This document shows, piece after piece, positions 1 through 59,404 of a stretch of 59,404 nt of DNA. The stretch lies in NCBI GenBank assembly GCA_022652815.1, contig JALCRR010000009.1:1-59404 (forward strand), in the 5' to 3' direction. The stretch's first letter is position 1; each line of letters opens with the position of its first letter. A program made the position numbers and the translations under genes. Source of the stretch: Oscillibacter sp. Lineage in GTDB: Bacteria; Bacillota; Clostridia; Oscillospirales; Oscillospiraceae. The notes beneath the pieces were generated by a model. The model ran no database searches and was not told the DNA's origin. It was given only the letters and a program-made list of their open reading frames with translations.

Positions 1-127
1 TGGTACCGATGGAATCCAGATACAGCGGAATGGAAAAGACATCGGTGCACCAAACCAGAAGGATGTTCAGCCCCAATCCAAAAGCAGAGAGCAGCAATGT
101 GTGTTTTGTTACCAGCTTTTTCGTCAT
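1..127 (-). CDS. N-terminus of a membrane protein (partial)
   Basis: The minus strand reads an open frame from an ATG at 127 out through the window edge, 42 codons in all. A good ribosome-binding site (AAAGGAG, about 10 nt upstream) marks the start. The visible part has a short basic N-terminus (MTKKLVTKH) followed by a long hydrophobic stretch and the segment IPLYLDSIGT. That segment resembles the first membrane helices of ECF-like or membrane-sensor modules of Firmicutes. Only this fragment is seen, so the function is not assigned. The upstream region (128-429) holds its promoter but no recognisable gene. Confidence 0.6.
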   Translation of the reverse strand, partial: MTKKLVTKHTLLLSAFGLGLNILLVWCTDVFSIPLYLDSIGT

Positions 128-429
128 ATGGAATATGCTCCTTTTTTATCGGTCGCCGGTGAAGTCATACGCATTTTTCAAGCTGTAGCGCTTTCATTGT
201 CCGTATCACAGCATTTTAACATTTTTTATTATAGAAATTTGTTTGTCAAAACGCAAGATCATTACCACTTATTTGTCAGATTATGAAAGGGAAGCGTGGA
301 TTTTCTTTCGGGAATGCGCTAAAATCAAAGTAAGAAACGCCTCGGCTAAATTTTCCAACAGAGACAATTTACCCTATCATTGGGAGAAACGCGGCAATCC
401 CCCTGCTGTTTGCCGTGGGAGGAATCGTT

Positions 430-1240
430 ATGGCCATGAAAAAAACATCGGTGCCGGATCGGCGGCTGACCCCCCCGCCGACTGGGTGAGAGCGTGGGGT
501 TGCTGCTGGCGCTGTGGGTGGCCTTTGTGCTGACGCTGACGCTGACCGCTCTGATTCCCCAGTCCGCCGTGGTGGACAGCGTGGGCGCCACGGCAGAGCA
601 GTATCAAAACGCGGATATGTTTGAACAGCTCAATCCCAACGATCCGGTTTCGGTGATTCACAACTACGCCGACGCGGTGCTGTTCAACATTCTCTGGTCG
701 CAGGATTCCACTCACCCCTTTACCAGCGCTCTGGACAGCGCGCTCTATCAAGATACGACGGGGACTCAAGGGCAAAACCTCTATGCTGCCGTGGCGGGCG
801 GACAGGCGGCCAACACCTCCTATGCCCGCTACTGGCACGGCGATCTGATCGTGCTCAAGCCCCTCTCCTGTGTTCTGGGTCTGCGGGGCATCCGGATTCT
901 GGGCGCAGCTGTTTTCATCGCGCTGGGCGGCGTGTGCTTTACCCTGCTGTTCCGCCGAAAGCTGTGGGCGGCCGCCGTGGGTCTTGCGCTGGGACTGGTG
1001 GTCAGTCAGGTCTGGCTGGTGCCGCTGTGCATCGAGTATTACGCCTGCTTTGCGCTGATGTTCCTGTTTTCCGACGTGGTTTTGCTGTGGGGGAAGCAGC
1101 TGACGCGGGACGCGGAGCTGTTCCTCGCCATCGGCGCACTGACGTGCTTTTTTGACTTTCTCACCTGCGAAATTCTGACGCTGTGCGTCCCGCTGGTGTG
1201 CCTGCTGCTGGTGCAGCGGGAGGAAAAACATCCCGCCCTG
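430..1240 (+). pseudogene. Polytopic membrane protein, frameshifted near the start and truncated at its 3' end
   Basis: A start at 430 (ATGGCCATG, preceded by GGGAGGAA 7 nt upstream) gives only 19 codons before a stop at 487. The hydrophobic frame that follows is one base out of register. A run of seven C at 470-476 lies exactly between them: with six C the frame would read on through RRLTPRRLGESVGLLLALW into about 250 residues. These hold a first membrane helix, a roughly 90-residue outer loop and then at least five more helices. The hydrophobic frame ends at about 1230-1240, where the DNA switches to helicase sequence in another frame. The family is not recognised; the layout (one helix, large loop, several helices) recalls cell-surface polysaccharide membrane proteins. 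A sequencing error in the C-run cannot be excluded. Confidence 0.6.
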
Positions 1241-1982
1241 CGCCGGACAGAACGACGTGCCGGTATCCGAGCTTCTCAGCGCCGTGCTGGACAAGAGCGG
1301 CTACGAAGCCGCCTTGCGCACCGAGGGCAGTCAGGAGCGACTGGACAATCTGGCGGAGCTGAAGCAGTCTGTCCACGAGTACGAAACCACCTGCGGTGAG
1401 GAGTGCACGCTGGAATACTACCTGGCTCACGTGGCTCTGATGACCAACACGGACACCGCCTCCGTCCGCAACGCCGTGAAGCTGATGACCGTCCACACCG
1501 CCAAGGGGCTGGAGTTTCCGTACGTCTTTCTCTGCGGCATGGACGAGGGCATCTTCCCCTCCAAGAAAACCGCCACGCTGCCGGGAATGGAGGAGGAGCG
1601 CCGCCTCGCCTTTGTGGCCGTGACCCGGGCGCAAAAGCGGCTCTTTCTCTCCGATGCGGAGGGGCGCAATCTGGACGGGTCGTACCGCTACCCCTCCCGG
1701 TTCCTATTTAACATTGACAAGCCCCTGCTGGAGTACACCGACGAGTTGGACGAGCGCCTGATGGCCGAGTGCGACAGCCTGATTCAAAGCAGCGAGCGGT
1801 ATCTCGCCACCATGTCCGACGGGCTGCCCTTTGCCGTGGGCGATCGGATTCACCACTTTCTCTTCGGCGGCGGCACGGTGACGGACATCGACCGGGGCAA
1901 AGGAGCCTATGTCATCCAGTTTGACACCCTGCCCACCACCCGGGCCATCAGCTTCCGGGCGAAACTGGAGCGAGAAACCTGA
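1240..1982 (+). pseudogene. C-terminal third of a UvrD/PcrA-type DNA helicase, 5' truncated
   Basis: The frame reads PVSELLSAVLDKSGY, then the superfamily-1 helicase motif LMTVHTAKGLEFPYVFLCG, then EEERRLAFVAVTRAQKRL (motif VI). It ends with the C-terminal Tudor-like segment VGDRIHHFLFGGGTVTDI typical of PcrA. These are the last ~245 residues of a protein normally about 700-780 residues long. The ATP-binding N-terminal domains are absent; upstream DNA codes for a membrane protein in another frame. The fragment has no ribosome-binding site of its own (first GTG at 1257) and is therefore probably not a functional helicase. PcrA is normally essential, so either another copy exists or this junction is an assembly chimera. 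Confidence 0.8.
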
Positions 1983-2050
1983 ACGCGTCTTCTCGTAAGG
2001 GAATATCCCCCGATCAGCTATCAGACAGCGCAATCACGTGTACAAGGCCC

Positions 2051-2091
2051 AAAAAAAGAGCGCCCCGCCGGAATTTCCGGTTGGGGCGCTC
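2051..2091 (-). terminator. Rho-independent terminator of the Gly-rich surface protein gene
   Basis: On the minus strand a strong hairpin (GAGCGCCCC paired with GGGGCGCTC, inner CCGG/CCGG) is followed by seven T. It sits 14 nt beyond the stop codon of the gene at 2105-5062. Confidence 0.85.
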
Positions 2092-2104
2092 GTCTGCTTT
2101 GGAT

Positions 2105-5062
2105 TTAGTTTTCGCTCTTTGCGCGCTTTTTCTCGGTGATTACCAGATATGCAAGTCCTGCCAAAGACGCAGCCGCGCAAGCGGCGCTGAGCACTGCTGT
2201 CAGAGTGTCGCCGGTCTTGGGTGCCGCTGCCAGCGGAACTTCCTCATCGGGCAGCTCCGTCAGAGGCGTCTCCTGGTCGGGAATGACTTTCTCCGGAGCG
2301 GGCGTCAGCGGGGTAACCGTTCCGGGGATCTCGGTGTCTGCGGGCGTCTCGTCCGGCTCATTGGGAATGGGCGCAGGCGGATTTGGAATGGGCGCAGGCG
2401 GATCCGGCAGCACCGGGGTCTGGTCGTTGAGATACAGGTAGAATTTGTCGGACAGCCCCGTTCCCTCCACCTTATATTCAAAGGTCGGTGCGCCGTTTTC
2501 CTCGTTCTCCTCGAATTCCATTGGGTTTTGGGTGTTGTACACGCAGTAGCGTTCGTTCGCATTGCTGTAAACCAGATACAATCCTGCTGCGGGAACGGTC
2601 CGGGCGAAGGAACGGTAGCCCTCGGGCAGCTGAAGTGCAGCCACGTCTACCGGGGTGTTTGCGAAGGTGCGGATGGTCAGAGCCTTGCCCTCATAGGTAT
2701 GCTCCGCCAGATTTACAAAGGTGCCCTGCAAAACCGTCTCGCTGACAGTGCATTCCGGCGTGTAGGAGATGGTATCATCGCCGCCCACCTTGGTGTCGAT
2801 GGCGAACTTGGTGCCGTCAGCCAGAGCCGTCACGTTTGCTCCGTCGCCGATGGTGATGGAATTGGCCTGGGTATTGATTGCGCCGGAGCCGATGCCGGAT
2901 GCGCCCCAGCCGCCGGTGGCTGTTACCGTGCCGCCGGTGATGGAAATGTCCACCGTGGTGTCCGCGGCGTATTTCAGTCCGGAGGCGCTGCCCACGCCGG
3001 AGCCGATGCCCGCGCCGCCCATCATTTCTGTGCGGTCAGAGGATGCGCCCTTTGCGATGACGCTTCCGCCGCTAATGGAGACGTGGCACACCTCACCGCC
3101 GTTGCCGGTGCCGATGCCTGCGGCATAAACGCCGCCCTGGGCCTGAATGGTGCCCCCGCTGATGTTCACATAGGAGTCATCCGCCACAATGGTGGACTCT
3201 CCGTTTCGCTTGTCTGCACGGCAGGCCGCACCGTTGCCGATGCCAGGCGCGCCGGTGCCGCCCTGCGCAGTTTCGATGGTGCCGCCGGAAATGTTCACCT
3301 GGGCGCAGCCCTGATAGCCGCCGCCGATGCCGGTGCCGCCCTGATAGAGGGAGCCGGAGTTGCCGTTGCCGCCCTGAGCGGCTTCAATGGTGCCGCCGGT
3401 GATGCTTACATAGGCGTCAGAGACATAGCCGCCGCCGATGCCCGCGCCCAGCCAGGTGGACACGGCCTCTTCAATGACCGCATCGCCGCCGATGTGAATG
3501 TCCGCAAAAAAGTAACCGGGGCCCTTGGTGCCGTCATTCTCTACCTTTTGACTGCCGCAGCCAGAGCCGATGCCCGCGCCGCCGCCGTTGCCCTCGGCGC
3601 GCACCACGGTGCCGCCCTGAAAGACCAGCTCGCCGCTGTCGATATGGTTGCCGCCGCCGATGCCCGCGCCGCCGCCGTTGCCGATTGCGGTGATGGTGCC
3701 GCCGTTGACCGTGATGGTGCCCCAGCTTTTGGCAGCAATCTTATAGGATGCACCGGACCCGAGATTGTTAGCGGCAGAGCCGATGCCCGCGCCACCATTC
3801 GTACCGTTTGCGGTGATGGTGCCGCCGGCGATGGTCAAGTTTCCGTAGACCGGGCTGCTTGCATAGCTGCCGCCAATGCCCGCGCCACCCTTTCCGCTGC
3901 CGCCGTTGGCCGTCAGGGAGCCGTTTCCGTCGATGGTGACGTCAGCCATGCTGTTCTCGTCTGCAAAACCGACCTCAAGTCCCGCGTAGCCGTCCCCGCC
4001 GGTGAGGGTGTTCTCCCCCTCCAGAATGATGGTGGCCTTCACGCCGGGAGCCACTGCCACAGCGGCGCAGGAGACACTTGCATCGCGCGTCTGCACGGGT
4101 GCGGGTGCGCCGGTGATGGTCACACCATTCAGGATCACCGTGCAGTCCCGGCTGATGAGGAAGGTGTTCGTGTGGCTGCCCCGCAGTTCGATGCAGGAAA
4201 CCGTGTTGTCTTTCATGGCATCGTTGAATTCGTCCAGACTATTCGTCACGGTAATCAAGCTCGCCAGCTTGGTCAGAGCGTTTTGCAACGTCTGATACTC
4301 GTCTGGAAATCTGTTGTTCTGAAAATCGCTCTGCCGATCTGGGGTCAGCGCCATAAATGCCCGGTTTGCTGCGTAGACCGCCGTGATGCTGCCCACACCG
4401 ATGTCCGTGTCCAGCGCCCGAATCTGTGCTGCCACGGGCTCTTCCGCGTTGGCGTCGGCCTGTACGGCCTGTGCCGCGGCGAGTGCACTTTGGGCATCGT
4501 TCCGTGCCGTCTCGCAGGCGGCGACGATCTCGCGGGCACTGACGACGTCTGGGCTTGCGTCACAGGCCGCGTCATACTGACTCTGCACGTTGGCAAGCGC
4601 ATCCTGTGCGATCTGCGCGGCTTGCTGCGCCACTGCCAGTTCATTTTGCGCCGTGGCGATGGGCTCGTACAGCGCTGAAATCTGTTCCTGCAAGGCGGCA
4701 ATGGCCTGCATATTTTCCTCGCCGCCCGCCATGCCGGATAACATGCCCAGCATCTCCTGATAATAATTGATCTCGTTCGTCAGCATGTTCAGCGTGTTCT
4801 GCGCAGCGATCTGCGCATTGGTGGCATCCTGCTGCGCCTGCTTTGCCCCGGCCAGATCAATGCCCTCCGCAGCTGCGGCCATGGCCGCGTCCAGGCTCTG
4901 CTGCGCCGCTGCCAACTCCCCTTCTGCCGCGGAAACGGCCTGCTGGGCGTCAGCCACCGCCGTATCCTCTACGGCGCCAGCGAACGCATTGACGCTTAAA
5001 AGTCCGATGCTGATGCTCAGTGCCAGAACCGTTGCAAAGATTCTCTTCAAAGTCTTTCCCAT
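2105..5062 (-). CDS. Secreted, sortase-anchored Gly-rich beta-solenoid surface protein
   Basis: The 985-residue product starts at the ATG at 5062, which has GGAGG 9 nt upstream; an in-frame ATG 15 nt earlier lacks a ribosome-binding site. Residues 1-28 form a signal peptide (MGKTLKRIFATVLALSI..NAFA). Residues ~35-190 are rich in Ala, Gln and Glu and look like a long coiled coil. The central ~500 residues are repeats of the type ITGGTI..GGAGIGSG, as in beta-helical surface proteins with carbohydrate-binding annotation. A Pro-rich spacer (PAPIPNPPAPIPN) precedes a sorting signal AAPKTGD, a hydrophobic segment and a KKRAK tail. This implies covalent attachment to the cell wall by a sortase that accepts a PKTGD-type motif. 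The gene is a single transcription unit. The ligand is unknown. Confidence 0.8.
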   Translation of the reverse strand: MGKTLKRIFATVLALSISIGLLSVNAFAGAVEDTAVADAQQAVSAAEGELAAAQQSLDAAMAAAAEGIDLAGAKQAQQDATNAQIAAQNTLNMLTNEINYYQEMLGMLSGMAGGEENMQAIAALQEQISALYEPIATAQNELAVAQQAAQIAQDALANVQSQYDAACDASPDVVSAREIVAACETARNDAQSALAAAQAVQADANAEEPVAAQIRALDTDIGVGSITAVYAANRAFMALTPDRQSDFQNNRFPDEYQTLQNALTKLASLITVTNSLDEFNDAMKDNTVSCIELRGSHTNTFLISRDCTVILNGVTITGAPAPVQTRDASVSCAAVAVAPGVKATIILEGENTLTGGDGYAGLEVGFADENSMADVTIDGNGSLTANGGSGKGGAGIGGSYASSPVYGNLTIAGGTITANGTNGGAGIGSAANNLGSGASYKIAAKSWGTITVNGGTITAIGNGGGAGIGGGNHIDSGELVFQGGTVVRAEGNGGGAGIGSGCGSQKVENDGTKGPGYFFADIHIGGDAVIEEAVSTWLGAGIGGGYVSDAYVSITGGTIEAAQGGNGNSGSLYQGGTGIGGGYQGCAQVNISGGTIETAQGGTGAPGIGNGAACRADKRNGESTIVADDSYVNISGGTIQAQGGVYAAGIGTGNGGEVCHVSISGGSVIAKGASSDRTEMMGGAGIGSGVGSASGLKYAADTTVDISITGGTVTATGGWGASGIGSGAINTQANSITIGDGANVTALADGTKFAIDTKVGGDDTISYTPECTVSETVLQGTFVNLAEHTYEGKALTIRTFANTPVDVAALQLPEGYRSFARTVPAAGLYLVYSNANERYCVYNTQNPMEFEENEENGAPTFEYKVEGTGLSDKFYLYLNDQTPVLPDPPAPIPNPPAPIPNEPDETPADTEIPGTVTPLTPAPEKVIPDQETPLTELPDEEVPLAAAPKTGDTLTAVLSAACAAASLAGLAYLVITEKKRAKSEN

Positions 5063-5103
5063 TTTTTCGCCCTCCATCGCGTTGATTTTCTTATCATGGC
5101 GTC

Positions 5104-5138
5104 ATTATAGCAAGCGGAGGTTACAACATCGGTTACAA
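5104..5138 (-). promoter_or_regulatory. Promoter with a direct-repeat activator site
   Basis: On the minus strand a perfect -10 box TATAAT (5104-5109) has no good -35 hexamer 17 nt upstream. Instead two copies of TTGTAACC, 12 bp apart (GGTTACAA on the plus strand at 5119-5126 and 5131-5138), cover the -35 region. Tandem 12-bp-spaced repeats over the -35 are typical sites for OmpR/PhoB-type response regulators. The identity of the regulator is inference. Confidence 0.45.
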
Positions 5139-5229
5139 ATTTCAGTTTTTCTTGCAAAATGAAAAAAATATTTTTTTACAAAATATCTTCTGTCAGACAG
5201 GCAGCGCTCAATTTGCTTTTCCACCCAGC

Positions 5230-5274
5230 AAAAAAAGTCCCGGAAGAACGCCGCAGCTGCGGGTTCCTCCGGAA
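5230..5274 (-). terminator. Rho-independent terminator of the CAT-like gene
   Basis: The minus strand has a long hairpin (CCGGAGGAACCCGCAG paired with the matching arm, small mismatch) followed by a run of T. It lies just past the stop codon at 5298. Confidence 0.8.
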
Positions 5275-5297
5275 CTGTGCGTGATTTGATTCCCTGC

Positions 5298-5930
5298 TCA
5301 ACCCTCGGCGCGGTTCAAGTAGTCTTGAAGCGCCTCGATATAGCGCCCCATGTGTACGCCGTCCACAAAGGAGTGGTGCGCCTGCACGGAAAACGGCAGC
5401 ATCAAGCGCCCGTGCTCCTCCTCGTATTTTCCCCAGGCAAGCCGCGGCACCGCATCGTCCCTGTTGAAGGAAATCGTGTGGGACAGGTGGGTAAACGTGA
5501 CCCACGGAATGCAGGTGATAAACACCAGGTCATCCCGCCCCTCCAGCTCCTCCTTGACAAAGCAGGCGGTCTGGGCGTCGGACTTTGCCCTTGCGTGGGC
5601 GCAGAAATCCCGAATATCGTCCTCATAGTCCACCGTCACCATCTTAAAAAGATCCGAGCCCTCGGTCATATCGGTAAAGGACGGGTGGATCCGCTCGTGG
5701 AGCACCACCTGCTGCCCGTGAATGCGATACCGGAAGGCCTCCTGCTCGTTGAGAACGCGGGTGGCGGCGTAGATCATCGCGTCGTAAAACGGCAGGGATT
5801 CCGCCTTGAGCCGGGAGACAAAGTCCGTCACATCCAGCCGGACGGTTATGGCGTACTGGGCGTAGTCCATGCGGTGAAAAAACTGGTAGTGCGCCGTGCG
5901 ATCCCATGTGGAAAGGTCAATTACTTTCAT
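5298..5930 (-). CDS. Chloramphenicol acetyltransferase-like (CAT family) protein
   Basis: The 210-residue product matches the CAT trimeric acyltransferase fold in length and pattern. The catalytic motif HHSFVDGVHMG (HHxxxDG) lies near residue 190; WDR near the N-terminus and FRYRI..VVLHERIHPSFT in the middle are also family-typical. The family transfers acetyl from acetyl-CoA to the 3-hydroxyl of chloramphenicol, but many Clostridia homologues have not been shown to confer resistance. The start at 5930 (MKVIDLSTW) is chosen because GAGG lies 9 nt upstream; the ATG five codons earlier has none. It is monocistronic, with its own terminator. True resistance versus acetylation of another substrate cannot be decided here. 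Confidence 0.85.
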   Translation of the reverse strand: MKVIDLSTWDRTAHYQFFHRMDYAQYAITVRLDVTDFVSRLKAESLPFYDAMIYAATRVLNEQEAFRYRIHGQQVVLHERIHPSFTDMTEGSDLFKMVTVDYEDDIRDFCAHARAKSDAQTACFVKEELEGRDDLVFITCIPWVTFTHLSHTISFNRDDAVPRLAWGKYEEEHGRLMLPFSVQAHHSFVDGVHMGRYIEALQDYLNRAEG

Positions 5931-5961
5931 GATTGTTTGCCTCACTTTTCAAATTTGGTGT

Positions 5962-5994
5962 AAAAATGCGGGGTCTGCCCTGCGGCAGACCCCG
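5962..5994 (-). terminator. Terminator of the ilvD-TRAP operon
   Basis: A perfect 10-bp stem (GGGGTCTGCC/GGCAGACCCC) with a 4-nt loop is followed on the minus strand by GCATTTTT. It sits 22 nt after the dctM stop codon. Confidence 0.85.
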
Positions 5995-6015
5995 TTGATG
6001 ATGCTGCTTTTCCGG

Positions 6016-7278
6016 TCAGAAGATCAGTCCCGGAAGCAAAAGCGGGAGATAGAGGTAGGCGAGATACACGCCGATCAGTCCCAGCAGATACGGCACAACA
6101 CTGCGGGAGATCTTCTCCAGCGACAGTCCCGTAATGCTGGACGCCACAAACAGGTTGATGGCTACCGGCGGCGTAATCATGCCGATGGAAATGCCCACCA
6201 CGAACACGATGCCAAAGTGCACCAGATTGACCCCCAGCGCGGAGATCAGCGGCAAAAACACCAGTGTCAGCAGAATCACGGCGGAGGAAGTTTCCATAAA
6301 AACTCCGGCGATCAGCACAATAATGGCAATCAGCAGCAAAATGACATACTTGTTGCTGGAGACGGACAGAATCGCCGTTGCCACCTGCTCGGGAATTTTC
6401 CAGTTTGCCAGAACCCAGCCGAATACGCCGCTGCACGCAATGATAATCATGATGACGGCGGAGGTTTTGGCGCTGCCGATCATAATTTTGCACAGCTTTT
6501 TGAGGGTCATGTCCCGGTAGACGAACGCAGAGACCAGAACACCGTAGATCACGGCCACTGCCGCCGCTTCGGAGGGGGTGAAGTAGCCCGTGAAAATGCC
6601 GCCGAGGATGATGAGGGGCATCAGAATGCCCCAGATGGATTTGCGGAAGGTTTTCCAGACATTCTGCCAGGAGAACGCCGCGCCCTTGGGGTACTGGCGT
6701 TTGTGCGCCTGCACCAGCGCAATGACGATCAGAATTCCGCCCATGAGGATGCCGGGGAAAAAGCCGTTGCGGAAGAGCTGAATGACGCTCTGGTTGGCGA
6801 TGACGGCATACAGCACCATGGGCACGGACGGCGGAATCACCACGCCGATACATCCGGCGGAGGCGATCAGTGCCGCGGAGGACGCCTCGTGATAGCCCCG
6901 CTCCTTCAGCGGACCCACCAGTGTGGAGCCGACAGCCGCCGTGGTGGCGGCGTCGGAGCCGGAGATGGCGGCGAAAAACATTCCCGCCACCACGGACACG
7001 GCGGACAAACTGCCCCGGATGCGTCCCAGCAGAGACTCGCAGAACTCCACCAGCAGGCGGGAAATGGAGCCCTGGGAGAGCAGGTCACCTGCCAGAATGA
7101 AAAACGGCACGGCGATCAGTGGGAACGAGTTGGTGGAGGCGAACATGCGCTGAACAATCATCATCAAGCTGACGTCGCCGCTGAGCAGCACCACAACGCC
7201 GGACAGCGCCACGGCGAAGGCGATGGGGACGCCGATGATCAAAAGCACGAGAAAGGTTCCGAACAGTAACGCAGTCAT
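6016..7278 (-). CDS. dctM: TRAP transporter large membrane subunit (DctM family)
   Basis: The 420-residue, highly hydrophobic protein has the DctM signature: FFILAGDLLSQGSISRLLVEF, SGSDAATTAAVGSTLVGPLKERGY, GVVIPPSVPMVLYAVI and GMITPPVAINLF. In TRAP systems the large subunit forms the ion-coupled elevator that moves the substrate delivered by the periplasmic-type binding protein, driven by sodium. Its start codon overlaps the stop codon of the small subunit (7275-7278), showing translational coupling. It is the last gene of the operon ilvD-dctP-dctQ-dctM. The substrate is probably an organic or sugar acid; the sequence does not show which. Confidence 0.93.
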   Translation of the reverse strand: MTALLFGTFLVLLIIGVPIAFAVALSGVVVLLSGDVSLMMIVQRMFASTNSFPLIAVPFFILAGDLLSQGSISRLLVEFCESLLGRIRGSLSAVSVVAGMFFAAISGSDAATTAAVGSTLVGPLKERGYHEASSAALIASAGCIGVVIPPSVPMVLYAVIANQSVIQLFRNGFFPGILMGGILIVIALVQAHKRQYPKGAAFSWQNVWKTFRKSIWGILMPLIILGGIFTGYFTPSEAAAVAVIYGVLVSAFVYRDMTLKKLCKIMIGSAKTSAVIMIIIACSGVFGWVLANWKIPEQVATAILSVSSNKYVILLLIAIIVLIAGVFMETSSAVILLTLVFLPLISALGVNLVHFGIVFVVGISIGMITPPVAINLFVASSITGLSLEKISRSVVPYLLGLIGVYLAYLYLPLLLPGLIF

Positions 7279-7787
7279 GCCGTCTCCACCTCCTTTTCAG
7301 TCGGCTGCTCCTTTTGCAGCAGGGTTTGCAGGACGGCGTCCAGCGCATGCCAGAACATCAAAATTCCGCCCACGGGAATCGCTGCGTACAAATAACTCAT
7401 GGGAATGCGCATGGCGGGAGAGAGCTGTCCCCCCTGCTTGCCCACATAAATGAAGCCAAACCCGATCATTAGGGCAAAGAAGCTGCAGCAAAGGATATGT
7501 ACCAAAATCTGCACCAGCTTCTTCCCCACGCCCGGCAGCAATCCCTGCACCACCGTGACGCTGATGTGGCCGCCGTGCTTGTAGACGCAGGATGCGCCGA
7601 TGAAGGTGGACCAGATCAGAAGATACCGCGCCGCCTCCTCGCTCCAGGTCAATGCTGTGAAAAACACGCGGCAGACGATCTGGAGTCCTGTGATGATGAC
7701 CATGGCAGCCAGCATCACAAGGCAGAGATATGCGCCGATTTTATCCAGCCAGTCGCTGATTCTGTGAATTCCTCGAATGATAACCAT
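7275..7787 (-). CDS. dctQ: TRAP transporter small membrane subunit (DctQ family)
   Basis: The 170-residue product has four predicted membrane helices. It carries the DctQ hallmarks WSEEAARYLLIWSTFIGA and KHGGHISVTVV, i.e. the conserved E-E-x-x-R-Y-L stretch and the GGHI motif. It forms the scaffold around the large subunit. It lies 35 nt downstream of dctP and overlaps dctM by 4 nt. It is slightly longer than some DctQ proteins through a charged C-terminal tail (LQKEQPTEKEVETA). Confidence 0.92.
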   Translation of the reverse strand: MVIIRGIHRISDWLDKIGAYLCLVMLAAMVIITGLQIVCRVFFTALTWSEEAARYLLIWSTFIGASCVYKHGGHISVTVVQGLLPGVGKKLVQILVHILCCSFFALMIGFGFIYVGKQGGQLSPAMRIPMSYLYAAIPVGGILMFWHALDAVLQTLLQKEQPTEKEVETA

Positions 7788-7822
7788 GACGGTTTCCTTT
7801 CCTTTGGTTTTTCTGTCAGTAA

Positions 7823-8857
7823 TCAGCCAAGCTCACTTTGAATGCGAGAGAGATAGTCGGCATACTGGGGATAGCTGTCATACACGCTCTGCACGGCGGT
7901 CTTGAAGCTGTCCAGATCCGGGTCCTCTACGATCTCCATGCCGTTGTCCTCCAAAGCTTTCAGCTGGTCGGCCTCGTTGTCCGCCACCCAGGAGCGCTCA
8001 TACTCGGCAGCTTCCTGCGCGGAGGCGGAGAAAATCTCCTGCACATCTGCCGGCAGGCTGTTGAACACGTCCAGACTCATGGTGATGACAGCGGAGGCAT
8101 AGGCGTGGCGGGTCAAGGTCGCGTACTTCTGCGTCTCCCACAGCTTGTAGGAGTACAGCACGTTGACGGGGTTTTCCTGGCCGTCAATGGTATTCTGCTG
8201 CAAGGCCGTCAGTGCCTCGCTCCAAGCCATGGGCACCGCGTTGACGCCCAAAGCGGTAAAGGTCGCCGTGTAGACCTCGTTTTCCATCACGCGAACCTTC
8301 AGTCCGGCGATGTCAGCGGCGGTCTTGACGGGACGGACGCTGTTGGTCAGATTGCGGAAGCCACGCTCTGCAAAGGCAAGACCCTTGAGGTTGGAGCCTT
8401 CCAGCTTGCCCAGCAGCTCCTGTCCGACTTCGCCATCGAGAATCTTGTATGCCTGGTCGTTGTCGGCAAAGAGGAACGGCATATCCAGAACGCCCATCTC
8501 GGGAACGAAGTTCACGAACGGACCGCTGGTGATGATGCCGGCATCCAAAGTGCCGATCTGCATGCTCTCCAGCATGGTGGACTCGTCGCCCAGCGCGCCG
8601 TTGGGATAAATTTCGATTTCATAGGCGCCGTTGGTGCGCTCCTTGACCAGATCCGCGAATTTCTGAGCCGCCACCTGGAAGCTGTCCTCCTCGTTGACGG
8701 TGGTGCCCAGCTTCAAAACGGTCACGCCGCTGGAGGCACCTGCCGAGCCGGAGGGAGCTGCGGCACTTCCTGCGCCGCCGCTGCCGCCGCAGGCGCTCAG
8801 AGCAAATACCAGAGACAATGCGCAGGCAAGAGCAAAAATACGAGTCAGCTTTTTCAT
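7823..8857 (-). CDS. dctP: TRAP transporter substrate-binding lipoprotein (DctP family)
   Basis: The 344-residue protein begins with a lipoprotein signal (FALACALSLVFALSAC; Cys lipidated) and a Gly/Ser/Ala linker. The mature part contains DctP features: LKLGTTVNEEDSFQVAAQKFADLV at the start, the region RNLTNSVRPVKTAADIAGLKVRVMEN with the substrate-clamping Arg, and GQENPVNVLYSYKLWETQKY. It would be anchored to the outer face of the membrane and deliver an organic acid anion to DctQM. It is the second gene of the operon, 57 nt after ilvD. Confidence 0.92.
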   Translation of the reverse strand: MKKLTRIFALACALSLVFALSACGGSGGAGSAAAPSGSAGASSGVTVLKLGTTVNEEDSFQVAAQKFADLVKERTNGAYEIEIYPNGALGDESTMLESMQIGTLDAGIITSGPFVNFVPEMGVLDMPFLFADNDQAYKILDGEVGQELLGKLEGSNLKGLAFAERGFRNLTNSVRPVKTAADIAGLKVRVMENEVYTATFTALGVNAVPMAWSEALTALQQNTIDGQENPVNVLYSYKLWETQKYATLTRHAYASAVITMSLDVFNSLPADVQEIFSASAQEAAEYERSWVADNEADQLKALEDNGMEIVEDPDLDSFKTAVQSVYDSYPQYADYLSRIQSELG

Positions 8858-8914
8858 CTTCCATACTTCCTTTCAAAAATACAAATTCAAGCCAAATCGG
8901 CTGGGAAAACAGTG

Positions 8915-10573
8915 TTATTTCAGAACCGCGCCCTCGTCGGCGCCAGTGACCATCCGGCTGTACCGTTCCAGCCAGCCGCTCTTTACATTCGGCTCCGGCA
9001 TGACCTGGGCTTTTCTGCGGGCTTCAAACTCCTCGTCAGACACCCGGGCGTGGATGGTGTAATGTTCCATGTCAATGTCAATGATGTCCCCGTCACGCAG
9101 CAGACCGATCTCGCCGCCCACGGCGGCTTCCGGCGAAACGTGGCCGATGGAGGCGCCGCGGGATGCACCGGAGAACCGTCCGTCCGTAATCAGCGCCACT
9201 TCCTTGTCCAGCTTCATGCCGGCCAATGCGGAGGTGGGCACCAGCATCTCTCTCATGCCGGGTCCGCCCTTCGGCCCTTCAAACAGAATCGCCACGATAT
9301 CGCCGGGCTTGATCTTGCCGCCGTAGATGGCGGTCACGGCCTCGTCCTCGCCGTGGAACACACGCGCCGTGCAGGAGTGCTTCTGCATCTCCGGCGCCAC
9401 GGCGCTGCGCTTGACCACGCAGCCTTTTTTCGCGATGTTGCCGAACAGGAACGCAAGGCCTCCTGTTTTACTGTATGGCCGATCCATGGGACGGATAACC
9501 TCGGAATTCCGGTTCACGGCACCGGCGATGTTCTCCGCCACGGTTTTTCCTGTGGCAGTCAGCAGCGATGTATTTAGGAATCCGGCGTCGGCAAGCTCCT
9601 TCATCACCGCCTGCACGCCGCCTGCGTCATAGAGCTCCTCCATGAAATGTTCGCCTGCGGGCGCCAGATGGCAGAGGTTGGGCGTCTTTTCGCTGATCTC
9701 GTTGAATTGCTTCAGCTCCAGCTTCAGTCCGGCCTCGTGGGCGATTGCCGGCAGATGCAGTGCGCTGTTGGTGGAGCAGCCCAGCGCCATATCCACGGTG
9801 ATGGCGTTTTTCAGAGAATCCTCCGTCACGATGTCCCGGGGCTTGATGTCCCGCTTCACCAGCTCCATGATCTGCGCGCCGGCCTTTTTGGCAAGCTGAA
9901 TGCGGGCGGAGTACGGCGCGGGAATCGTGCCGTTGCCAGGCAGCGCAAGGCCGATGGCCTCGCACAGGCAGTTCATGGAGTTTGCGGTAAACATGCCCGA
10001 GCAGGAACCGCAGGACGGACAGCAGCACTCCTCACGGGTGCACAACTCCTGCTCGTCGATGATTCCGGCCTTGTAGGCGCCGACGGCCTCAAACATCTGG
10101 GACAGGCTCGTCATCTTTCCGTGAACGTGTCCGGCCATCATGGGACCGCCGGAAATCACGATGGACGGAATGTTCAGCCGCAGAGCGCCCATCACCATGC
10201 CCGGCACGATCTTGTCGCAGTTGGGAATCAGCACCAGACCGTCAAAGCAGTGCGCCGCCGCCATCGTCTCCAGAGAGTCGGCGATCAGCTCGCGGGATGC
10301 CAGAGAATAGCGCATGCCCTCGTGTCCCATGACGATGCCGTCGCACACGCCGATGGAAGGAATCAGAACCGGCGTACCGCCGGCGGCATAGACGCCGGCC
10401 TTGGCTGCCTCGGCCAGCTTATCCAGATGCATATGCCCGGGAATGATCTCGCTGAAGGCAGACACCACGCCGATCAACGGCTTGTGAATCTCCTCCTCTG
10501 TAAAGCCCGCCGCATAAAACAGCGAGCGGTGGGGTGCACGCTCCGCCCCTTTTGTCACCTTGTCGCTAATCAT
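8915..10573 (-). CDS. ilvD: IlvD/Edd-family dehydratase (dihydroxy-acid dehydratase type)
   Basis: The 552-residue protein has the length and full motif set of IlvD. The N-terminus [20 protein letters not shown], the iron-sulfur cysteine sites [10 protein letters not shown] and [19 protein letters not shown], and [20 protein letters not shown] near the C-terminus are all present. IlvD dehydrates 2,3-dihydroxy acids; the classical role is valine/isoleucine synthesis. Here it is the first gene of a TRAP-transporter operon and faces a FadR-type regulator. No other branched-chain amino-acid gene is near. A catabolic role on a sugar acid (family members act on gluconate, pentonates or threonate) is an equally serious possibility. 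The start at 10573 has AAAGGGG upstream. Confidence 0.88.
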
Positions 10574-10604
10574 GGAAAAACCCCTTTCGTCTCAGTTTGT
10601 CGCA

Positions 10605-10642
10605 ACTTGTCTGTCAAGTAACTAACTTGTCTGACCTCAGAC
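10605..10642. promoter_or_regulatory. Tandem palindromic operators for the FadR-type regulator
   Basis: Two inverted repeats lie side by side: ACTTG-N5-CAAGT at 10605-10619 and GTCTGA-CC-TCAGAC at 10629-10642. Both include the sequence ACTTGTCTG, in direct repeat 20 bp apart. The second overlaps the -10 box of the ilvD promoter and the first lies in its initial transcribed region, as expected for repression. A further TTGT-N11-ACAA half-match lies at 10727-10745, just before the -35 of the regulator gene, suggesting autoregulation. Confidence 0.6.
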
Positions 10643-10667
10643 TAATTCTTTTTGATTCTTTTGTCAA
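10639..10667 (-). promoter_or_regulatory. Promoter of the ilvD-dctPQM operon
   Basis: On the minus strand TTGACA (10662-10667) is followed after 17 nt by TAGTCT (10639-10644). This is a good housekeeping-sigma promoter about 65 nt upstream of the ilvD start. Confidence 0.65.
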
Positions 10668-10752
10668 TACTATTCTTGTATTTCAAATATTTTTCTGGAA
10701 TAATAGCCAAATTAAAAAATGGTTAGTTGTCTAAAAAGTAAACAAGTAGTTC

Positions 10753-10781
10753 TTGCTTTTTCAGAAAAACGCCTCTATAAT
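10753..10781 (+). promoter_or_regulatory. Promoter of the FadR-type regulator gene
   Basis: TTGCTT (10753-10758), 17-nt spacer and TATAAT (10776-10781) lie 47 nt upstream of the regulator start codon. The candidate operator half-sites at 10727-10745 sit directly in front. Confidence 0.75.
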
Positions 10782-10828
10782 AACGTCATACAGCCCGCAG
10801 CCCGGGCATTGAGAGAGGAACCTCCGGT

Positions 10829-11524
10829 ATGAATAAGAAAAGCCTATCCCAGCAGGTCGCTGACGACATTTACAGAATGATTATGGACGACAAGACGTTC
10901 CAGCCCGGGGATCAGCTTCCCAATGAGAACAGTCTGTCTGAAAAGCTGGGCGTCAGCCGTGCCACACTGCGGGAGGCGATTCGGATTCTATCCTCTCAGG
11001 GCGTCTTAGAGGTCTACCGCGGCAAGGGCACCTATATCGCCACGGATATGCGGGCGTTCAAGGATTTCGGTCTGGGCAATCTGGACCGCATGCGCATCCG
11101 GCTCAAGGATTTGTATGAAGCGCGGCTGCTGTTTGAGCCGGAGATGGCGGCCATTGCCTGCCGCCGTGCGACAGACGAGGAGATTGCCAACATCATTCAC
11201 ATCGGCAAGCAGGTGGAGCAGGTGATTCACGCCGGCGAGGATCGCACGGAGATCGACCAGCAATTCCATCGCGCCATCGTGACGGCATCCCACAACGATT
11301 TCATGATGCGCCTTGTCCCCATTGTCAACCGCGCCGTGGCGGAATCCATTCTGCTTAACGACGGTAAGCAGACGCTGGCGGAAAACACGCTGACCGATCA
11401 CGCGCTGGTGATGGAGTTTCTGCAAAAACGGGATGCAGGCGCGGCGAAGCAGGCCATGTCCATCCACATCCATCACGCCATCGCAACCCTGAACCTGAAC
11501 GTGGGCGAGGATCCCATCTTCTGA
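10829..11524 (+). CDS. FadR-subfamily GntR transcriptional regulator (FCD domain)
   Basis: The 231-residue protein has an N-terminal winged helix (residues ~5-70: QVADDIYRMIMDDKTFQPGDQLPNE.., SRATLREAIRILSSQGVLEV, GKGTYI). A C-terminal all-helical FCD ligand domain follows, with the usual metal-binding residues (DQQFHRAI, DHALVMEF, HIHHAI). FadR-type regulators of this kind usually respond to organic or sugar acids and repress divergent catabolic genes. The gene is transcribed away from ilvD-dctPQM across a 255-bp shared region containing palindromic operators. The effector is likely the TRAP substrate or its dehydration product; that part is inference. Confidence 0.92.
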   Translation: MNKKSLSQQVADDIYRMIMDDKTFQPGDQLPNENSLSEKLGVSRATLREAIRILSSQGVLEVYRGKGTYIATDMRAFKDFGLGNLDRMRIRLKDLYEARLLFEPEMAAIACRRATDEEIANIIHIGKQVEQVIHAGEDRTEIDQQFHRAIVTASHNDFMMRLVPIVNRAVAESILLNDGKQTLAENTLTDHALVMEFLQKRDAGAAKQAMSIHIHHAIATLNLNVGEDPIF

Positions 11525-11640
11525 TTAAGCGCAGTCTGACCGCCTGCTATTTTGTCTCCGCCCTGCGGCAGCTGTCCCGAAATGCGGCCATGTAATTTGG
11601 GCATGTGGTCCACTTTGCAAGCCAGCTTTTCGCAAATAAC

Positions 11641-11679
11641 AAAAACAGGAGTCGGGATAAATTCCCGACTCCTGTTTTT
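11641..11679. terminator. Bidirectional terminator between the regulator and the sugar-acid operon
   Basis: A perfect 17-bp stem, A-rich on the left and T-rich on the right (AAAAACAGGAGTCGGGA with its complement, 5-nt loop), serves the converging genes ending at 11524 and 11761. The rest of 11525-11760 shows no gene. Confidence 0.9.
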
Positions 11680-11760
11680 GTTCGTAGTTGATTGTTGCGA
11701 CATCTTCTGCGCATATCAAATAATGCCGGTATGCACATATGCACCCTCTGACGCAAATCT

Positions 11761-12921
11761 TTAAAAGAAAATCTGGCGAAACGCGACCCGACCACTCTTC
11801 ATGGTCAACAGCGGAATAAACAGTAAGTTTCCCTTGCAGGTATTTCCATAATGATCCGTAAACACCTGATCGGTTTCCTTTAAATCCAGAATGGCAACAT
11901 CGGCGGGACGTCCCGTTTCCAAGGTTCCCGCTCGATCCAGTATGCCGAGTGCCTTTGCAGGCGTGTAAGTCACTGCCTGAAGGATTTTTTCCGTCGGTGC
12001 TCCCGCTGCGCTCAGGACACTCATCGCAAACGGCAACGAAAAGCCGGGGCGAATGTATTCACTGACCCTCACCAAGTCAGAGCTGACGATATCCGGATAA
12101 AACTCCTGCGCAAAAGCCCTCTTGAGATTTGGGAACGACCAGTGGACTCTGCCGTGGCAATCGTCCATCCAGACCCCGCGTTCCCGTGCCCTTTGAACAG
12201 CAGGTTTTATCTGCCCATGCTCGTCAAAAATGGTCTCGCCCTTGGTCTGATAAACATGTGCGACAACATCACCCGGACGCATGCAATCAAAGAGTTCCTG
12301 AACAGATACGTTCTCCGGCAAGTCATCATAATGAATTGCGACTGGGCAGCGAAAGCCTTCCTTCTTCAACGTCTCGCTGATTTCCATAGCGCGGCGCAGC
12401 GGTGCCATGCCGTAATCTCCCAAAGTCGCTTTGCACATACGCACCTTCAGTCCTCGCAGCGTATCCGGGTAGCGATGAAAGAGATTTTGAATGAGATCTT
12501 CTCTGAAGTCTGCCGGGTCATGGTCCTCTTCGTGCTTGCAAAGGCTCTTGTTTCCGAAGGTTGAAACATTTAAGTAAGAAAGAACATCCGGCTCGTAGCG
12601 AACAATATTGGAATTATAAAACTGCACGAAATTGGATGCGCCGCAGCTTCCGCCGTCACAGGCCGTTGTTACACCGTTCGGGATGCACATCGTATCGGCA
12701 TTGGCACCGATGATCGTGCCATATAGATTGAGATGCGCATGTTCATCAATGAGACCGGGAACCACATATTTTCCGGAAGCATCAATTTTTACTGCATATT
12801 CATACTCGCCGGTCGGTGCAGGCTGCACAATGCCGTTTTGAATAAATACGTCACGCTTTTCAAAGCGGCCATTGGTTGAGTCAAACACCTGTCCGCTGCT
12901 AATTACCGTATCAAACCGCAT
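11761..12921 (-). CDS. Amidohydrolase/deacetylase-family metallohydrolase
   Basis: The 386-residue protein has the amidohydrolase TIM-barrel plan. VPGLIDEHAHLNLYG near residue 60 gives the HxH metal site, GLKVRMCK the likely carboxylated Lys, VAIHYDDLP and DVVAHVYQTKG further metal His, and DIVSSDLVR the catalytic Asp. The C-terminal segment TPAKALGILDRAGTLETGRPADVAILD closes the beta sandwich. It resembles the EF_0837-like group, often described as amidohydrolase of uncertain substrate. As the last gene of the sugar-acid operon, 19 nt after dctM, it may hydrolyse a conjugated or lactone-like form of the imported substrate; that is inference. Confidence 0.85.
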   Translation of the reverse strand: MRFDTVISSGQVFDSTNGRFEKRDVFIQNGIVQPAPTGEYEYAVKIDASGKYVVPGLIDEHAHLNLYGTIIGANADTMCIPNGVTTACDGGSCGASNFVQFYNSNIVRYEPDVLSYLNVSTFGNKSLCKHEEDHDPADFREDLIQNLFHRYPDTLRGLKVRMCKATLGDYGMAPLRRAMEISETLKKEGFRCPVAIHYDDLPENVSVQELFDCMRPGDVVAHVYQTKGETIFDEHGQIKPAVQRARERGVWMDDCHGRVHWSFPNLKRAFAQEFYPDIVSSDLVRVSEYIRPGFSLPFAMSVLSAAGAPTEKILQAVTYTPAKALGILDRAGTLETGRPADVAILDLKETDQVFTDHYGNTCKGNLLFIPLLTMKSGRVAFRQIFF

Positions 12922-12940
12922 GGTTTTGCCCCCTCTATTC

Positions 12941-14221
12941 TCAGTTCATCATGTTCGGCAGGAACATGGAAAACACAGGCACGAACGAAATCAGAAACAC
13001 CGTGGCAAACAGAATAATGACAAACGGAATTGCATGTTTACTCAGCGTAACAATATCCTGCTTTGTCGCCGGGATTGCTGCAAACAGGCAGTTGCCAAAC
13101 GGCGGCGTGGCCTGACCGACTGCAAGGTTAAACACGATGATGCAGCCCAGCTGAACCGGATCAATTCCATAGCTCATTGCCATGGGATAAACCAGCGGCG
13201 CAACAATCAGAATAATGGCGCCGGAGTCCATCAGCATGCCCAGGAAAATCAGCAGAATATTCAGGAACAGAATAAAGGTAATCTTATTGCTGATAAACGA
13301 TGCCATCAAATTCGTAAACAGTGTCGGCACATTATAAACTGTCAGAACATAGCCGAACAAAGTTGCAGCCATAATGAGCATCAGAATATTTGCTGTGCCC
13401 TTCACACTGTCCAACACAATCTGCATCAAATTCTGCGGCTTCAGTTCCTTATACACAAAAAGCGAAACGATGAGGCCGTATACCACAGCGACAGCCGCAG
13501 ATTCCGTGGGTGTAAAAATGCCGGAATAGATGCCGCCCAGAATGATAATCGGCATCAGCAGCGCCCACACAGCGCTTTTTAGGGCATGCCCAAGGTTTCT
13601 CCAGGAGAATTCGTTGGACTTCGGAATCTTGTGTTTGCGGGCATAGATGTATGCGTAGATGCACATGAACACGCCCGCCATCAAGCCGGGAATCACGCCC
13701 GACATCAGCAGTTTGGAAACAGAAGTACCCGTGGTTGCGCCATAAACGACAAATACGATTGAAGGCGGAATCACAATGCCCAAAACGCCTCCGGCCACAG
13801 GAAGAGCTGCTGCGTATCCTTCCGGATAGTGTTCCTTAACCAGTTCCGGGTACAACATTGCGCCAATGGCGGCAGTCGTGGCAATCGAGGAGCCGGAAAG
13901 TGCTGCAAAGATCATGCAAGTCACCAAAACGACGATGGAAAGTCCGCCACGGACATGGCCCAACAATGCTTTTGAAAAGGAAACAAGGCGGGCGGAAATA
14001 CCGCCGTGCTGCATAATCGCTCCAGCCAGCATAAAGAAAAAGATGGCCAGCAGCGTATACTTTGCACCGCCATTAAACATTTTGGTGGCAAGTGTCAGCA
14101 GCGGAAAGTCGCTCATAAAGCAGATCGAAGCTGCGCAGGAAATGCCGAGAGACCATACGAAGGGGACTCCCAAAAACAGCGTTACGAAAAATACCAGCAA
14201 TAAAACAAGAATCGGGCTCAT
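12941..14221 (-). CDS. dctM: TRAP transporter large membrane subunit (DctM family), second system
   Basis: The 426-residue hydrophobic protein carries DctM motifs: FFFMLAGAIMQHGGISARLVSF, SGSSIATTAAIGAMLYPEL, GIVIPPSIVFVVYGATTGTS and GQATPPFGNCLFAA. It is clearly diverged from the DctM at 6016-7278, so the two systems probably carry different acids. It overlaps dctQ by 4 nt and is followed after 19 nt by the amidohydrolase gene. Confidence 0.93.
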   Translation of the reverse strand: MSPILVLLLVFFVTLFLGVPFVWSLGISCAASICFMSDFPLLTLATKMFNGGAKYTLLAIFFFMLAGAIMQHGGISARLVSFSKALLGHVRGGLSIVVLVTCMIFAALSGSSIATTAAIGAMLYPELVKEHYPEGYAAALPVAGGVLGIVIPPSIVFVVYGATTGTSVSKLLMSGVIPGLMAGVFMCIYAYIYARKHKIPKSNEFSWRNLGHALKSAVWALLMPIIILGGIYSGIFTPTESAAVAVVYGLIVSLFVYKELKPQNLMQIVLDSVKGTANILMLIMAATLFGYVLTVYNVPTLFTNLMASFISNKITFILFLNILLIFLGMLMDSGAIILIVAPLVYPMAMSYGIDPVQLGCIIVFNLAVGQATPPFGNCLFAAIPATKQDIVTLSKHAIPFVIILFATVFLISFVPVFSMFLPNMMN

Positions 14222-14748
14222 TCGGAAGTCACCTCCTTTGTCATTGCATCTGCCCGTCCAGTCAGGCAGGCGAGTCTTTTCAACAGTTGAATGCTGTGAT
14301 CCAGTAAAATCATAATTAGGCCGATTGCCATAATCAGATACTCGTGATACGTGCAGATCGGAAGAGGAATTACCTGTTCAGGCAAGCCGTATGCACTTTG
14401 GAACATCTTTATTGCGCCAATAAGGACCAAAACAATCGCAATAATGCTGACCACATCGCCGAACAGCTTGTAGGCTGCTTCTTTTTTTGGATTTTTGAAC
14501 TTGAAAATTTCAATCTTGATCTCGCTGTCCGACTTGACGGCAAGATTTCCCCCAATCAGAACCATAAACATAAACAGGACAATACTCAGCGTCTCGCAAA
14601 AAGGCAGACTTGTTTTTGCCAGATATCGCATGCAGACGTTTATAAAATTAACGCTTACCATGACGACAACTGCCACAACCAATGTCCATTTTTCAACAAT
14701 GAAAATTCCATTGCTGATTTTTTGCAGGATCTCGGCCAGCTTTCTCAT
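14218..14748 (-). CDS. dctQ: TRAP transporter small membrane subunit (DctQ family), second system
   Basis: The 176-residue product has four hydrophobic segments and the DctQ pattern CMRYLAKTSLPFCETLSIVLFMFMVLIGG. It follows dctP after a 93-nt gap that holds an inverted repeat, and its end overlaps the dctM start (ATGA type). It forms the membrane complex with DctM. The C-terminal cytoplasmic tail is charged (TGRADAMTKEVTSE). Confidence 0.9.
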   Translation of the reverse strand: MRKLAEILQKISNGIFIVEKWTLVVAVVVMVSVNFINVCMRYLAKTSLPFCETLSIVLFMFMVLIGGNLAVKSDSEIKIEIFKFKNPKKEAAYKLFGDVVSIIAIVLVLIGAIKMFQSAYGLPEQVIPLPICTYHEYLIMAIGLIMILLDHSIQLLKRLACLTGRADAMTKEVTSE

Positions 14749-14782
14749 TGCTTTTCCTCCACTTAATTACTCATGCCTCACA

Positions 14783-14819
14783 GATGGGAAGGACATCAAA
14801 GAAGAATGCCCTTCCCATC
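14783..14819 (-). other. Intercistronic stem-loop between dctP and dctQ
   Basis: GATGGGAAGG and CCTTCCCATC form a perfect 10-bp stem with a 17-nt loop and no T-run. Such structures after binding-protein genes usually protect the upstream mRNA and lower expression of the downstream membrane genes. The role here is inferred from position. Confidence 0.6.
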
Positions 14820-14841
14820 CGCTGGGGCAGAATCGCGTATA

Positions 14842-15864
14842 TTAGCCGCGAATCATATCAACCAGAGCGCCGTACTGCTCGGCATAATCATCATACACAG
14901 AGGCAGTGGCGTTTACCAGTTCGTCATGGTCAAGCGTTACGAACGTCATGCCGTGATCCTTCACCAGAGATTCCTTGGCAGCTTCGTTGTCGGTCTGGGT
15001 TGCATCCCATTCCACATCGGCAGCATAAGCTGCAGCTTCATCAACCCAGCTCTTCTGCTCGTCAGAGAGTTTATCATAGGTGCCCTGGCTAATTAGCAGA
15101 GCTGCAACTTGAAAGACATGGTTCGTTTCCACCAGATAGCCGTTGACATCATAATAGGCATTGCTCAAGATGTTGACGTACGGGTTCTCCTGTCCGTCGA
15201 CGGTGCCCTGTTCCAGTGCGGTATACAGCTCAGAGAAGCTGACGGCGGTGGCGCTGGCGCCCAGGGTATTGAAAATGTCCATGTGGACTTCGTTGGACTG
15301 GGTACGGATCTTCATGCCCTTGAAATCAGAGACGGCATTGATTGCTTTTTTGCTAGTGACCTCGCGGAAGCCCATGGTCATCCAGCTTGCAACGTGCAGC
15401 TGGCTGCCTGCCAGTTTATCGGCCAGATAGGTGCCGGCATCGCCGTTGAGTGCAGTGCGGGCCTCGTCATAATCCTTGAACAGGAACGGCAGGTCGAAAA
15501 CGCCCAGATCAGAGCAGGAGCCGGTCAAAGAAGATGTAACAATGGGAGAGACGTCGCAGGTGCCGTTTTGCAGCATCTGGGCAACTTCGTTAATCGAGCC
15601 CAGCGTACCGTTTGCAAAGATCTGGCAGGTCATGGTTCCGCCGGACAGCTCGTCCAGTTTTTCGGAAAATGCGCTGACGCCCTTGCCAAACACAGAATCT
15701 TCTGCGTCTGCGTAAGCAACCTTTAGGGTGATGGGGGCAGATGCGCCGGAAGATGCACCGGAAGACGCGCTGGTGGACGGTGCGGAGTTTCCAGACCCGC
15801 AGGCTGCCAGAGACAGTGCCATTGTGCAGGCCAGTGCAAGAGATAAAGCTTTCTTGATGTTCAT
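14842..15864 (-). CDS. dctP: TRAP transporter substrate-binding lipoprotein (DctP family), second system
   Basis: The 340-residue protein has a lipoprotein signal (SLALACTMALSLAAC) and a Ser/Ala/Gly linker. DctP features include GKGVSAFSEKLDELSGGTM, REVTSKKAINAVSDFKGMKIRTQSNEVH with the conserved substrate Arg, and GQENPYVNILSNAYYDVNGYLVETNH. It binds the substrate of the sugar-acid operon, likely a four-carbon aldonate given the neighbouring DUF1537 kinase and PdxA homologue. It lies 34 nt after the hydroxyacid dehydrogenase gene. Confidence 0.92.
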   Translation of the reverse strand: MNIKKALSLALACTMALSLAACGSGNSAPSTSASSGASSGASAPITLKVAYADAEDSVFGKGVSAFSEKLDELSGGTMTCQIFANGTLGSINEVAQMLQNGTCDVSPIVTSSLTGSCSDLGVFDLPFLFKDYDEARTALNGDAGTYLADKLAGSQLHVASWMTMGFREVTSKKAINAVSDFKGMKIRTQSNEVHMDIFNTLGASATAVSFSELYTALEQGTVDGQENPYVNILSNAYYDVNGYLVETNHVFQVAALLISQGTYDKLSDEQKSWVDEAAAYAADVEWDATQTDNEAAKESLVKDHGMTFVTLDHDELVNATASVYDDYAEQYGALVDMIRG

Positions 15865-15898
15865 TTTATTTCTCCTTTTTAATTTCTAATTCGGTTTT

Positions 15899-16903
15899 TC
15901 ACCGGAATTCCTGATAGGATTTTTCCGCCCAGCGGGGATGGTCATATACCTTCTTGTCCGCTACATACGGCCACTTTTCACCGCGGCAGACAGCGAGACA
16001 GCCCTCTACACACATGGTCGCCATTTTAATGACCGCTTCACGGGTTTGCGCGGCAGAATGAGGACTGACGATCACGTTCGGGCAGCTGAGAATTTCATCA
16101 CTGATATAGGTTGGCTCATTCCAGAACACATCCAATCCTGCGCCGGCAATGCTGCCGCTTTTCAGTGCTGCGCACAGGTCAGGCTCGTTGACAATCTCGC
16201 CGCGGCTGCAGTTAATGAGAAGTGCCGTGGGCTTCATGGCGTCCAGTTCCGCTTTGGCGATGGTGTTATTGGTCACGCCCTCAATAAGCGGCATCTGCAC
16301 GATGACCACGTCGGCCGTTTTCAGAGCTTCAAACTTGTCATTATACTTCTCAACGCCCAAAGACTCCATCTGCTCTTTGCTCAGAAAGCTGTCATAGCCG
16401 ATCACCTTCATATCGAGGCCAAGGCACAGATGGGCAATGATTTTGCCAATGGTGCCGAGGCCGATAATCAGGCAGGTTTTCTGCTCCACCTCAAAGGCTT
16501 TTTTTGCGTCACGGATTTTCCAATTTCCCGCGCGCTGTTCACGATCCCCTTCCACCAAATTCTTGGACAGCGCCATCATGAGCGTAATGACATGCTCCGC
16601 CACGCTGCGGTTGTTGGCGCCCGGTGTGATAACCACGGGAATTCCAAGTCTGGTTGCAGCCTCCACATCTACGCTGTCATAGCCGATTCCGGTGCGGCCA
16701 ATGACCTTGAGATTCTTGCTGCTCTCCATGGTTGCTTCGTCGATGGCACCCTTGTCGGCAACACGCACGATTAGGGCATCTGTGTCCTTCAGCTCATCCA
16801 GATAATGGTGGGGATGGGCATCATGCGCTACAAAAATTTCAGTCTTTCCGTCCAGAAGAGCCATACCCTCGGGGCAAATTGCCTCGGTCATTGTTACTTT
16901 CAT
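15899..16903 (-). CDS. D-isomer-specific 2-hydroxyacid dehydrogenase
   Basis: The 334-residue protein has the full family plan: NAD-binding GLGTIGKIIAHL in the central Rossmann domain and the catalytic triad residues Arg (NCSRGEIV), Glu (WNEPTY) and His (SPHSAAQT). The family interconverts 2-keto acids and D-2-hydroxy acids with NAD(P)H. The start at 16903 (MKVTMTEAI) has GGGAG 9 nt upstream; the ATG nine codons earlier has no such site. In this operon it could oxidise an aldonate at C2 or reduce a keto intermediate. It lies 27 nt after the pdxA-like gene. Confidence 0.9.
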   Translation of the reverse strand: MKVTMTEAICPEGMALLDGKTEIFVAHDAHPHHYLDELKDTDALIVRVADKGAIDEATMESSKNLKVIGRTGIGYDSVDVEAATRLGIPVVITPGANNRSVAEHVITLMMALSKNLVEGDREQRAGNWKIRDAKKAFEVEQKTCLIIGLGTIGKIIAHLCLGLDMKVIGYDSFLSKEQMESLGVEKYNDKFEALKTADVVIVQMPLIEGVTNNTIAKAELDAMKPTALLINCSRGEIVNEPDLCAALKSGSIAGAGLDVFWNEPTYISDEILSCPNVIVSPHSAAQTREAVIKMATMCVEGCLAVCRGEKWPYVADKKVYDHPRWAEKSYQEFR

Positions 16904-16930
16904 GGAACGATCTCCCTCTTTTGAAAGCAT

Positions 16931-18013
16931 TTACTGTTCGGCCTTGGCGTTGGCCATGCGAATGCCGTAGTCCATGGCGTTGACCAGGCTCAGCTCGTTG
17001 GCTCCGCCGTTTCCGGCGTGGCCGAAGCCGGTGCCGTGATCCACGCTGGCGCGAATGATCGGCAGTCCCAGCGTCACATTCACGCCGGCCACCGCATCCC
17101 AGTGGCCCTCGGCCTTGTTATAGACAAAGCCCTCGACCTTCAGGGGAATGTGGCCCTGATCGTGGTACATGACGACGACGATATCGTACCAGCCGCCAAT
17201 GGCCTTGGAGAACACCGTATCCGGGGGCGTGGGCTTTTTTTCGGGGATGTTGATGCCCTCGGCCAGCGCCGCATCAATGGCGGGCTGAATCTCCTCGATT
17301 TCCTCCGTGCCGAACATGCCGTGCTCGCCGCAGTGGGGGTTCAGACCCGCCACGCCGATTTTCGGCTCCTTGATACCGATGGCCTTGCAGCCCTCGTTGG
17401 CAATCCGAATGACGTCCAGCACCCGCTGTTTCTTCACAAGATCGCAGGCCTGGCGGAGGGAGACGTGGGTGGAGACGTGAACCACCCGCAGATCCTCATG
17501 GGCCAGCATCATGGTGTATTTTTTAGTGTGCGTGTAGTCCGCATAGATCTCCGTATGGCCGGAGTAATGGTGTCCGGCCATGTTGATGGCCTCTTTGCTG
17601 ATGGCATTGGTGATGGTGGCGTCCACCTTCCCTGCCATAGCCAGCTCGATGACGGTTTTCACATACTGGAACGCCGCCTCGCCGCCCAGAGCGGTGGCGC
17701 CCAGCCCAAAGGGCTTGGGATTGGAGGGGTCTCCCGGAATGTCCGAGGCCTTGATGAGTCCCAGATCGTACACGTCAATGACGCCGTAGGTAAACTCCGC
17801 CTCACTGACCGCGTGGATCGGGCGCACCTTCATGTCGAGCCCGGAAACCGTTTTGGCAACCTTGGCTGCGTATTCCATGCAGCTTAAATCGCCGATGACC
17901 AGCGGACGGCAGCGATCATAGATCGTGCGGTCCGAGAGCGCCTTGACGGTGATTTCCGGCCCGTTGCCGAAGGGATCACCCATGGAGATTCCCAAAATTG
18001 GAAGCTGATTCAT
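16931..18013 (-). CDS. pdxA2: PdxA-family 4-phosphate dehydrogenase (PdxA2-like, threonate/erythronate 4-phosphate)
   Basis: The 360-residue protein has the PdxA signatures GISMGDPFGNGPEIT, the three metal His regions (AGHHYSGHTEIY, GLNPHCGEHGMFG, MYHDQGHIPLK) and DHGTGFGHAG. PdxA oxidises 4-hydroxythreonine 4-phosphate in vitamin B6 synthesis. The PdxA2 branch, found with DUF1537 kinases, instead converts 4-phospho-D-threonate or -D-erythronate to dihydroxyacetone phosphate and CO2 (established for the DtnK/PdxA2-type pathway). The kinase in the same operon favours the catabolic role. The start at 18013 has AGGAGG 9 nt upstream; another ATG at 18019 is too close to it. Confidence 0.85.
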   Translation of the reverse strand: MNQLPILGISMGDPFGNGPEITVKALSDRTIYDRCRPLVIGDLSCMEYAAKVAKTVSGLDMKVRPIHAVSEAEFTYGVIDVYDLGLIKASDIPGDPSNPKPFGLGATALGGEAAFQYVKTVIELAMAGKVDATITNAISKEAINMAGHHYSGHTEIYADYTHTKKYTMMLAHEDLRVVHVSTHVSLRQACDLVKKQRVLDVIRIANEGCKAIGIKEPKIGVAGLNPHCGEHGMFGTEEIEEIQPAIDAALAEGINIPEKKPTPPDTVFSKAIGGWYDIVVVMYHDQGHIPLKVEGFVYNKAEGHWDAVAGVNVTLGLPIIRASVDHGTGFGHAGNGGANELSLVNAMDYGIRMANAKAEQ

Positions 18014-18029
18014 TCGCATATTCCTCCTG

Positions 18030-18938
18030 TCAGCACAGACCCTTGTCGGCATTTTCTTTCAAAACGGCCTTCAACTCCGCAATACCTTCCTCGCACAGGT
18101 AATTGAAAGGACGGCGGCAATCGCCTACGGGATGGCCCAGCATGGCGGTTCCCTTTTTGATCACCGTGTTGGGATTGCCGAACTTGAACACCCGCTGAAG
18201 CGTGGCCACGGCGTCCTGCATCTCCTGCGCCTTTTTTAGGTCTCCGGCCATGAAATAGTTGTAAATAGATGCCACGGTCTTGGGATAGAGGTTGGCGCGA
18301 CCGGCGATGCCGCCACTGCCGCCCTCTTTCAGGCAGGTGAGAATAGCGCCGTCGTTGCCGGCCAGCACAGAGAATTTCTTGCCGACATCCCGCGTCTGGC
18401 GGATATACGCCTTCAGATTTTCAAGATCGCCGCTGGAGTCCTTGGCGCCCATCACCACATCCACGTCCCGGGCCAGCTTGGCCACGGTCTCCGGCAGCAG
18501 CTTGTTGCCGGTGCGGGGCGGGATATTGTACAAAACGATGGGGATGTTGACGTGCTTTGCAACTTCGCAGTAGTGATCGTAAAGCTCCTTCTGCGAGGCA
18601 GCGGCAAAATAGGGTGTGATAATGGACAGCACGTCCGCGCCCAGTTTTTCGGCCTCCATGCTGAGCTTTACCGTCTCTGCAGTGGAGACGCAGCCGGTGC
18701 CTGCATATACCGGTACGCGACCCTTCACCTGATCCACGGCCGTGCCGATCAGATCCAGCTTTTCCGTCGCGCTCAAAATATAGGCCTCGCCGTTGGTTCC
18801 CACGGGAAACAGCCCGTGAACGCCGCCGGCAAGCAACCGCTCAATTTCTTGACGGAACGCATCTAAATTGATGCTCTCATCCGCATTCATCGGGGTCAAT
18901 ATGGGAGGAATAATTCCCTTTAATTCTACATCTTTCAT
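18030..18938 (-). CDS. DapA/N-acetylneuraminate-lyase family aldolase
   Basis: The 302-residue class I aldolase has the Schiff-base Lys in VMGAKDSSGD, the Tyr of PIVLYNIPPRTG, and GTNGEAYILS in place of the GTTGE of true DapA. Members of this superfamily cleave or join pyruvate-containing hydroxy keto acids; catabolic members act on sugar-acid derivatives. True DapA function in lysine synthesis is unlikely in this operon. It is placed 24 nt after the alcohol dehydrogenase gene and 16 nt before the PdxA-like gene. The substrate is not determined. Confidence 0.85.
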   Translation of the reverse strand: MKDVELKGIIPPILTPMNADESINLDAFRQEIERLLAGGVHGLFPVGTNGEAYILSATEKLDLIGTAVDQVKGRVPVYAGTGCVSTAETVKLSMEAEKLGADVLSIITPYFAAASQKELYDHYCEVAKHVNIPIVLYNIPPRTGNKLLPETVAKLARDVDVVMGAKDSSGDLENLKAYIRQTRDVGKKFSVLAGNDGAILTCLKEGGSGGIAGRANLYPKTVASIYNYFMAGDLKKAQEMQDAVATLQRVFKFGNPNTVIKKGTAMLGHPVGDCRRPFNYLCEEGIAELKAVLKENADKGLC

Positions 18939-18962
18939 CTTAATTACCTTCCTCTGCGCCGC

Positions 18963-20117
18963 TTACAGGACTTCCTGATAGAGCTTTCTGGCATCCTCGG
19001 CCGTCACCGTGCGCATATTGTTGACCAGCAGGCGGGTCACTTCCATACCGGAGGCAACCAGCGCCTCGAGATCACCGGCGGGGACGCCGAACTCCTGCAG
19101 GCTGGTGGGAATATCGAGATGCTTCACAATTTCCTCAAGCTTGGAAATGACTGCGGCGCTCTTCCCTTCCACTGTGGTCTCGGTGCCGTGGATGCAGCGG
19201 TCATAGGCCTGTGCCAGACGTTCGCGGCAGGCCGGCTCGTTAAAGCGCATCACCGGCGCCAGCAAAATGGCATTGGAAACACCGTGGGCAATGTGGTACT
19301 TGCCGCCCAGCGGATAGCTCAGCGCGTGGACGGCGGTAGTACCGGAGGCCGTGATGGCGATGCCGGCGTAAAAGCTGGCAATCTGCATCTGGTTTTTGGC
19401 GTCCATGGCCTCGGGATCGTCGCAGGCCCGCTCAATGTTGTTGAGGATCATATCCAATGCCTGCATGGCAAAGATGTCGCTAAAGGGGTTTGCCTTGTTG
19501 CTGGTGTAGCACTCAATGGCATGAGCCAGCGCATCCACACCGGTGGCCGCTGCAATCTTGCGGGGCAGCTTTTTAATCATGACGGCATCCAGAATCACGT
19601 AGTCGGCAATCATCTCCGTATTGACGATGCCCACCTTCAGCTGCTTTTCGGGAACAGCCACAATGGCGTTGGGGGTCGCTTCGGAACCCGTGCCCGCCGT
19701 TGTGGGAATCATCAGGGTCTTGATGCACTTTTTTGCACGTCCCGGCGTCTCCAGCAGCTCGTGAATGCCGTACTCATCGGTCATGAGAATACTGGACAGC
19801 TTGGCTGTATCCATCACGCTGCCGCCGCCGACAGCCATGATGAAGTCCGCGCCGCAGGCCTTGCACTGGTCAACCAGCTTCTGGGCCTCCAGATAAGACG
19901 GCTCTGCGGGGAGATCGTCCAGAATGATCGTATCCACGCCGGTTTCCCTGACCTTTGCCATGGGCAAATCCAAAAGGCCGGCTTTCTCGATGCCCTTGTC
20001 ACTGAATACCGCCAGCTTTTTGACGTTGTTCTCTGCAAAGATGTTCTTGATATTTTCCAGAGCATCCTCACCGCTGTAAACAGCGTGGGGCATTTTCAAA
20101 TTGTACTTGGTCAGCAT
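18963..20117 (-). CDS. Iron-containing alcohol dehydrogenase
   Basis: The 384-residue protein has the group III (iron) ADH pattern. AVGGGSVMDTAKLSSI binds NAD, TTAGTGSEATPNAIV is conserved, and the metal ligands lie in GVDALAHAIECYTS (Asp, His) and HALSYPLGGKYHIAHGVSNAI (two His). The start at 20117 has GGGAGG 7 nt upstream and overlaps the kinase gene by 7 nt; a longer in-frame extension upstream is antisense-like and was rejected. In the pathway it could reduce or oxidise a C3/C4 aldehyde or hydroxy acid. Confidence 0.9.
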   Translation of the reverse strand: MLTKYNLKMPHAVYSGEDALENIKNIFAENNVKKLAVFSDKGIEKAGLLDLPMAKVRETGVDTIILDDLPAEPSYLEAQKLVDQCKACGADFIMAVGGGSVMDTAKLSSILMTDEYGIHELLETPGRAKKCIKTLMIPTTAGTGSEATPNAIVAVPEKQLKVGIVNTEMIADYVILDAVMIKKLPRKIAAATGVDALAHAIECYTSNKANPFSDIFAMQALDMILNNIERACDDPEAMDAKNQMQIASFYAGIAITASGTTAVHALSYPLGGKYHIAHGVSNAILLAPVMRFNEPACRERLAQAYDRCIHGTETTVEGKSAAVISKLEEIVKHLDIPTSLQEFGVPAGDLEALVASGMEVTRLLVNNMRTVTAEDARKLYQEVL

Positions 20118-21379
20118 GATAGTTCCTCCCGTTCTCCGGTTCCAATCAGTGCCGCCAGCCTGCACAGCAGGTCGGGAGCGCCAAAGCCGCCGGACTTTGA
20201 AATAATGTGATAGGTTCGATTGTGATAAACAAAATAAGTGAGGACAACCCCCGGGTCCAGTTCGCACACTGGGGTCAGCTCGCTGACCTGTACCGCTTTC
20301 ATAAGTGCCAGCAGCGTATCTCCGCCGGTACACATCAGCGTGGCGTTCAGCCCGCCGTCCAGCAGCATCTTCATGACTCTGCCCAGTGCAGTTGAGATTT
20401 TCACCCGTACGTCCTGCATGGTCAAATTGTTCAGTTCCATAAACTGCCGGGTTTCAAAACTGCCATCTGGGTCGTTGGTATCCAGAATCAGCCGATCGTG
20501 CTTTTGCGCTCTTTCCAGCCAGTCGTTCACCGTCTGCCTGCAATTTTCACTGTCCAGCCACATGGGACTGAGCTTTTGATGCATAGAGAGTCGGATTCTC
20601 TCAAAGCCGTTTTCCTCTGCCGTGGCAAGCTGGCTTCTGGTTACCGGATTGACGCTGCCGCAGGAGACAAACAGCGCCGGAATCAGTGCCGGAATCCCCG
20701 GGGTCTGCCCATCAAGTTTCAGCAACGCGGCCAGTTCCGGAGCAAATCCGGCACAGCCGGCCGAGACACGCAACCACTCAAGTCCAAGGCCGTGGCTGAT
20801 GTCATGCAAATCCTCGTTGCTCTGTGCGTCAAACACCAGAATCCCGGGTTCGTTCCAACCACTCGCATCGTTTTTTGTGCAGACGGTGACAGGCTTGTTC
20901 GTCTGTTCCGCCAAAATACTGCGCACATTGGAAAAACGAACCGGCTCAAAAGGATCGCTGCCAAATACGCTGTCAGCCACGGGCACTCCATCAATGTAGT
21001 GGATTCCGTTTTTTGTGATCCGGTTCATGGCCGGAAAGGCAGGGATGAAGGGAATCTGCGTACTGCCTGTGGCATCCAGAACCGCAGCCAACTCGCTTCC
21101 AACGTTTCCCCGCAGCGCAGAGTCCGTTTTCTTATATACATAGGAAAACTCAGCACGCTGTGCCGCCTTTACCGCCCGGAATACAACCGCATAAGCATCT
21201 TCCGGCGTCAGGTGCCGTGTTTCGGCATCCAGAACTAAAACCTGTGTATCGGTCGGGGCTCTGGTAAAATCGTAGAGTGGATCGGTTACCACACGCGTTG
21301 ACGCGCCTCTGGCTGCAAATTGCACGCCCGTATCCATGGCCCCTGTAAAATCGTCCGCAATGATCAGTAGCTTCACCAT
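20111..21379 (-). CDS. Four-carbon acid sugar kinase (DUF1537 family)
   Basis: The 422-residue product opens with KLLIIADDFTGAMDTGVQFA, the hallmark of the DUF1537 kinases. It also has SDSALRGNVGSEL (STDSALRG-type) and the C-terminal ATP-binding region CTGGDTLLALMKA followed by SKSGGFG. Characterised members phosphorylate D-threonate, D-erythronate, L-threonate-derived acids or related compounds at the terminal hydroxyl. It is the first gene of the nine-gene operon. The start may be the ATG at 21379 (GGAG only 2 nt away) or the next codon, GTG at 21376, which gives better spacing. Which C4 acid is used is not decided by the sequence. Confidence 0.9.
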   Translation of the reverse strand: MVKLLIIADDFTGAMDTGVQFAARGASTRVVTDPLYDFTRAPTDTQVLVLDAETRHLTPEDAYAVVFRAVKAAQRAEFSYVYKKTDSALRGNVGSELAAVLDATGSTQIPFIPAFPAMNRITKNGIHYIDGVPVADSVFGSDPFEPVRFSNVRSILAEQTNKPVTVCTKNDASGWNEPGILVFDAQSNEDLHDISHGLGLEWLRVSAGCAGFAPELAALLKLDGQTPGIPALIPALFVSCGSVNPVTRSQLATAEENGFERIRLSMHQKLSPMWLDSENCRQTVNDWLERAQKHDRLILDTNDPDGSFETRQFMELNNLTMQDVRVKISTALGRVMKMLLDGGLNATLMCTGGDTLLALMKAVQVSELTPVCELDPGVVLTYFVYHNRTYHIISKSGGFGAPDLLCRLAALIGTGEREELSC

Positions 21380-21399
21380 AGCTCCACCCGCAAATCAAC

Positions 21400-21414
21400 G
21401 TTCATTATCTGAAC
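21400..21414. promoter_or_regulatory. Palindrome in the divergent control region
   Basis: GTTCA-TTATC-TGAAC is a 15-bp inverted repeat 21 bp upstream of the kinase gene start, inside the 218-bp region shared with the PrpR-like regulator. It is a candidate operator; no clear minus-strand promoter hexamers could be fixed. Confidence 0.4.
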
Positions 21415-21535
21415 AGTATTCAATCGCATTTAGCCTCGTTTCATTTCTGTTGTGGCTATTCTACAAATTATCGCCTGTGATCTCAACGCTTTTTTACGTT
21501 TTAACTGTTTCTTTTTTGAACATTAAGAAATTATA

Positions 21536-21564
21536 TTGCTTTTATTTTAGCTAATTGGTATAAT
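21536..21564 (+). promoter_or_regulatory. Promoter of the PrpR-like regulator gene
   Basis: TTGCTT (21536-21541), 17-nt spacer and TATAAT (21559-21564). Transcription would begin near 21571, which rules out the ATG at 21565 and supports the start codon at 21598. Confidence 0.75.
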
Positions 21565-21597
21565 ATGTTCAAATTTGTAACAGTCCTGGAGGGTTTT

Positions 21598-23382
21598 ATG
21601 AAAAACCGTATTCGTGTGCTTGGCATTGCGCCCTATGAAGGCATGAAAACGCTGATGCAAAGTCTTGCGGAGGACTATCCGCAGTTTGATCTGACGCTGT
21701 TTGTGGGAGATATGGAACAGGGGGTGGAGATTGCCAAGAGCAATTTCCACGGCAATTATGATGTGGTGATCTCCCGTGGCGGAACTGCGAAAATGCTGCG
21801 CCAGCAGCAGGCCCTGCCAGTGATTGATGTTGAAATCTCCATGTATGACATTCTCTGCTCATTAAAGCTGGCGGACGGATTAAGCGGAAAATCGGCGCTC
21901 GTTTCCTTTGCCGATCTCACGCGCAACGCAAGCCAACTCTGCTCTCTTTTAGACTACCATCTGGACATCATCACCATCAGTGACCCGGATGCGGTGGAGC
22001 CCACGCTGCGCCGACTTCAGCGAAAAAATTACTCTACCATTCTCTGCGACATGATCGCAAACTCCACGGCCAAACAGTTGGGGCTGAATTCCTTCCTCAT
22101 CACATCCGGCATTGACAGCATCCGGGCCTCCTTTGATCGGGCGCTGCTGCTGTGCAGCAGTCAGGAGCGCCTGCGGGACGAAAATCTCTTTTTCCGGGAT
22201 GTCATTCGCGGACAGATCGGGCAGACCGTCGTCTTTGACGCCGAAGGCGGCCTGTTTTTCTCCTCGCTGGAAAATCTGCAGCCTGAAGTAATTGAAATGC
22301 TGAGAAACGAGCTCCCAGAGTCCAAGCTGGAGTCTGAGCGCCGGATCTACCGCGCACTCGATGGCATGCTCTACTCGATCCGTGTCCGGCGGATTGCCAG
22401 CGGGGATCTGCTCTTTTATGCGTTCTTTTTCGCCGCACACAAGTCCCCTCTCTCATCCAATCAGATGGGAATCCAGTTTTCAACCAGAGGCGAGGCAGAA
22501 AACAATTTTTACCAGAGTATTTTCAGCTTTGCAGGTACCATTTCAGACTTCCAAAACGAGATAAATCGAATCGGTCAGAGCACTGCACCGGTCATGGTAA
22601 GCGGCGAGGACGGTACAGGTAAGGAATCCATTGTCAGTGTGCTCTATCTGCGCAGTCCGCTGCAAAACGGACCGCTGGTGAAAATCAACTGCAGCCTTCT
22701 GACAAATAAAAGCTGGAGCTTTTTGCTGGAACATCACAACTCGCCTCTTTACGATCAAGGAAATACCCTGTATTTTTCCAGCATTGACGTTCTTTCCCTG
22801 GAGCGCCGTCAGCAGCTTTTGTCCACCTTATCCGAAACAGACGTCTGCCAGCGGAATCGGGTCTTTTTTTCCTGTGTCTGCCACCCCGGCGAGTTTGTGA
22901 CGGAGGCCGGTTCCGAATTTATGGACAAGCTGTGCTGCCTGTCTCTGTATCTTCCGCCGCTGTGCAAAAAGCCGGAGAGAATCCCCCCTCTGGTCAATTT
23001 GTCCCTAAGTCATCTGAATGCCGATATGACAAGAAAGATTGTGGGTACGGAACCTGCGGCGATGGATCTGCTAAAGTCCTTTCAGTGGCCGCACAATTAC
23101 ACGCAATTTCGCCGTGTGATCGGAGAACTGGCGGTTACTGCGCCGGGACAGACGATCACTGCGGAAAATGTGCGGGAGATCTTGCGGAAGGAACGCCATA
23201 CCGGCGCATTTTCCCCTCACGCCGAAAATACGGCGGAGCCGCTGAACCTCAACAGACCGCTGACCGAAATTACCCGCGATATTGTCCTGCGAGTTTTAAA
23301 GGAAATGGACGGAAATCAGTCCCATGCTGCCAATCGGCTAAAAATCAGCCGTACAACCCTCTGGCGGTTTATCAAAAAGTAA
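21598..23382 (+). CDS. PrpR-N domain transcriptional regulator with degenerate AAA+ domain
   Basis: The 594-residue protein starts at 21598 (GGAGG 6 nt upstream). Residues ~1-185 match the PrpR N-terminal ligand-sensing domain (RGGTAKMLRQQ, PVIDVEISMYDIL). A linker/PAS-like part follows. An AAA+ domain of the sigma-54 activator type begins near residue 320 with an intact Walker A (GEDGTGKES). The GAFTGA loop that contacts sigma-54 is missing and Walker B is altered (LYFSSID instead of LFLDEI). The last 40 residues form a Fis-type helix-turn-helix (NQSHAANRLKISRTTLWRFIKK). It probably controls the divergent sugar-acid operon without sigma-54, as known for TyrR-like members. Confidence 0.88.
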   Translation: MKNRIRVLGIAPYEGMKTLMQSLAEDYPQFDLTLFVGDMEQGVEIAKSNFHGNYDVVISRGGTAKMLRQQQALPVIDVEISMYDILCSLKLADGLSGKSALVSFADLTRNASQLCSLLDYHLDIITISDPDAVEPTLRRLQRKNYSTILCDMIANSTAKQLGLNSFLITSGIDSIRASFDRALLLCSSQERLRDENLFFRDVIRGQIGQTVVFDAEGGLFFSSLENLQPEVIEMLRNELPESKLESERRIYRALDGMLYSIRVRRIASGDLLFYAFFFAAHKSPLSSNQMGIQFSTRGEAENNFYQSIFSFAGTISDFQNEINRIGQSTAPVMVSGEDGTGKESIVSVLYLRSPLQNGPLVKINCSLLTNKSWSFLLEHHNSPLYDQGNTLYFSSIDVLSLERRQQLLSTLSETDVCQRNRVFFSCVCHPGEFVTEAGSEFMDKLCCLSLYLPPLCKKPERIPPLVNLSLSHLNADMTRKIVGTEPAAMDLLKSFQWPHNYTQFRRVIGELAVTAPGQTITAENVREILRKERHTGAFSPHAENTAEPLNLNRPLTEITRDIVLRVLKEMDGNQSHAANRLKISRTTLWRFIKK

Positions 23383-23624
23383 TGCTTACCCGATACATTT
23401 TATCAAAATTTCGCAAGTTTAAGTTGAGGGAGTGTGTTTGTCAATAATTCTTCTCTGGAAATGGAGATTCGGTGTTTTCCCACGGAGAGAACGTCATTCG
23501 GCCGATCTACCGCCTCCCGCTTCAGCCCCGCAATTTGTTTTCGCCGTCCCTGGCGCAAAGGGAACCCTGCCATCAAACTTTAAAAAAAAGATTTTTCCAT
23601 GACATCATTTCGACGGAATTCTTC

Positions 23625-23682
23625 TTGACACGTTGACATTATGATGTCATAATCAATTTTAGAATTTGACATTAAAACGTCG
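23625..23682 (+). promoter_or_regulatory. Promoter and twin operators of the partition cassette
   Basis: TTGACA (23625-23630), 17-nt spacer and CATAAT (23648-23653) form a strong promoter. A palindrome TGACATTATGATGTCA (23634-23649) covers the spacer, and a related copy TGACATTAAAACGTCG (23667-23682) lies 33 bp downstream. Twin sites three helical turns apart fit autorepression by the small RHH protein. Nothing else was recognised in 23383-23620, which is the probable left edge of the mobile element. Confidence 0.65.
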
Positions 23683-23711
23683 CATTGCGTCGAAAAACGG
23701 AGGGACAAGCT

Positions 23712-23888
23712 GTGGAGCAGGAAAAGAAAGTCAAGCTGCTGGTTTACGCCACGGAGGATGAGCGCACGCGCATCAAAATGGCGGCGGCCAAGCTGCACAT
23801 GTCCATGAGCCAGCTCATGCTGGACAGCGTTTTAGAGCAGGTGGGCAGCATCGAGACGCTGGAGAGCAAAGGCGGTGACCGGGCATGA
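23712..23888 (+). CDS. Small ribbon-helix-helix protein of the partition cassette
   Basis: The 58-residue protein starts at a GTG with GGAGG 8 nt upstream. The sequence KVKLLVYATEDERTRIKMAAAKLHMSMSQLMLDSVLEQ has the beta-strand plus two-helix pattern of CopG/MetJ-type DNA-binding proteins. It overlaps parA by 4 nt (ATGA). In plasmid partition cassettes, RHH proteins in this position repress the operon or act as centromere adaptors. Since a ParB with its own HTH follows, autoregulation is the more likely role. Confidence 0.75.
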   Translation: MEQEKKVKLLVYATEDERTRIKMAAAKLHMSMSQLMLDSVLEQVGSIETLESKGGDRA

Positions 23889-24667
23889 AAACGATTGCGG
23901 TTATGAACCAGAAGGGCGGCACCGGCAAGACCACCTCCGCCATCAATCTGGCTGGCGAGCTTGTGCGCCGGGGCAAAAAAGTCCTCATCATCGACATGGA
24001 CACCCAGGGCAACGCCACGTCCAACTTAGAGCTCACCGAGGTACCCAAGTACACCATTGCGGACGTCATCTGCGATAAAAACCCCACGGTGGCGGAGGTC
24101 ATCTGCCGCACCACCATTGAGCATCTGGATATCGTCCGGGGCGGCAGCCTGCTGGCGCCGGCCCTCTCCGCCATGCAGGACATGCCCTTTGGCCGGGACA
24201 CGACCCTAAAGCGCCTCCTGCCCCAGATCCCCGCGGAATACGACTACGTGTTTTTCGACTGCTCGCCCTCTCTTGAGAGCCTCTTCAACATCAACGTCCT
24301 CGTGGCGGTGCAGTACGTTTTAATCCCCATCAAGGTGGACAAGAACTCCATCGAGGGCTACGACGTCATGCTGGACACCATCCGCTCCGTGCGGGAGATC
24401 GCCAACCCGGATATCCGGGTGCTGGGCATCTTCATGACGGCGGTGGAAACCGGCGCCACCATGGATCGGGAAATGATTGAAAACCTGCCCAAGCTCCTGC
24501 CGGAGCTGGCCTTTTCTACATACATCCGCAAGAACATCGACGTGAAGAAGGCGCCGCTGGCGCTCCAGCCCCTGTGCTTCTTCTCCCCCCGCTGCGCGGC
24601 GACGGAGGATTACGCCGGTCTGACCGACGAAATGCTTGTGAGAATGGAGGCGCAGGACAATGGCTAA
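23885..24667 (+). CDS. parA: ParA/Soj-family partition ATPase
   Basis: The 260-residue protein has the deviant Walker A KGGTGKTTSAINLA, switch I (DMDTQGNATSNL), Walker B (YVFFDCSPSLESL) and the ParA C-terminal KKAPLALQPLCFFSP. It lacks an N-terminal HTH, so it is the short (type Ib/chromosomal-like) form. ParA forms ATP-dependent dimers on the nucleoid and moves ParB-bound DNA. It is translated from an overlapping start with the RHH gene and overlaps parB by 8 nt. Placement at the edge of a phage-like region suggests it partitions an extrachromosomal form of that element. Confidence 0.93.
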   Translation: MKTIAVMNQKGGTGKTTSAINLAGELVRRGKKVLIIDMDTQGNATSNLELTEVPKYTIADVICDKNPTVAEVICRTTIEHLDIVRGGSLLAPALSAMQDMPFGRDTTLKRLLPQIPAEYDYVFFDCSPSLESLFNINVLVAVQYVLIPIKVDKNSIEGYDVMLDTIRSVREIANPDIRVLGIFMTAVETGATMDREMIENLPKLLPELAFSTYIRKNIDVKKAPLALQPLCFFSPRCAATEDYAGLTDEMLVRMEAQDNG

Positions 24668-25583
24668 AAAGGCTCCATCCATCTTCTCCACGCTGCAAAA
24701 GACGGCGGACAGCGCCGCTGTCAACGGCGAATTCACCCGGGAGCTTCCCCTCTCCGCGCTGGAGGACAACCCCATGAACCGTTTTTCCATGGCGGAGGAC
24801 GAGGAATTCCTCGCCACCATGGAGTCCGTCAAAAAGGACGGCTTTTTAGAGGACATCGTGGTCACGCCGTCCGAAACCGAGGGCAAATGGCGCATCGTCT
24901 CCGGCCACCGGAGAGTTGCCGCCGCCCGGAAGTTGGGCAAGACCGCCGTGCCCTGCAAGGTCCGCCACTACGTCGACCAGCTCGCGGAGCTGCGGGCCCT
25001 GATGGGCGCGAACCTGCACCGGCGCAACCTCTCCCCCTTTGACCTTGCCCGGCAACTGGAGACCCTGCGGGACGTGCTGGCTACCGAGGGCAAGCTGCCC
25101 GACGGTGCCAAGGAGCGCTCCGAGGCGCTGGCCGCCCAGTCCGATCTCTCCCGCGCCACGGTGGAGCGGTATCTGGACTTGCTGAACCTGGACGAGACGC
25201 TGACCGCGTGGGCGGAGAGCGGCAAGATGACCATGACCGACGCCTACGAGCTGGCGCGGCAGAAGAATCAGCATCTCTACCCGGTGGTGGAGCAGTATGT
25301 TGCCAAAAACGGCCCCAAGGACGATTTCCCGGCGCTGGTGCATCGGGCGATTGCCTGGGCAAAGACGGCGGAGCTTGCTCCCGTGCCGCCCAAGCCCGCG
25401 GCCAACCCCCTGCGGACGGTGGATTCCTTTGGCCGGGCCATCCGGCGCAGTACGGCGCAGATGAAGGAGTTGAATCTTGCAGACGAGGCGGACAAGACCG
25501 CCGCCCGGAAGAAGCTGGACACCTGCCTTTTGAACCTCGATGAGCTTCGCCGCACGGTGGAAGCCCTGAAGGAAAGCCTGTAA
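24660..25583 (+). CDS. parB: ParB-family partition protein
   Basis: The 307-residue protein has the ParB N-terminal CTP-binding fold (VSGHRRVAAARKLG, ANLHRRNLSPFDLARQLETL). A central HTH (AAQSDLSRATVERYLDLLNL, then TMTDAYELARQK) and a C-terminal helical dimerisation part follow. ParB binds parS palindromes, clamps and slides on DNA. Candidate target sites are the ACTCAyGTGAGT palindromes at 35.4, 38.7, 43.2 and 47.5 kb, which share the TCACGTGA core of bacterial parS. It ends the cassette, followed by a strong terminator. Confidence 0.9.
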   Translation: MAKKAPSIFSTLQKTADSAAVNGEFTRELPLSALEDNPMNRFSMAEDEEFLATMESVKKDGFLEDIVVTPSETEGKWRIVSGHRRVAAARKLGKTAVPCKVRHYVDQLAELRALMGANLHRRNLSPFDLARQLETLRDVLATEGKLPDGAKERSEALAAQSDLSRATVERYLDLLNLDETLTAWAESGKMTMTDAYELARQKNQHLYPVVEQYVAKNGPKDDFPALVHRAIAWAKTAELAPVPPKPAANPLRTVDSFGRAIRRSTAQMKELNLADEADKTAARKKLDTCLLNLDELRRTVEALKESL

Positions 25584-25594
25584 ATACGCAAAGC

Positions 25595-25632
25595 AGCAGC
25601 CCCGGAGAATTCTCTCCGGGGCTGCTTTTTTA
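25595..25632 (+). terminator. Terminator of the partition cassette (copy 1 of an identical pair)
   Basis: A perfect hairpin (AGCAGCCCCGGAGA and its complement) is followed by CTTTTTTAT. The 28-nt core at 25597-25624 is repeated exactly at 29854-29881. Confidence 0.9.
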
Positions 25633-25714
25633 TCTGCAGCTGGAAACCTAAAACGGGTCGCAAACGGCCGATATTGGTCGAATTTCTCCTAAATGAAAAA
25701 ATGGTGCTACGATT

Positions 25715-25739
25715 ACGATACAGGATGAAATGGTATCGT
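25715..25739 (+). promoter_or_regulatory. Inverted repeat in front of the TIR operon
   Basis: ACGATAC-N11-GTATCGT lies 36 bp upstream of the first TIR gene, followed by a T-rich run. It may be an operator or an attenuator hairpin. No confident promoter hexamers were identified in 25633-25774. Confidence 0.35.
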
Positions 25740-25774
25740 TGGGATTTTTTCATTGATTTTAAAGGAGGATTGTG

Positions 25775-26617
25775 ATGTATTCAGGTTTTCAGGTTTCCAT
25801 TGGCGCAAATCCGGCCCCCGGTGCTCTGCCGGAAATCGATTTTGGCGCATATCAGGCACTGGGGCAAGAGCATCTGAAAGGGCAGGCTGCGACAGTTCAG
25901 CACGATCTTCATGATTTTCTTCTGGAGGGCACGACCCTGTATGATGGAACTGCCATGGAGGAAAGCTGGTTCCCGCAGGTCAAGGCGGACGTGTTCATTT
26001 CCCATTCTCACAAGGACCTTTCCCTTGCGGAGGGTCTTGCGGGATGGCTGCACACCACCTTCGGCCTCACCTGCTTTATCGACTCCAATGTCTGGGGCTA
26101 TTCGGATGCGCTGCTGCGGGAAATCAATCAGGCGTACGCACACCCCACACACATTGCAGGACGCGAAGGCTGTGTCTATGATTATGACTGCTGCATCGCC
26201 GCTTCCAAGCACGTAGACACCATGCTGACCATCGCCCTGCACAAAATGATTGACCGGTGCGAGTCGGTATTTCTGCTGAACACGGACAACTCCGTTCGCA
26301 GATACGGCGAGCAGCCTCATGACACCACCTCCTCCCCGTGGATTTACAGTGAGATCGTCTGCTCCCAGATCGTGCGCCCCCGTAAGCTGAGCGACTTCCG
26401 CCCCACGTACATCGAACACCGGGCGGACGGCAAAACTCTTTTTGCTATGGATGAGGGCTTTGGGGCACTCTACTCCATCACGCTGGATCACCTGCTCCCT
26501 CTGGATTTGCAGATGCTGGAGCGCTGGGACGCAGAGCATTTGCGCAAAGGCTCCCGTTATGCGCTGGATGATCTCTATCCGCTCTTCCCGGACGTTCAGC
26601 GCAAGCTGCGGGGCTAA
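25775..26617 (+). CDS. TIR-domain protein, candidate defence NADase (first gene of triad)
   Basis: The 280-residue protein starts at the ATG at 25775 (AAAGGAGG 6 nt upstream). After an ~75-residue N-terminal region it has a TIR domain: KADVFISHSHKDLSLAEGLAGWL, FGLTCFIDSNVWGYSDALLREIN, and SPWIYSEIVCSQIV, which carries the likely catalytic Glu. Bacterial TIR domains cleave NAD or make cyclic ADP-ribose signals in anti-phage systems. The C-terminal part (LLPLDLQMLERWDAEHLRKGS..) is not recognised. It is followed after 11 nt by a membrane-protein gene and then a second TIR gene, all on one transcript inside a prophage. Confidence 0.8.
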   Translation: MYSGFQVSIGANPAPGALPEIDFGAYQALGQEHLKGQAATVQHDLHDFLLEGTTLYDGTAMEESWFPQVKADVFISHSHKDLSLAEGLAGWLHTTFGLTCFIDSNVWGYSDALLREINQAYAHPTHIAGREGCVYDYDCCIAASKHVDTMLTIALHKMIDRCESVFLLNTDNSVRRYGEQPHDTTSSPWIYSEIVCSQIVRPRKLSDFRPTYIEHRADGKTLFAMDEGFGALYSITLDHLLPLDLQMLERWDAEHLRKGSRYALDDLYPLFPDVQRKLRG

Positions 26618-26628
26618 GGCGGCGCATC

Positions 26629-27072
26629 ATGGAGTATTTCGATAAGCCCACCACGCAGGAGATTCACAAGGAAATCGACCTGATTCAGTCCTGCATCAGC
26701 CGCATGGCACAGAATTCCTTTCTCATCAAGGGATGGACGGTGACGTTGTTTGCGGTGCTGCTGGGTCTGCTGCCGGAACGGGTAAATCCTCGCCTTTTGG
26801 GGGTGGTAATGCTGGGCATTACGGTCATGTTCTGGTTTCTGGACGGCTTCTTTGTGAAAACGGAGCGGAACTACCGTGCGCTGTACTCCTGGGTTCTTGT
26901 TCAGCGTCCGCAGGGTAGCCGGGAGCTGCTTTACGAGCTGAACCTTAAAAAGTTTAACGGCAAAGGACTTAAGATGACCTCTATCTGGAAAGCCGTGTTT
27001 TCCAAAACGCTGATCCCCTTCTACGTCATTCCCGCGATTGTAAGCGTGCTTTTCATTGTAAAGAGCTTTTGA
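26629..27072 (+). CDS. Small membrane protein between two TIR genes, candidate effector
   Basis: The 147-residue protein has an N-terminal amphipathic helix (EIHKEIDLIQSCISRMAQNSFLIK), two central membrane helices (GWTVTLFAVLLGLL; LLGVVMLGITVMFWFLDGFF), a charged cytosolic stretch and a third hydrophobic segment at the C-terminus (LIPFYVIPAIVSVLFIV). The motif FWFLDGFFVKTERNYRALYSW looks conserved-family-like, but no named domain is assigned. The topology resembles the SLATT-type 2TM effectors associated with nucleotide-signal defence. Position between two TIR genes, 11 nt after the first and 21 nt before the next, suggests a pore-forming or membrane-depolarising output. Function is inference. 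Confidence 0.7.
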   Translation: MEYFDKPTTQEIHKEIDLIQSCISRMAQNSFLIKGWTVTLFAVLLGLLPERVNPRLLGVVMLGITVMFWFLDGFFVKTERNYRALYSWVLVQRPQGSRELLYELNLKKFNGKGLKMTSIWKAVFSKTLIPFYVIPAIVSVLFIVKSF

Positions 27073-27093
27073 AGCTGAAAGGGGTGTATTTTC

Positions 27094-27705
27094 ATGGCAC
27101 ACAAGACGTTTATTTCCTACAAATACTCCGAATGCTGCGATTTGCGTGACCGCATCATCACGGCCCTCGGCGATGACGCCACCTACTATCAGGGCGAGAC
27201 CAGCGACTCCCCCGACATGACCGATCTGAAAACCGCCACCATTCGGAAAAAGCTCTCCGACATGCTCTACGGCACCTCCGTCACGATTGTAATTTTGTCT
27301 CCGCACATGACGGAGAGTCGCTGGATTGACTGGGAAATCGAGTACAGTCTGCAGAAAAACACCCGGCAGGGGCGCACCTCCCAGACCAACGGGGTCGTGG
27401 GCGTGATTCAAAAGGTCGATGGCAGCTACAACTGGCTGGAAAGCACCGGCCAAAACTGTCATGGTGACAGCACCATTTCCTATGACGACAGTCTGCTGTA
27501 CCCGATCATCGCCAAAAACCACTTCAATTCTGACCCGGAACAGTGGCACTGCCCCCAATGCAGGACGTTCGACTGGCTCAACGGCTCTTACATTGCATTT
27601 GTTGCAGAGGACGCCTTCCTCGCCGATCCCGGTCAGTATATTGACAACGCCTACGACAAGAGCGAAAACGACGGCGCGGGCTATTGCCTTCGGCGCTCCC
27701 GCTGA
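27094..27705 (+). CDS. TIR-like (ThsB/DUF1863-type) protein, candidate signal-generating enzyme
   Basis: The 203-residue protein opens with HKTFISYKYSECCDLRDRII, then LSDMLYGTSVTIVILSPHMTESRWIDWEIEYSL. This is the TIR-like fold of the ThsB group, with the likely catalytic Glu in DWEIEY. In Thoeris, ThsB senses infection and makes a cyclic ADP-ribose messenger for ThsA. No ThsA (SIR2/SLOG) is visible here; the neighbouring membrane protein may take the effector role. The C-terminal part has a CPQC pair. It ends the operon before a bidirectional terminator. Confidence 0.75.
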   Translation: MAHKTFISYKYSECCDLRDRIITALGDDATYYQGETSDSPDMTDLKTATIRKKLSDMLYGTSVTIVILSPHMTESRWIDWEIEYSLQKNTRQGRTSQTNGVVGVIQKVDGSYNWLESTGQNCHGDSTISYDDSLLYPIIAKNHFNSDPEQWHCPQCRTFDWLNGSYIAFVAEDAFLADPGQYIDNAYDKSENDGAGYCLRRSR

Positions 27706-27745
27706 GTTTTTCGTACGACGTTTCTAAACAGAATATGGAACACAA

Positions 27746-27778
27746 AAGGACGCTCCCTCACCGCGAAGGAGCGTCCTT
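27746..27778. terminator. Bidirectional terminator between the two defence operons
   Basis: AAGGACGCTCC and GGAGCGTCCTT form a perfect 11-bp stem with an 11-nt loop, between genes ending at 27705 (plus) and 27783 (minus). Confidence 0.8.
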
Positions 27779-27782
27779 GTTC

Positions 27783-28601
27783 TTATGTAGCAGCGACTTC
27801 CCCGACGTCCTCCACCAAAACTCCTAACTCTAACAAAGCCAGGGAGATCTGTGAAAGCAGCGAAAAGCCACCTTTTTCCCGGTACTCAATCTGTTGGGCA
27901 TCATAGGCTGCCAAAAGTGTTTTGCCCAGATCGTCCAGATCATAGTCCCCGCAGCCCAGATTCACAAGTTCAGCGTCCATCTCCTGTGCAGCATGAATCA
28001 GTTGCTCATCGCTTTCGATTGCCTCTACGCTGCAGCCCCAATTGCGTGCATCCGGCTTAAGGTCTTTTCCAAGCTCATAAAGCTTTTCATACGGGCCGGA
28101 ACACCGACAGGAGACAAGATAGCTCTCCACCGACGGATAGCTCAGCAGAAGCTGCCCCTGAAAGCCGCTCTCCTGAATGGCTTCTTTGCTGCCTTCCTTG
28201 TAGTATGGGTCTGCATATCGCCGCACATATCTGCGCAGTTCATTTTTATGATAGCTCTTTGGGTCCCTGTCATAGAGCAGAAAGATGGGCATATTCTCCG
28301 GCTTAAGCGTAGGAAATTCGCTGTGCAATCGAGCAAACAAACGGTTAACACTCTCCGGCGTAATTCCCGTGATCTGATTCTGCGGCAGGTTCAATCCAAT
28401 GATACGGGATTTTTGATTCCCTCGGTAGCCGATGAATTCATCGGTTCCCCGACGTAGCTCCTCCATGTGGTACCCCAGCAAATCCACAAAAATTCGTTTC
28501 AGCAGTCTCAACTCAGTTCCGCCCCCGGGTCTTCCGCCCTCAACAATGAAAACCACATTGCCCGGATTGTGGGTGCGATTCAGCTTATATGTCTTCGCCA
28601 T
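27783..28601 (-). CDS. RloB/AbiLii-like TOPRIM-type protein
   Basis: The 272-residue protein starts at 28601, inside the last codons of the ATPase gene (17-bp overlap; GAGGGG 9 nt upstream). VVFIVEGG..GTELRLLKRIF gives the acidic residue of a TOPRIM/RloB-like fold, with a short Gly-rich insertion between EG and TE. IFLLYDRDPKS gives the DxD pair, and YPSVESYLVS is also typical. RloB-type proteins work with a RloA/AbiLi ATPase in restriction-linked or abortive-infection modules and are thought to be nucleases. The longer upstream reading frame lies within the ATPase gene and was not used. Confidence 0.7.
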   Translation of the reverse strand: MAKTYKLNRTHNPGNVVFIVEGGRPGGGTELRLLKRIFVDLLGYHMEELRRGTDEFIGYRGNQKSRIIGLNLPQNQITGITPESVNRLFARLHSEFPTLKPENMPIFLLYDRDPKSYHKNELRRYVRRYADPYYKEGSKEAIQESGFQGQLLLSYPSVESYLVSCRCSGPYEKLYELGKDLKPDARNWGCSVEAIESDEQLIHAAQEMDAELVNLGCGDYDLDDLGKTLLAAYDAQQIEYREKGGFSLLSQISLALLELGVLVEDVGEVAAT

Positions 28602-29718
28602 AGTCCGGAAGCCCCTCAAACATACCGCCGAGGTACATTTTCTCCAGATTCTGCGCCTCTCTGGGCTTGTATTTGGAAATTCTCTCCACCGTGCTGCCGC
28701 GTTTCCCATGGAAGGTCACCATTTGGATCTGGTCAGGGCGAAACACGGCGTTGGAAATCAGATTGGTCCCGTGAGAACTGATAAAAAGCTGGGATTGGTC
28801 GGCTTTTTTCATGAAAAAGCGCACGATTTTCTCCGCAAGATTGTTATGCAGACTGTTGCCAAACTCGTCTATGAGCAGCATGCCGGGCCTTTCAATGGCG
28901 TCGATCAGGTGGGGCAGCATTGATATAAACACCCGGTTGCCCTGCGCCTCCAGCGCAAGCGGCATCGGAAGCTGAAAATCATTGCGTTTCATGAACACAT
29001 GCTTCTGGTCACCGTAGTTAAGGGCAACATCCTCCCCCTGCGACTGGCTGCCAAATTCCACGAAAAAGTCATAGTGAAATTCCTTTAAGTAGCAATTAAG
29101 CGCATCCACGCCGTTCTTTTCTGCGTACATTTCCACGTGTTTTACGATAGCGGCTTCAAAGTTATCTCCATCAATGCAGGTGGAGTTGAGAATGAATTCC
29201 ATCAGTTCATGGAGTACGGGATGCTGGGGAAAGCGCCCAGTATTAAACGATGCCGTGCGCAGATATGCCGTCTGCCCATCCAGCTGGTCATCTGAAATCA
29301 GATTTTCGCCCAGATTCAGCTCCCCATGGGTTCCTCTGCGGGCGAGAACCTTCTTGCCGTCCACCACCAGCAGTTCATCCAGACACTCCTGTTCCACATC
29401 AAAGCCAACCGTATAGGAAACAAGTGCGCCCTGAATTAAAAACTCATAGGCCGCCTGAAAGCGCTTTTCCGTTCCGAAGAGACACTTGTTCCACTTCAGA
29501 ATAATATTTTCGCCCTTCATCAACTTGAGCAGAAAGTTAATTCCTTTCAGCGCGTTGGTCTTGCCTGACGCATTGGGTCCGACGAAAAAGCCGCCCTTCA
29601 GTACTCCGTTGGACGAGACATTCGTTTCATTGAGAATCCCGTACTTGGACGGGGTAAAGTCAAAAATCGTCTTTTCTCGAAACGAGAGAAAGTTTGTCAA
29701 CGTCATTTTTGTCAGCAT
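28585..29718 (-). CDS. RloA/AbiLi-like AAA ATPase (defence)
   Basis: The 377-residue protein has an SMC/RecF-like ATPase head: LTNFLSFREKTIFDFTPSK at the N-terminus, Walker A GPNASGKTNAL near residue 50, Walker B GMLLIDEFGNSLHNNL and the switch His SSHGTNL. This layout is the AAA_21 type found in AbiLi, RloA and OLD-like systems. Paired with the TOPRIM-type gene that overlaps its end, it forms a two-gene abortive-infection-like module transcribed toward the TIR operon. It is the only minus-strand gene reading into the defence insert from the right; its promoter should lie in 29719-29850. Confidence 0.78.
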   Translation of the reverse strand: MLTKMTLTNFLSFREKTIFDFTPSKYGILNETNVSSNGVLKGGFFVGPNASGKTNALKGINFLLKLMKGENIILKWNKCLFGTEKRFQAAYEFLIQGALVSYTVGFDVEQECLDELLVVDGKKVLARRGTHGELNLGENLISDDQLDGQTAYLRTASFNTGRFPQHPVLHELMEFILNSTCIDGDNFEAAIVKHVEMYAEKNGVDALNCYLKEFHYDFFVEFGSQSQGEDVALNYGDQKHVFMKRNDFQLPMPLALEAQGNRVFISMLPHLIDAIERPGMLLIDEFGNSLHNNLAEKIVRFFMKKADQSQLFISSHGTNLISNAVFRPDQIQMVTFHGKRGSTVERISKYKPREAQNLEKMYLGGMFEGLPDYGEDI

Positions 29719-29853
29719 TGCAAGCCTTCCTTTCCGCTGTTTCCTGTCAGTCTTGCCACAGTTCTTCTATCTTATTCTGGTTTAAACCCTATGTCAACGG
29801 TTTCCTGTAATTTTTTTACACTTTGTTCTTTGCCTGGGATAGATTTGTACTGG

Positions 29854-29890
29854 CAGCCCCGGAGAATTCTCTCCGGGGCTGTCGCTTTTT
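29854..29890 (+). terminator. Terminator hairpin, copy 2 of the identical pair
   Basis: The 28-nt core is identical to that at 25597-25624 and is again followed by a run of T on the plus strand. No plus-strand gene precedes it here, so in this place it has no obvious transcript to end; it marks the right edge of the defence insert. Confidence 0.85.
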
Positions 29891-30606
29891 TATTCTTTTA
29901 CCGCTGATTCCAGTCCGGCTGCGGCGAGCTTTCGGTCAAAACCGCCGCCCCGGTAAACCAGTGTCAAGGTCCGCACCATCTCGTGGGTCAGATTCAGCTT
30001 ACCGCCCCCGTCTCCCTGCAGGATTCCGGCGGTCATCAGCGCGGAAATCACGCCCCGGAACGTCTGGGGCACATCGTTCAGCGTTTCATAGACGGTCTGT
30101 ACCGCCGTCTGCTGTTTTACCATGGTCTGTTCCTCCTCGTAGCGGGGGCGGAAGCCGCCCACCGTAAATTTCATCGCTCTGACCCGAATTTGGACCTCTC
30201 CGCCGTTAGCGTCACTTCCCGCGCCCGTGTTGCCCTCGATGGTCAAAAGGCCGTCCACGCCGCGATTTTGGGCTACCAGGCCGATGTGCTGAATCACGCT
30301 GCCGCTAAAGCGCAGAAACACGAGGTCGCCGGGGCGCAAACTCTCCGGCTCCACCCAAAGACCGTGGGCTTTGGCGTAAGACGCCAGCGCGCCGCAGGAC
30401 GCGGTCTTTCCCCCGCCGTAAAAGAGGGCGGACGCGCCGCCCTCCCGGAACAGCCACCAGAGAAACACGCAGCACCACGGGTAATCGTCTCCGGACACCT
30501 CCCGGCCGTAGTAGGCGGTGTTGTACTTCACGCGGTTGCTCCCGGCGGGGAACTCCTTCGTCCCCACCTCGCCCTTTGCAAGGGCGATCAAGTTTTCCGC
30601 CGTCAT
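29890..30606 (-). CDS. Phage endolysin (CHAP-type amidase/endopeptidase)
   Basis: The 238-residue protein starts at 30606 (GGAG 8 nt upstream, ATGA overlap with the preceding gene). The N-terminal ~150 residues form a CHAP/NlpC-like hydrolase: YPWCCVFLWWLFREGGASALF with the catalytic Cys, LRPGDLVFLRF, and VIQHIGLVAQNRGVDGLLTIEGNT with the catalytic His. The C-terminal ~80 residues (FRGVISALMTAGILQGDGGGKLNL) look like a cell-wall-binding SLH-like or peptidoglycan-binding repeat. It would cleave host peptidoglycan for lysis. It is the last gene of the minus-strand morphogenesis operon. No holin was identified beside it. Confidence 0.85.
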   Translation of the reverse strand: MTAENLIALAKGEVGTKEFPAGSNRVKYNTAYYGREVSGDDYPWCCVFLWWLFREGGASALFYGGGKTASCGALASYAKAHGLWVEPESLRPGDLVFLRFSGSVIQHIGLVAQNRGVDGLLTIEGNTGAGSDANGGEVQIRVRAMKFTVGGFRPRYEEEQTMVKQQTAVQTVYETLNDVPQTFRGVISALMTAGILQGDGGGKLNLTHEMVRTLTLVYRGGGFDRKLAAAGLESAVKE

Positions 30607-31112
30607 GCTGTGATCTCCACGCATACCGCGCCGGTGAGTGCAGCGTAGAGCGTCCCCTCGGCGGTCATTTCGCCGCAGGGCACCACGCTCCACTGAAGAT
30701 GTGCGGGCATCAGGCGCGTGAGCGCGCTCTCCAGCGCCCCGGTGTCACCGGGCAGGCGATTTTCCGATACGGCAGTTACTTCCGCCGTCCAGTTTGCGAA
30801 ATCCTCCGCCACCTCGCCCCGGTCGGCACCGCCTATGCTGACGCATAGCCCCCGCAGATACGCCGGCGTCACCGTCTGACCGCCGGAAAGCGCCGTCAGA
30901 ATCCGCGCCCGGCGCTCGGCAAGACTGCCTGCGGAGGAAAGGCCGTAGTCTCGCTCCCACAGGGCAAGCCCCGCCTCGTCCGCCGTCTGTACGGACAGTC
31001 TGGCGTTCTGCGCGTCCGCGGCTTGGGACAGCTCCGCAACCCCACCGTCGATGGCGGTCAGCGTCTCCCCCACCGGGGAGATGTTCTTTAGAAAATCAGG
31101 AAGTCTTGCCAT
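30603..31112 (-). CDS. Phage tail/baseplate protein, YmfQ (DUF2313)-like
   Basis: The 169-residue protein follows the baseplate J gene directly, as YmfQ/XkdU-type proteins do in PBSX- and Mu-like tails. It has ERDYGLSSAGSLAERRARILTALSGGQTVTPAYL, the pattern of DUF2313 (gp48-like), which links baseplate and fibre. It overlaps the endolysin by 4 nt. No tail-fibre gene follows; normally one would be expected here. Confidence 0.75.
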   Translation of the reverse strand: MARLPDFLKNISPVGETLTAIDGGVAELSQAADAQNARLSVQTADEAGLALWERDYGLSSAGSLAERRARILTALSGGQTVTPAYLRGLCVSIGGADRGEVAEDFANWTAEVTAVSENRLPGDTGALESALTRLMPAHLQWSVVPCGEMTAEGTLYAALTGAVCVEITA

Positions 31113-31115
31113 GGC

Positions 31116-31910
31116 TTAACCCTCCGTTTCCGCTTCCGTCAGCGTGACGGTTCCCGCCACGGGGATTGCCCGGGCAGCAAGCGTCACGCTCTGGGTGCCG
31201 CCCTGGAGCGTGAACCCGGTCACGTCGGCAACGCCGCTGCACTCCAGCAGCAGGCGGGACACCTTGGCATAACTGACCGTACTGGTTTTCAGGGCGTTTT
31301 CGGCGCAAAACGCGGTCAGTGCCGCGGTAAAGGCGGTCTGTACGGTTGACAGCGCCGCGCCGTCCATCAGCGTCACCGTGGCAGCGACGTTCAAGCCCGT
31401 TTCGGTTGGCGCAAACACCTGCGCGTCCGCGCCCACGGGACGGTTTGCGTCCACCACAGCCTGTGCCGCAGCAAGCAGCGCGGTCGATGCCGCCCGTCCG
31501 GCGGTATCCACTGCCAGAATGTCCACTGTGCCGTTGCCTCGGGCAAGGGGCAGGACTTTCACCCGCAAAATCCCCTCCACGCCGGTGCACCACGCAGTGT
31601 AGTGGTCGGCGTTGCCGGAGGCGGGCAGCGCGGAAAGCCGGGCAAGCGTCCGGGCACGCAGCGCCTCGTCCCCCTCGCCGTCCAGCCGGGTAACGCCCCG
31701 GTCGGCGCAGAGGTTGGTCAAATCGTTGCCAACGGCCTCAGACACGAACGCCCGCAGGGCAAGGCCGTCGATTGCCGTGGCGTAAAGCTCGGCCATGGCG
31801 TCGGCGCAATCGCGGAGCACGTCACCGGCGAAGCTGCCCTCGTCGGTACTGCCGGGGCCAGTGTAGGCGGCGGTGAGCCGCGTGAGAATGGCGTCTTTTG
31901 TAAATTCCAT
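31116..31910 (-). CDS. Baseplate J-like protein (gp47/XkdT family)
   Basis: The 264-residue protein has the baseplate J pattern: GSFAGDVLRDCADAMAELYA, RGVTRLDGEGDEALRARTLARL, and NADHYTAWCTGVEGILRVKV. It forms the baseplate wedge of contractile tails. It is shorter than the usual ~350 residues. Its start overlaps the stop of the gp25/DUF2634-like gene by one base. Confidence 0.85.
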   Translation of the reverse strand: MEFTKDAILTRLTAAYTGPGSTDEGSFAGDVLRDCADAMAELYATAIDGLALRAFVSEAVGNDLTNLCADRGVTRLDGEGDEALRARTLARLSALPASGNADHYTAWCTGVEGILRVKVLPLARGNGTVDILAVDTAGRAASTALLAAAQAVVDANRPVGADAQVFAPTETGLNVAATVTLMDGAALSTVQTAFTAALTAFCAENALKTSTVSYAKVSRLLLECSGVADVTGFTLQGGTQSVTLAARAIPVAGTVTLTEAETEG

Positions 31911-32341
31911 TAGAGTTCCCCCTCCCAGCTTTGCTGAAGTTCTTCATAAATCGTGTGGACGGTAAACGTCACCGTCACAGCCGCGCCGCTGAAAACGAAG
32001 GCAAATCCGTCCACGGATGTGATGTACGGGCTGACCGTCAGCGTCTCGCGGATTTCCCGGCGCAGCTGACTTTGCAAAATGCCCCGATCCGTCTCCCCCA
32101 GCAGCGCGGAAAGTCCGCTGCCGTAGTCGTTTGAGTGGGCGGAGTACCGGAACCGCTCGTTTTCCGGCGCCAGCGCCAGATGCACCCAAATTTTCAGTGC
32201 CTCCGCGCCAGACACGGTATAGGGCTTGCCGTTTCGCAGGGCAAAGGTGCCCGCGTCCCAGTCCACAGCCCACTCGGTGTAAAGGGGCAGCGCTTCTTGC
32301 GCCTGCGCCGGCGCGGTTTCCTCCCAGTCGGGAAAAATCAT
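31910..32341 (-). CDS. Phage baseplate protein, XkdS-like (DUF2634)
   Basis: The 143-residue protein resembles DUF2634/XkdS, the gp25-like wedge component. Features are the N-terminal FPDWEE, the central YSAHSNDYGSGLSALLGE and REIRETLTVSPYITSVDGF. Position between the DUF2577-like and baseplate J genes matches the PBSX gene order. Confidence 0.78.
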   Translation of the reverse strand: MIFPDWEETAPAQAQEALPLYTEWAVDWDAGTFALRNGKPYTVSGAEALKIWVHLALAPENERFRYSAHSNDYGSGLSALLGETDRGILQSQLRREIRETLTVSPYITSVDGFAFVFSGAAVTVTFTVHTIYEELQQSWEGEL

Positions 32342-32345
32342 GTGG

Positions 32346-32588
32346 TCACACTCCCTCCGTTTTTCCTAAAATCAAAAATCCGTCGCCGCAATTAAGCAGC
32401 GCCAGCGTGCAGCCGACGTCCTCGTTGGCAAACGTCTGCCCCGTTAATCGATGCAGGCCGTCTGTCAAGTCCGTACCGCCCACGGCAACCGTCAAGGGCG
32501 CGATGGCCTTCAGCGTGCCGAAGCAGCCGCCGCAAGCCCCGGACGCCCGGGGCGTCAGAAGCTCCAAAAGCTCGGAATAGATGTTCAT
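32346..32588 (-). CDS. Small phage baseplate protein, XkdR-position (DUF2577-like)
   Basis: The 80-residue protein starts at 32588 (GGAGG 5 nt upstream); a longer frame runs into the repeat element and is rejected. The sequence MNIYSELLELLTPRASG and VAVGGTDLTDGLHRLTGQTF has no clear domain. Length and place between the gpD-like and DUF2634 genes match the small XkdR-type protein. A conserved CGGC lies near residue 20. Confidence 0.6.
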   Translation of the reverse strand: MNIYSELLELLTPRASGACGGCFGTLKAIAPLTVAVGGTDLTDGLHRLTGQTFANEDVGCTLALLNCGDGFLILGKTEGV

Positions 32589-32706
32589 GTTGTCCTCCTT
32601 GCAGATCATGCACACACCGTGTGCGGAAGATGCGGCAACTGCCGCCAAAACCCACGCTGATGCGTGGAGAGAAATGCGGCGCTCTGCCGCAGAGGATGCG
32701 GCCTTG

Positions 32707-33294
32707 CCGCAGGAATCCGCGCTGATGCGCAGAGGGAACTGCAACCCCCATTCTTTTTCGTCTTGCCGAAAAAGAATGCGCCTTGCAAGGTGGAAGAAAA
32801 AGGCGCTGATGACACACCCCACGGCAAGGCTTTGCCGCGGGGACCTCGTGTCTGGGGAACGCACGGAGAGGGTTTGAAAGAATCCGAGCCAATTCCCGCG
32901 TCTCGCGGAGGGGCTGGCAAAAACCTGTGGTACAAACCCGAAAGGCCTTTCCCTCTTGCCCGCGCGTTCCGCTTACCCGCAAGGGGTATGCGATATCCGT
33001 AAGGCGGCAAAGCCGCCAACGGCTATCCAATCGCTACGCACTACCTGGGCGGTAAATGTAAGCGCAAGCGATGTAGAAGCAGAGACAATGCAGGTTTCTT
33101 CCCCGGACGAAAACGACTGCGCGCTTTCGCGTCTACTGGATGCACCAAAGGTTTGCCGCAGACGAACTTTCAGCGCGTTTCTCTTACACCGTGCGAGGCG
33201 CGTTCTCTCTGGTCAAGACCAGAGAGAATGGGGACCGCAACCCTTGCGGCGGTGCGCCGCAGTTCTCCCCGGCTATCAGGCCGGGTTCCTGCGG
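32707..33294. repeat. Dispersed element copy A with terminal inverted repeats
   Basis: A 588-bp stretch between two tail genes is bounded by imperfect inverted repeats (left CCGCAGGAATCCGCGCTGATG; right arm reads CCGCAGGAACCCGGCCTGAT on the other strand). A perfect 12-bp hairpin CATTCTTTTTCG..CGAAAAAGAATG lies at 32749-32778 and a second hairpin (GCGTTCTCTCTGGTC..) near the right end. Related copies lie at 38115 and 42696. No reading frame is conserved with a known protein and no transposase is present. A partial extra terminal repeat (CACGCTGATGCGTGGAGAG) lies just to the left. Confidence 0.75.
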
Positions 33295-33310
33295 TGAAGG
33301 CTGGAATCCC

Positions 33311-34201
33311 TCACAGTTTCAGTGTCAGCTCCGTTGTGAACAGTCCCGCCTTCCAGCGGTGGGTCACGGCGGTAATGGTAAACGTCCCCCGCAGCCCCCA
33401 GTCGGGAAGATTTGCGGTCACGATGCCGCCGGATTTTAAGGCGAGGTCGCCCAGAACCGTTATATCGGCGGTAAAGGTCTTGCTCGTCAGCGCGGCTTTC
33501 GCCTGCGCCGAGGCGCCGGAGATGGCTCCCTGCAAGCTCTGCACCTGCTGGAACTGGCCGTATTTGGCGCGGTCTGCGGCATTTTCTGCGCTCCCCGCCA
33601 CCGCGCCGTTGGACTTCACCACCAGGCACCGATTGACGATGCTGCCAATGTCGCTGCGGCACACGATGTCCAGCACGTTTTCGGCTTTCAGCGTCGCCGC
33701 CGTTCCCACGGTCTTGGCGATGGCCAACTTCGTGCCGTCCATGGTAATCTCCCGGTCATCGCCCACCGCCCGGCGCAGAATGGAAAACGCGGAGTCTCCT
33801 GCCAGCGCCGTGATGACCTGATAGCCGCTCTTTGCGTCCACGGAGGCAATCGCGATGCCCAGCCGGGACGCCACCTGCGCGGCGATCTGCGCGCCGGTTC
33901 CGGCAAACACGCCGGAAAGCTCGTTGCGAGTCAGATAGATGCCACGGTCGCAGGCAGTGACGGTAAAGGTTTCCGGCGTGCGCTCCAAGGTCTGAACGGA
34001 GCCGAGAAACACGCGCTTGCCCTTGTCGTCCAGCAGCTGCACCGCGTCGCCGGTGGCGATGGTCAGCGTTTGGAAGTACGTGTCCGCCGTGGCGCGCCAG
34101 AACATGGCGGTCAGCGTGGCGGCGGCCTCCGTGCGGGCTTTTTGCAGCGTGATGACGCTGGCGATGTGCCCCACGGCGGTGCCTCGAATCGTCAAAATCA
34201 T
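33311..34201 (-). CDS. Phage late-control D / XkdQ-like baseplate hub protein
   Basis: The 296-residue protein starts at 34201, overlapping the LysM gene stop (ATGA). It has the gpD/XkdQ pattern: FTVTACDRGIYLTRNELSGVF, QIAAQVASRLGIAIASVD, FSILRRAVGDDREITMDGTKL, and C-terminal FTITAVTHRWKAGLFTTELTL. It forms the hub at the tail tip. The upstream LysM protein is its usual partner. Confidence 0.85.
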   Translation of the reverse strand: MILTIRGTAVGHIASVITLQKARTEAAATLTAMFWRATADTYFQTLTIATGDAVQLLDDKGKRVFLGSVQTLERTPETFTVTACDRGIYLTRNELSGVFAGTGAQIAAQVASRLGIAIASVDAKSGYQVITALAGDSAFSILRRAVGDDREITMDGTKLAIAKTVGTAATLKAENVLDIVCRSDIGSIVNRCLVVKSNGAVAGSAENAADRAKYGQFQQVQSLQGAISGASAQAKAALTSKTFTADITVLGDLALKSGGIVTANLPDWGLRGTFTITAVTHRWKAGLFTTELTLKL

Positions 34202-34818
34202 ACCGTCAGCACCGTCCCAATCTGCAAGGAGTGGGGGTTGGAGATGCCGTTTTTGGCGGCAAGCGTCCCCCACTTCGTGCCGTCTCCGTAAAGGCGGCAG
34301 GCGATGCCCCACAGGGTGTCGCCGCGCTTGACGGTGTAGGTTTTGGGCGCGGTGCGCTCATCGGTGCGGGCGGTGGTGGTTTTGGTTGCCGTGCTTGCGC
34401 CGCCCCCTGCCAGCGTGGATTTGAATTTGTACTCCCGGAGCGTCACGGAAATACCCACGTCCGCGTCACCCTCGCGCAGCGTCTCGGATACGTCCTCGAT
34501 GAGAAACGCGTCGTTGATGTCGCTATCCGAAACGATCAGGCGCACGGGGTCGCCGGAGTCCTGCCACGACCGCAGCCGGGTCAAAACCGTCTGGGGCGAC
34601 GTGCCGGTAAAAAACGGCGAATTCTCGTCCGGGAGAAACGTGGTCAGCCGAACCTCCCGCAGTCCCCTGCCGCCCCAAATGTTGGCGCTGCCGCCCATGG
34701 CAAGGGTGCAGACGCGGTTGGTGTTGGGGCGCGTCACCGTAATTTCGGCAGGATTCACTGTAAAGTAGATGCGCTCCACGCCGTTGTTGTGCCAAAGCAA
34801 AACCGTTCTTGTGTTCAT
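34198..34818 (-). CDS. LysM-domain tail protein (XkdP-like)
   Basis: The 206-residue protein starts at 34818 (GGAGG 6 nt upstream). The N-terminal ~130 residues are the XkdP/YqbP type (MGGSANIWGGRGLREVRLTTFLP, FLIEDVSETLREGDADVGISV). A C-terminal LysM motif follows (YTVKRGDTLWGIACRLYGDGTKWGTLAAKN). It joins tail tube, tape measure and baseplate in PBSX-like tails. Here the gene before it is not a normal tape measure. Confidence 0.85.
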   Translation of the reverse strand: MNTRTVLLWHNNGVERIYFTVNPAEITVTRPNTNRVCTLAMGGSANIWGGRGLREVRLTTFLPDENSPFFTGTSPQTVLTRLRSWQDSGDPVRLIVSDSDINDAFLIEDVSETLREGDADVGISVTLREYKFKSTLAGGGASTATKTTTARTDERTAPKTYTVKRGDTLWGIACRLYGDGTKWGTLAAKNGISNPHSLQIGTVLTV

Positions 34819-34828
34819 GGAAAACCTC

Positions 34829-35995
34829 CTATCGGACGCGCTTGGCTCTGCGCAGACCCTCCAGCAGCTCCCGGAGGGCAAAATCCGCGAATTCCGACTT
34901 CATTTCGTGCAGAGCCTCCCGGCTGTTTTCGTCAGATTCCGACTTCATTTCGTGCAACATATTGGGCATTTCCGACTTACTTTCGTGCAGCGTATCCGGC
35001 ATTTCCGACTTACTTTCGTGCAGCGTATCCGGCATTTCCGACTTGGTTTCGTGCACACCGTCCCCGAATTCCGACATGATATCGTGCAGCAGTTTTGCCT
35101 CTCCGGCGCTCAAATCCGACTTGATTTCGTGCACCTCGCCTCTGTCGGAGGCATTCGCTTTTGTTTTCAAGTCGTTCTCGCGCCCAAAATCTTTGCCGTC
35201 AGAGGATACTCCGGCGGCTGATTTTGTTTTTGTCCGGGATTGGTCGTTTCCTACATTTTGTGATGCCGGTTTCCGGGCAAATACCACGGTTTGTGGATTT
35301 TTGTCCGATTTTTGGCCTTTTTGGACCTGCCGGACACCCGGGCGGTTTTCGGCAAAAAACTCACGTGAGTCTTGTCCACGCAATCTGGGTGATGGAACTC
35401 CGTTTTCCGCATGCACGGTTTCAGGTCGGATTTCACGAACCGCTTCCTTGCGGGACTGCACGGCGGGACGTCGGATTTCCTCGCTGTTCGGGGCGTTTTT
35501 GTCCTGCACGGTTTTGTGTCGGACTTTGCTGGACTGGTTCCCGGAATCCTGCACGGATTCGGGTCGGACTTTTTTTTTGCTCTCCGGGTCGGTACTGCCG
35601 GAACCATTTTGGGCATTTTGTTTCTTAAGTGGTTGTATTGTACCAGGATCGCATTGGGCATCCTGTTTGGCTTGTGCGCGCTCAATGTCCGAATCCGCGC
35701 CGGACAGCTTTCGCACGGCGTCCGCGCCGGCTTTGGCCTCGTCGTCGGACACGAACTGCATGATTTCGTCCGGCGTAAACAGCTTGCCCTCGGCGCGCAG
35801 CGCCTCACCGGCCAGCTGCAAGTCCCGGGAGGCGGCGTACAGCACGGCCCGGTCGCCGTCGCCGCTGTGGGAAAGCGCGGCGCATTCCCGGGCGGTCAGA
35901 CCCTGGGCACGAATCGTGCCCAGAGCCCCGCAGGCCACACTGACGGACTGATTTGCCCCCTGAATCCGGGCGCGCAGAACGTCCGTCAGGGCCAT
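34829..35995 (-). CDS. Tail-assembly-chaperone-like protein with a long repeat-bearing extension
   Basis: The 388-residue protein has two parts. Residues 1-~105 (LTARECAALSHSGDGDRAVLYAASRDLQLAGEALR, FTPDEIMQFVSDDEAKAG) look like the XkdN-type tail assembly chaperone that follows the tail tube gene. Residues ~110-388 are hydrophilic and low in complexity, with 11- and 15-residue units of the type LHESKSEMPDT near the C-terminus and VRPESVQ-type units in the middle. These peptide repeats come from 19-bp DNA motifs lying in both orientations. In PBSX order a large tape measure should follow the chaperone; none is present, so this extension stands in that place. The start overlaps the tail-tube stop (TAATG). 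Confidence 0.6.
   Translation of the reverse strand: MALTDVLRARIQGANQSVSVACGALGTIRAQGLTARECAALSHSGDGDRAVLYAASRDLQLAGEALRAEGKLFTPDEIMQFVSDDEAKAGADAVRKLSGADSDIERAQAKQDAQCDPGTIQPLKKQNAQNGSGSTDPESKKKVRPESVQDSGNQSSKVRHKTVQDKNAPNSEEIRRPAVQSRKEAVREIRPETVHAENGVPSPRLRGQDSREFFAENRPGVRQVQKGQKSDKNPQTVVFARKPASQNVGNDQSRTKTKSAAGVSSDGKDFGRENDLKTKANASDRGEVHEIKSDLSAGEAKLLHDIMSEFGDGVHETKSEMPDTLHESKSEMPDTLHESKSEMPNMLHEMKSESDENSREALHEMKSEFADFALRELLEGLRRAKRVR
34893..35133 (+). repeat. Iteron-like array, seven direct 19-bp copies
   Basis: TCCGAC-N7-CGTGCA occurs at 34893, 34938, 34971, 35004, 35037, 35070 and 35115 on the plus strand, with start-to-start spacing of 45, 33, 33, 33, 33 and 45 bp. The most common form is TCCGACTTCATTTCGTGCA; the copy at 35070 has ATCGTGCA. 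The array lies inside the 3' half of the chaperone-like gene on the opposite strand. Confidence 0.85.
35358..35369. promoter_or_regulatory. parS-like palindrome 1
   Basis: ACTCACGTGAGT lies within GGACAAGACTCACGTGAGT (minus strand), between the direct and inverted iteron arrays and inside a coding sequence. It has the TCACGTGA core of bacterial parS. Confidence 0.5.
35412..35568 (-). repeat. Iteron-like array, four inverted 19-bp copies
   Basis: The same motif TCCGAC-N7-CGTGCA occurs on the minus strand at 35412-35430, 35457-35475, 35505-35523 and 35550-35568, spaced 45, 48 and 45 bp. The peptide encoded (RPETV-like) is unrelated to that of the direct copies, so the conservation is of DNA rather than protein. 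Confidence 0.8.
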
Positions 35996-36438
35996 TACTC
36001 ATTCACCTCAATGCGCTCCAGACACTGGAGGTCGCTGGGGCGGAAGGTAAACGGCAGCTTCTGCTGGTTGACCGCGCCCATTTTGTAGCCAATGAACGGC
36101 AGCTCGGTAAAGGCCACGTTGCCGATGGAATAGCGCTCCTCGCCGCCGTCCTGGGCGTCGGGGTCTTTCAGCGCGGTGGTGATGGTGCAGCGCTTGTCAA
36201 CGCCGCGCTTCGCCTGCTCCAAAACCTCGTAAAAGCGGGTGTAGACCTGCTTGACGGTCATGGTGCCGGAGCCGGAATAGCCGGTAATTTTGCTGTCCAC
36301 GTCCATGCCCAGCTGGACATTTTCCCGCTGGAGCTTGACGGTCAGCGTCAGCTCGGACAACTCCGCGATGCGTGCGCCGTCCACCCAAACCTCGGCAAAA
36401 GAGCCGGACAGGGTGCGGTTTGCCTGTAATTCAGCCAT
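35995..36438 (-). CDS. Phage tail tube protein (XkdM-like, DUF2001)
   Basis: The 147-residue protein has the tail-tube pattern FAEVWVDGARIAELSELTLTVK, GSGTMTVKQVYTRF and GNVAFTELPFIGYKMG. It polymerises into the inner tube of contractile tails. It follows the sheath gene by 22 nt, as expected, and is the last clearly canonical gene before the repeat-bearing protein. Confidence 0.87.
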   Translation of the reverse strand: MAELQANRTLSGSFAEVWVDGARIAELSELTLTVKLQRENVQLGMDVDSKITGYSGSGTMTVKQVYTRFYEVLEQAKRGVDKRCTITTALKDPDAQDGGEERYSIGNVAFTELPFIGYKMGAVNQQKLPFTFRPSDLQCLERIEVNE

Positions 36439-36460
36439 AAATTTTCCTCCTTTTCAGCCG

Positions 36461-37501
36461 TTACATTGCGATCTTCAGCGACAGATCCTCCATGGCGTCG
36501 CAGAAGGTCAGATTTGCCTCCAGAAAGACCTCGCTGCCGGTGTTTGCGCGGAGGATGGCGGTGTCCTTCATATCGGAGGTGTCGGTGCCGCGGCTTTCCA
36601 GCCAGTTTTTCTGCCCGGCGAGAGACACGCTGCACAGGTTTTCGGCGGTTTTGTCCAGCACGTCGCCCTCCAGACTCTTGAGATAGGCGTTGACGGCGGT
36701 GACCAGCAGCAGCTTGTTGTCGTAGTCGTTGAGCACCTTGCCGATGTAGCCGCTTTCAAAGGCGGCGGCGATGTCCGTGCGGATGAGATCGACGCCCTCC
36801 ACGATCTTGATTTTCTGGAACGGTGCGCCGTGATCGGTGGTCAGGGTCGTCAGCGAGTTGACGGCGCGGCCGAGGCGATAGCCGTCGGAGCCCTGCGCCA
36901 CAATGAGTTTGCCGTTGTCCACGGCATCGTCGGGATCGGCAACTGCGTCGCAGGAGACGATCTCCGCGAGATTTGCGTAGGTGGCGGAGCGGGTCAGCGG
37001 CAGCGCCGCCAGCAGTCCCGCAATGCGCACCGCGTAGTCGGTGGCAGTGACGGTGCCGTCGGTGAGCACCAGATTGTCGGCGCAGAAGTTCACGATGCCC
37101 TCGCAGTCGGGAGCGGTGGCGTTTGCCACCACGGCCTTGACGCCGCAGCCTGCGGCGCGCTGGGTCTTGATGAAGCTGACCACCTCGGTTGCGGTCAGCG
37201 CCGGAGCCGCCAGCCAGTCGAAGTGCAGGGTCTTGAGCGCCGCGAAGTCATCTGCGGAGTCCTCGCTTGCCCGCAGCACCACGACCTTGCTGGGTGCGGC
37301 CAGAAAGGCCAGCTGCAAAAGCCGCACATTGGCGGCGGTAAATTTGCTCTTGTCCACGTCGGCAAGGCTGCGGTAAGTGGCGACCGCCTCACCGCCGACG
37401 GTTGCGTCGGTCAGCACCAGCGCCAGCACGCCCCGTGCGGAGCGTGCGATGGCGGACACTGCCGCCGTCTGAAACGAGATAAAGATTTCAGGCATTCCCA
37501 T
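36461..37501 (-). CDS. Phage tail sheath protein (XkdK-like)
   Basis: The 346-residue protein starts at 37501 (GGAGG 8 nt upstream). It carries the sheath pattern of the PBSX/Clostridia group: FQTAAVSAIARSARGVLALVL, YANLAEIVSCDAVADPDDAVDNGKL, and C-terminal SGSEVFLEANLTFCDAMEDL-like beta region (here TGSEVFLEANLTF). Its presence shows that the tail is contractile (myovirus or tail-like particle). Confidence 0.9.
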   Translation of the reverse strand: MGMPEIFISFQTAAVSAIARSARGVLALVLTDATVGGEAVATYRSLADVDKSKFTAANVRLLQLAFLAAPSKVVVLRASEDSADDFAALKTLHFDWLAAPALTATEVVSFIKTQRAAGCGVKAVVANATAPDCEGIVNFCADNLVLTDGTVTATDYAVRIAGLLAALPLTRSATYANLAEIVSCDAVADPDDAVDNGKLIVAQGSDGYRLGRAVNSLTTLTTDHGAPFQKIKIVEGVDLIRTDIAAAFESGYIGKVLNDYDNKLLLVTAVNAYLKSLEGDVLDKTAENLCSVSLAGQKNWLESRGTDTSDMKDTAILRANTGSEVFLEANLTFCDAMEDLSLKIAM

Positions 37502-37514
37502 TTGATAGGCCTCC

Positions 37515-37913
37515 TTATAAATTCAGGTTGATTGTTTCCATGACCTCCGCGTCCCCTGTCCCGGTCTGGGGCAGCAGCGTGCAGAGCGTCACGGTAAACG
37601 TGAGGGCGTCGCCCTCGGTTTTCACGTCCAGCGGGTGCAGCACCCGCCCCTCCATGGGGATTCCGGCAAGGATGGCGGCAGATAGCCGGGTCAAAAGGGC
37701 GGTCTTGCCCTCCCGTTCCCGGTCGGATACCGCCCGGACGGTGACGGCGTAGCTGCGCTCGGCCTGCCGTCCGCCGTCCACCAGGACGCTGCCGGTTTCC
37801 CGGACGGTCACGGTAAGCACCGGATAGCCTGCTGCCTTGGATTTTTCCTCCGCGGCGCGGATGCCGGTGCATTTTTCCAAATACTGCGCCACGGCAGCTT
37901 GCATGATTTTCAA
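37515..37913 (-). CDS. Phage tail terminator-like protein (XkdJ position, DUF6838-like)
   Basis: The 132-residue protein lies just upstream of the sheath gene (13 nt). MQAAVAQYLEKCTG at the N-terminus and GGRQAERSYAVTVRAVSDREREGK in the middle fit small tail-completion proteins of PBSX-like prophages. The fold is not certain. Its upstream neighbour is repeat element B, so it begins a new transcription block or depends on read-through. Confidence 0.65.
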   Translation of the reverse strand: MKIMQAAVAQYLEKCTGIRAAEEKSKAAGYPVLTVTVRETGSVLVDGGRQAERSYAVTVRAVSDREREGKTALLTRLSAAILAGIPMEGRVLHPLDVKTEGDALTFTVTLCTLLPQTGTGDAEVMETINLNL

Positions 37914-38114
37914 AAAATACCTCCTTTGGGGCCTAAAGGGTCATCAATGTCTTGTGCCGCAAGGCTTTCAAGCGTCAAGCTGCTTTCCAGCCGTTATTTT
38001 TGCAGAAAACGACCATTTGATCGTTTTTTTGTCCTGATATCGGCTCCATTCCGGTTTGCGCCCGCAATCCCTTGCAAACAGGGACTTTTTGTGCAACCCC
38101 CATCTTCTCTGGTG

Positions 38115-38620
38115 TTGTCCGAGACAATCCGCGCTGATGCGTGGAGAACTCCAACCCCCATTCTTTTTCGTCTTTCCGAAAAAGAATTCGCCTTGCATGG
38201 TGGAAGAAAAAGCCGCTGACGGCACACCCCACGGCAAGGCCTTGCTGCGGGGACCTCGTGCCGGGGGAACGCGCGGAGAAGCCAAGAAGTGATCCGGCAC
38301 CTCCCCGCGTCTTGCGCCAGCGCCACCGATTCGTGGTGCAGACCTGAAAGGCTTCAGCTCCTTGCCCCGCGCGTTACGCGCTGCCCGGGCGTTTGAGGGT
38401 AAGCGCCAGCGAGTTAGGAGCAGAGGCAATGCAGGGTTCTGCCCCCAGCTTCCGCAACTGAGCATGACCGCGTCTACTGGATGTACCAAAGGTTTGCCGC
38501 AGACCAACTCTAAGCGGTTTTCTTCTCCACCGTCCGAGGCGCATCTTCTTTGCCCAAGAGCAAAGAAGATGGGGGTCGGAGTTCTCTCCGTGCATCAGCG
38601 CGGATTCCCCTGCCGCAACA
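38115..38620. repeat. Dispersed element copy B with terminal inverted repeats
   Basis: About 500 bp between the tail-terminator and head-connector genes. The left arm AATCCGCGCTGATGCGTGGA and the right arm (AATCCGCGCTGATGCACGGA on the other strand) are inverted repeats. Hairpins CATTCTTTTTCG.. at 38159 and ATCTTCTTTGC..GCAAAGAAGAT near 38540 lie inside each end. Copy B is the most diverged of the three. The whole intergenic stretch 37914-38793 has no supportable gene. Confidence 0.7.
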
Positions 38621-38658
38621 CGGCACGTTTTCAGCGGTGAACCACCGTTTTACAAAAA

Positions 38659-38670
38659 ACTCACGTGAGT
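38659..38670. promoter_or_regulatory. parS-like palindrome 2
   Basis: ACTCACGTGAGT, with the same flanks on the minus strand (GGACGAGACTCACGTGAGT followed by T6), just right of element B. Confidence 0.5.
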
Positions 38671-38793
38671 CTCGTCCGAGCAAGCTGCGTATCACTCGAA
38701 AACGGCTTTGCCGTTTCCTCGCTTACTTCGCTGCTCGTCCTCTTCCCCAAAAGACCCGCTGCGCTGGGCTCTTTCGGGGACCCCAATCGGGGC

Positions 38794-39150
38794 TTACGCC
38801 CCGGTGTGAACCTCCCTCACCTCCACCACGGTGATGGTGTGGCTGGGATAGCAAAAGCTGTCGGACGCTGTCGCCGCAATGGTTTGCGCCCCCCGGACGA
38901 TTGCCAGCCGGTCGCCGATTTGGAACGCGACGCCCGGCTCGGTGAACAGCGTCAGGCGGTAGGCCGCCTCGGGCACAGCCCCCTCCGCGTCTGGAGGGGT
39001 GGGGGAGGCCACCTGCGCCGAGCGGGAGAGGGCGCCGCGCACGTTTTCGCACACCGTTTTCTCCGTCCCGTCCGGCAGAGGCCGGAACGCGGACACCTTG
39101 TCGTCGTAGGTGCGCGCCAGTTGATAGGCCATCATGACGTCTGCGTTCAT
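38794..39150 (-). CDS. Phage head-tail joining protein (putative)
   Basis: The 118-residue protein starts at 39150 (GGAGG 4 nt upstream) and overlaps the preceding connector gene by 4 nt. The C-terminal half (YRLTLFTEPGVAFQIGDRLAIVRG, YPSHTITVVEVREV) has the small beta-barrel look of head-completion proteins. The N-terminal MNADVMMAYQLARTYDDKVSAF is helical. The family is not recognised by name; position after the gp6-like connector supports the call. Confidence 0.6.
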   Translation of the reverse strand: MNADVMMAYQLARTYDDKVSAFRPLPDGTEKTVCENVRGALSRSAQVASPTPPDAEGAVPEAAYRLTLFTEPGVAFQIGDRLAIVRGAQTIAATASDSFCYPSHTITVVEVREVHTGA

Positions 39151-39458
39151 GCGTCCTCCTTGACCGTTCCCAGTCTGCGCCACGGGGAGAGCAGGGCGGA
39201 GACGTCCTCCGCGCCGGACGCTGTAAAGGTCAGGGAGGTGTCGCCTCGCTTGAGGGCCTTCACGTTGCCGCCGGAGACGATGGCGGCGGCAAGCGCCGCC
39301 ACGGCCTGTTCCATATCGGGCGGGATGTCGGAGCGGTTGCACGCGGCGCAGGCGCGCTCGCCTGCCATGGTCACGATGGCGTCGCCGTCATCGCCAAACG
39401 CCTGCCCTGCAAGGAGTTCCGCTTTCGTCCGAATGGAGAAAACCTGCTCCGCCGTCAT
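39147..39458 (-). CDS. Phage head-tail connector protein (gp6/YqbG-like)
   Basis: The 103-residue protein is mostly helical (SIRTKAELLAGQAFGDDGDAIVTMAGERACAACNRSDI; MEQAVAALAAAIVSG). It directly follows the capsid gene with overlapping stop/start (TGATG). This is the usual place and size of the gp6-type connector that seals the portal ring. No portal gene is found in the element. Confidence 0.65.
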   Translation of the reverse strand: MTAEQVFSIRTKAELLAGQAFGDDGDAIVTMAGERACAACNRSDIPPDMEQAVAALAAAIVSGGNVKALKRGDTSLTFTASGAEDVSALLSPWRRLGTVKEDA

Positions 39459-40393
39459 CAGGGATTCACCACCGCGCCGATGGAGGCCATGCGCTTGGAG
39501 GGCACAAACAGGTCGTAGAGATAGCGCGCCTGAATGGCGGTGCCGTCAAAGAGCTGGTTTTCCTGGGGTGCGAACTGTTTGATGGAGTCCAGCTTGGAAA
39601 CGGCCAGCGGCGTGTCGGTGTGGACGATCAGGGCGGCAATGTCCTTGGCGTCGGTGCCGGCCTCAATGCCGCCGTCGTCGTCGGAGCCGTCATTGACAGC
39701 AATCACGGTTTTCATGCGGCTCTGGGGCACGAAAATGCAGGGCGTGTCGTCCAGCATCATCACGTTGTCGTAGGTCACGCCGTTGATGGAAACGGATGCG
39801 CCGAAGGCAATGTCGTGGTAGGTGCCGGTGGCAGCCTCCAGAAATGCCGTCTTGTTCTTGTGGGAGATCAGGGCAACGTAGCCGGTCATCTCCTCCGCAT
39901 CGTCGCGGACGGTCTGAATCAGGCTGGTGACGGTGGAAATGGCGTTGGTCTTGCTCAGCGTGGCGGAGACAACGTGGGTGGTCTTGTAGGTCGTGTCTGC
40001 GGCGATCAACTCGTAGAGCTTGTGGATGCGGTAGGTGTCCTGCTCGCGGACCAGCGCGGTGCGGGCGAACTCGCGGATGACGTTTTCAGCGGTGGCGATG
40101 AAGCCGGTGTCGCTGGGATCGGCGCGGTCAAGGGCGAACTTGACGCCGCGATCCATGGACATGGTGTAGGCCTTCCATGCGTTGCTCACCGTGCCGGTGG
40201 GATAGGCGGAGCCGTCGGCCTTGCCGGACTGATAGGTGCCAAGACCAGAGGTCGATAGCGTGGAGATCTCCACCTCCTTGCCGCCGTCGAAGCGGACCTT
40301 GCCGGGTTCGGGAATCATCCATGCCGTGGCCGAGGATGCGCACAGCGCCTCGTCGATGAACTGCTGATAGGCCTTTGCGTAATCAAATGCCAT
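39458..40393 (-). CDS. Phage major capsid protein
   Basis: The 311-residue protein starts at 40393 (GGAGG 7 nt upstream). Features are MAFDYAKAYQQFIDEAL at the N-terminus, TGTVSNAWKAYTMSMDRGVKFALDR, VTYDNVMMLDDTPCIFVPQSRMKTV and a C-terminal RYLYDLFVPSKRMASIG. These match HK97-fold capsid proteins of Clostridia phages that lack a cleaved delta domain. No scaffold or protease gene precedes it; the upstream 450 bp are intergenic, facing the terminase. Confidence 0.85.
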   Translation of the reverse strand: MAFDYAKAYQQFIDEALCASSATAWMIPEPGKVRFDGGKEVEISTLSTSGLGTYQSGKADGSAYPTGTVSNAWKAYTMSMDRGVKFALDRADPSDTGFIATAENVIREFARTALVREQDTYRIHKLYELIAADTTYKTTHVVSATLSKTNAISTVTSLIQTVRDDAEEMTGYVALISHKNKTAFLEAATGTYHDIAFGASVSINGVTYDNVMMLDDTPCIFVPQSRMKTVIAVNDGSDDDGGIEAGTDAKDIAALIVHTDTPLAVSKLDSIKQFAPQENQLFDGTAIQARYLYDLFVPSKRMASIGAVVNP

Positions 40394-40846
40394 GAAAATA
40401 CCTCCTGTAATCGAATTTAGCCGGGTTTTGGCGAAAAAACGGGGTTTCGCTCCCGGCGTTGACTTAAAGCTACTGCAAAAAAAAGGAACCGCCTTGTGAA
40501 GCGGTTCTGCAAAACAGGGCAATTTGCTGTTCCCTTTGACGCTTTTTTGTAAGCCGTTTCGCACACCCGCTGATCGGCTGTGCCTTCTTCCTGCGGCGGA
40601 GTTTTTCCGCTGTGGGAAAATTTTTTTAAAAAACTCTTTCATTTTTTGCACGTTTTCGTGCAAAAAAACGCGATTTGAGACTACTTATAGAGGGTTCTTT
40701 TTTGAGCGGCGCCGGTTTGTCCTTTTTCCGGTGCTGCTCCCCTCTCTTTGTTCCTTTTCGCAGACGGAGTTCATCGCGGAAGCGCTTCCCTATTTCCCCT
40801 CTCCCCTTTGCAGTACGGTGTGAGGAAGAAAGGAGCTGAAAAATTG
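40394..40846. promoter_or_regulatory. Divergent control region between capsid and terminase
   Basis: No gene is seen in these 450 bp. A perfect palindrome TTTTTTGCACG-TTTT-CGTGCAAAAAA lies at 40642-40667. Its T-rich left and A-rich right flanks are the wrong way round for a terminator, so it is more likely a protein-binding site. Its half TTTCGTGCA is also the right half of the iteron motif. Confidence 0.55.
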
Positions 40847-41098
40847 ATGGAACTTCAAGAAATCACTTCGCTTGTTTTTGGATTGGTGGCGGCGAGTCTG
40901 GGCTTTTTCATCCGCCGGCTGATTCATGAGCTGGACGCCCTGCGCCGGGACTTTGAAAAGAGCCGGGCGGAACGGGAACGCGAGTCCGCCCGGGTGCGGG
41001 ACACCTATGTCAAATATGAGGATTTTGTGCGCCTGCAAAACTCCATTGACGCGAAATTGAGCCAGATCTACGAGCTGCTGGCGGGAGGCAAGCGATGA
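40847..41098 (+). CDS. Small membrane-anchored coiled-coil protein before the terminase
   Basis: The 83-residue protein has one N-terminal membrane helix (ITSLVFGLVAASLGFFIRRLI) and then a charged helix (LDALRRDFEKSRAERERESARVRD). The layout resembles phage holin-like or spanin-like small proteins, but could also be an unrelated host-interaction protein. It overlaps the terminase gene by 4 nt, so the two are translationally coupled. GGAG lies 13 nt upstream; a TTG at 40844 is an alternative start. Confidence 0.65.
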   Translation: MELQEITSLVFGLVAASLGFFIRRLIHELDALRRDFEKSRAERERESARVRDTYVKYEDFVRLQNSIDAKLSQIYELLAGGKR

Positions 41099-42678
41099 GA
41101 GATACCCCCCAGCAAGCCGAGCAGTCCCCCGTCATCCCCGTAACTCCCTTTCAGCGTTCTTCGACCGACCCCTCGTTCTTTGGCCGCTACTACCTGCCCC
41201 ACTACTGCACCCGCGCCTCTCCCCCCTTTCACAAGGAGCTGGATCGGCTCTGGCGCCGCCGGGTGATGAAGCGGCTCAATCCCCTGTCGGACGGGGAAAA
41301 GCTGCTGGGTGCCAAGGGAAAGCGCTCTGCGGTGGCTGCACCGCGCGGGCACGCGAAATCCACGGTAATGAGCCTCAAAAACGTGCTCCACGCGGCGCTT
41401 TACGGCTACAAAAAGTACATTCTCCTCATCTCGGACACGGAATCCCAGGCGGTGACGTTTCTGGACGCCATCAAAAACGAACTGGAGACAAACCCGCGCA
41501 TTCTGTCCGACTTCGGGGAGCAGGCGGGCAAAACGTGGAAGTCCGGCTCCATCGTCCTTGCCAACGGCTGCCGCATCGACGCGGTGGGCAGCGGCCAAAA
41601 GGTCCGCGGCCGCCGGAATTACGAGCGCCGCCCCGACCTGATCCTCTGCGACGACATTGAAAATGACGAGGGTGTGCGCACGGCGGAGCAGCGGCAGAAA
41701 ACCGCGGACTGGTTCTGGAAAGCGGTGTGCAAGTCCGGCGACAGCTACACGGACATTGTGGTCATCGGCACCATCCTGCACCACGATTCCCTGCTTGCAA
41801 ACCTCCTGGAAAACCCCGGCTTTTACGCCCTCAAGTACCGCGCGGTGCTCTCCGACTCGCCCTCTCCCCTGTGGGAAGTCTGGCAGCGGCTGTTCACGGA
41901 TTTGTCCGACCCGAAGCGGGAAAAGACGGCGGAATCGTTCTTTACGCGCCACAAAGCCGCCATGCTGGAGGGCGCGAAAGTCCTGTGGCCCCAGAAGCTC
42001 GGCTATTACGACCTGCAGGTTATGCGGCTCACCGAGGGCGAGAGCGCCTTCAACTCCGAGATGCAAAACCAGCCCATCAACCCGGCAGACTGCCTGTTTC
42101 AGCCCGACTGGTTCCGCTTCTTCAACCCCTGCGACATGGACTTTTCCTCGCCCCGCTTCCAATTTTACGGCTACTGCGACCCGTCCCTGGGCCGCAGCGA
42201 GCAAAGCGACTTCTCCGCCATCGTCACCCTTGCCGTGGACGACGACACGGGCATTGCCTATCTCTACGACGCGGATATTGCCCGCCGCCACCCGGACAAA
42301 ATTATTTCGGACATTTTGGACAAATCTCGCCTGCTCACCCGGGAAACCGGACACCGCTACACGCTGTTCGGCGCGGAAACCAACCAGTTCCAGTGGTTTT
42401 TGAAGGAGCAGTTGGCCCGGGAGTCCGCCCGTCAAGGCGTGTACCTCCCGGTGGTAGGCGTGCGCTCCACGGAGGACAAGACCATGCGGGTAGAGTCGCT
42501 GCAGCCGGACGTGAAAAACGGTTACATCCTGTTCCAGAAAAACCAGACGCTGCTGCTCCAGCAGCTCTCCCAGTTCCCCCTCGGCGCTCACGACGATGGC
42601 CCCGATGCGCTGGAGGGTGCCCGGACGCTCTTTCGCAAGCAGGGGCGAAGTGGGAATTTGCAGGGGCTACACCTGTGA
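41095..42678 (+). CDS. terL: Phage terminase large subunit
   Basis: The 527-residue protein has a terminase ATPase (Walker A-like APRGHAKST near residue 85, Walker B DLILCDDIEND). A C-terminal RNase H-like nuclease follows, with acidic residues in YGYCDPSLGRSEQSDF, FGAETNQFQWF and DDGPDALEG. It packages DNA into capsids. No small subunit was identified; the 83-residue coupled gene does not look like one. The portal gene expected next is absent and element C follows instead. Confidence 0.9.
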   Translation: MRDTPQQAEQSPVIPVTPFQRSSTDPSFFGRYYLPHYCTRASPPFHKELDRLWRRRVMKRLNPLSDGEKLLGAKGKRSAVAAPRGHAKSTVMSLKNVLHAALYGYKKYILLISDTESQAVTFLDAIKNELETNPRILSDFGEQAGKTWKSGSIVLANGCRIDAVGSGQKVRGRRNYERRPDLILCDDIENDEGVRTAEQRQKTADWFWKAVCKSGDSYTDIVVIGTILHHDSLLANLLENPGFYALKYRAVLSDSPSPLWEVWQRLFTDLSDPKREKTAESFFTRHKAAMLEGAKVLWPQKLGYYDLQVMRLTEGESAFNSEMQNQPINPADCLFQPDWFRFFNPCDMDFSSPRFQFYGYCDPSLGRSEQSDFSAIVTLAVDDDTGIAYLYDADIARRHPDKIISDILDKSRLLTRETGHRYTLFGAETNQFQWFLKEQLARESARQGVYLPVVGVRSTEDKTMRVESLQPDVKNGYILFQKNQTLLLQQLSQFPLGAHDDGPDALEGARTLFRKQGRSGNLQGLHL

Positions 42679-42695
42679 TGTACTCTGCGGGGTTC

Positions 42696-43210
42696 CCGCG
42701 GGAATCCGCGCTGATGTGCGGAGAACTGCAACCCCCATTCTTTTTCGTCTTGCCGAAAAAGAATGCGCCTTGCAAGGTGGAAGAAAAAGGCGCTGATGAC
42801 ACACCCCACGGCAAAGCCTTGCCGCGGGGACCTCGTGTCAGGGGAACGCGCGGAGAGGGTTTGAAGGAATCCGAGCCAATTCCCGCGTCTTGCGCCAGCG
42901 GCACCGATTCGTGGTGCAAACCCGAAAGGCCTTTTCCTCTTGCCCCGCGCGTTACGCGCTACCCGGGCGGTAAATGTAAGCGCAAGCGATGTAGAAGCAG
43001 AGGCAATGCAGGTTTCTGCCCCAGACTGACGTGAGAGAGCAGGAATGCGTCTACTGGATGCACCAGAGGCTTGCAGAAGATCAACTCTAAGCGCGTTTCT
43101 CTTACACCGTGCGGAGCGCGTTCTCTTTTCGCAATCGAAAAGAGAATGGGGGCCGCAACTCTGTCGGCAGCAGCCGACATTCTCCCGCGCATCAGCGCGG
43201 ATTCCCGCGG
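42696..43210. repeat. Dispersed element copy C with terminal inverted repeats
   Basis: A 515-bp element begins 18 bp after the terminase stop. Its first 21 nt (CCGCGGGAATCCGCGCTGAT plus G) are repeated exactly in inverted orientation at its right end (43190-43210). Hairpins lie at 42736-42765 and near 43130 (TTCTCTTTTCG..CGAAAAGAGAA). The left ~230 bp are nearly identical to element A. Confidence 0.78.
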
Positions 43211-43242
43211 CAAGGCCGCATTTCACGACAATCTCGGACAAG

Positions 43243-43254
43243 ACTCACGTGAGT
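43243..43254. promoter_or_regulatory. parS-like palindrome 3
   Basis: CGGACAAGACTCACGTGAGT followed by T-run, just right of element C and 32 bp before the Mor-like gene start. It could also serve as a terminator for read-through from terL. Confidence 0.5.
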
Positions 43255-43285
43255 TTTTTTACCCAAAATAGAAAGGAGCTTCCCT

Positions 43286-43573
43286 ATGCATCATCTTCTC
43301 AATGTCAATCCCGATCTTGCCATCACCCCCGACGACGTGCCGGAGGAGTACCGCGACATCGTGGACGTCATCGGCCTCGAGGCCTTCATGCAGCTGACGC
43401 TGCTGTGCGGCGGGCAAAACCTGTACATCCCCAAGCGGGAGTCGCTGGAGCGGGACGGGCGCAACCGGGAGATCAAAGCCCGCTTTAACGGCGGCAACTA
43501 CCGGGATCTGGCGATTCTCTTCCGCCTTTCGGAGCGGCAGGTGCGCAAAATCATCAACGGCGAGCACAACTGA
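43286..43573 (+). CDS. Mor-like transcription activator (phage)
   Basis: The 95-residue protein starts at 43286 (GGAG 7 nt upstream). FMQLTLLCGGQNLYIPKRESLERDGRNREIKARFNGGNYRDLAILFRLSERQVRKII has the beta strand, linker and C-terminal HTH of the Mor/C family, which in phage Mu switches on middle and late genes. Here it lies between terminase and replication genes. It may activate the divergent structural operons, with the 40642-40667 palindrome as one possible target. Confidence 0.82.
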   Translation: MHHLLNVNPDLAITPDDVPEEYRDIVDVIGLEAFMQLTLLCGGQNLYIPKRESLERDGRNREIKARFNGGNYRDLAILFRLSERQVRKIINGEHN

Positions 43574-43618
43574 CGGCGCCGCCTTTTCGCCAAAAAAACC
43601 GAGAAATCACGTTTTTTC

Positions 43619-43648
43619 TTGAACATTTCCTCTCCGAGGTGTTATAAT
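43619..43648 (+). promoter_or_regulatory. Promoter of the replication-initiator gene
   Basis: TTGAAC (43619-43624), 18-nt spacer and TATAAT (43643-43648), 64 nt upstream of the initiator start. Confidence 0.65.
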
Positions 43649-43711
43649 AACAGACAAATTAGATGTTACTGTGCGGGCTGCCGCCTGCCCTTGCACAAGG
43701 AGGTTTTTCCC

Positions 43712-45007
43712 ATGCCGAACGATTCCGGCTCCCCGGAGGAGCTGCGCAAGACTCCCCTGCGCTTTTTACAGTCCGACCAGTTCGTGGAGATGCTGCAAAC
43801 CTACGGAAATCTCAAGCCGCTGGAGGGCAAACCCAAAAAGACGTTTGCCGCAGCACTTGCCAAATACGATTTTGAGCAGATCTACCCCCTGATGGATCTG
43901 TTTCTGGAGACGCATGTCCTTGCAACGGCGGAATCCCGGGCAAAAGCCGTGGCCGAGGCCGCGCCGGAGACGGTGAAATTCGCCGCCACCCTGCTGGAAA
44001 TCTTCGAGACCACGGTGGCGGATCGCACCCTCTCCCAGTACGACATTTTGGGCAACAGCCCGGCGACGTACTTCATCTGCGGCGTGTGGGCAAACATGAA
44101 GCGCGGGCGGGAGTTCCACCCCGCATCCAACGGCATCACCGTCACCTATTCCGAGCCGGACGCCTACGGCAACCAGAACATCTCCTACCGCAACAAGGAC
44201 TACGAGATGACGCTGATGTTCGAGGCCGTGTCCGAGTACACGAAAAAGCTTAGCTGGACGGCGCACCGCCTGCTGGTCTACACCCTGATGCAGGGCAACG
44301 TCCAGAACTGGCGGAACAACTGCGCCACGTTTACGGTCAGCGATTACATGACCTGGGCGGGCTTAAAAAGCCGGGACGCCACGTACCGCCAGCTCAAGGG
44401 CGACGTGCAGAGCATCACCGGCGTAAAGCTCACCGCCGAATCCTATAAGAAGTACTTCGAGTCCTTCTACACCACCCACCTTGCCACCGAGGCGCAGATC
44501 AAGAAGTACACCGGCGAGGTGCGCATCACCTTTGCCGAGAACGTCCGCCACTTTTTGACCCAGTACTACCAGCTGATTCCCGACTGGATGGGGCATTTGA
44601 GCGAAAACGCCTACCGCATGGCATTCTACCTCTTCTACCGCGCCCGGAAGGACCCGAGAGCCGTGTCCGGAGCGTTCCACGTCGGCATTGAGGACATCGT
44701 GGAGTACATCGGCCTGCCCACCAAGGCGGAGGTCAAGAACCGCAACTATGACGAGGCCATCATGAAGCCGTTTAACAAGGCCGTGGAGGAGATTGAGAGC
44801 ATCTCCGGGGGCTCGTTCACCATGGACTTTGACTATGACAACATCAACACGTTCCTCTCCGGCCAGATGACCGTGGGCGTGGACGCCGCCATGACGGACT
44901 ACATCGAAAAGCTGGACAAGGCCCGCACTGCCAAGCGGCTGGAGAGCGGCAAGAAGAAACCCCGGAAAAAGGCGAAAAAAGAGGGCGACGAATCCGCCGC
45001 CCAGTGA
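43712..45007 (+). CDS. Putative plasmid/phage replication initiator (winged-helix Rep-like)
   Basis: The 431-residue protein starts at 43712 (GGAGG 8 nt upstream). It is not recognised with certainty. Two regions look like winged-helix units: TAHRLLVYTLMQGNVQNWRNNCATFTVSDYMTWAGLKSRDATYRQLKGDVQSI and AYRMAFYLFYRARKD..FHVGIEDIVEYIGLPTKAEVKNRNYDEAIMKPFNKAVEEI. Twin winged helices are typical of iteron-binding Rep initiators. The C-terminus is very basic (SGKKKPRKKAKKEGDE). The gene is followed by a 584-bp non-coding region with iteron-like motifs and then a primase-helicase, which fits an initiator next to its origin. Confidence 0.6.
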   Translation: MPNDSGSPEELRKTPLRFLQSDQFVEMLQTYGNLKPLEGKPKKTFAAALAKYDFEQIYPLMDLFLETHVLATAESRAKAVAEAAPETVKFAATLLEIFETTVADRTLSQYDILGNSPATYFICGVWANMKRGREFHPASNGITVTYSEPDAYGNQNISYRNKDYEMTLMFEAVSEYTKKLSWTAHRLLVYTLMQGNVQNWRNNCATFTVSDYMTWAGLKSRDATYRQLKGDVQSITGVKLTAESYKKYFESFYTTHLATEAQIKKYTGEVRITFAENVRHFLTQYYQLIPDWMGHLSENAYRMAFYLFYRARKDPRAVSGAFHVGIEDIVEYIGLPTKAEVKNRNYDEAIMKPFNKAVEEIESISGGSFTMDFDYDNINTFLSGQMTVGVDAAMTDYIEKLDKARTAKRLESGKKKPRKKAKKEGDESAAQ

Positions 45008-45591
45008 CCGAAAGCAGCCCGTTTCCCCTGCGGGACGGGCTGTTCCGGCGTCTTTTATCTGCACGATTCCATGTCTGAATTCCCTGTTTTGCTTCCCTGT
45101 TTCAAGGCTGCTCGGTGGAATGTCTCCACGGGCTTTTCCACATTTACAGGGCCGCAACCCCCGGAAATTCCCAATTTACCAAGAAAGCTGGCATGAAACC
45201 GGGCGCCTGTCTGAAACTTTGTCCACACCGTGGAAAAGGCGTCCCCTGCCGACCTTGAAACGCTGTCCGATTCCGACCTCAAGCCGTGCAGTGGCGCACC
45301 CTTTCCCGTGCAGTTCCGACCTCGCTTCGTGTTTGAACGACTTCGGAACGTGCAAAGCCCCACTTCCGCTCCCTGTTATTTTTCCCGGTTTTTGCAACTT
45401 TTATTCCCACATCTAACCAGAATTTTTCCCCTTTTTTCCTCTTTTTCCAACAAACTTTTTTTCTGCCTTTCCCCCCGAAATTCCCCTTATAGATATCTTA
45501 AGATATTTTAGACGTTCGGCATCCTTCGCCTGCCGGGACGTCTTTTGCTATAATTAGACAAAATACACCGCACGAAAAGGGAAGTGACCCC
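45008..45591. other. Candidate replication origin region
   Basis: This non-coding stretch contains copies of the 19-bp iteron motif. There is an exact TCCGAC-N7-CGTGCA at 45272-45290, a near copy at 45315-45333 (ending CGTGTT), an inverted near copy at 45060-45078 and a degenerate one at 45248-45266. A long pyrimidine-rich, AT-rich tract (about 45420-45470) and a 14-bp palindrome ATATCTTAAGATAT (45493-45506) follow; these could be an unwinding element. A TATAAT at 45549-45554 is the probable -10 of the primase gene. Origin function is inferred. Confidence 0.55.
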
Positions 45592-47421
45592 ATGACTGAC
45601 ACCTTTGACGCCCTGCGTCCTCATATCCTCGACTACCTCTATGACCGGAAGATCGACCCCGCCCGGCGCTTTCGCTGCCTGAACCCGGAGCACTGCGATC
45701 GCAACCCCTCCATGGGCTACGATCCCAACCGCATGAAGGTACACTGCTTCGCCTGCGGCGCAGACTACGACCTCTTTGACCTGCTGACCATCGACGAGCA
45801 CCTCACCTCACCGGGGGAGGCACTGAAACTTGCACAGGCAAAATACGGCGCACCGCTGCCGCTGAAAACGCAACCCACCGCCGCAAAGACGGCGATACCG
45901 CCAAAATCAACGGGCTGTGCGCTGTTTCGCCCATCGGCGGAATATATAGCCAATTGCTATCAAAACCGAAACGAAACCGATTACTTCGCCCAGCGCGGTC
46001 TGTCTCCCGCCACCATGGAGCGTTTTCAGCTGGGCTATGATGCTAAGGCCGACTGCGCGGTGCTGCCCTGTGAGGGCGGGCACGTGGTGCGCCGGAGCGT
46101 CACGGAGAAGAAATACCTCAACGAAAAGGGACAGCCCTCGCCGCTGTTCCAGCCGGAGCTGCTGGAGAGCGGAGAGCCTTGCTTTCTTCTGGAGGGCACG
46201 TTTGACGCACTGTCTGCGGAAGAACTGGGCTACCGAGCCGCTGCACTGAACGGCGCCGGAAATCGGGAGAAGCTCGCCCAGCGGCTGCGGGACCTCAAAA
46301 AGCCCGCCCCGGTCTTTGTCATCACGGACAATGACGCGGCAGGCGAGGGCTGGGCGGCAGCGCTTTGCGCCGAATTCCCGTGGGTCTGGCGCTGCGATGC
46401 CGTGCCGGAGGGGAAGGACTTAAACGAATTTCTCACCGCCGACCGGACCAAGTGCGCCGGGTGGCTGAAAACGCAGTTTGACGCCGGTATGGCGCACCGT
46501 CCGCCTCCGTATTCTTCGACCTCCGCCGCCGGACGTATGGACGCCCTCGCCGCCCACATCGCGGAAATGGCGGTGCGTCCGGAGCTGTCCACGGGCTTTC
46601 CCGCGGTTGACAAGGCACTGGACGGCGGGCTTTTTGATGGGCTTTACGTCCTCGGCGCGGTGTCGTCTCTCGGCAAGACGTCGTTTTGTATGCAGATGGC
46701 CGATCAGCTGGCGCAGCAGGGGAGAGACGTGCTGATTTTCACGTTGGAAATGGACGCGTTCGAGCTGATGGCGCGTTCCATCTCCCGGGAATCGTTTCTG
46801 GCGGACACCTCGGCTCGGCGACAGATGGCCAAGACCGTCCGCGGCGTGCTGGACGGGCGGCGGTACGTGCGCTACACGATTGCCGAGCGCGCCCATCTGG
46901 ACGATGCCAAGCAGACATACGCTGGTTACGCGGGGCATCTTTACTTCCGGGAAGGCGACCACGAGACGGGACTGGACACCATTCAGCGGGAGATTGAGCG
47001 CCACATCGCGGAAACCGGCGTGCGCCCGGTGGTGCTGATCGACTACTTGCAGATCATCGCCCCGGTGGACGTCCATTTCACCGACAAGCAGAACCTCGAC
47101 CGCATCGTGTGCTCCCTGAAAAAGCTGTCGCGCCAGTACAAGCTGACGATTTTCACCATCTCGTCGTTCAACCGGGAGAACTACAATCTGGAGGTCTCCA
47201 TGGCGGCATTTAAGGAGTCCGGCGGCATTGACTACTCCGCCGATGTGTTACTGGGCTTGCAGGCGCGAAATGCCGGTTCCCGCAGCTTCAACATCGACGA
47301 GGAAAAGCGGAAAGACCCCCGGGAGCTGGAGCTGAAGATCCTGAAAAACCGCTCGGCAGCACTGGGGGAGCCGGTGCCTCTGCGGTATTACCCCGCGTTC
47401 AGCTGTTTCGAGGAGGGGTAA
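45592..47421 (+). CDS. Phage primase-helicase (zinc-binding, TOPRIM and DnaB-like domains)
   Basis: The 609-residue protein has three parts. The N-terminus carries a CHC2-like zinc site (FRCLNPEHCDRNPSMGYD, VHCFACGADYDLFDLL). The TOPRIM part has CFLLEGTFDALSAEELG and FVITDNDAAGEGWAAAL. The C-terminal RecA-like helicase has a Walker A-like GAVSSLGKTSFCMQMAD, Walker B RPVVLIDYLQIIAP and DnaB motifs (FTISSFNRENY, SGGIDYSADVLLGLQ). The plan equals that of T7 gp4-like primase-helicases. It would prime and unwind the element's own DNA. The helicase Walker A has SSLGKTS instead of the usual GxxxGKT/S, as in other DnaB proteins of phages. Confidence 0.9.
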   Translation: MTDTFDALRPHILDYLYDRKIDPARRFRCLNPEHCDRNPSMGYDPNRMKVHCFACGADYDLFDLLTIDEHLTSPGEALKLAQAKYGAPLPLKTQPTAAKTAIPPKSTGCALFRPSAEYIANCYQNRNETDYFAQRGLSPATMERFQLGYDAKADCAVLPCEGGHVVRRSVTEKKYLNEKGQPSPLFQPELLESGEPCFLLEGTFDALSAEELGYRAAALNGAGNREKLAQRLRDLKKPAPVFVITDNDAAGEGWAAALCAEFPWVWRCDAVPEGKDLNEFLTADRTKCAGWLKTQFDAGMAHRPPPYSSTSAAGRMDALAAHIAEMAVRPELSTGFPAVDKALDGGLFDGLYVLGAVSSLGKTSFCMQMADQLAQQGRDVLIFTLEMDAFELMARSISRESFLADTSARRQMAKTVRGVLDGRRYVRYTIAERAHLDDAKQTYAGYAGHLYFREGDHETGLDTIQREIERHIAETGVRPVVLIDYLQIIAPVDVHFTDKQNLDRIVCSLKKLSRQYKLTIFTISSFNRENYNLEVSMAAFKESGGIDYSADVLLGLQARNAGSRSFNIDEEKRKDPRELELKILKNRSAALGEPVPLRYYPAFSCFEEG

Positions 47422-47442
47422 AAACATACAAGCAAAACAGAA

Positions 47443-47476
47443 GGTCGGACAAGACTCATGTGAGTCCTGTCCGACC
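47443..47476. terminator. Hairpin with parS-like palindrome 4 after the primase-helicase gene
   Basis: GGTCGGACAAGACTCA and TGAGTCCTGTCCGACC pair over 15 of 16 positions, with ACTCATGTGAGT at the centre (47454-47465). It lies between converging genes and can act as a terminator, though only CTCTTT follows. It probably marks the right edge of the mobile element. Confidence 0.6.
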
Positions 47477-47545
47477 TCTTTACATTGTATCGCTGTCCTG
47501 TCCGGGCTTTGCTTGGTTTCGTTTGGGAAGGGTTTGCTGTGCGGA

Positions 47546-49471
47546 TCAGGCGGTTGCTGATGGAGGCGCAAGCAAGGCAGCCTTGTTCATGTATTTACTC
47601 TGCCACTCGCTGGCTCTGGTATAAAGGAAGGTGCTGTCAGAGGTGGACAAATCCCCCGCGAGATTCAGTTTGCCGTCCAGTGTGCCGTTGATGATGCCGG
47701 TCTTTACCAGCGCGGCGATGGGCGCCTTCTGCGCTGCGGGAACGGTGTCGGCATCCTTAAACCGGGCAAGCACGGAGGTGTCCACGGTTTCGTCTGTGGC
47801 GGCGGCTAAGACGGTGCCGCCGACTTTCTGGGCGACGTCTGTAGCGCTTGGCCCTGCCACAAACGCGGTGCCGTCTCCGCCGACAAGGAGCTGCGTCCCG
47901 TCCTCCATCGCACCGGCCAGGGAATAGGTCTGCACACTGGCGGAGGAGGACGCCATCATGGTCAGAACCGTGATGGAATTGCTGGTGTCCCATTTGGCGC
48001 CGGAGGCGCCAGGAGTTTGTTGGATGTCAGATATATCGATGTTGAATTGCAAGCCGCTGATTTGGTCGCTGTTGTCGCCGTTGCCGGAAAGTGAGATGAA
48101 GCTGAGGTTTTGAAGGTCGGCGAGGGGTGTCCCGGCGTTGTCCGTGTTGCCGGTGGCGTTGCGTTCGCCGGAATCCTCCGCCGTGCTGGATTCCACGATG
48201 TAAAACTCCTCGCTGTTGTTGCTCGTATACTTCTGCGTTGTGACAGTCCCGGAACCGGTGATTCCCTGTGCTGCCAGTGCATCCACGGACGCCTGATCCA
48301 CGGTCGCCGTCGTGCCTTCAAGGTGCAGGTTTTTTGCTTCTGCGTCAAACAAAACAAGCCGTGTGGGGGTGTTGATCGTCATGGCGCCCATTTTTTCATT
48401 CACGGAGAATGCGCTCGCCAGTGTCAGTGCGTCGGCAGCGGTTATCATGCCATAGTCCCGGTCGGGAGTGCCGTCTGCCGCGGTTGCAATCCCCAGAGAC
48501 TTCGCTCTCTCCATCACCATATCAGGGGTGAGCATCAGACCGGCTGCGCCGTAGAGCATCTGCCCCAGACCCATGGTGGTGAGGTTCGGGTTCGTTGGAA
48601 GTGCGAGGATGCCCGGTAACGTCACGGTGACCGTGGTGTTCTTGGAGATGTCCACGTTTTTTTCCAGAGTGGGTTTTTCCGGCGTCACAATACCGAATTC
48701 GTTCTTGCCATTGGACCCGATGATGACAGTGCCCGAATAGGTCGGTGTGGCGGACAGCGTGACCTGTTTCGTTGTCACGGAAATCGTCACGGATTCTCCG
48801 TCCTTCGTCAGAAACGTGTGTCCGCCGTCGGAACTGGAGCCGGAGCTGAATACGTCCAGTTTACCGCTGCCGACAAGGTTCACCGTCACCTGATAGGCGG
48901 GGTCGCTGTCGCTGGGTGCGGCGGTGGCGGCAGAGCCGAGGGTGACGGTGGAGCAGGCAGTCCTATCATCGGCTTGAACAATTTCTGAAAAAGAATCGTG
49001 TGGGTAATATTTTACATGGGCCCCGGTGGGGGAGAGAATGGACAGGCAGCCCAAGTCCATCGTGCCAATCGCAATAATCGCAGGAATCACGTCACCTCCT
49101 GTGGCGGTGAGGGTTCCGGTGCCGGCAAACGTCAGATTGCCACGGCAGCAGATGCCCGAAGCGACCTCTTCTTCTGCGCAGGAAACCGTGTTGCTGCCGT
49201 TCGCAACAACGGTCGCGCCATCGGGCAACATGATCGCCGATAAATACTCGGACGGTGCGCTGATCGCGGCGTTGTTGAGGGTCAGGGTTCTTGTGGTATG
49301 CTCCCAGACCCAGCCGTCGCCGGGAGTTGATGCATCTGTTGAGATCGGTGTTCCGCCGACCTGGTAAGGTGGTTCCTCCGCCGATGTGCCTACGGTCAGC
49401 GCCGCCGTGAGGGAGGCCAGCATGGCCAGCGCCATGAGAAGACTCAATAGCTTTTTCAAGGGATGTTTCAT
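47546..49471 (-). CDS. Secreted surface protein with C-terminal SLH-like motif (paralogue 1)
   Basis: The 641-residue protein starts at 49471 (GGAGG 8 nt upstream). It has a signal peptide (MKHPLKKLLSLLMALAMLAS..TSA). The N-terminal ~200 residues (WVWEHTTRTLTLNNAAI, GNLTFAGTGTLTATGG) are beta-rich. A VTTKQVTLSATPTYSGTVI segment follows, and the C-terminus is a single S-layer-homology-like motif (FKDADTVPAAQKAPIAALVKTGIINGTLDGKLNL). It has no sortase signal, so attachment, if any, is non-covalent. It is paralogous to the next gene: leader, signal peptide, VTTKQVTLSA and the SLH-like end are nearly the same, while the middle differs. Confidence 0.75.
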   Translation of the reverse strand: MKHPLKKLLSLLMALAMLASLTAALTVGTSAEEPPYQVGGTPISTDASTPGDGWVWEHTTRTLTLNNAAISAPSEYLSAIMLPDGATVVANGSNTVSCAEEEVASGICCRGNLTFAGTGTLTATGGDVIPAIIAIGTMDLGCLSILSPTGAHVKYYPHDSFSEIVQADDRTACSTVTLGSAATAAPSDSDPAYQVTVNLVGSGKLDVFSSGSSSDGGHTFLTKDGESVTISVTTKQVTLSATPTYSGTVIIGSNGKNEFGIVTPEKPTLEKNVDISKNTTVTVTLPGILALPTNPNLTTMGLGQMLYGAAGLMLTPDMVMERAKSLGIATAADGTPDRDYGMITAADALTLASAFSVNEKMGAMTINTPTRLVLFDAEAKNLHLEGTTATVDQASVDALAAQGITGSGTVTTQKYTSNNSEEFYIVESSTAEDSGERNATGNTDNAGTPLADLQNLSFISLSGNGDNSDQISGLQFNIDISDIQQTPGASGAKWDTSNSITVLTMMASSSASVQTYSLAGAMEDGTQLLVGGDGTAFVAGPSATDVAQKVGGTVLAAATDETVDTSVLARFKDADTVPAAQKAPIAALVKTGIINGTLDGKLNLAGDLSTSDSTFLYTRASEWQSKYMNKAALLAPPSATA

Positions 49472-49516
49472 GTGAAATTCCTCCTTGTCTGAATTGCGCG
49501 GGGGTTCCTTTCTCTC

Positions 49517-49545
49517 ATCATAAGCGGCTGCCGGGTGAAAAGTAA
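49517..49545 (-). promoter_or_regulatory. Promoter of surface paralogue 1
   Basis: Minus strand TTACTT, 17-nt spacer, TATGAT. The same arrangement precedes the paralogue at 51685-51713. Confidence 0.65.
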
Positions 49546-49740
49546 GGGAAAAAGCGGCAGATTCCCGCATTTTATGGGCGTTTATCCGGACTGCAAGCAA
49601 ACGGAGCCGCGCCTTTATGCGGAAGGGTTTCGTCCGACAGCGGGCAAGCGGCAGACGCACAAAACCCGGACAGAACCACATGGGCTCTGTCCGGGCGTTG
49701 CTTTCCTCTGTATGGTTGCGGTTGGGGTTCCGATTGGGCG

Positions 49741-51639
49741 TTAATCACGAAAGAGCGTGCCGCCGGCTAGCTGTGTTTCTCTTACGACCACGGTTCGGAC
49801 TGCGTTGGCTGTCAACTCCCCGGGGAGATTCAGTTTGCCGTCCAGGGTGCCGTTGATGATTCCCGCCGTTACCAATGCGGCGATGGTTGCCTTCTGCGCT
49901 TCGGGAACAGCAGCGGCATCCGTGAACCGGTCGAGTACGGCGGTATCTACGGTTTCATTTGTGGCGGCGGCTAAGACGGTGCCGCCCCCCGCACTGGCAA
50001 TCTCTGCGGCGCTGGCACCGACCACAAGCGCGCTGCCTTCTGAGGTGAGCAAGAGTTGTGTCCCGTCCTCCGCTGCTCCCCAGAGCGTGAATTTCTTCGC
50101 GATGGCTGACGTAGTTCCTACGCTTTCTTCCTCACCAGAAACCGCCGAATCGGCCTTTACGGTGACCGTCAGAATGGTTTGATCGGACGCTTCTGCTGTG
50201 TTTTCGTTTTTGGTGAACGTGTTTCCACCAACAGTAATGAAGGTGCGGTGGTTGGCGAGGGCGAGGTCGATTTGGAAGCCTCCCGTACTGTCTTGGTCGA
50301 TGCTCGCAAAAACAGTGTTGCCGGCGTTGATTAGGTGCATTCCGTTGGGGGCAGCGGTTCCGCCTGAGACGTTGCTCTCGTTGCTGGCGCCGTCTATGAC
50401 GTATACCTCTTCGCCGGAGGCGTCCGTGCCCTTCTTCATGAAAACAATCTGGCCTGTATAGGTTGATCGCTTCAGGAGTTCTATGTCATTCTGATGCAAG
50501 GTGATCGTTTTTCCGTCAACGTTTATGGTTGCGTTCTTTGTGTCCAGTAGGCCGAGCCGCGTGGAGGTTGCCAGCGTGGTGACCCCGGTGGTTTGATCGA
50601 CGGAGAAGATGCCTGCCAGTTTACACGCATCAGCTGTCACAGTAATGCCTTCCTCCCGCGTCAGGGCGGCGTCATCCCCCACGGGAACAGCATTTTTGAG
50701 GAATCTTTCCTTGATTTCGTCATCCGTGAGCAGCTGGCCGACTGCACCATAGATCATCTGACCCATGTCCAGCGGGGTCTGGTGATCGGAGAGACTCGAC
50801 GGATCGGCGTGTTTCAGAATGGAGACAGCAACGGTGGTGTCCTGCCGGATGTCTACGTTTGCTTTCGTGATGCCGGTTTCTCTGTCCAGTGCCAGTGGGA
50901 TTTGCTCTTTTTCACAGGAGACGGCCATGACCTCGCCGTCTGCCAACTTGGCGGACAGCGTGACCTGTTTCGTTGTCACGGGAATCGTGATGGAGGTACA
51001 GTCCTTATTCAGCTGCGTGTTGCCGCCGTTGGCGTTGGAGCCGGAGCTGAACACGTTCACGGCTTGGTTGCCGAGAAGCTTCACCGTCACTTGATAGGTG
51101 GGGTCGCTGTCGCCGCTGGGTGCGGCGGTTCCGATGGTAACGGAGGTACAGGGAGTTATGTCGTCGGCTTCCACCGTCATTGTAAACCCGTCATCCGGGT
51201 AATGTTTCACATGCACTCCGGTGGGGGAGGTGAAGGACAAACCGTTCAGGAGGATCTCGCCTTGTGCAGCAATCGCGTAGGTGTGGTCGGGTGCTGTGAC
51301 GGTCAGGGTTCCGTTACCGGAGAACGTCAGATCACCCCAGCCCTGAATCCTCGAAGCAGTAACCGTGTTTCTCCCGTTCAGGACGATGGTTGCGCCTGCG
51401 GGTAGGCAAATTGCGGGGAGATCTGTATTTTCCAGCGCTGCATTGGTGAGTGTCAGGGTTTTTGTGGTATGATCCCAGCCCCAGCCGGTGCCGGAACGTG
51501 ATTCCGTTATTGAAATCTCTGTTTCGCCGACAATCAGGGGGAAGGCTGCCGATGCCCCTACGGTCATGACCGCGGTCACCGAGGCCAGCATGGCCAGCGC
51601 CATCACAAGGCTCAACAGTTTTTTCAGGGGATGTTTCAT
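49741..51639 (-). CDS. Secreted surface protein with C-terminal SLH-like motif (paralogue 2)
   Basis: The 632-residue protein starts at 51639 with the same leader as paralogue 1 (GGAGG and the same spacing). Its signal peptide begins MKHPLKKLLSLVMALAMLAS. The N-terminal WGWDHTTKTLTLTNAAL and GDLTFSGNGTLTVT match paralogue 1, as does PSGDSDPTYQVTVKLLG. The C-terminal FTDAAAVPEAQKATIAALVTAGIINGTLDGKLNL is the SLH-like motif. The central ~300 residues have little resemblance to the neighbour. The two genes are arranged in tandem with 269 bp between them; each has its own promoter. Confidence 0.75.
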   Translation of the reverse strand: MKHPLKKLLSLVMALAMLASVTAVMTVGASAAFPLIVGETEISITESRSGTGWGWDHTTKTLTLTNAALENTDLPAICLPAGATIVLNGRNTVTASRIQGWGDLTFSGNGTLTVTAPDHTYAIAAQGEILLNGLSFTSPTGVHVKHYPDDGFTMTVEADDITPCTSVTIGTAAPSGDSDPTYQVTVKLLGNQAVNVFSSGSNANGGNTQLNKDCTSITIPVTTKQVTLSAKLADGEVMAVSCEKEQIPLALDRETGITKANVDIRQDTTVAVSILKHADPSSLSDHQTPLDMGQMIYGAVGQLLTDDEIKERFLKNAVPVGDDAALTREEGITVTADACKLAGIFSVDQTTGVTTLATSTRLGLLDTKNATINVDGKTITLHQNDIELLKRSTYTGQIVFMKKGTDASGEEVYVIDGASNESNVSGGTAAPNGMHLINAGNTVFASIDQDSTGGFQIDLALANHRTFITVGGNTFTKNENTAEASDQTILTVTVKADSAVSGEEESVGTTSAIAKKFTLWGAAEDGTQLLLTSEGSALVVGASAAEIASAGGGTVLAAATNETVDTAVLDRFTDAAAVPEAQKATIAALVTAGIINGTLDGKLNLPGELTANAVRTVVVRETQLAGGTLFRD

Positions 51640-51684
51640 GTGAAATTCCTCCTTATTTGAATTGTGCGGGGGTTCCTTTCTTTC

Positions 51685-51713
51685 ATCATAATCGGCTGTC
51701 CCTGCAAAAGCAA
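51685..51713 (-). promoter_or_regulatory. Promoter of surface paralogue 2
   Basis: Minus strand TTGCTT (51708-51713), 17-nt spacer, TATGAT (51685-51690), 45 nt upstream of the start codon. Confidence 0.7.
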
Positions 51714-51885
51714 GCAAAAAAGACGGCCGATTTCCCCAACATTTGTGTCATTTTGCGGGTTTTCGCAAAAAGATACAGAAAAATTCTAAAATTTTGAAAG
51801 AGAAAATTGAATTTGTACCCACTTGTGTAACCGGCGTATGGTATTCTCAACGTGTAAAGTAGAAAAAACAGGAGGTTGCTGCAGA

Positions 51886-52299
51886 ATGCAGAAAACGCTT
51901 GGCAATGAGTTCCGCACCACAATGATTTGTGTGGATGCATTTGGCCCGGATCGATTCTCCGGGCGGATTTTTAACCCGTATCTGGACGGAGGCGAGGTGT
52001 TCACCTGCTTGATGCAGATGCTGCTGAAGATGGACACTCTGCTGGATCAGATGCGGTTTCCCCAGTCCTTCGCTGCCAGACGGGAATTTTCTCCCACGCA
52101 GCCCCAGCCGGTGGGCACGGAAAGTGCCGAGGGCGCAGCCGAGGGCAAGCTTGCAACCTTCGCCGTGCGGGTGATGTTCCGCCAGAACGCCAGCTGGCAG
52201 GGCAGTGTCCAATGGCTGGAGGGCGGCAGGGAAGAGAGCTTCCGCAGCGTGCTGGAGCTTTTATTCTTGATAAACAGCGCTCTGGATCCCCAAAAATGA
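51886..52299 (+). CDS. Conserved protein of unknown function before the adhesin gene
   Basis: The 137-residue protein starts at 51886 (GGAGG 10 nt upstream). It has no signal peptide and no membrane segment. FRTTMICVDAFGPDRFSGRIFNPYLDGGEVFTCLMQMLLKMDTLLDQM and VRVMFRQNASWQGSVQWLEGGREESFRSVLELLFLINSAL suggest a compact alpha/beta cytosolic protein with two helix-rich ends. The family is not recognised. It lies 75 nt before a c-di-GMP riboswitch and 196 nt before the adhesin, on the same strand, so it may share regulation with it. Confidence 0.7.
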   Translation: MQKTLGNEFRTTMICVDAFGPDRFSGRIFNPYLDGGEVFTCLMQMLLKMDTLLDQMRFPQSFAARREFSPTQPQPVGTESAEGAAEGKLATFAVRVMFRQNASWQGSVQWLEGGREESFRSVLELLFLINSALDPQK

Positions 52300-52374
52300 C
52301 ACAGCGTCGTCACGATGTGACAAAAAACAGCGTTCAATATTATTTAGAATATAAAGGTTGGAAAGAGAAACAGG

Positions 52375-52465
52375 AAATACCTGAAACGGCAAACCGGGGG
52401 AAACGCCGGGACGCAAAGCTGGGGGCCTAAAGCGGAAACGCTACGGCAGTCCGGTTGCCACGGAT
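52375..52465 (+). ncRNA. Cyclic-di-GMP-I (GEMM) riboswitch
   Basis: The conserved GEMM-I core is present in order: ACGGCAAACC, a P2 hairpin closed by a GAAA loop (52396-52411), GGGACGCAAAGC, GGGGGCCTAA, a P3 hairpin AGCG-GAAA-CGCT, ACGGCAG and CCGGTTGCC. It ends about 30 nt before the adhesin start codon, so it probably acts on ribosome access or an early terminator. No clear terminator hairpin is seen in the gap. Binding of c-di-GMP is established for the class; whether it turns this gene on or off is not visible. Confidence 0.92.
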
Positions 52466-52495
52466 TTCGGTCTCAACATGAAAGGAGAACGAAAC

Positions 52496-55400
52496 ATGGC
52501 AAACATTTTTGGCAAACACGAAGGAAAGAGCCGGTACACGTTCAAGCGCGCACTGTCCCTGTTCATGGCACTGGTCCTCTCTTTGGGTCTGGTGCAGGTC
52601 ACGGCATTCGCCACGGACGAAAGTTCCCAGCAGATTAAGCAGCAGGGGACAACGTCCTATTATGATAAGGACGGCAAGGCAGCAACCGCCGACAATTATG
52701 CGGTGTCCACGACGAAAACCATTGCGGGCACAGCCAAGGAAAATGTGTTTGACATCACCCTGCAGGTGACCACAACGCAGGATCTTCAGAAGCTGACCAT
52801 CTCTCCGGACGCAGCCGTGTGTCTGGTGATGGACGCCTCCGGCTCCATGGAGTGGAACGATTCCGGCAAGGACACGACGAATGCCGCAGAGATGCGCATT
52901 ACCAAGGCGAAGGCCGCTGCCCAGAACTTCCTGACGAGCTATGTCAAGGATGCGGGTCAGGCCAAGCGCATGGTTTCCGTTGTGGAATTTGGTTCTGACG
53001 CCAAGACGGTGCTGAACTGGACCGAAGCCAACACGGGCAAGAACGATACCGTGAATACCACCGTCTCCGGTGCCGTGGGCAGTCTGGAGTCTCACTTTGC
53101 GCTGCCTGACGGACACACGCAGACTGTCCAGACGGATTTTATCAAGGAAAGCAAAGGCAGCGATTGGACGAAGATATCCCCCACGTATGGTCGTTCTTAT
53201 TATCAGTGCAAAGTCTGTGGAATCACATCGTATGAAAAGTACAAACACAATCACTGCACGTATAAGGGTTGCACGGATCCGGATTGCTCAGAGGATGTCT
53301 TGTATTATCATACACATGACGTCCAGTCGGCGACCGATGTCGGCGGCACCAATATGGAAGGCGGCCTGATGCTGGCGCGCAATCTGGTTTCTTCCGGCCT
53401 TGCAAGCAACGGCGCCATCAACGGCATCAAGAGCGTCTATGTGATTCTCCTGACCGACGGTGTGCCCACGTACCATGTCGCAAATGCAAGTGCGGTTCAG
53501 AACGAGACGTCCTTCATCAGCGGTACGAAGGGCGGCGGTTACTTTAATACTCAGGAAGATGTAGCCAATATTCCCGCATTGGCTACAAGTATCAAGGATA
53601 ATGCCACACTGTATTCTCTGACCTACGGCATGTCTGAGACAGCCTCGGGAAATCAGCTCAATTGGAGCAACAGCATTAGCATTTATCATGACTATGCCTC
53701 TACAACGTATCAGAACATCAATACCTGGCTGACGGGTACCGTTGGGGTGAATCATAACTTCCCCTCCGCCTCCGGCAGCGATATTTCTACGAACCTCGGC
53801 TCCATCAGCACCATTATCACCAAAACGGCACAGGCTTGGATTGTCACAGATCCCATGTCCAGTGCGGTGGAGTTTGATCAGACGTACGATTCCAATATTT
53901 CCACCACCAACGCGGATTATGTGAAATACTTCAATCCCAGCACGAAGACGCTGTCTTGGTGCCTGCGGAATGATACCGTCTCGGGCTCCGGCACGATTTC
54001 CAATCCCTTTACCTATTCTATGACGTATCGCGTGCGTCTTTTGACGGAAGCCGCTGGTTTTAAAGCCGGGCAGGAATACGCCACCAATGGCGCCACGAGC
54101 TTGAAGTTCCTCATGCTGGAAGATGGCGAGGATCTGAGGAACTTCACCGGCGAAGAGGTGGAGAAGCGCCTGAAAACAGCTCCTTTTACGATTCCGACCG
54201 TTGAGGGCGCTCTGGGCTCCCTGACCTTTACCAAGACCGATCTTTCCGGTTCGGCCATCACCAGCAAATCTTCTACGCAGTATGCAAAATTTACGCTGAC
54301 GCCCACTTCCGAAACAGGCGGTCGTTCGATTACGACATCGGCAGATGCGAACGGCAACGTGACCTTTACCGACGTTCCCTCCGGCTTTGCGTATACGTTG
54401 AGCGAGGTTACGCCTCCCAGTGGTTATCAGGCAGCTGAGCAGACGCAGGCCATTCAGGTTTCCCACGGGAATTTGAGCGTGGGCTCTGGCGAGCTTCTGA
54501 CAAAGAAAGACAGCGCCTATGTGTGCAAGAACACTGCCGAACAGACGTACACCGATCTGTCCATTTCCAAGAGCTGGGTTGCTCCTGCCGGCACGCAGCT
54601 GCCTGCGAGCATTACCGTGATGCTCCAGCAGGACGGTGCCGATTACGCGACGCTGACCCTCAGCTCCACCGGAGCAACGGCTGCTGCCGTTGATGGTGTG
54701 GCGCTGCCGGATGGTTTTGCGGTGAACAAGAATGTTGACACCAGCAGCGATTCCGTCTGGGGTTATACGATTAAGAAGGTGCCCAACAACAAGGACGGCT
54801 TGTTGAGCACGACCCATGAGTATACCTTGAAAGAACAGACCCCCGATGGCTGGACCTCCAAGGGCGATGGAACGCTGCATCTGACGAACATCACCACCGC
54901 TACCACCGATATCACGGTCGCGAAGCAGTGGGTGAGCAACATTTCCGCATGGCCCGAAAACGGCATTACGGTGGAACTGAAGCATGACGGCGAGAGCTAC
55001 GCGCCCAAAAAGACGGTGACGCTCACAAGTCAGGCGTCCAGCGCCACGTTCGAGGATGTTCCTCTGACCTTCAACGGCGCATTGGTTAAGGACTTTTCTG
55101 TGGCAGAAGAAGCAAACGCTTCCATTTATCAGCAGGTTTCCGTGACCGGCAATGCCGCAGACGGCTTTGTCATCACCAACGCGGTGACGAATCAGCCGAT
55201 CTCTGTTTCCGGCACCAAGTCCTGGAAAGATGATTCTGCCGAATCCAGCCGTCCCACTGAGATCTATGTGGGTCTGTTCGACGGAACGGGCGCTGACGCA
55301 AAACTGATTTCCGGCCCCGTGGCGGTAGCCGCAAACGACGGTTGGGCATATGCGTTCACAAAGGATAATCATAACGCAGACCTGACCAAGTATACCATCG

Positions 55401-58400
55401 AGGAGTCCGGCGAGGGCGAGAACAAGCAGATTTCCTCTGTCACGGTTAACACCTATGTGGTACGCGAGGTGTCTGGCAAGACCTCTGCGACTCCGCTCAT
55501 GGAAAATGCCGTGGAAAATGGCTATAAGGTGCACTATTTGACGGGCAGCAATGATATTTCCAACGTCCGTACCGGCACCACCTCCGTTTCGGTTTCCAAG
55601 CAGTGGATCGACGTGGCAGGCGCTTCCCATAACGGCAGCGATGTAACCGCTCTGCTGTGGCAGAACGGAAACGAATACATGGTTGACGGCAAGCAGGCCT
55701 CTTTGACTGTGCCCGGATCCGGTGATTCCGTTTCCTTTGATGAGCTGCCGGCCTATGACAACGAGGGCGTGGCTTATCGGTACACCGTGACTGAGGAAAG
55801 ACCGGAATCTGTCAGCGATGCTTATACCCAGCTGGATATTAAGGCCGGTGCCGATCATTCCTTCGTCTTTACCAATAAGCTCAAGGATCCCGCCAACATT
55901 TCGATCTCCGGCACAAAGATCTGGCGGGAGGACGGTACGGTTACCCATGACGACGTCGTCGTCGGTCTTTATCAGCGTGTCGCCGGTTCCTCTGACGAAT
56001 GGGCCTTTACCGGCAAGACCGATACGATGACAAACGGCGATACCGCCTATTCCTTTGAAAACTGCCCCAAGTATCAGGAGGTTTCCGTTCCTGCTGAACC
56101 GGCTGAAGGCTCCTCCAGCGCAGATGAGGTTTCCGCAACCACCCAGATGGTGGAGCTGGAGTATCGCGTCTACGAGATGAACGGTGAAAGCCTCATTGAA
56201 GCGGGCGGAATGTCCGGCGACTATCAGGTTTCTTACAGCTCCGTGACGCATGACGCCGCCAACGGCACCTTTACGCAGGATATCACGAACACCATCACCG
56301 GAACGGTTTCTGTGACGGTGAATAAGACTTGGGTCGATACCGTGAATTCTGCAAACCGCAACGGCACCGTTACCCTGCACCGCTATTACAGTGTGACCGG
56401 GGAAGATGGCACCGTGTCTGAGGTCGAGGATCTGGCCTTTGCACAGGCGGAAGAGCAGACCCGCTCGGTTGTGAGCAGCACCAAGCAGGAGTGGTCCGGC
56501 CTTGCGCAGTACACGACAACCGGTACCGCTTATCGCTACGCAGTCACGGAGAGTACCTCCGGCTATAACTCCGAGATCAGCGCAGATCAGAATACCGGCA
56601 AGGACTTTGTATTCAACGTGACCAATACCCTGACCATGAGCACGACCGGGGTTCAGGTTACCAAGTTCTGGGTAGACGGCGGCGATACCGCCAACCGTCC
56701 GGCGAACATTACCGTGTATCTCTACCGCAACGGGGAAGCGACCCCGGTGGATACGAAGGTTGTTCCTGCAACGACGATCGGCAACAGCCAGACGATCCTT
56801 TTTGACAACCTGCCCACCATGAGCGGCGACCGCACGGTGGCATACACCTATACCATTGGCGAGAAAGCTCTGGATTCTGTTGAGGGCAAGAAGGATTACG
56901 CTCCCGCTGTGATTGATAATGCGAATTATACCATTACCAATCGTCTTGCAACGGGTACGGTTTCCATCGCTGTGACGAAGGTCTGGCAGGACCCCGTCGG
57001 CACCGAGCATCCCGATGTGACCTTCACCATTTCTGCTGCTGAAGGCACGATGGTGGGCGGAAAAGCCGTGGAAGCCAAGACCATGACGATTGGCTTTAGC
57101 GGGAATGCGGATGTTGTGACACCCGATGAGCCTGCCGTGCAGACCGACAGCACTTGGAATTTCAGCTTCACTGATATGCCCAAGTACAATGATAACGGCG
57201 TCGAGATCCTGTATACTGTGGAAGAGACTTCTGTGGAAGGCGGCAACTATACCCTAGCCTCCCACGATGGAAACATCTTCATCAATACCATCAACCAGCC
57301 CGCGACCGGAACCACCTTTAAGGTGACGAAGGTCTTTGCGAACATGGTTTCCGATGGTGTGGACGGCGCCGCTCCCGTAGCACCCGCATCGATCTACGTT
57401 CAGCTCTTTGCTGACGGCCAGCCCGTGGGCGATCCGGTGTCTGTGAATATTGTTGACAACATTGGCACCTATGATGGCTGGGTCGATCTGGACACCTACA
57501 CCTCCAACGGTCAGTATATCCAGTACACGGCCAAGGAAGTTCTCCCGGTTATGATTGACGGAAAGACCGATTATGTGGTTAAAAACGATGGTGATACGGT
57601 TTCCTATGACAACCGCAACTATCAGGTTTCCTATGGTACGGTAAATCGTGAGGGCGTTGATTATATGCAGACGATCACCAACACCTACGAAGTGCCGCAG
57701 ACCTATTACTATCAGCTTACCCGCGTTTATTCTCAGTACCGTAATGGCGTTCTTGTGAATGCCGAGACGGTGAGCAACTGGGTTTCCAATGCGACACAGG
57801 GCACTTATGCAGTTGATCCCACCAATTATCAGTCCTTTACCTACACGAAGGATCAGACCACCGTCCAGCATGGTTTCATCTCCGATGGCAGCAATACCAG
57901 CGTGGAGGTTCTGGAGCCCAACAACGATTCCTATAAGATTGTCCTGAATTACACCAATTCTCTGGCCAGCGGCGCAGAAGTCATTCATATCTATCAGACC
58001 TATGACCGCTATACCAACGCCACGACAGAAGATGCCCGCGTGGATCTGTCCTCCTCGTACAATGACGCCACTGCTACCGTCGGCACTTGGACGATCAACG
58101 ATACCACCGGCGTGGCAACCTTCGTCCCCGCAGTTGCTGACCGCACGGGATATACGTTCCAGCCTGAGATTTCTCAGGAAGAGGGCGGCGAAGTTGGATT
58201 TGGCGAAACCCAGACCTTTACCCTCTATTATGTAAAGACTGTGGATTCCACGCCTGCACCGGCTCCGATTCCTGACGTGCCGACCCCGGATCCCGGCGGA
58301 GATCCTGTCATCATCAATCCGGTGACACCTCCCACCGCCGACATCCCGGACATCACGCCTCCTCTGGCTGAGACGCCCGATGAAGTCGCGGATATCCCTG

Positions 58401-58543
58401 ATGAGGAGACTCCTCTGGCTGCAGCTCCCGCCAAGACCGGCGATTCCATGGGTCTGTGGATTGCTGCTTCCGGCATCTCCGGCATCGTCTTGCTGTGGTT
58501 CGCTCTGATCGGCAAAAAGCGCCGTGAGGATGACGCACAGTAA
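52496..58543 (+). CDS. Giant sortase-anchored VWA / Cna-B-repeat adhesin
   Basis: The 2015-residue protein starts at 52496 (GGAG 8 nt upstream); an ATG 18 nt earlier lacks a ribosome-binding site. A signal peptide (~residues 15-40, ALSLFMALVLSLGLVQVTAFA) is followed by a von Willebrand A domain with MIDAS motif VMDASGSME near residue 110. A Cys/His-rich insert (CKVCG..HNHC..CTDPDC, residues ~237-275) interrupts it. From ~570 to ~1830 at least nine Cna-B/SpaA-type beta domains start with xVxKxW strands (e.g. ISVSGTKSWKDDSAES). A Pro-rich spacer, sorting signal APAKTGDS near 1977, membrane helix and KKRRE tail end it. It is a pilin-tip or adhesin-like protein controlled by c-di-GMP. Confidence 0.93.
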   Translation: MANIFGKHEGKSRYTFKRALSLFMALVLSLGLVQVTAFATDESSQQIKQQGTTSYYDKDGKAATADNYAVSTTKTIAGTAKENVFDITLQVTTTQDLQKLTISPDAAVCLVMDASGSMEWNDSGKDTTNAAEMRITKAKAAAQNFLTSYVKDAGQAKRMVSVVEFGSDAKTVLNWTEANTGKNDTVNTTVSGAVGSLESHFALPDGHTQTVQTDFIKESKGSDWTKISPTYGRSYYQCKVCGITSYEKYKHNHCTYKGCTDPDCSEDVLYYHTHDVQSATDVGGTNMEGGLMLARNLVSSGLASNGAINGIKSVYVILLTDGVPTYHVANASAVQNETSFISGTKGGGYFNTQEDVANIPALATSIKDNATLYSLTYGMSETASGNQLNWSNSISIYHDYASTTYQNINTWLTGTVGVNHNFPSASGSDISTNLGSISTIITKTAQAWIVTDPMSSAVEFDQTYDSNISTTNADYVKYFNPSTKTLSWCLRNDTVSGSGTISNPFTYSMTYRVRLLTEAAGFKAGQEYATNGATSLKFLMLEDGEDLRNFTGEEVEKRLKTAPFTIPTVEGALGSLTFTKTDLSGSAITSKSSTQYAKFTLTPTSETGGRSITTSADANGNVTFTDVPSGFAYTLSEVTPPSGYQAAEQTQAIQVSHGNLSVGSGELLTKKDSAYVCKNTAEQTYTDLSISKSWVAPAGTQLPASITVMLQQDGADYATLTLSSTGATAAAVDGVALPDGFAVNKNVDTSSDSVWGYTIKKVPNNKDGLLSTTHEYTLKEQTPDGWTSKGDGTLHLTNITTATTDITVAKQWVSNISAWPENGITVELKHDGESYAPKKTVTLTSQASSATFEDVPLTFNGALVKDFSVAEEANASIYQQVSVTGNAADGFVITNAVTNQPISVSGTKSWKDDSAESSRPTEIYVGLFDGTGADAKLISGPVAVAANDGWAYAFTKDNHNADLTKYTIEESGEGENKQISSVTVNTYVVREVSGKTSATPLMENAVENGYKVHYLTGSNDISNVRTGTTSVSVSKQWIDVAGASHNGSDVTALLWQNGNEYMVDGKQASLTVPGSGDSVSFDELPAYDNEGVAYRYTVTEERPESVSDAYTQLDIKAGADHSFVFTNKLKDPANISISGTKIWREDGTVTHDDVVVGLYQRVAGSSDEWAFTGKTDTMTNGDTAYSFENCPKYQEVSVPAEPAEGSSSADEVSATTQMVELEYRVYEMNGESLIEAGGMSGDYQVSYSSVTHDAANGTFTQDITNTITGTVSVTVNKTWVDTVNSANRNGTVTLHRYYSVTGEDGTVSEVEDLAFAQAEEQTRSVVSSTKQEWSGLAQYTTTGTAYRYAVTESTSGYNSEISADQNTGKDFVFNVTNTLTMSTTGVQVTKFWVDGGDTANRPANITVYLYRNGEATPVDTKVVPATTIGNSQTILFDNLPTMSGDRTVAYTYTIGEKALDSVEGKKDYAPAVIDNANYTITNRLATGTVSIAVTKVWQDPVGTEHPDVTFTISAAEGTMVGGKAVEAKTMTIGFSGNADVVTPDEPAVQTDSTWNFSFTDMPKYNDNGVEILYTVEETSVEGGNYTLASHDGNIFINTINQPATGTTFKVTKVFANMVSDGVDGAAPVAPASIYVQLFADGQPVGDPVSVNIVDNIGTYDGWVDLDTYTSNGQYIQYTAKEVLPVMIDGKTDYVVKNDGDTVSYDNRNYQVSYGTVNREGVDYMQTITNTYEVPQTYYYQLTRVYSQYRNGVLVNAETVSNWVSNATQGTYAVDPTNYQSFTYTKDQTTVQHGFISDGSNTSVEVLEPNNDSYKIVLNYTNSLASGAEVIHIYQTYDRYTNATTEDARVDLSSSYNDATATVGTWTINDTTGVATFVPAVADRTGYTFQPEISQEEGGEVGFGETQTFTLYYVKTVDSTPAPAPIPDVPTPDPGGDPVIINPVTPPTADIPDITPPLAETPDEVADIPDEETPLAAAPAKTGDSMGLWIAASGISGIVLLWFALIGKKRREDDAQ

Positions 58544-58570
58544 AGTCGCGAGAACCCCGCATTGACTCCC

Positions 58571-58604
58571 AAGAAGGGCCGGCAACAGCCGGCCCTTCTT
58601 TCTA
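58571..58604 (+). terminator. Terminator of the adhesin gene
   Basis: A perfect 13-bp stem (AAGAAGGGCCGGC and its complement, loop AACA) is followed by TTTCT, 27 nt after the stop codon. Confidence 0.88.
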
Positions 58605-58982
58605 TATTTAATGAAGGGGAAGGGTGGCGGAATCCGTTGCGGGCACTGTATGAGTTAAAATATTACGGTTATGTTACAAAGGCCGCAAACCTCTTGCAAA
58701 ACATTTTGTCGTTTGATAAGATTCATCATGCAGAACAAAACGATTACGGTTTGCCTCCCGTCACAGATACGGGAACGGCTAGCCACGGTATGTGCGCCGG
58801 GAAAGAAACCGGAAACGTGGCGTTCTGACAAAAGATGGTGGTAATTTCCACCAAAATTTTAAAGGAGGAAAATCCATGGGGTGAATGCCCGTAAGAAAGT
58901 GTTGCGGCGAGCAGTCGGTGCAATACAGTTACGGCCCGAAGCCTGTCGGTTTTTCTCCGAATCTATGAAGGAGGATACCCTA
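58605..58982 (+). promoter_or_regulatory. Long leader of the SLH gene with promoter, hairpins and a two-codon ORF
   Basis: A promoter TTGCAA-N17-TAAGAT lies at 58694-58722. The transcript would carry several stems (CCCGT..ACGGG near 58760; GCCACG..CGTGGC enclosing CCGG..CCGG at about 58790-58823; GGTGG..CCACC near 58840). A perfect Shine-Dalgarno AAAGGAGG (58861-58868) then precedes ATG-GGG-TGA (58876-58884), with about 100 nt of further leader before the gene. It does not match a riboswitch class known to me. Confidence 0.5.
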
Positions 58983-59404
58983 ATGAAAAAGTTCCTTTCA
59001 TTGGTGCTGGCTCTGGTCATGACCTTCTCTCTGGTCACGATCTCCGCTGGTGCCACCGAGTACAAGGATCTGACTGACAAGTCTACGATCACGTACTCGG
59101 AAGCCGTTGCAGTTCTCAACAAGCTCGGTGTTATCACCGGCTATGAGGACGGCAGCTTCAATCCCACCGGTTCCCTGACCCGCGGCGCTGCCGCCAAGAT
59201 CATCGTCTCCATGATGATCGGCGCCGATGCCGCCAGCGCTCTGACGGCTGCCGCCGCCCCCTATAAGGACGTGCCCGCTTCCAACACCTTCGCGGCTTAC
59301 ATCTCCTACTGCAAGACCGCCGGCTACATCTCCGGCTACTCCGACGGCACCTTCCGTCCTGCCGACACCCTGACGGGCTACGCGTTCGCCAAGATGCTGC
59401 TGGG
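58983..59404 (+). CDS. S-layer homology (SLH) domain protein, N-terminal part
   Basis: The 140 visible residues start at 58983 (GGAGG 8 nt upstream). A signal peptide (MKKFLSLVLALVMTFSLVTISAGA) is followed at once by two SLH repeats. The first is YKDLTDKSTITYSEAVAVLNKLGVITGYEDGSFNPTGSLTRG; the second is YKDVPASNTFAAYISYCKTAGYISGYSDGTFRPADTLTG. SLH repeats bind secondary cell-wall polymers and hold S-layer or outer-surface proteins non-covalently. N-terminal SLH placement is typical of S-layer-type proteins of Oscillospiraceae. The gene runs out of the window. Confidence 0.9.
   Translation, partial: MKKFLSLVLALVMTFSLVTISAGATEYKDLTDKSTITYSEAVAVLNKLGVITGYEDGSFNPTGSLTRGAAAKIIVSMMIGADAASALTAAAAPYKDVPASNTFAAYISYCKTAGYISGYSDGTFRPADTLTGYAFAKMLL

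What the first reader, a model, noticed from the sequence alone, without database searches (positions are those of the whole stretch)
34893..35568. Eleven 19-bp iteron-like motifs hidden in both orientations inside a phage tail gene
TCCGAC-N7-CGTGCA occurs seven times in direct orientation (starts 34893 to 35115, spacing 33 or 45 bp) and four times inverted (35412 to 35568, spacing 45-48 bp). The direct copies encode HExKSE-type peptides and the inverted ones RPETV-type peptides, so the conserved unit is the DNA word, not the protein. Spacing is near-integral in helical turns (33 bp is about three). A parS-like palindrome sits between the two blocks. The same motif recurs next to the putative replication initiator, as P1-type phage-plasmids keep 19-bp iterons in both origin and control locus. 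I infer an incompatibility/copy-control or centromere locus overprinted on a tail gene.
Basis: partly seen in the sequence, partly recalled or inferred. Interest (0 to 1): 0.9.

Follow-up and report, generated by a model that had tools for sequence, protein, structure and literature searches.

The report
Replication-initiator sites inside phage tail gene
A gut-bacterium phage element keeps a cluster of DNA repeats, matching those at its own replication start, written inside a tail-protein gene, probably as a brake that soaks up its replication starter protein.

Summary
TCCGAC-N7-CGTGCA occurs 7 times direct and 4 times inverted as stated, once more beside the initiator gene, and nowhere else in the 2.25 Mb genome. 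The array recurs at the same place in 3 other host-genome elements and 8 viral contigs; where both blocks are present they converge on a palindrome. The word also forms an array at 21-23 bp spacing behind a Rep_3-type initiator gene in 5 of 5 readable elements. DNA rather than peptide is conserved: in intact slots Ser is TCG 76 of 76 and Arg CGA 42 of 42, against 11-23% and 0-4% in other genes. Of 14 relatives without rep and parB, two have decayed arrays and none an intact one. Best reading: an initiator-binding titration/handcuffing (copy-control) locus overprinted on the variable linker of a tail-assembly protein, with a parS-like palindrome in its centre. Initiator binding, copy control and the palindrome's binder are inferred. 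Iteron sinks are known; a two-way sink written into a virion gene appears to be a new variant.

The parts
34829..35995 (-). tail gene (388 aa) between tail tube and LysM tail protein; conserved N-terminal ~100 aa and C-terminal ~20 aa, variable linker that carries the array
   Evidence: no Pfam or PHROG family matched; 'tail-assembly-chaperone-like' rests on gene position only
34893..35133 (+). seven exact copies of TCCGAC-N7-CGTGCA, 33 or 45 bp apart (3' block of the gene)
35354..35377 (.). parS-like palindrome AAAAAACTCACGTGAGTCTTGTCC between the two blocks
   Evidence: such a site lies between the blocks in each element where both blocks are present
35412..35568 (-). four exact inverted copies, 45-48 bp apart (5' block of the gene)
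43712..45007 (+). replication initiator gene, Rep_3 type (WH1 domain)
   Evidence: Pfam Rep3_N E=8e-12; PHROG replication initiation protein E=1.9e-5
45060..45078 (-). single inverted copy just behind rep; holds the longest invariant run of the region in 5 elements
45249..45354 (+). origin-type iteron array at 21-23 bp spacing: exact at 45272, two mismatches at 45315 and 45336, weak at 45249 and 45294 (the weak two read by eye)
45378..45511 (+). T-rich/AT-rich stretch ending in a block CTTATAGATAT..TTAAGATA shared with three relatives; candidate unwinding region
   Evidence: read by eye
45592..47421 (+). primase/DnaB-type helicase gene
23885..24667 (+). parA
   Evidence: AAA_31 E=3e-44; ParA PHROG
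24660..25583 (+). parB (ParB N-terminal and HTH domains)
38658..38677 (.). second palindrome copy
43236..43253 (.). third palindrome copy, upstream of the Mor-like gene
47447..47472 (.). fourth palindrome copy, behind the helicase gene
43316..43570 (+). Mor-like late transcription activator gene, an alternative binder of the palindrome
   Evidence: Pfam Mor E=2e-14; PHROG late transcriptional activator

Best explanation
The 11 words are binding sites (iterons) for the element's own Rep_3-type initiator, overprinted on the variable linker of a tail-assembly protein. They form a strong off-origin sink: near-consensus sites in the tail gene bind Rep before the degenerate origin iterons 9.7 kb away do, and/or pair with them (handcuffing). 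This limits initiation, sets copy number and excludes related elements. The palindrome in the middle is probably a ParB site; ParB loaded there and spreading outward could displace Rep from both flanks and tie re-initiation to partition. Shown: word identity, conservation as DNA, sharing with the origin, linkage to rep and parAB. Inferred: Rep binding, titration/handcuffing, ParB's part.
For: The same word forms an array behind rep in 5 of 5 elements where that region could be read; in their alignment every run of three or more invariant columns lies in a half-site of the word. Rep matches Rep3_N. Intact arrays occur in the 4 genomes with rep and parB and in none of 14 tail-tube genomes without them; of the 14, two have decayed arrays, five a recognisable tail gene without array, and in seven distant ones the start of that gene was not recognised (one of these, L067, ends 0.4 kb behind the tube); some may be duplicates. 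Codons: 76 of 76 His CAC, 76 of 76 Ser TCG, 42 of 42 Arg CGA in 11 genes, against TCG 11-23% and CGA 0-4% in other genes of the four rep-bearing elements; across these four only 11 of 50 conserved Ser and 17 of 71 conserved Arg columns keep one codon. Exact words exceed the maximum of 300 within-gene synonymous shuffles in 11 of 13 genes. Of slots with at most 2 mismatches, 12 of 29 in the two rep-less arrays have two, against 0 of 45 in the four rep-bearing ones and 3 of 76 in seven viral contigs. Off-origin initiator sites that titrate and inhibit are documented for V. cholerae chromosome II (PMC3937223, passages), and ParB spreading that interferes with initiator at such a site (PMC3688505, abstract and one section).
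Against: No binding or copy-number data. The origin copies are degenerate (one exact word in the window), and the weight matrix was built from the tail arrays, which favours the tail copies. In the two rep-less arrays Ser is still TCG 14 of 15, so decay is partial, and L063 still exceeds its shuffles. No inverted half-site pair upstream of rep is shared by 6 sequences; only the window has a GTGC/GCAC pair, unlike RepE-type autoregulation (recalled). The Rep model was poor (pTM 0.28) and no solved structure matched by sequence, so a second winged-helix domain is unconfirmed. Two palindromes each persist in three elements without this parB, and none lies next to parAB in the window. The element sits between non-phage genes in the window; no tyrosine integrase lies on the window, G154 or G751 contigs (serine recombinases not searched), so plasmid or integrated state is open. 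The slots of one gene are not independent.
Confidence: 0.62

Rival explanations
1. The words are Rep sites, but their job is transcriptional: Rep bound across the tail gene blocks or senses late transcription, so lysogenic Rep silences tail synthesis, or late transcription strips Rep and frees it for lytic replication.
For: The array lies among the tail genes in each array-bearing element seen. A transcribed position is a natural sensor (inference).
Against: Common descent also explains the shared position. The words sit deep in a coding region; promoters were not mapped. No expression data.
Confidence: 0.13
2. The array is part of a partition complex: ParB or a partner binds the words around a central parS, and the words at the origin couple the two.
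For: A palindrome lies between the blocks in each element where both are present; parAB is on the same contig as the array in the window, L032, L037, L041, L059 and G154.
Against: The word makes a regular 21-bp array behind rep, the usual place for initiator iterons, and no word lies near parAB in the window. In L060 the words decay while the palindrome in the tail gene stays exact, so the two have separate constraints.
Confidence: 0.1
3. The array is itself a second origin or a replication enhancer.
For: Initiator sites at a distance can enhance replication (V. cholerae chrI site, PMC3937223, passages).
Against: Spacing 33-48 bp, unlike the 21-bp origin array; no AT-rich unwinding stretch was noticed in the tail gene, though none was searched for systematically.
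Confidence: 0.07
4. A repeated peptide in the tail protein is what is selected; the DNA word is a by-product of duplication.
For: The peptides are conserved within each block, spacing keeps frame, and Glu-2 is GAA 75 of 76 although outside the core word.
Against: Two unrelated peptides come from one word read in two orientations; uncommon codons are fixed; near homologues of the tail gene without array have neither peptide nor word; the word also lies in the region behind rep.
Confidence: 0.03

Closest known systems
P1 / F type iteron plasmids with incA / incC control iterons (recalled)
   Same: 19-bp initiator iterons both at the origin and in a separate control locus; Rep_3-type initiator; linked parAB
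   Different: Control iterons lie 9.7 kb from the origin-type array inside a virion gene, in two convergent blocks around a palindrome; plasmid state, binding and copy control untested
Vibrio cholerae chromosome II RctB titration sites (PMC3937223, passages; PMC3688505, abstract and one section) and E. coli datA
   Same: Initiator sites away from the origin that titrate and inhibit; a parS-linked ParB effect on such a site
   Different: [quoted passage not shown] here 9-14 words are packed into 0.6-0.8 kb of one coding linker
Phage lambda ori inside gene O (mentioned in PMC7157519 passages; its iterons recalled)
   Same: Origin sites overprinted on a phage coding sequence
   Different: Lambda's sites lie in the initiator's own gene and are the origin; these lie in a tail gene, apart from the origin-type array
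Extrachromosomal mycobacterial prophages with RepA and parABS (PMC7157519, passages)
   Same: Phages with a plasmid-type Rep and parABS with several parS loci
   Different: Their parS loci are clusters of direct repeats; [quoted passage not shown]

Membership tests
Iteron-type (Rep_3) replicon | Rep_3-family initiator | tested here: met
   Rep3_N E=8e-12, over cut-off, in the window and in two homologues; second winged helix not confirmed
Iteron-type (Rep_3) replicon | Direct 17-22 bp iterons, regularly spaced, next to rep | tested here: met
   3 direct copies (5 in the window with two weak ones) at 21-23 bp behind rep in 5 of 5 elements, many with one or two mismatches
Iteron-type (Rep_3) replicon | DnaA boxes and AT-rich unwinding element at the origin | tested here: inconclusive
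   AT-rich stretch present by eye; DnaA-box-like words found by the script in 2 of 5
Iteron-type (Rep_3) replicon | Autoregulatory inverted half-sites upstream of rep | tested here: not met
   No shared inverted pair in 6 upstream sequences of 180 bp, by a simple word scan; not universal in the family (recalled)
P1 incA-like copy-control locus | Same iterons outside the origin | tested here: met
P1 incA-like copy-control locus | Located beside rep | tested here: not met
   9.7 kb from the origin-type array, among the tail genes
P1 incA-like copy-control locus | Binds Rep and lowers copy number in trans | not testable with these tools
   needs binding and copy-number assays
parABS centromere | parA and parB on the element | tested here: met
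   in G210 parB is on another contig
parABS centromere | Several copies of a palindrome specific to the element | tested here: met
   4 sites in the window element, one weaker match elsewhere in the genome; 4, 5, 5 and 9 sites in the 4 parB+ elements
parABS centromere | Palindrome only where its parB is present | tested here: inconclusive
   0 in L039, L065, L068, L069, L070, but 2 each in L060, L063, L064
parABS centromere | ParB binds it | not testable with these tools
   needs binding assay

The most novel reading that the evidence does not exclude
A virion gene doubles as a transcription- and partition-gated initiator sink: near-consensus Rep sites written in both orientations into the linker of a tail protein hold Rep in the quiescent state; ParB spreading from the central palindrome releases it for one round of replication, and late transcription through the tail gene strips it at induction, tying replication to virion production.
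Probability: 0.15. Interest if true: 0.88.

Novelty: new variant of a known kind. Interest (0 to 1): 0.74.

Why it matters
It is a clean case of regulatory DNA dictating codons of a structural protein: one DNA word read in two orientations forces two unrelated peptides, and it decays where the initiator gene is gone. It offers a natural test of initiator titration in a phage-plasmid-like element of gut Clostridia, and of how replication control, partition and late gene expression are joined on a small element.

Tried and rejected
Rejected: peptide-driven repeat; chance; a host-wide motif. Led nowhere: the AlphaFold model of Rep from 4 sequences was poor, so no fold search was run; the Rep profile found no solved structure and only the viral contig already known; Rep search of plasmid records gave nothing, of phage records one contig; an exact pattern for the 21-bp origin array found nothing in viral contigs; an exact palindrome pattern found only two viral contigs, both array-bearing. 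Terminal repeats that would show a circular element were not found in the window, G210, G154, G751, G763 or G756 contigs. Flank searches in the genus found much of the left-flank operon in some relatives but did not settle integration against plasmid; no empty site was shown. Searches for iterons within tail, structural or coding regions or in phage-plasmids listed nothing that by title and abstract start describes this arrangement; most hits were seen as listings only, and the library lacks most subscription papers. Rows dropped before counts: 12 of 54 RxxxV[QHR] matches in 11 genes that are not array slots (10 are the conserved C-terminal end; none uses CGA); candidate slots with 3-4 mismatches. 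One search prints 500 shuffles but ran 300. L029/L048, L030/L046, L031/L037, L033/L041, L034/L036 and L009/L040 are the same contigs and were counted once.

Full report
Observation. The word TCCGAC-N7-CGTGCA is present exactly where stated, 7 + 4 times. Whole-genome search gives 12 exact copies, all in this window, 0 for the reversed control. Among 149 other genomes of a family sample, 28 exact copies are spread over 26 genomes, two at most in any one; the reversed control has 38 by my count, so this is the chance level.

Setting. The window is a whole 59.4 kb contig. Between about 23.7 and 47.5 kb lies a phage-like element: parA and parB, defence-like genes, a contractile-tail and head cluster, terminase, a Mor-like activator, a Rep_3-type initiator gene and a primase-helicase. 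The array lies in the gene between tail tube and LysM protein (34829-35995, minus strand).

Relatives. A pattern of two neighbouring words found 7 viral contigs; a tail-tube profile added one more with a weaker array (L038), so 8 in all. In genomes, a Rep search of 400 family genomes found 3 with a match, the window's own included; the tail-tube profile found 12 loci in named records and 7 of 394 order genomes, own included. Elements with an intact array: the window, G210 = L061 (Oscillibacter valericigenes An890, same genus as the window's genome), G154 = L066 (Oscillibacter sp. MSJ-31), L059, and seven of the viral contigs. Where both blocks are held they converge on a palindrome; in L035 and G154 a further palindrome lies just outside the 5' block. 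L032 is cut inside the array. L038 has 8 slots with one and 2 with two mismatches and no exact word.

The same word at the origin. Behind rep, a single inverted copy is followed by direct copies at 21-23 bp in the window (5, two of them weak), L059, L061/G210, L066/G154 and the human-faecal phage contig MT838800 (3 each). In the alignment of these five regions (mean identity 51%) every run of three or more invariant columns lies in a half-site of this word. That is the usual place of initiator iterons, and the other three aligned Reps are 68-70% identical to the window's.

DNA against protein. One word read in two orientations gives two unrelated peptides. In intact HExxSE-type slots of 11 genes (4 rep-bearing, 7 viral) His is CAC 76 of 76 and Ser TCG 76 of 76; in array RxxxV slots Arg is CGA 42 of 42, 12 other matches being dropped as non-array. 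In eight or nine other genes of each rep-bearing element TCG is 11-23% of Ser and CGA 0-4% of Arg; CAC is 86-91% of His, so His alone says little. Across the four, only 11 of 50 fully conserved Ser columns and 17 of 71 Arg columns keep one codon in six other genes. Within-gene synonymous shuffles never reach the observed exact-word count in 11 of 13 genes (300 shuffles each; L038 and L060 are the exceptions). Against a pure DNA reading, Glu-2 is GAA 75 of 76 although outside the core word, which may mean a longer word in that block or copying of units.

A natural experiment. Among 17 genomes with a tail-tube homologue, Rep and this ParB were found in the same 3; these and the window's own have intact arrays. 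Fourteen lack both. Two of them (L060, L063) have arrays in which 12 of 29 slots (those with at most 2 mismatches) carry two, against 0 of 45 in the four rep-bearing elements (Fisher p about 2e-6, slots not independent) and 3 of 76 in seven viral contigs, most of unknown rep status. In L063 His codons drift to CAT while the peptide stays (5 of 10 slots), but Ser is still TCG in 14 of 15 slots of the two, so decay is partial. Five more (L062, L064, L065, L070, L073) have a recognisable tail gene and no array; in the remaining seven, distant ones (tube 48-61% identical), its start was not recognised, and L067 holds only 0.4 kb behind the tube. Some of the 14 may be duplicates across collections (L064 and L073 carry identical genes). 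In L060, L063 and L064 the place of rep holds other open frames, read by eye. Near homologues without array (L039, L042/L044/L070, L043/L045, L047/L065, L062, L064/L073) have a different linker with neither peptide nor word, while both gene ends are conserved; L039 and L043/L045 are short contigs of unknown rep status.

Mechanism. Shown: word identity, DNA-level conservation, sharing with an origin-type array, linkage to rep and parAB. Inferred: Rep binds the word; the near-consensus tail sites out-compete the degenerate origin sites and so restrain initiation by titration or pairing. Precedent: RctB sites about 40 kb from the V. cholerae chrII origin that titrate initiator and inhibit replication (PMC3937223, passages seen), and ParB2 spreading that interferes with initiator binding at an inhibitory site (PMC3688505, abstract and one section seen). 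A palindrome in the middle of the array would let ParB do the same here. The palindrome (GGACAAG.CTCACGTGAG) occurs at 4 places in the window element, one weaker match elsewhere in the genome, at 4-9 places in the four parB-bearing elements and 0-2 in nine other regions; that 3 parB-less elements keep 2 each speaks against ParB, or for slow decay. The Mor-like protein is the other candidate binder, but L039 has a Mor-like gene and no palindrome in 13.2 kb.

Limits. No binding, copy-number or expression data; poor Rep model; plasmid against integrated state open: non-phage genes flank the element in the window, no tyrosine integrase on the window, G154 or G751 contig, one on G210 C16 outside the phage genes, no circular ends.

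Verdict. New variant of a known kind.

Noticed in passing
window 25772-29718: Two Thoeris ThsB-like TIR genes (25772-26614, 27094-27702), a PDC-M50A candidate (26629-27069) and an AbiLi-like ATPase (28588-29718) sit between parB and the tail operon: a defence-like cargo.
   Followed up: partly
window 29890-42678: Among the proteins searched, no tape-measure protein (none fits between the tail gene and the LysM gene) and no portal were recognised, although terminase, major head protein and sheath are present; not every frame was searched.
   Followed up: no
L060, L063, L064: Versions of the same head-tail cluster without rep and parB, with other open frames where rep would be; possibly domesticated particles or satellites.
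   Followed up: partly
window 52378-52462: c-di-GMP-I riboswitch on the + strand just upstream of a 2021-aa open frame (52478-58543).
   Followed up: no
window ~32600-33000, ~38000-38400, ~42600-43000: Translations of open frames there share a long similar stretch (KALPWGVSSAPFSSTLQGAFFFGKTKKNGG-like), suggesting a repeated intergenic DNA segment.
   Followed up: no
window 47546-51717; L053 1229-6650; L086 16452-19994: Genes for S-layer-homology proteins lie beside or within the element in three genomes; the two window matches are below the family's cut-off.
   Followed up: no
window 23593-23686: About 94 bp upstream of parA match G210 (C39:6327-6420) and another genus member: possible par promoter/operator or small upstream gene.
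   Followed up: partly
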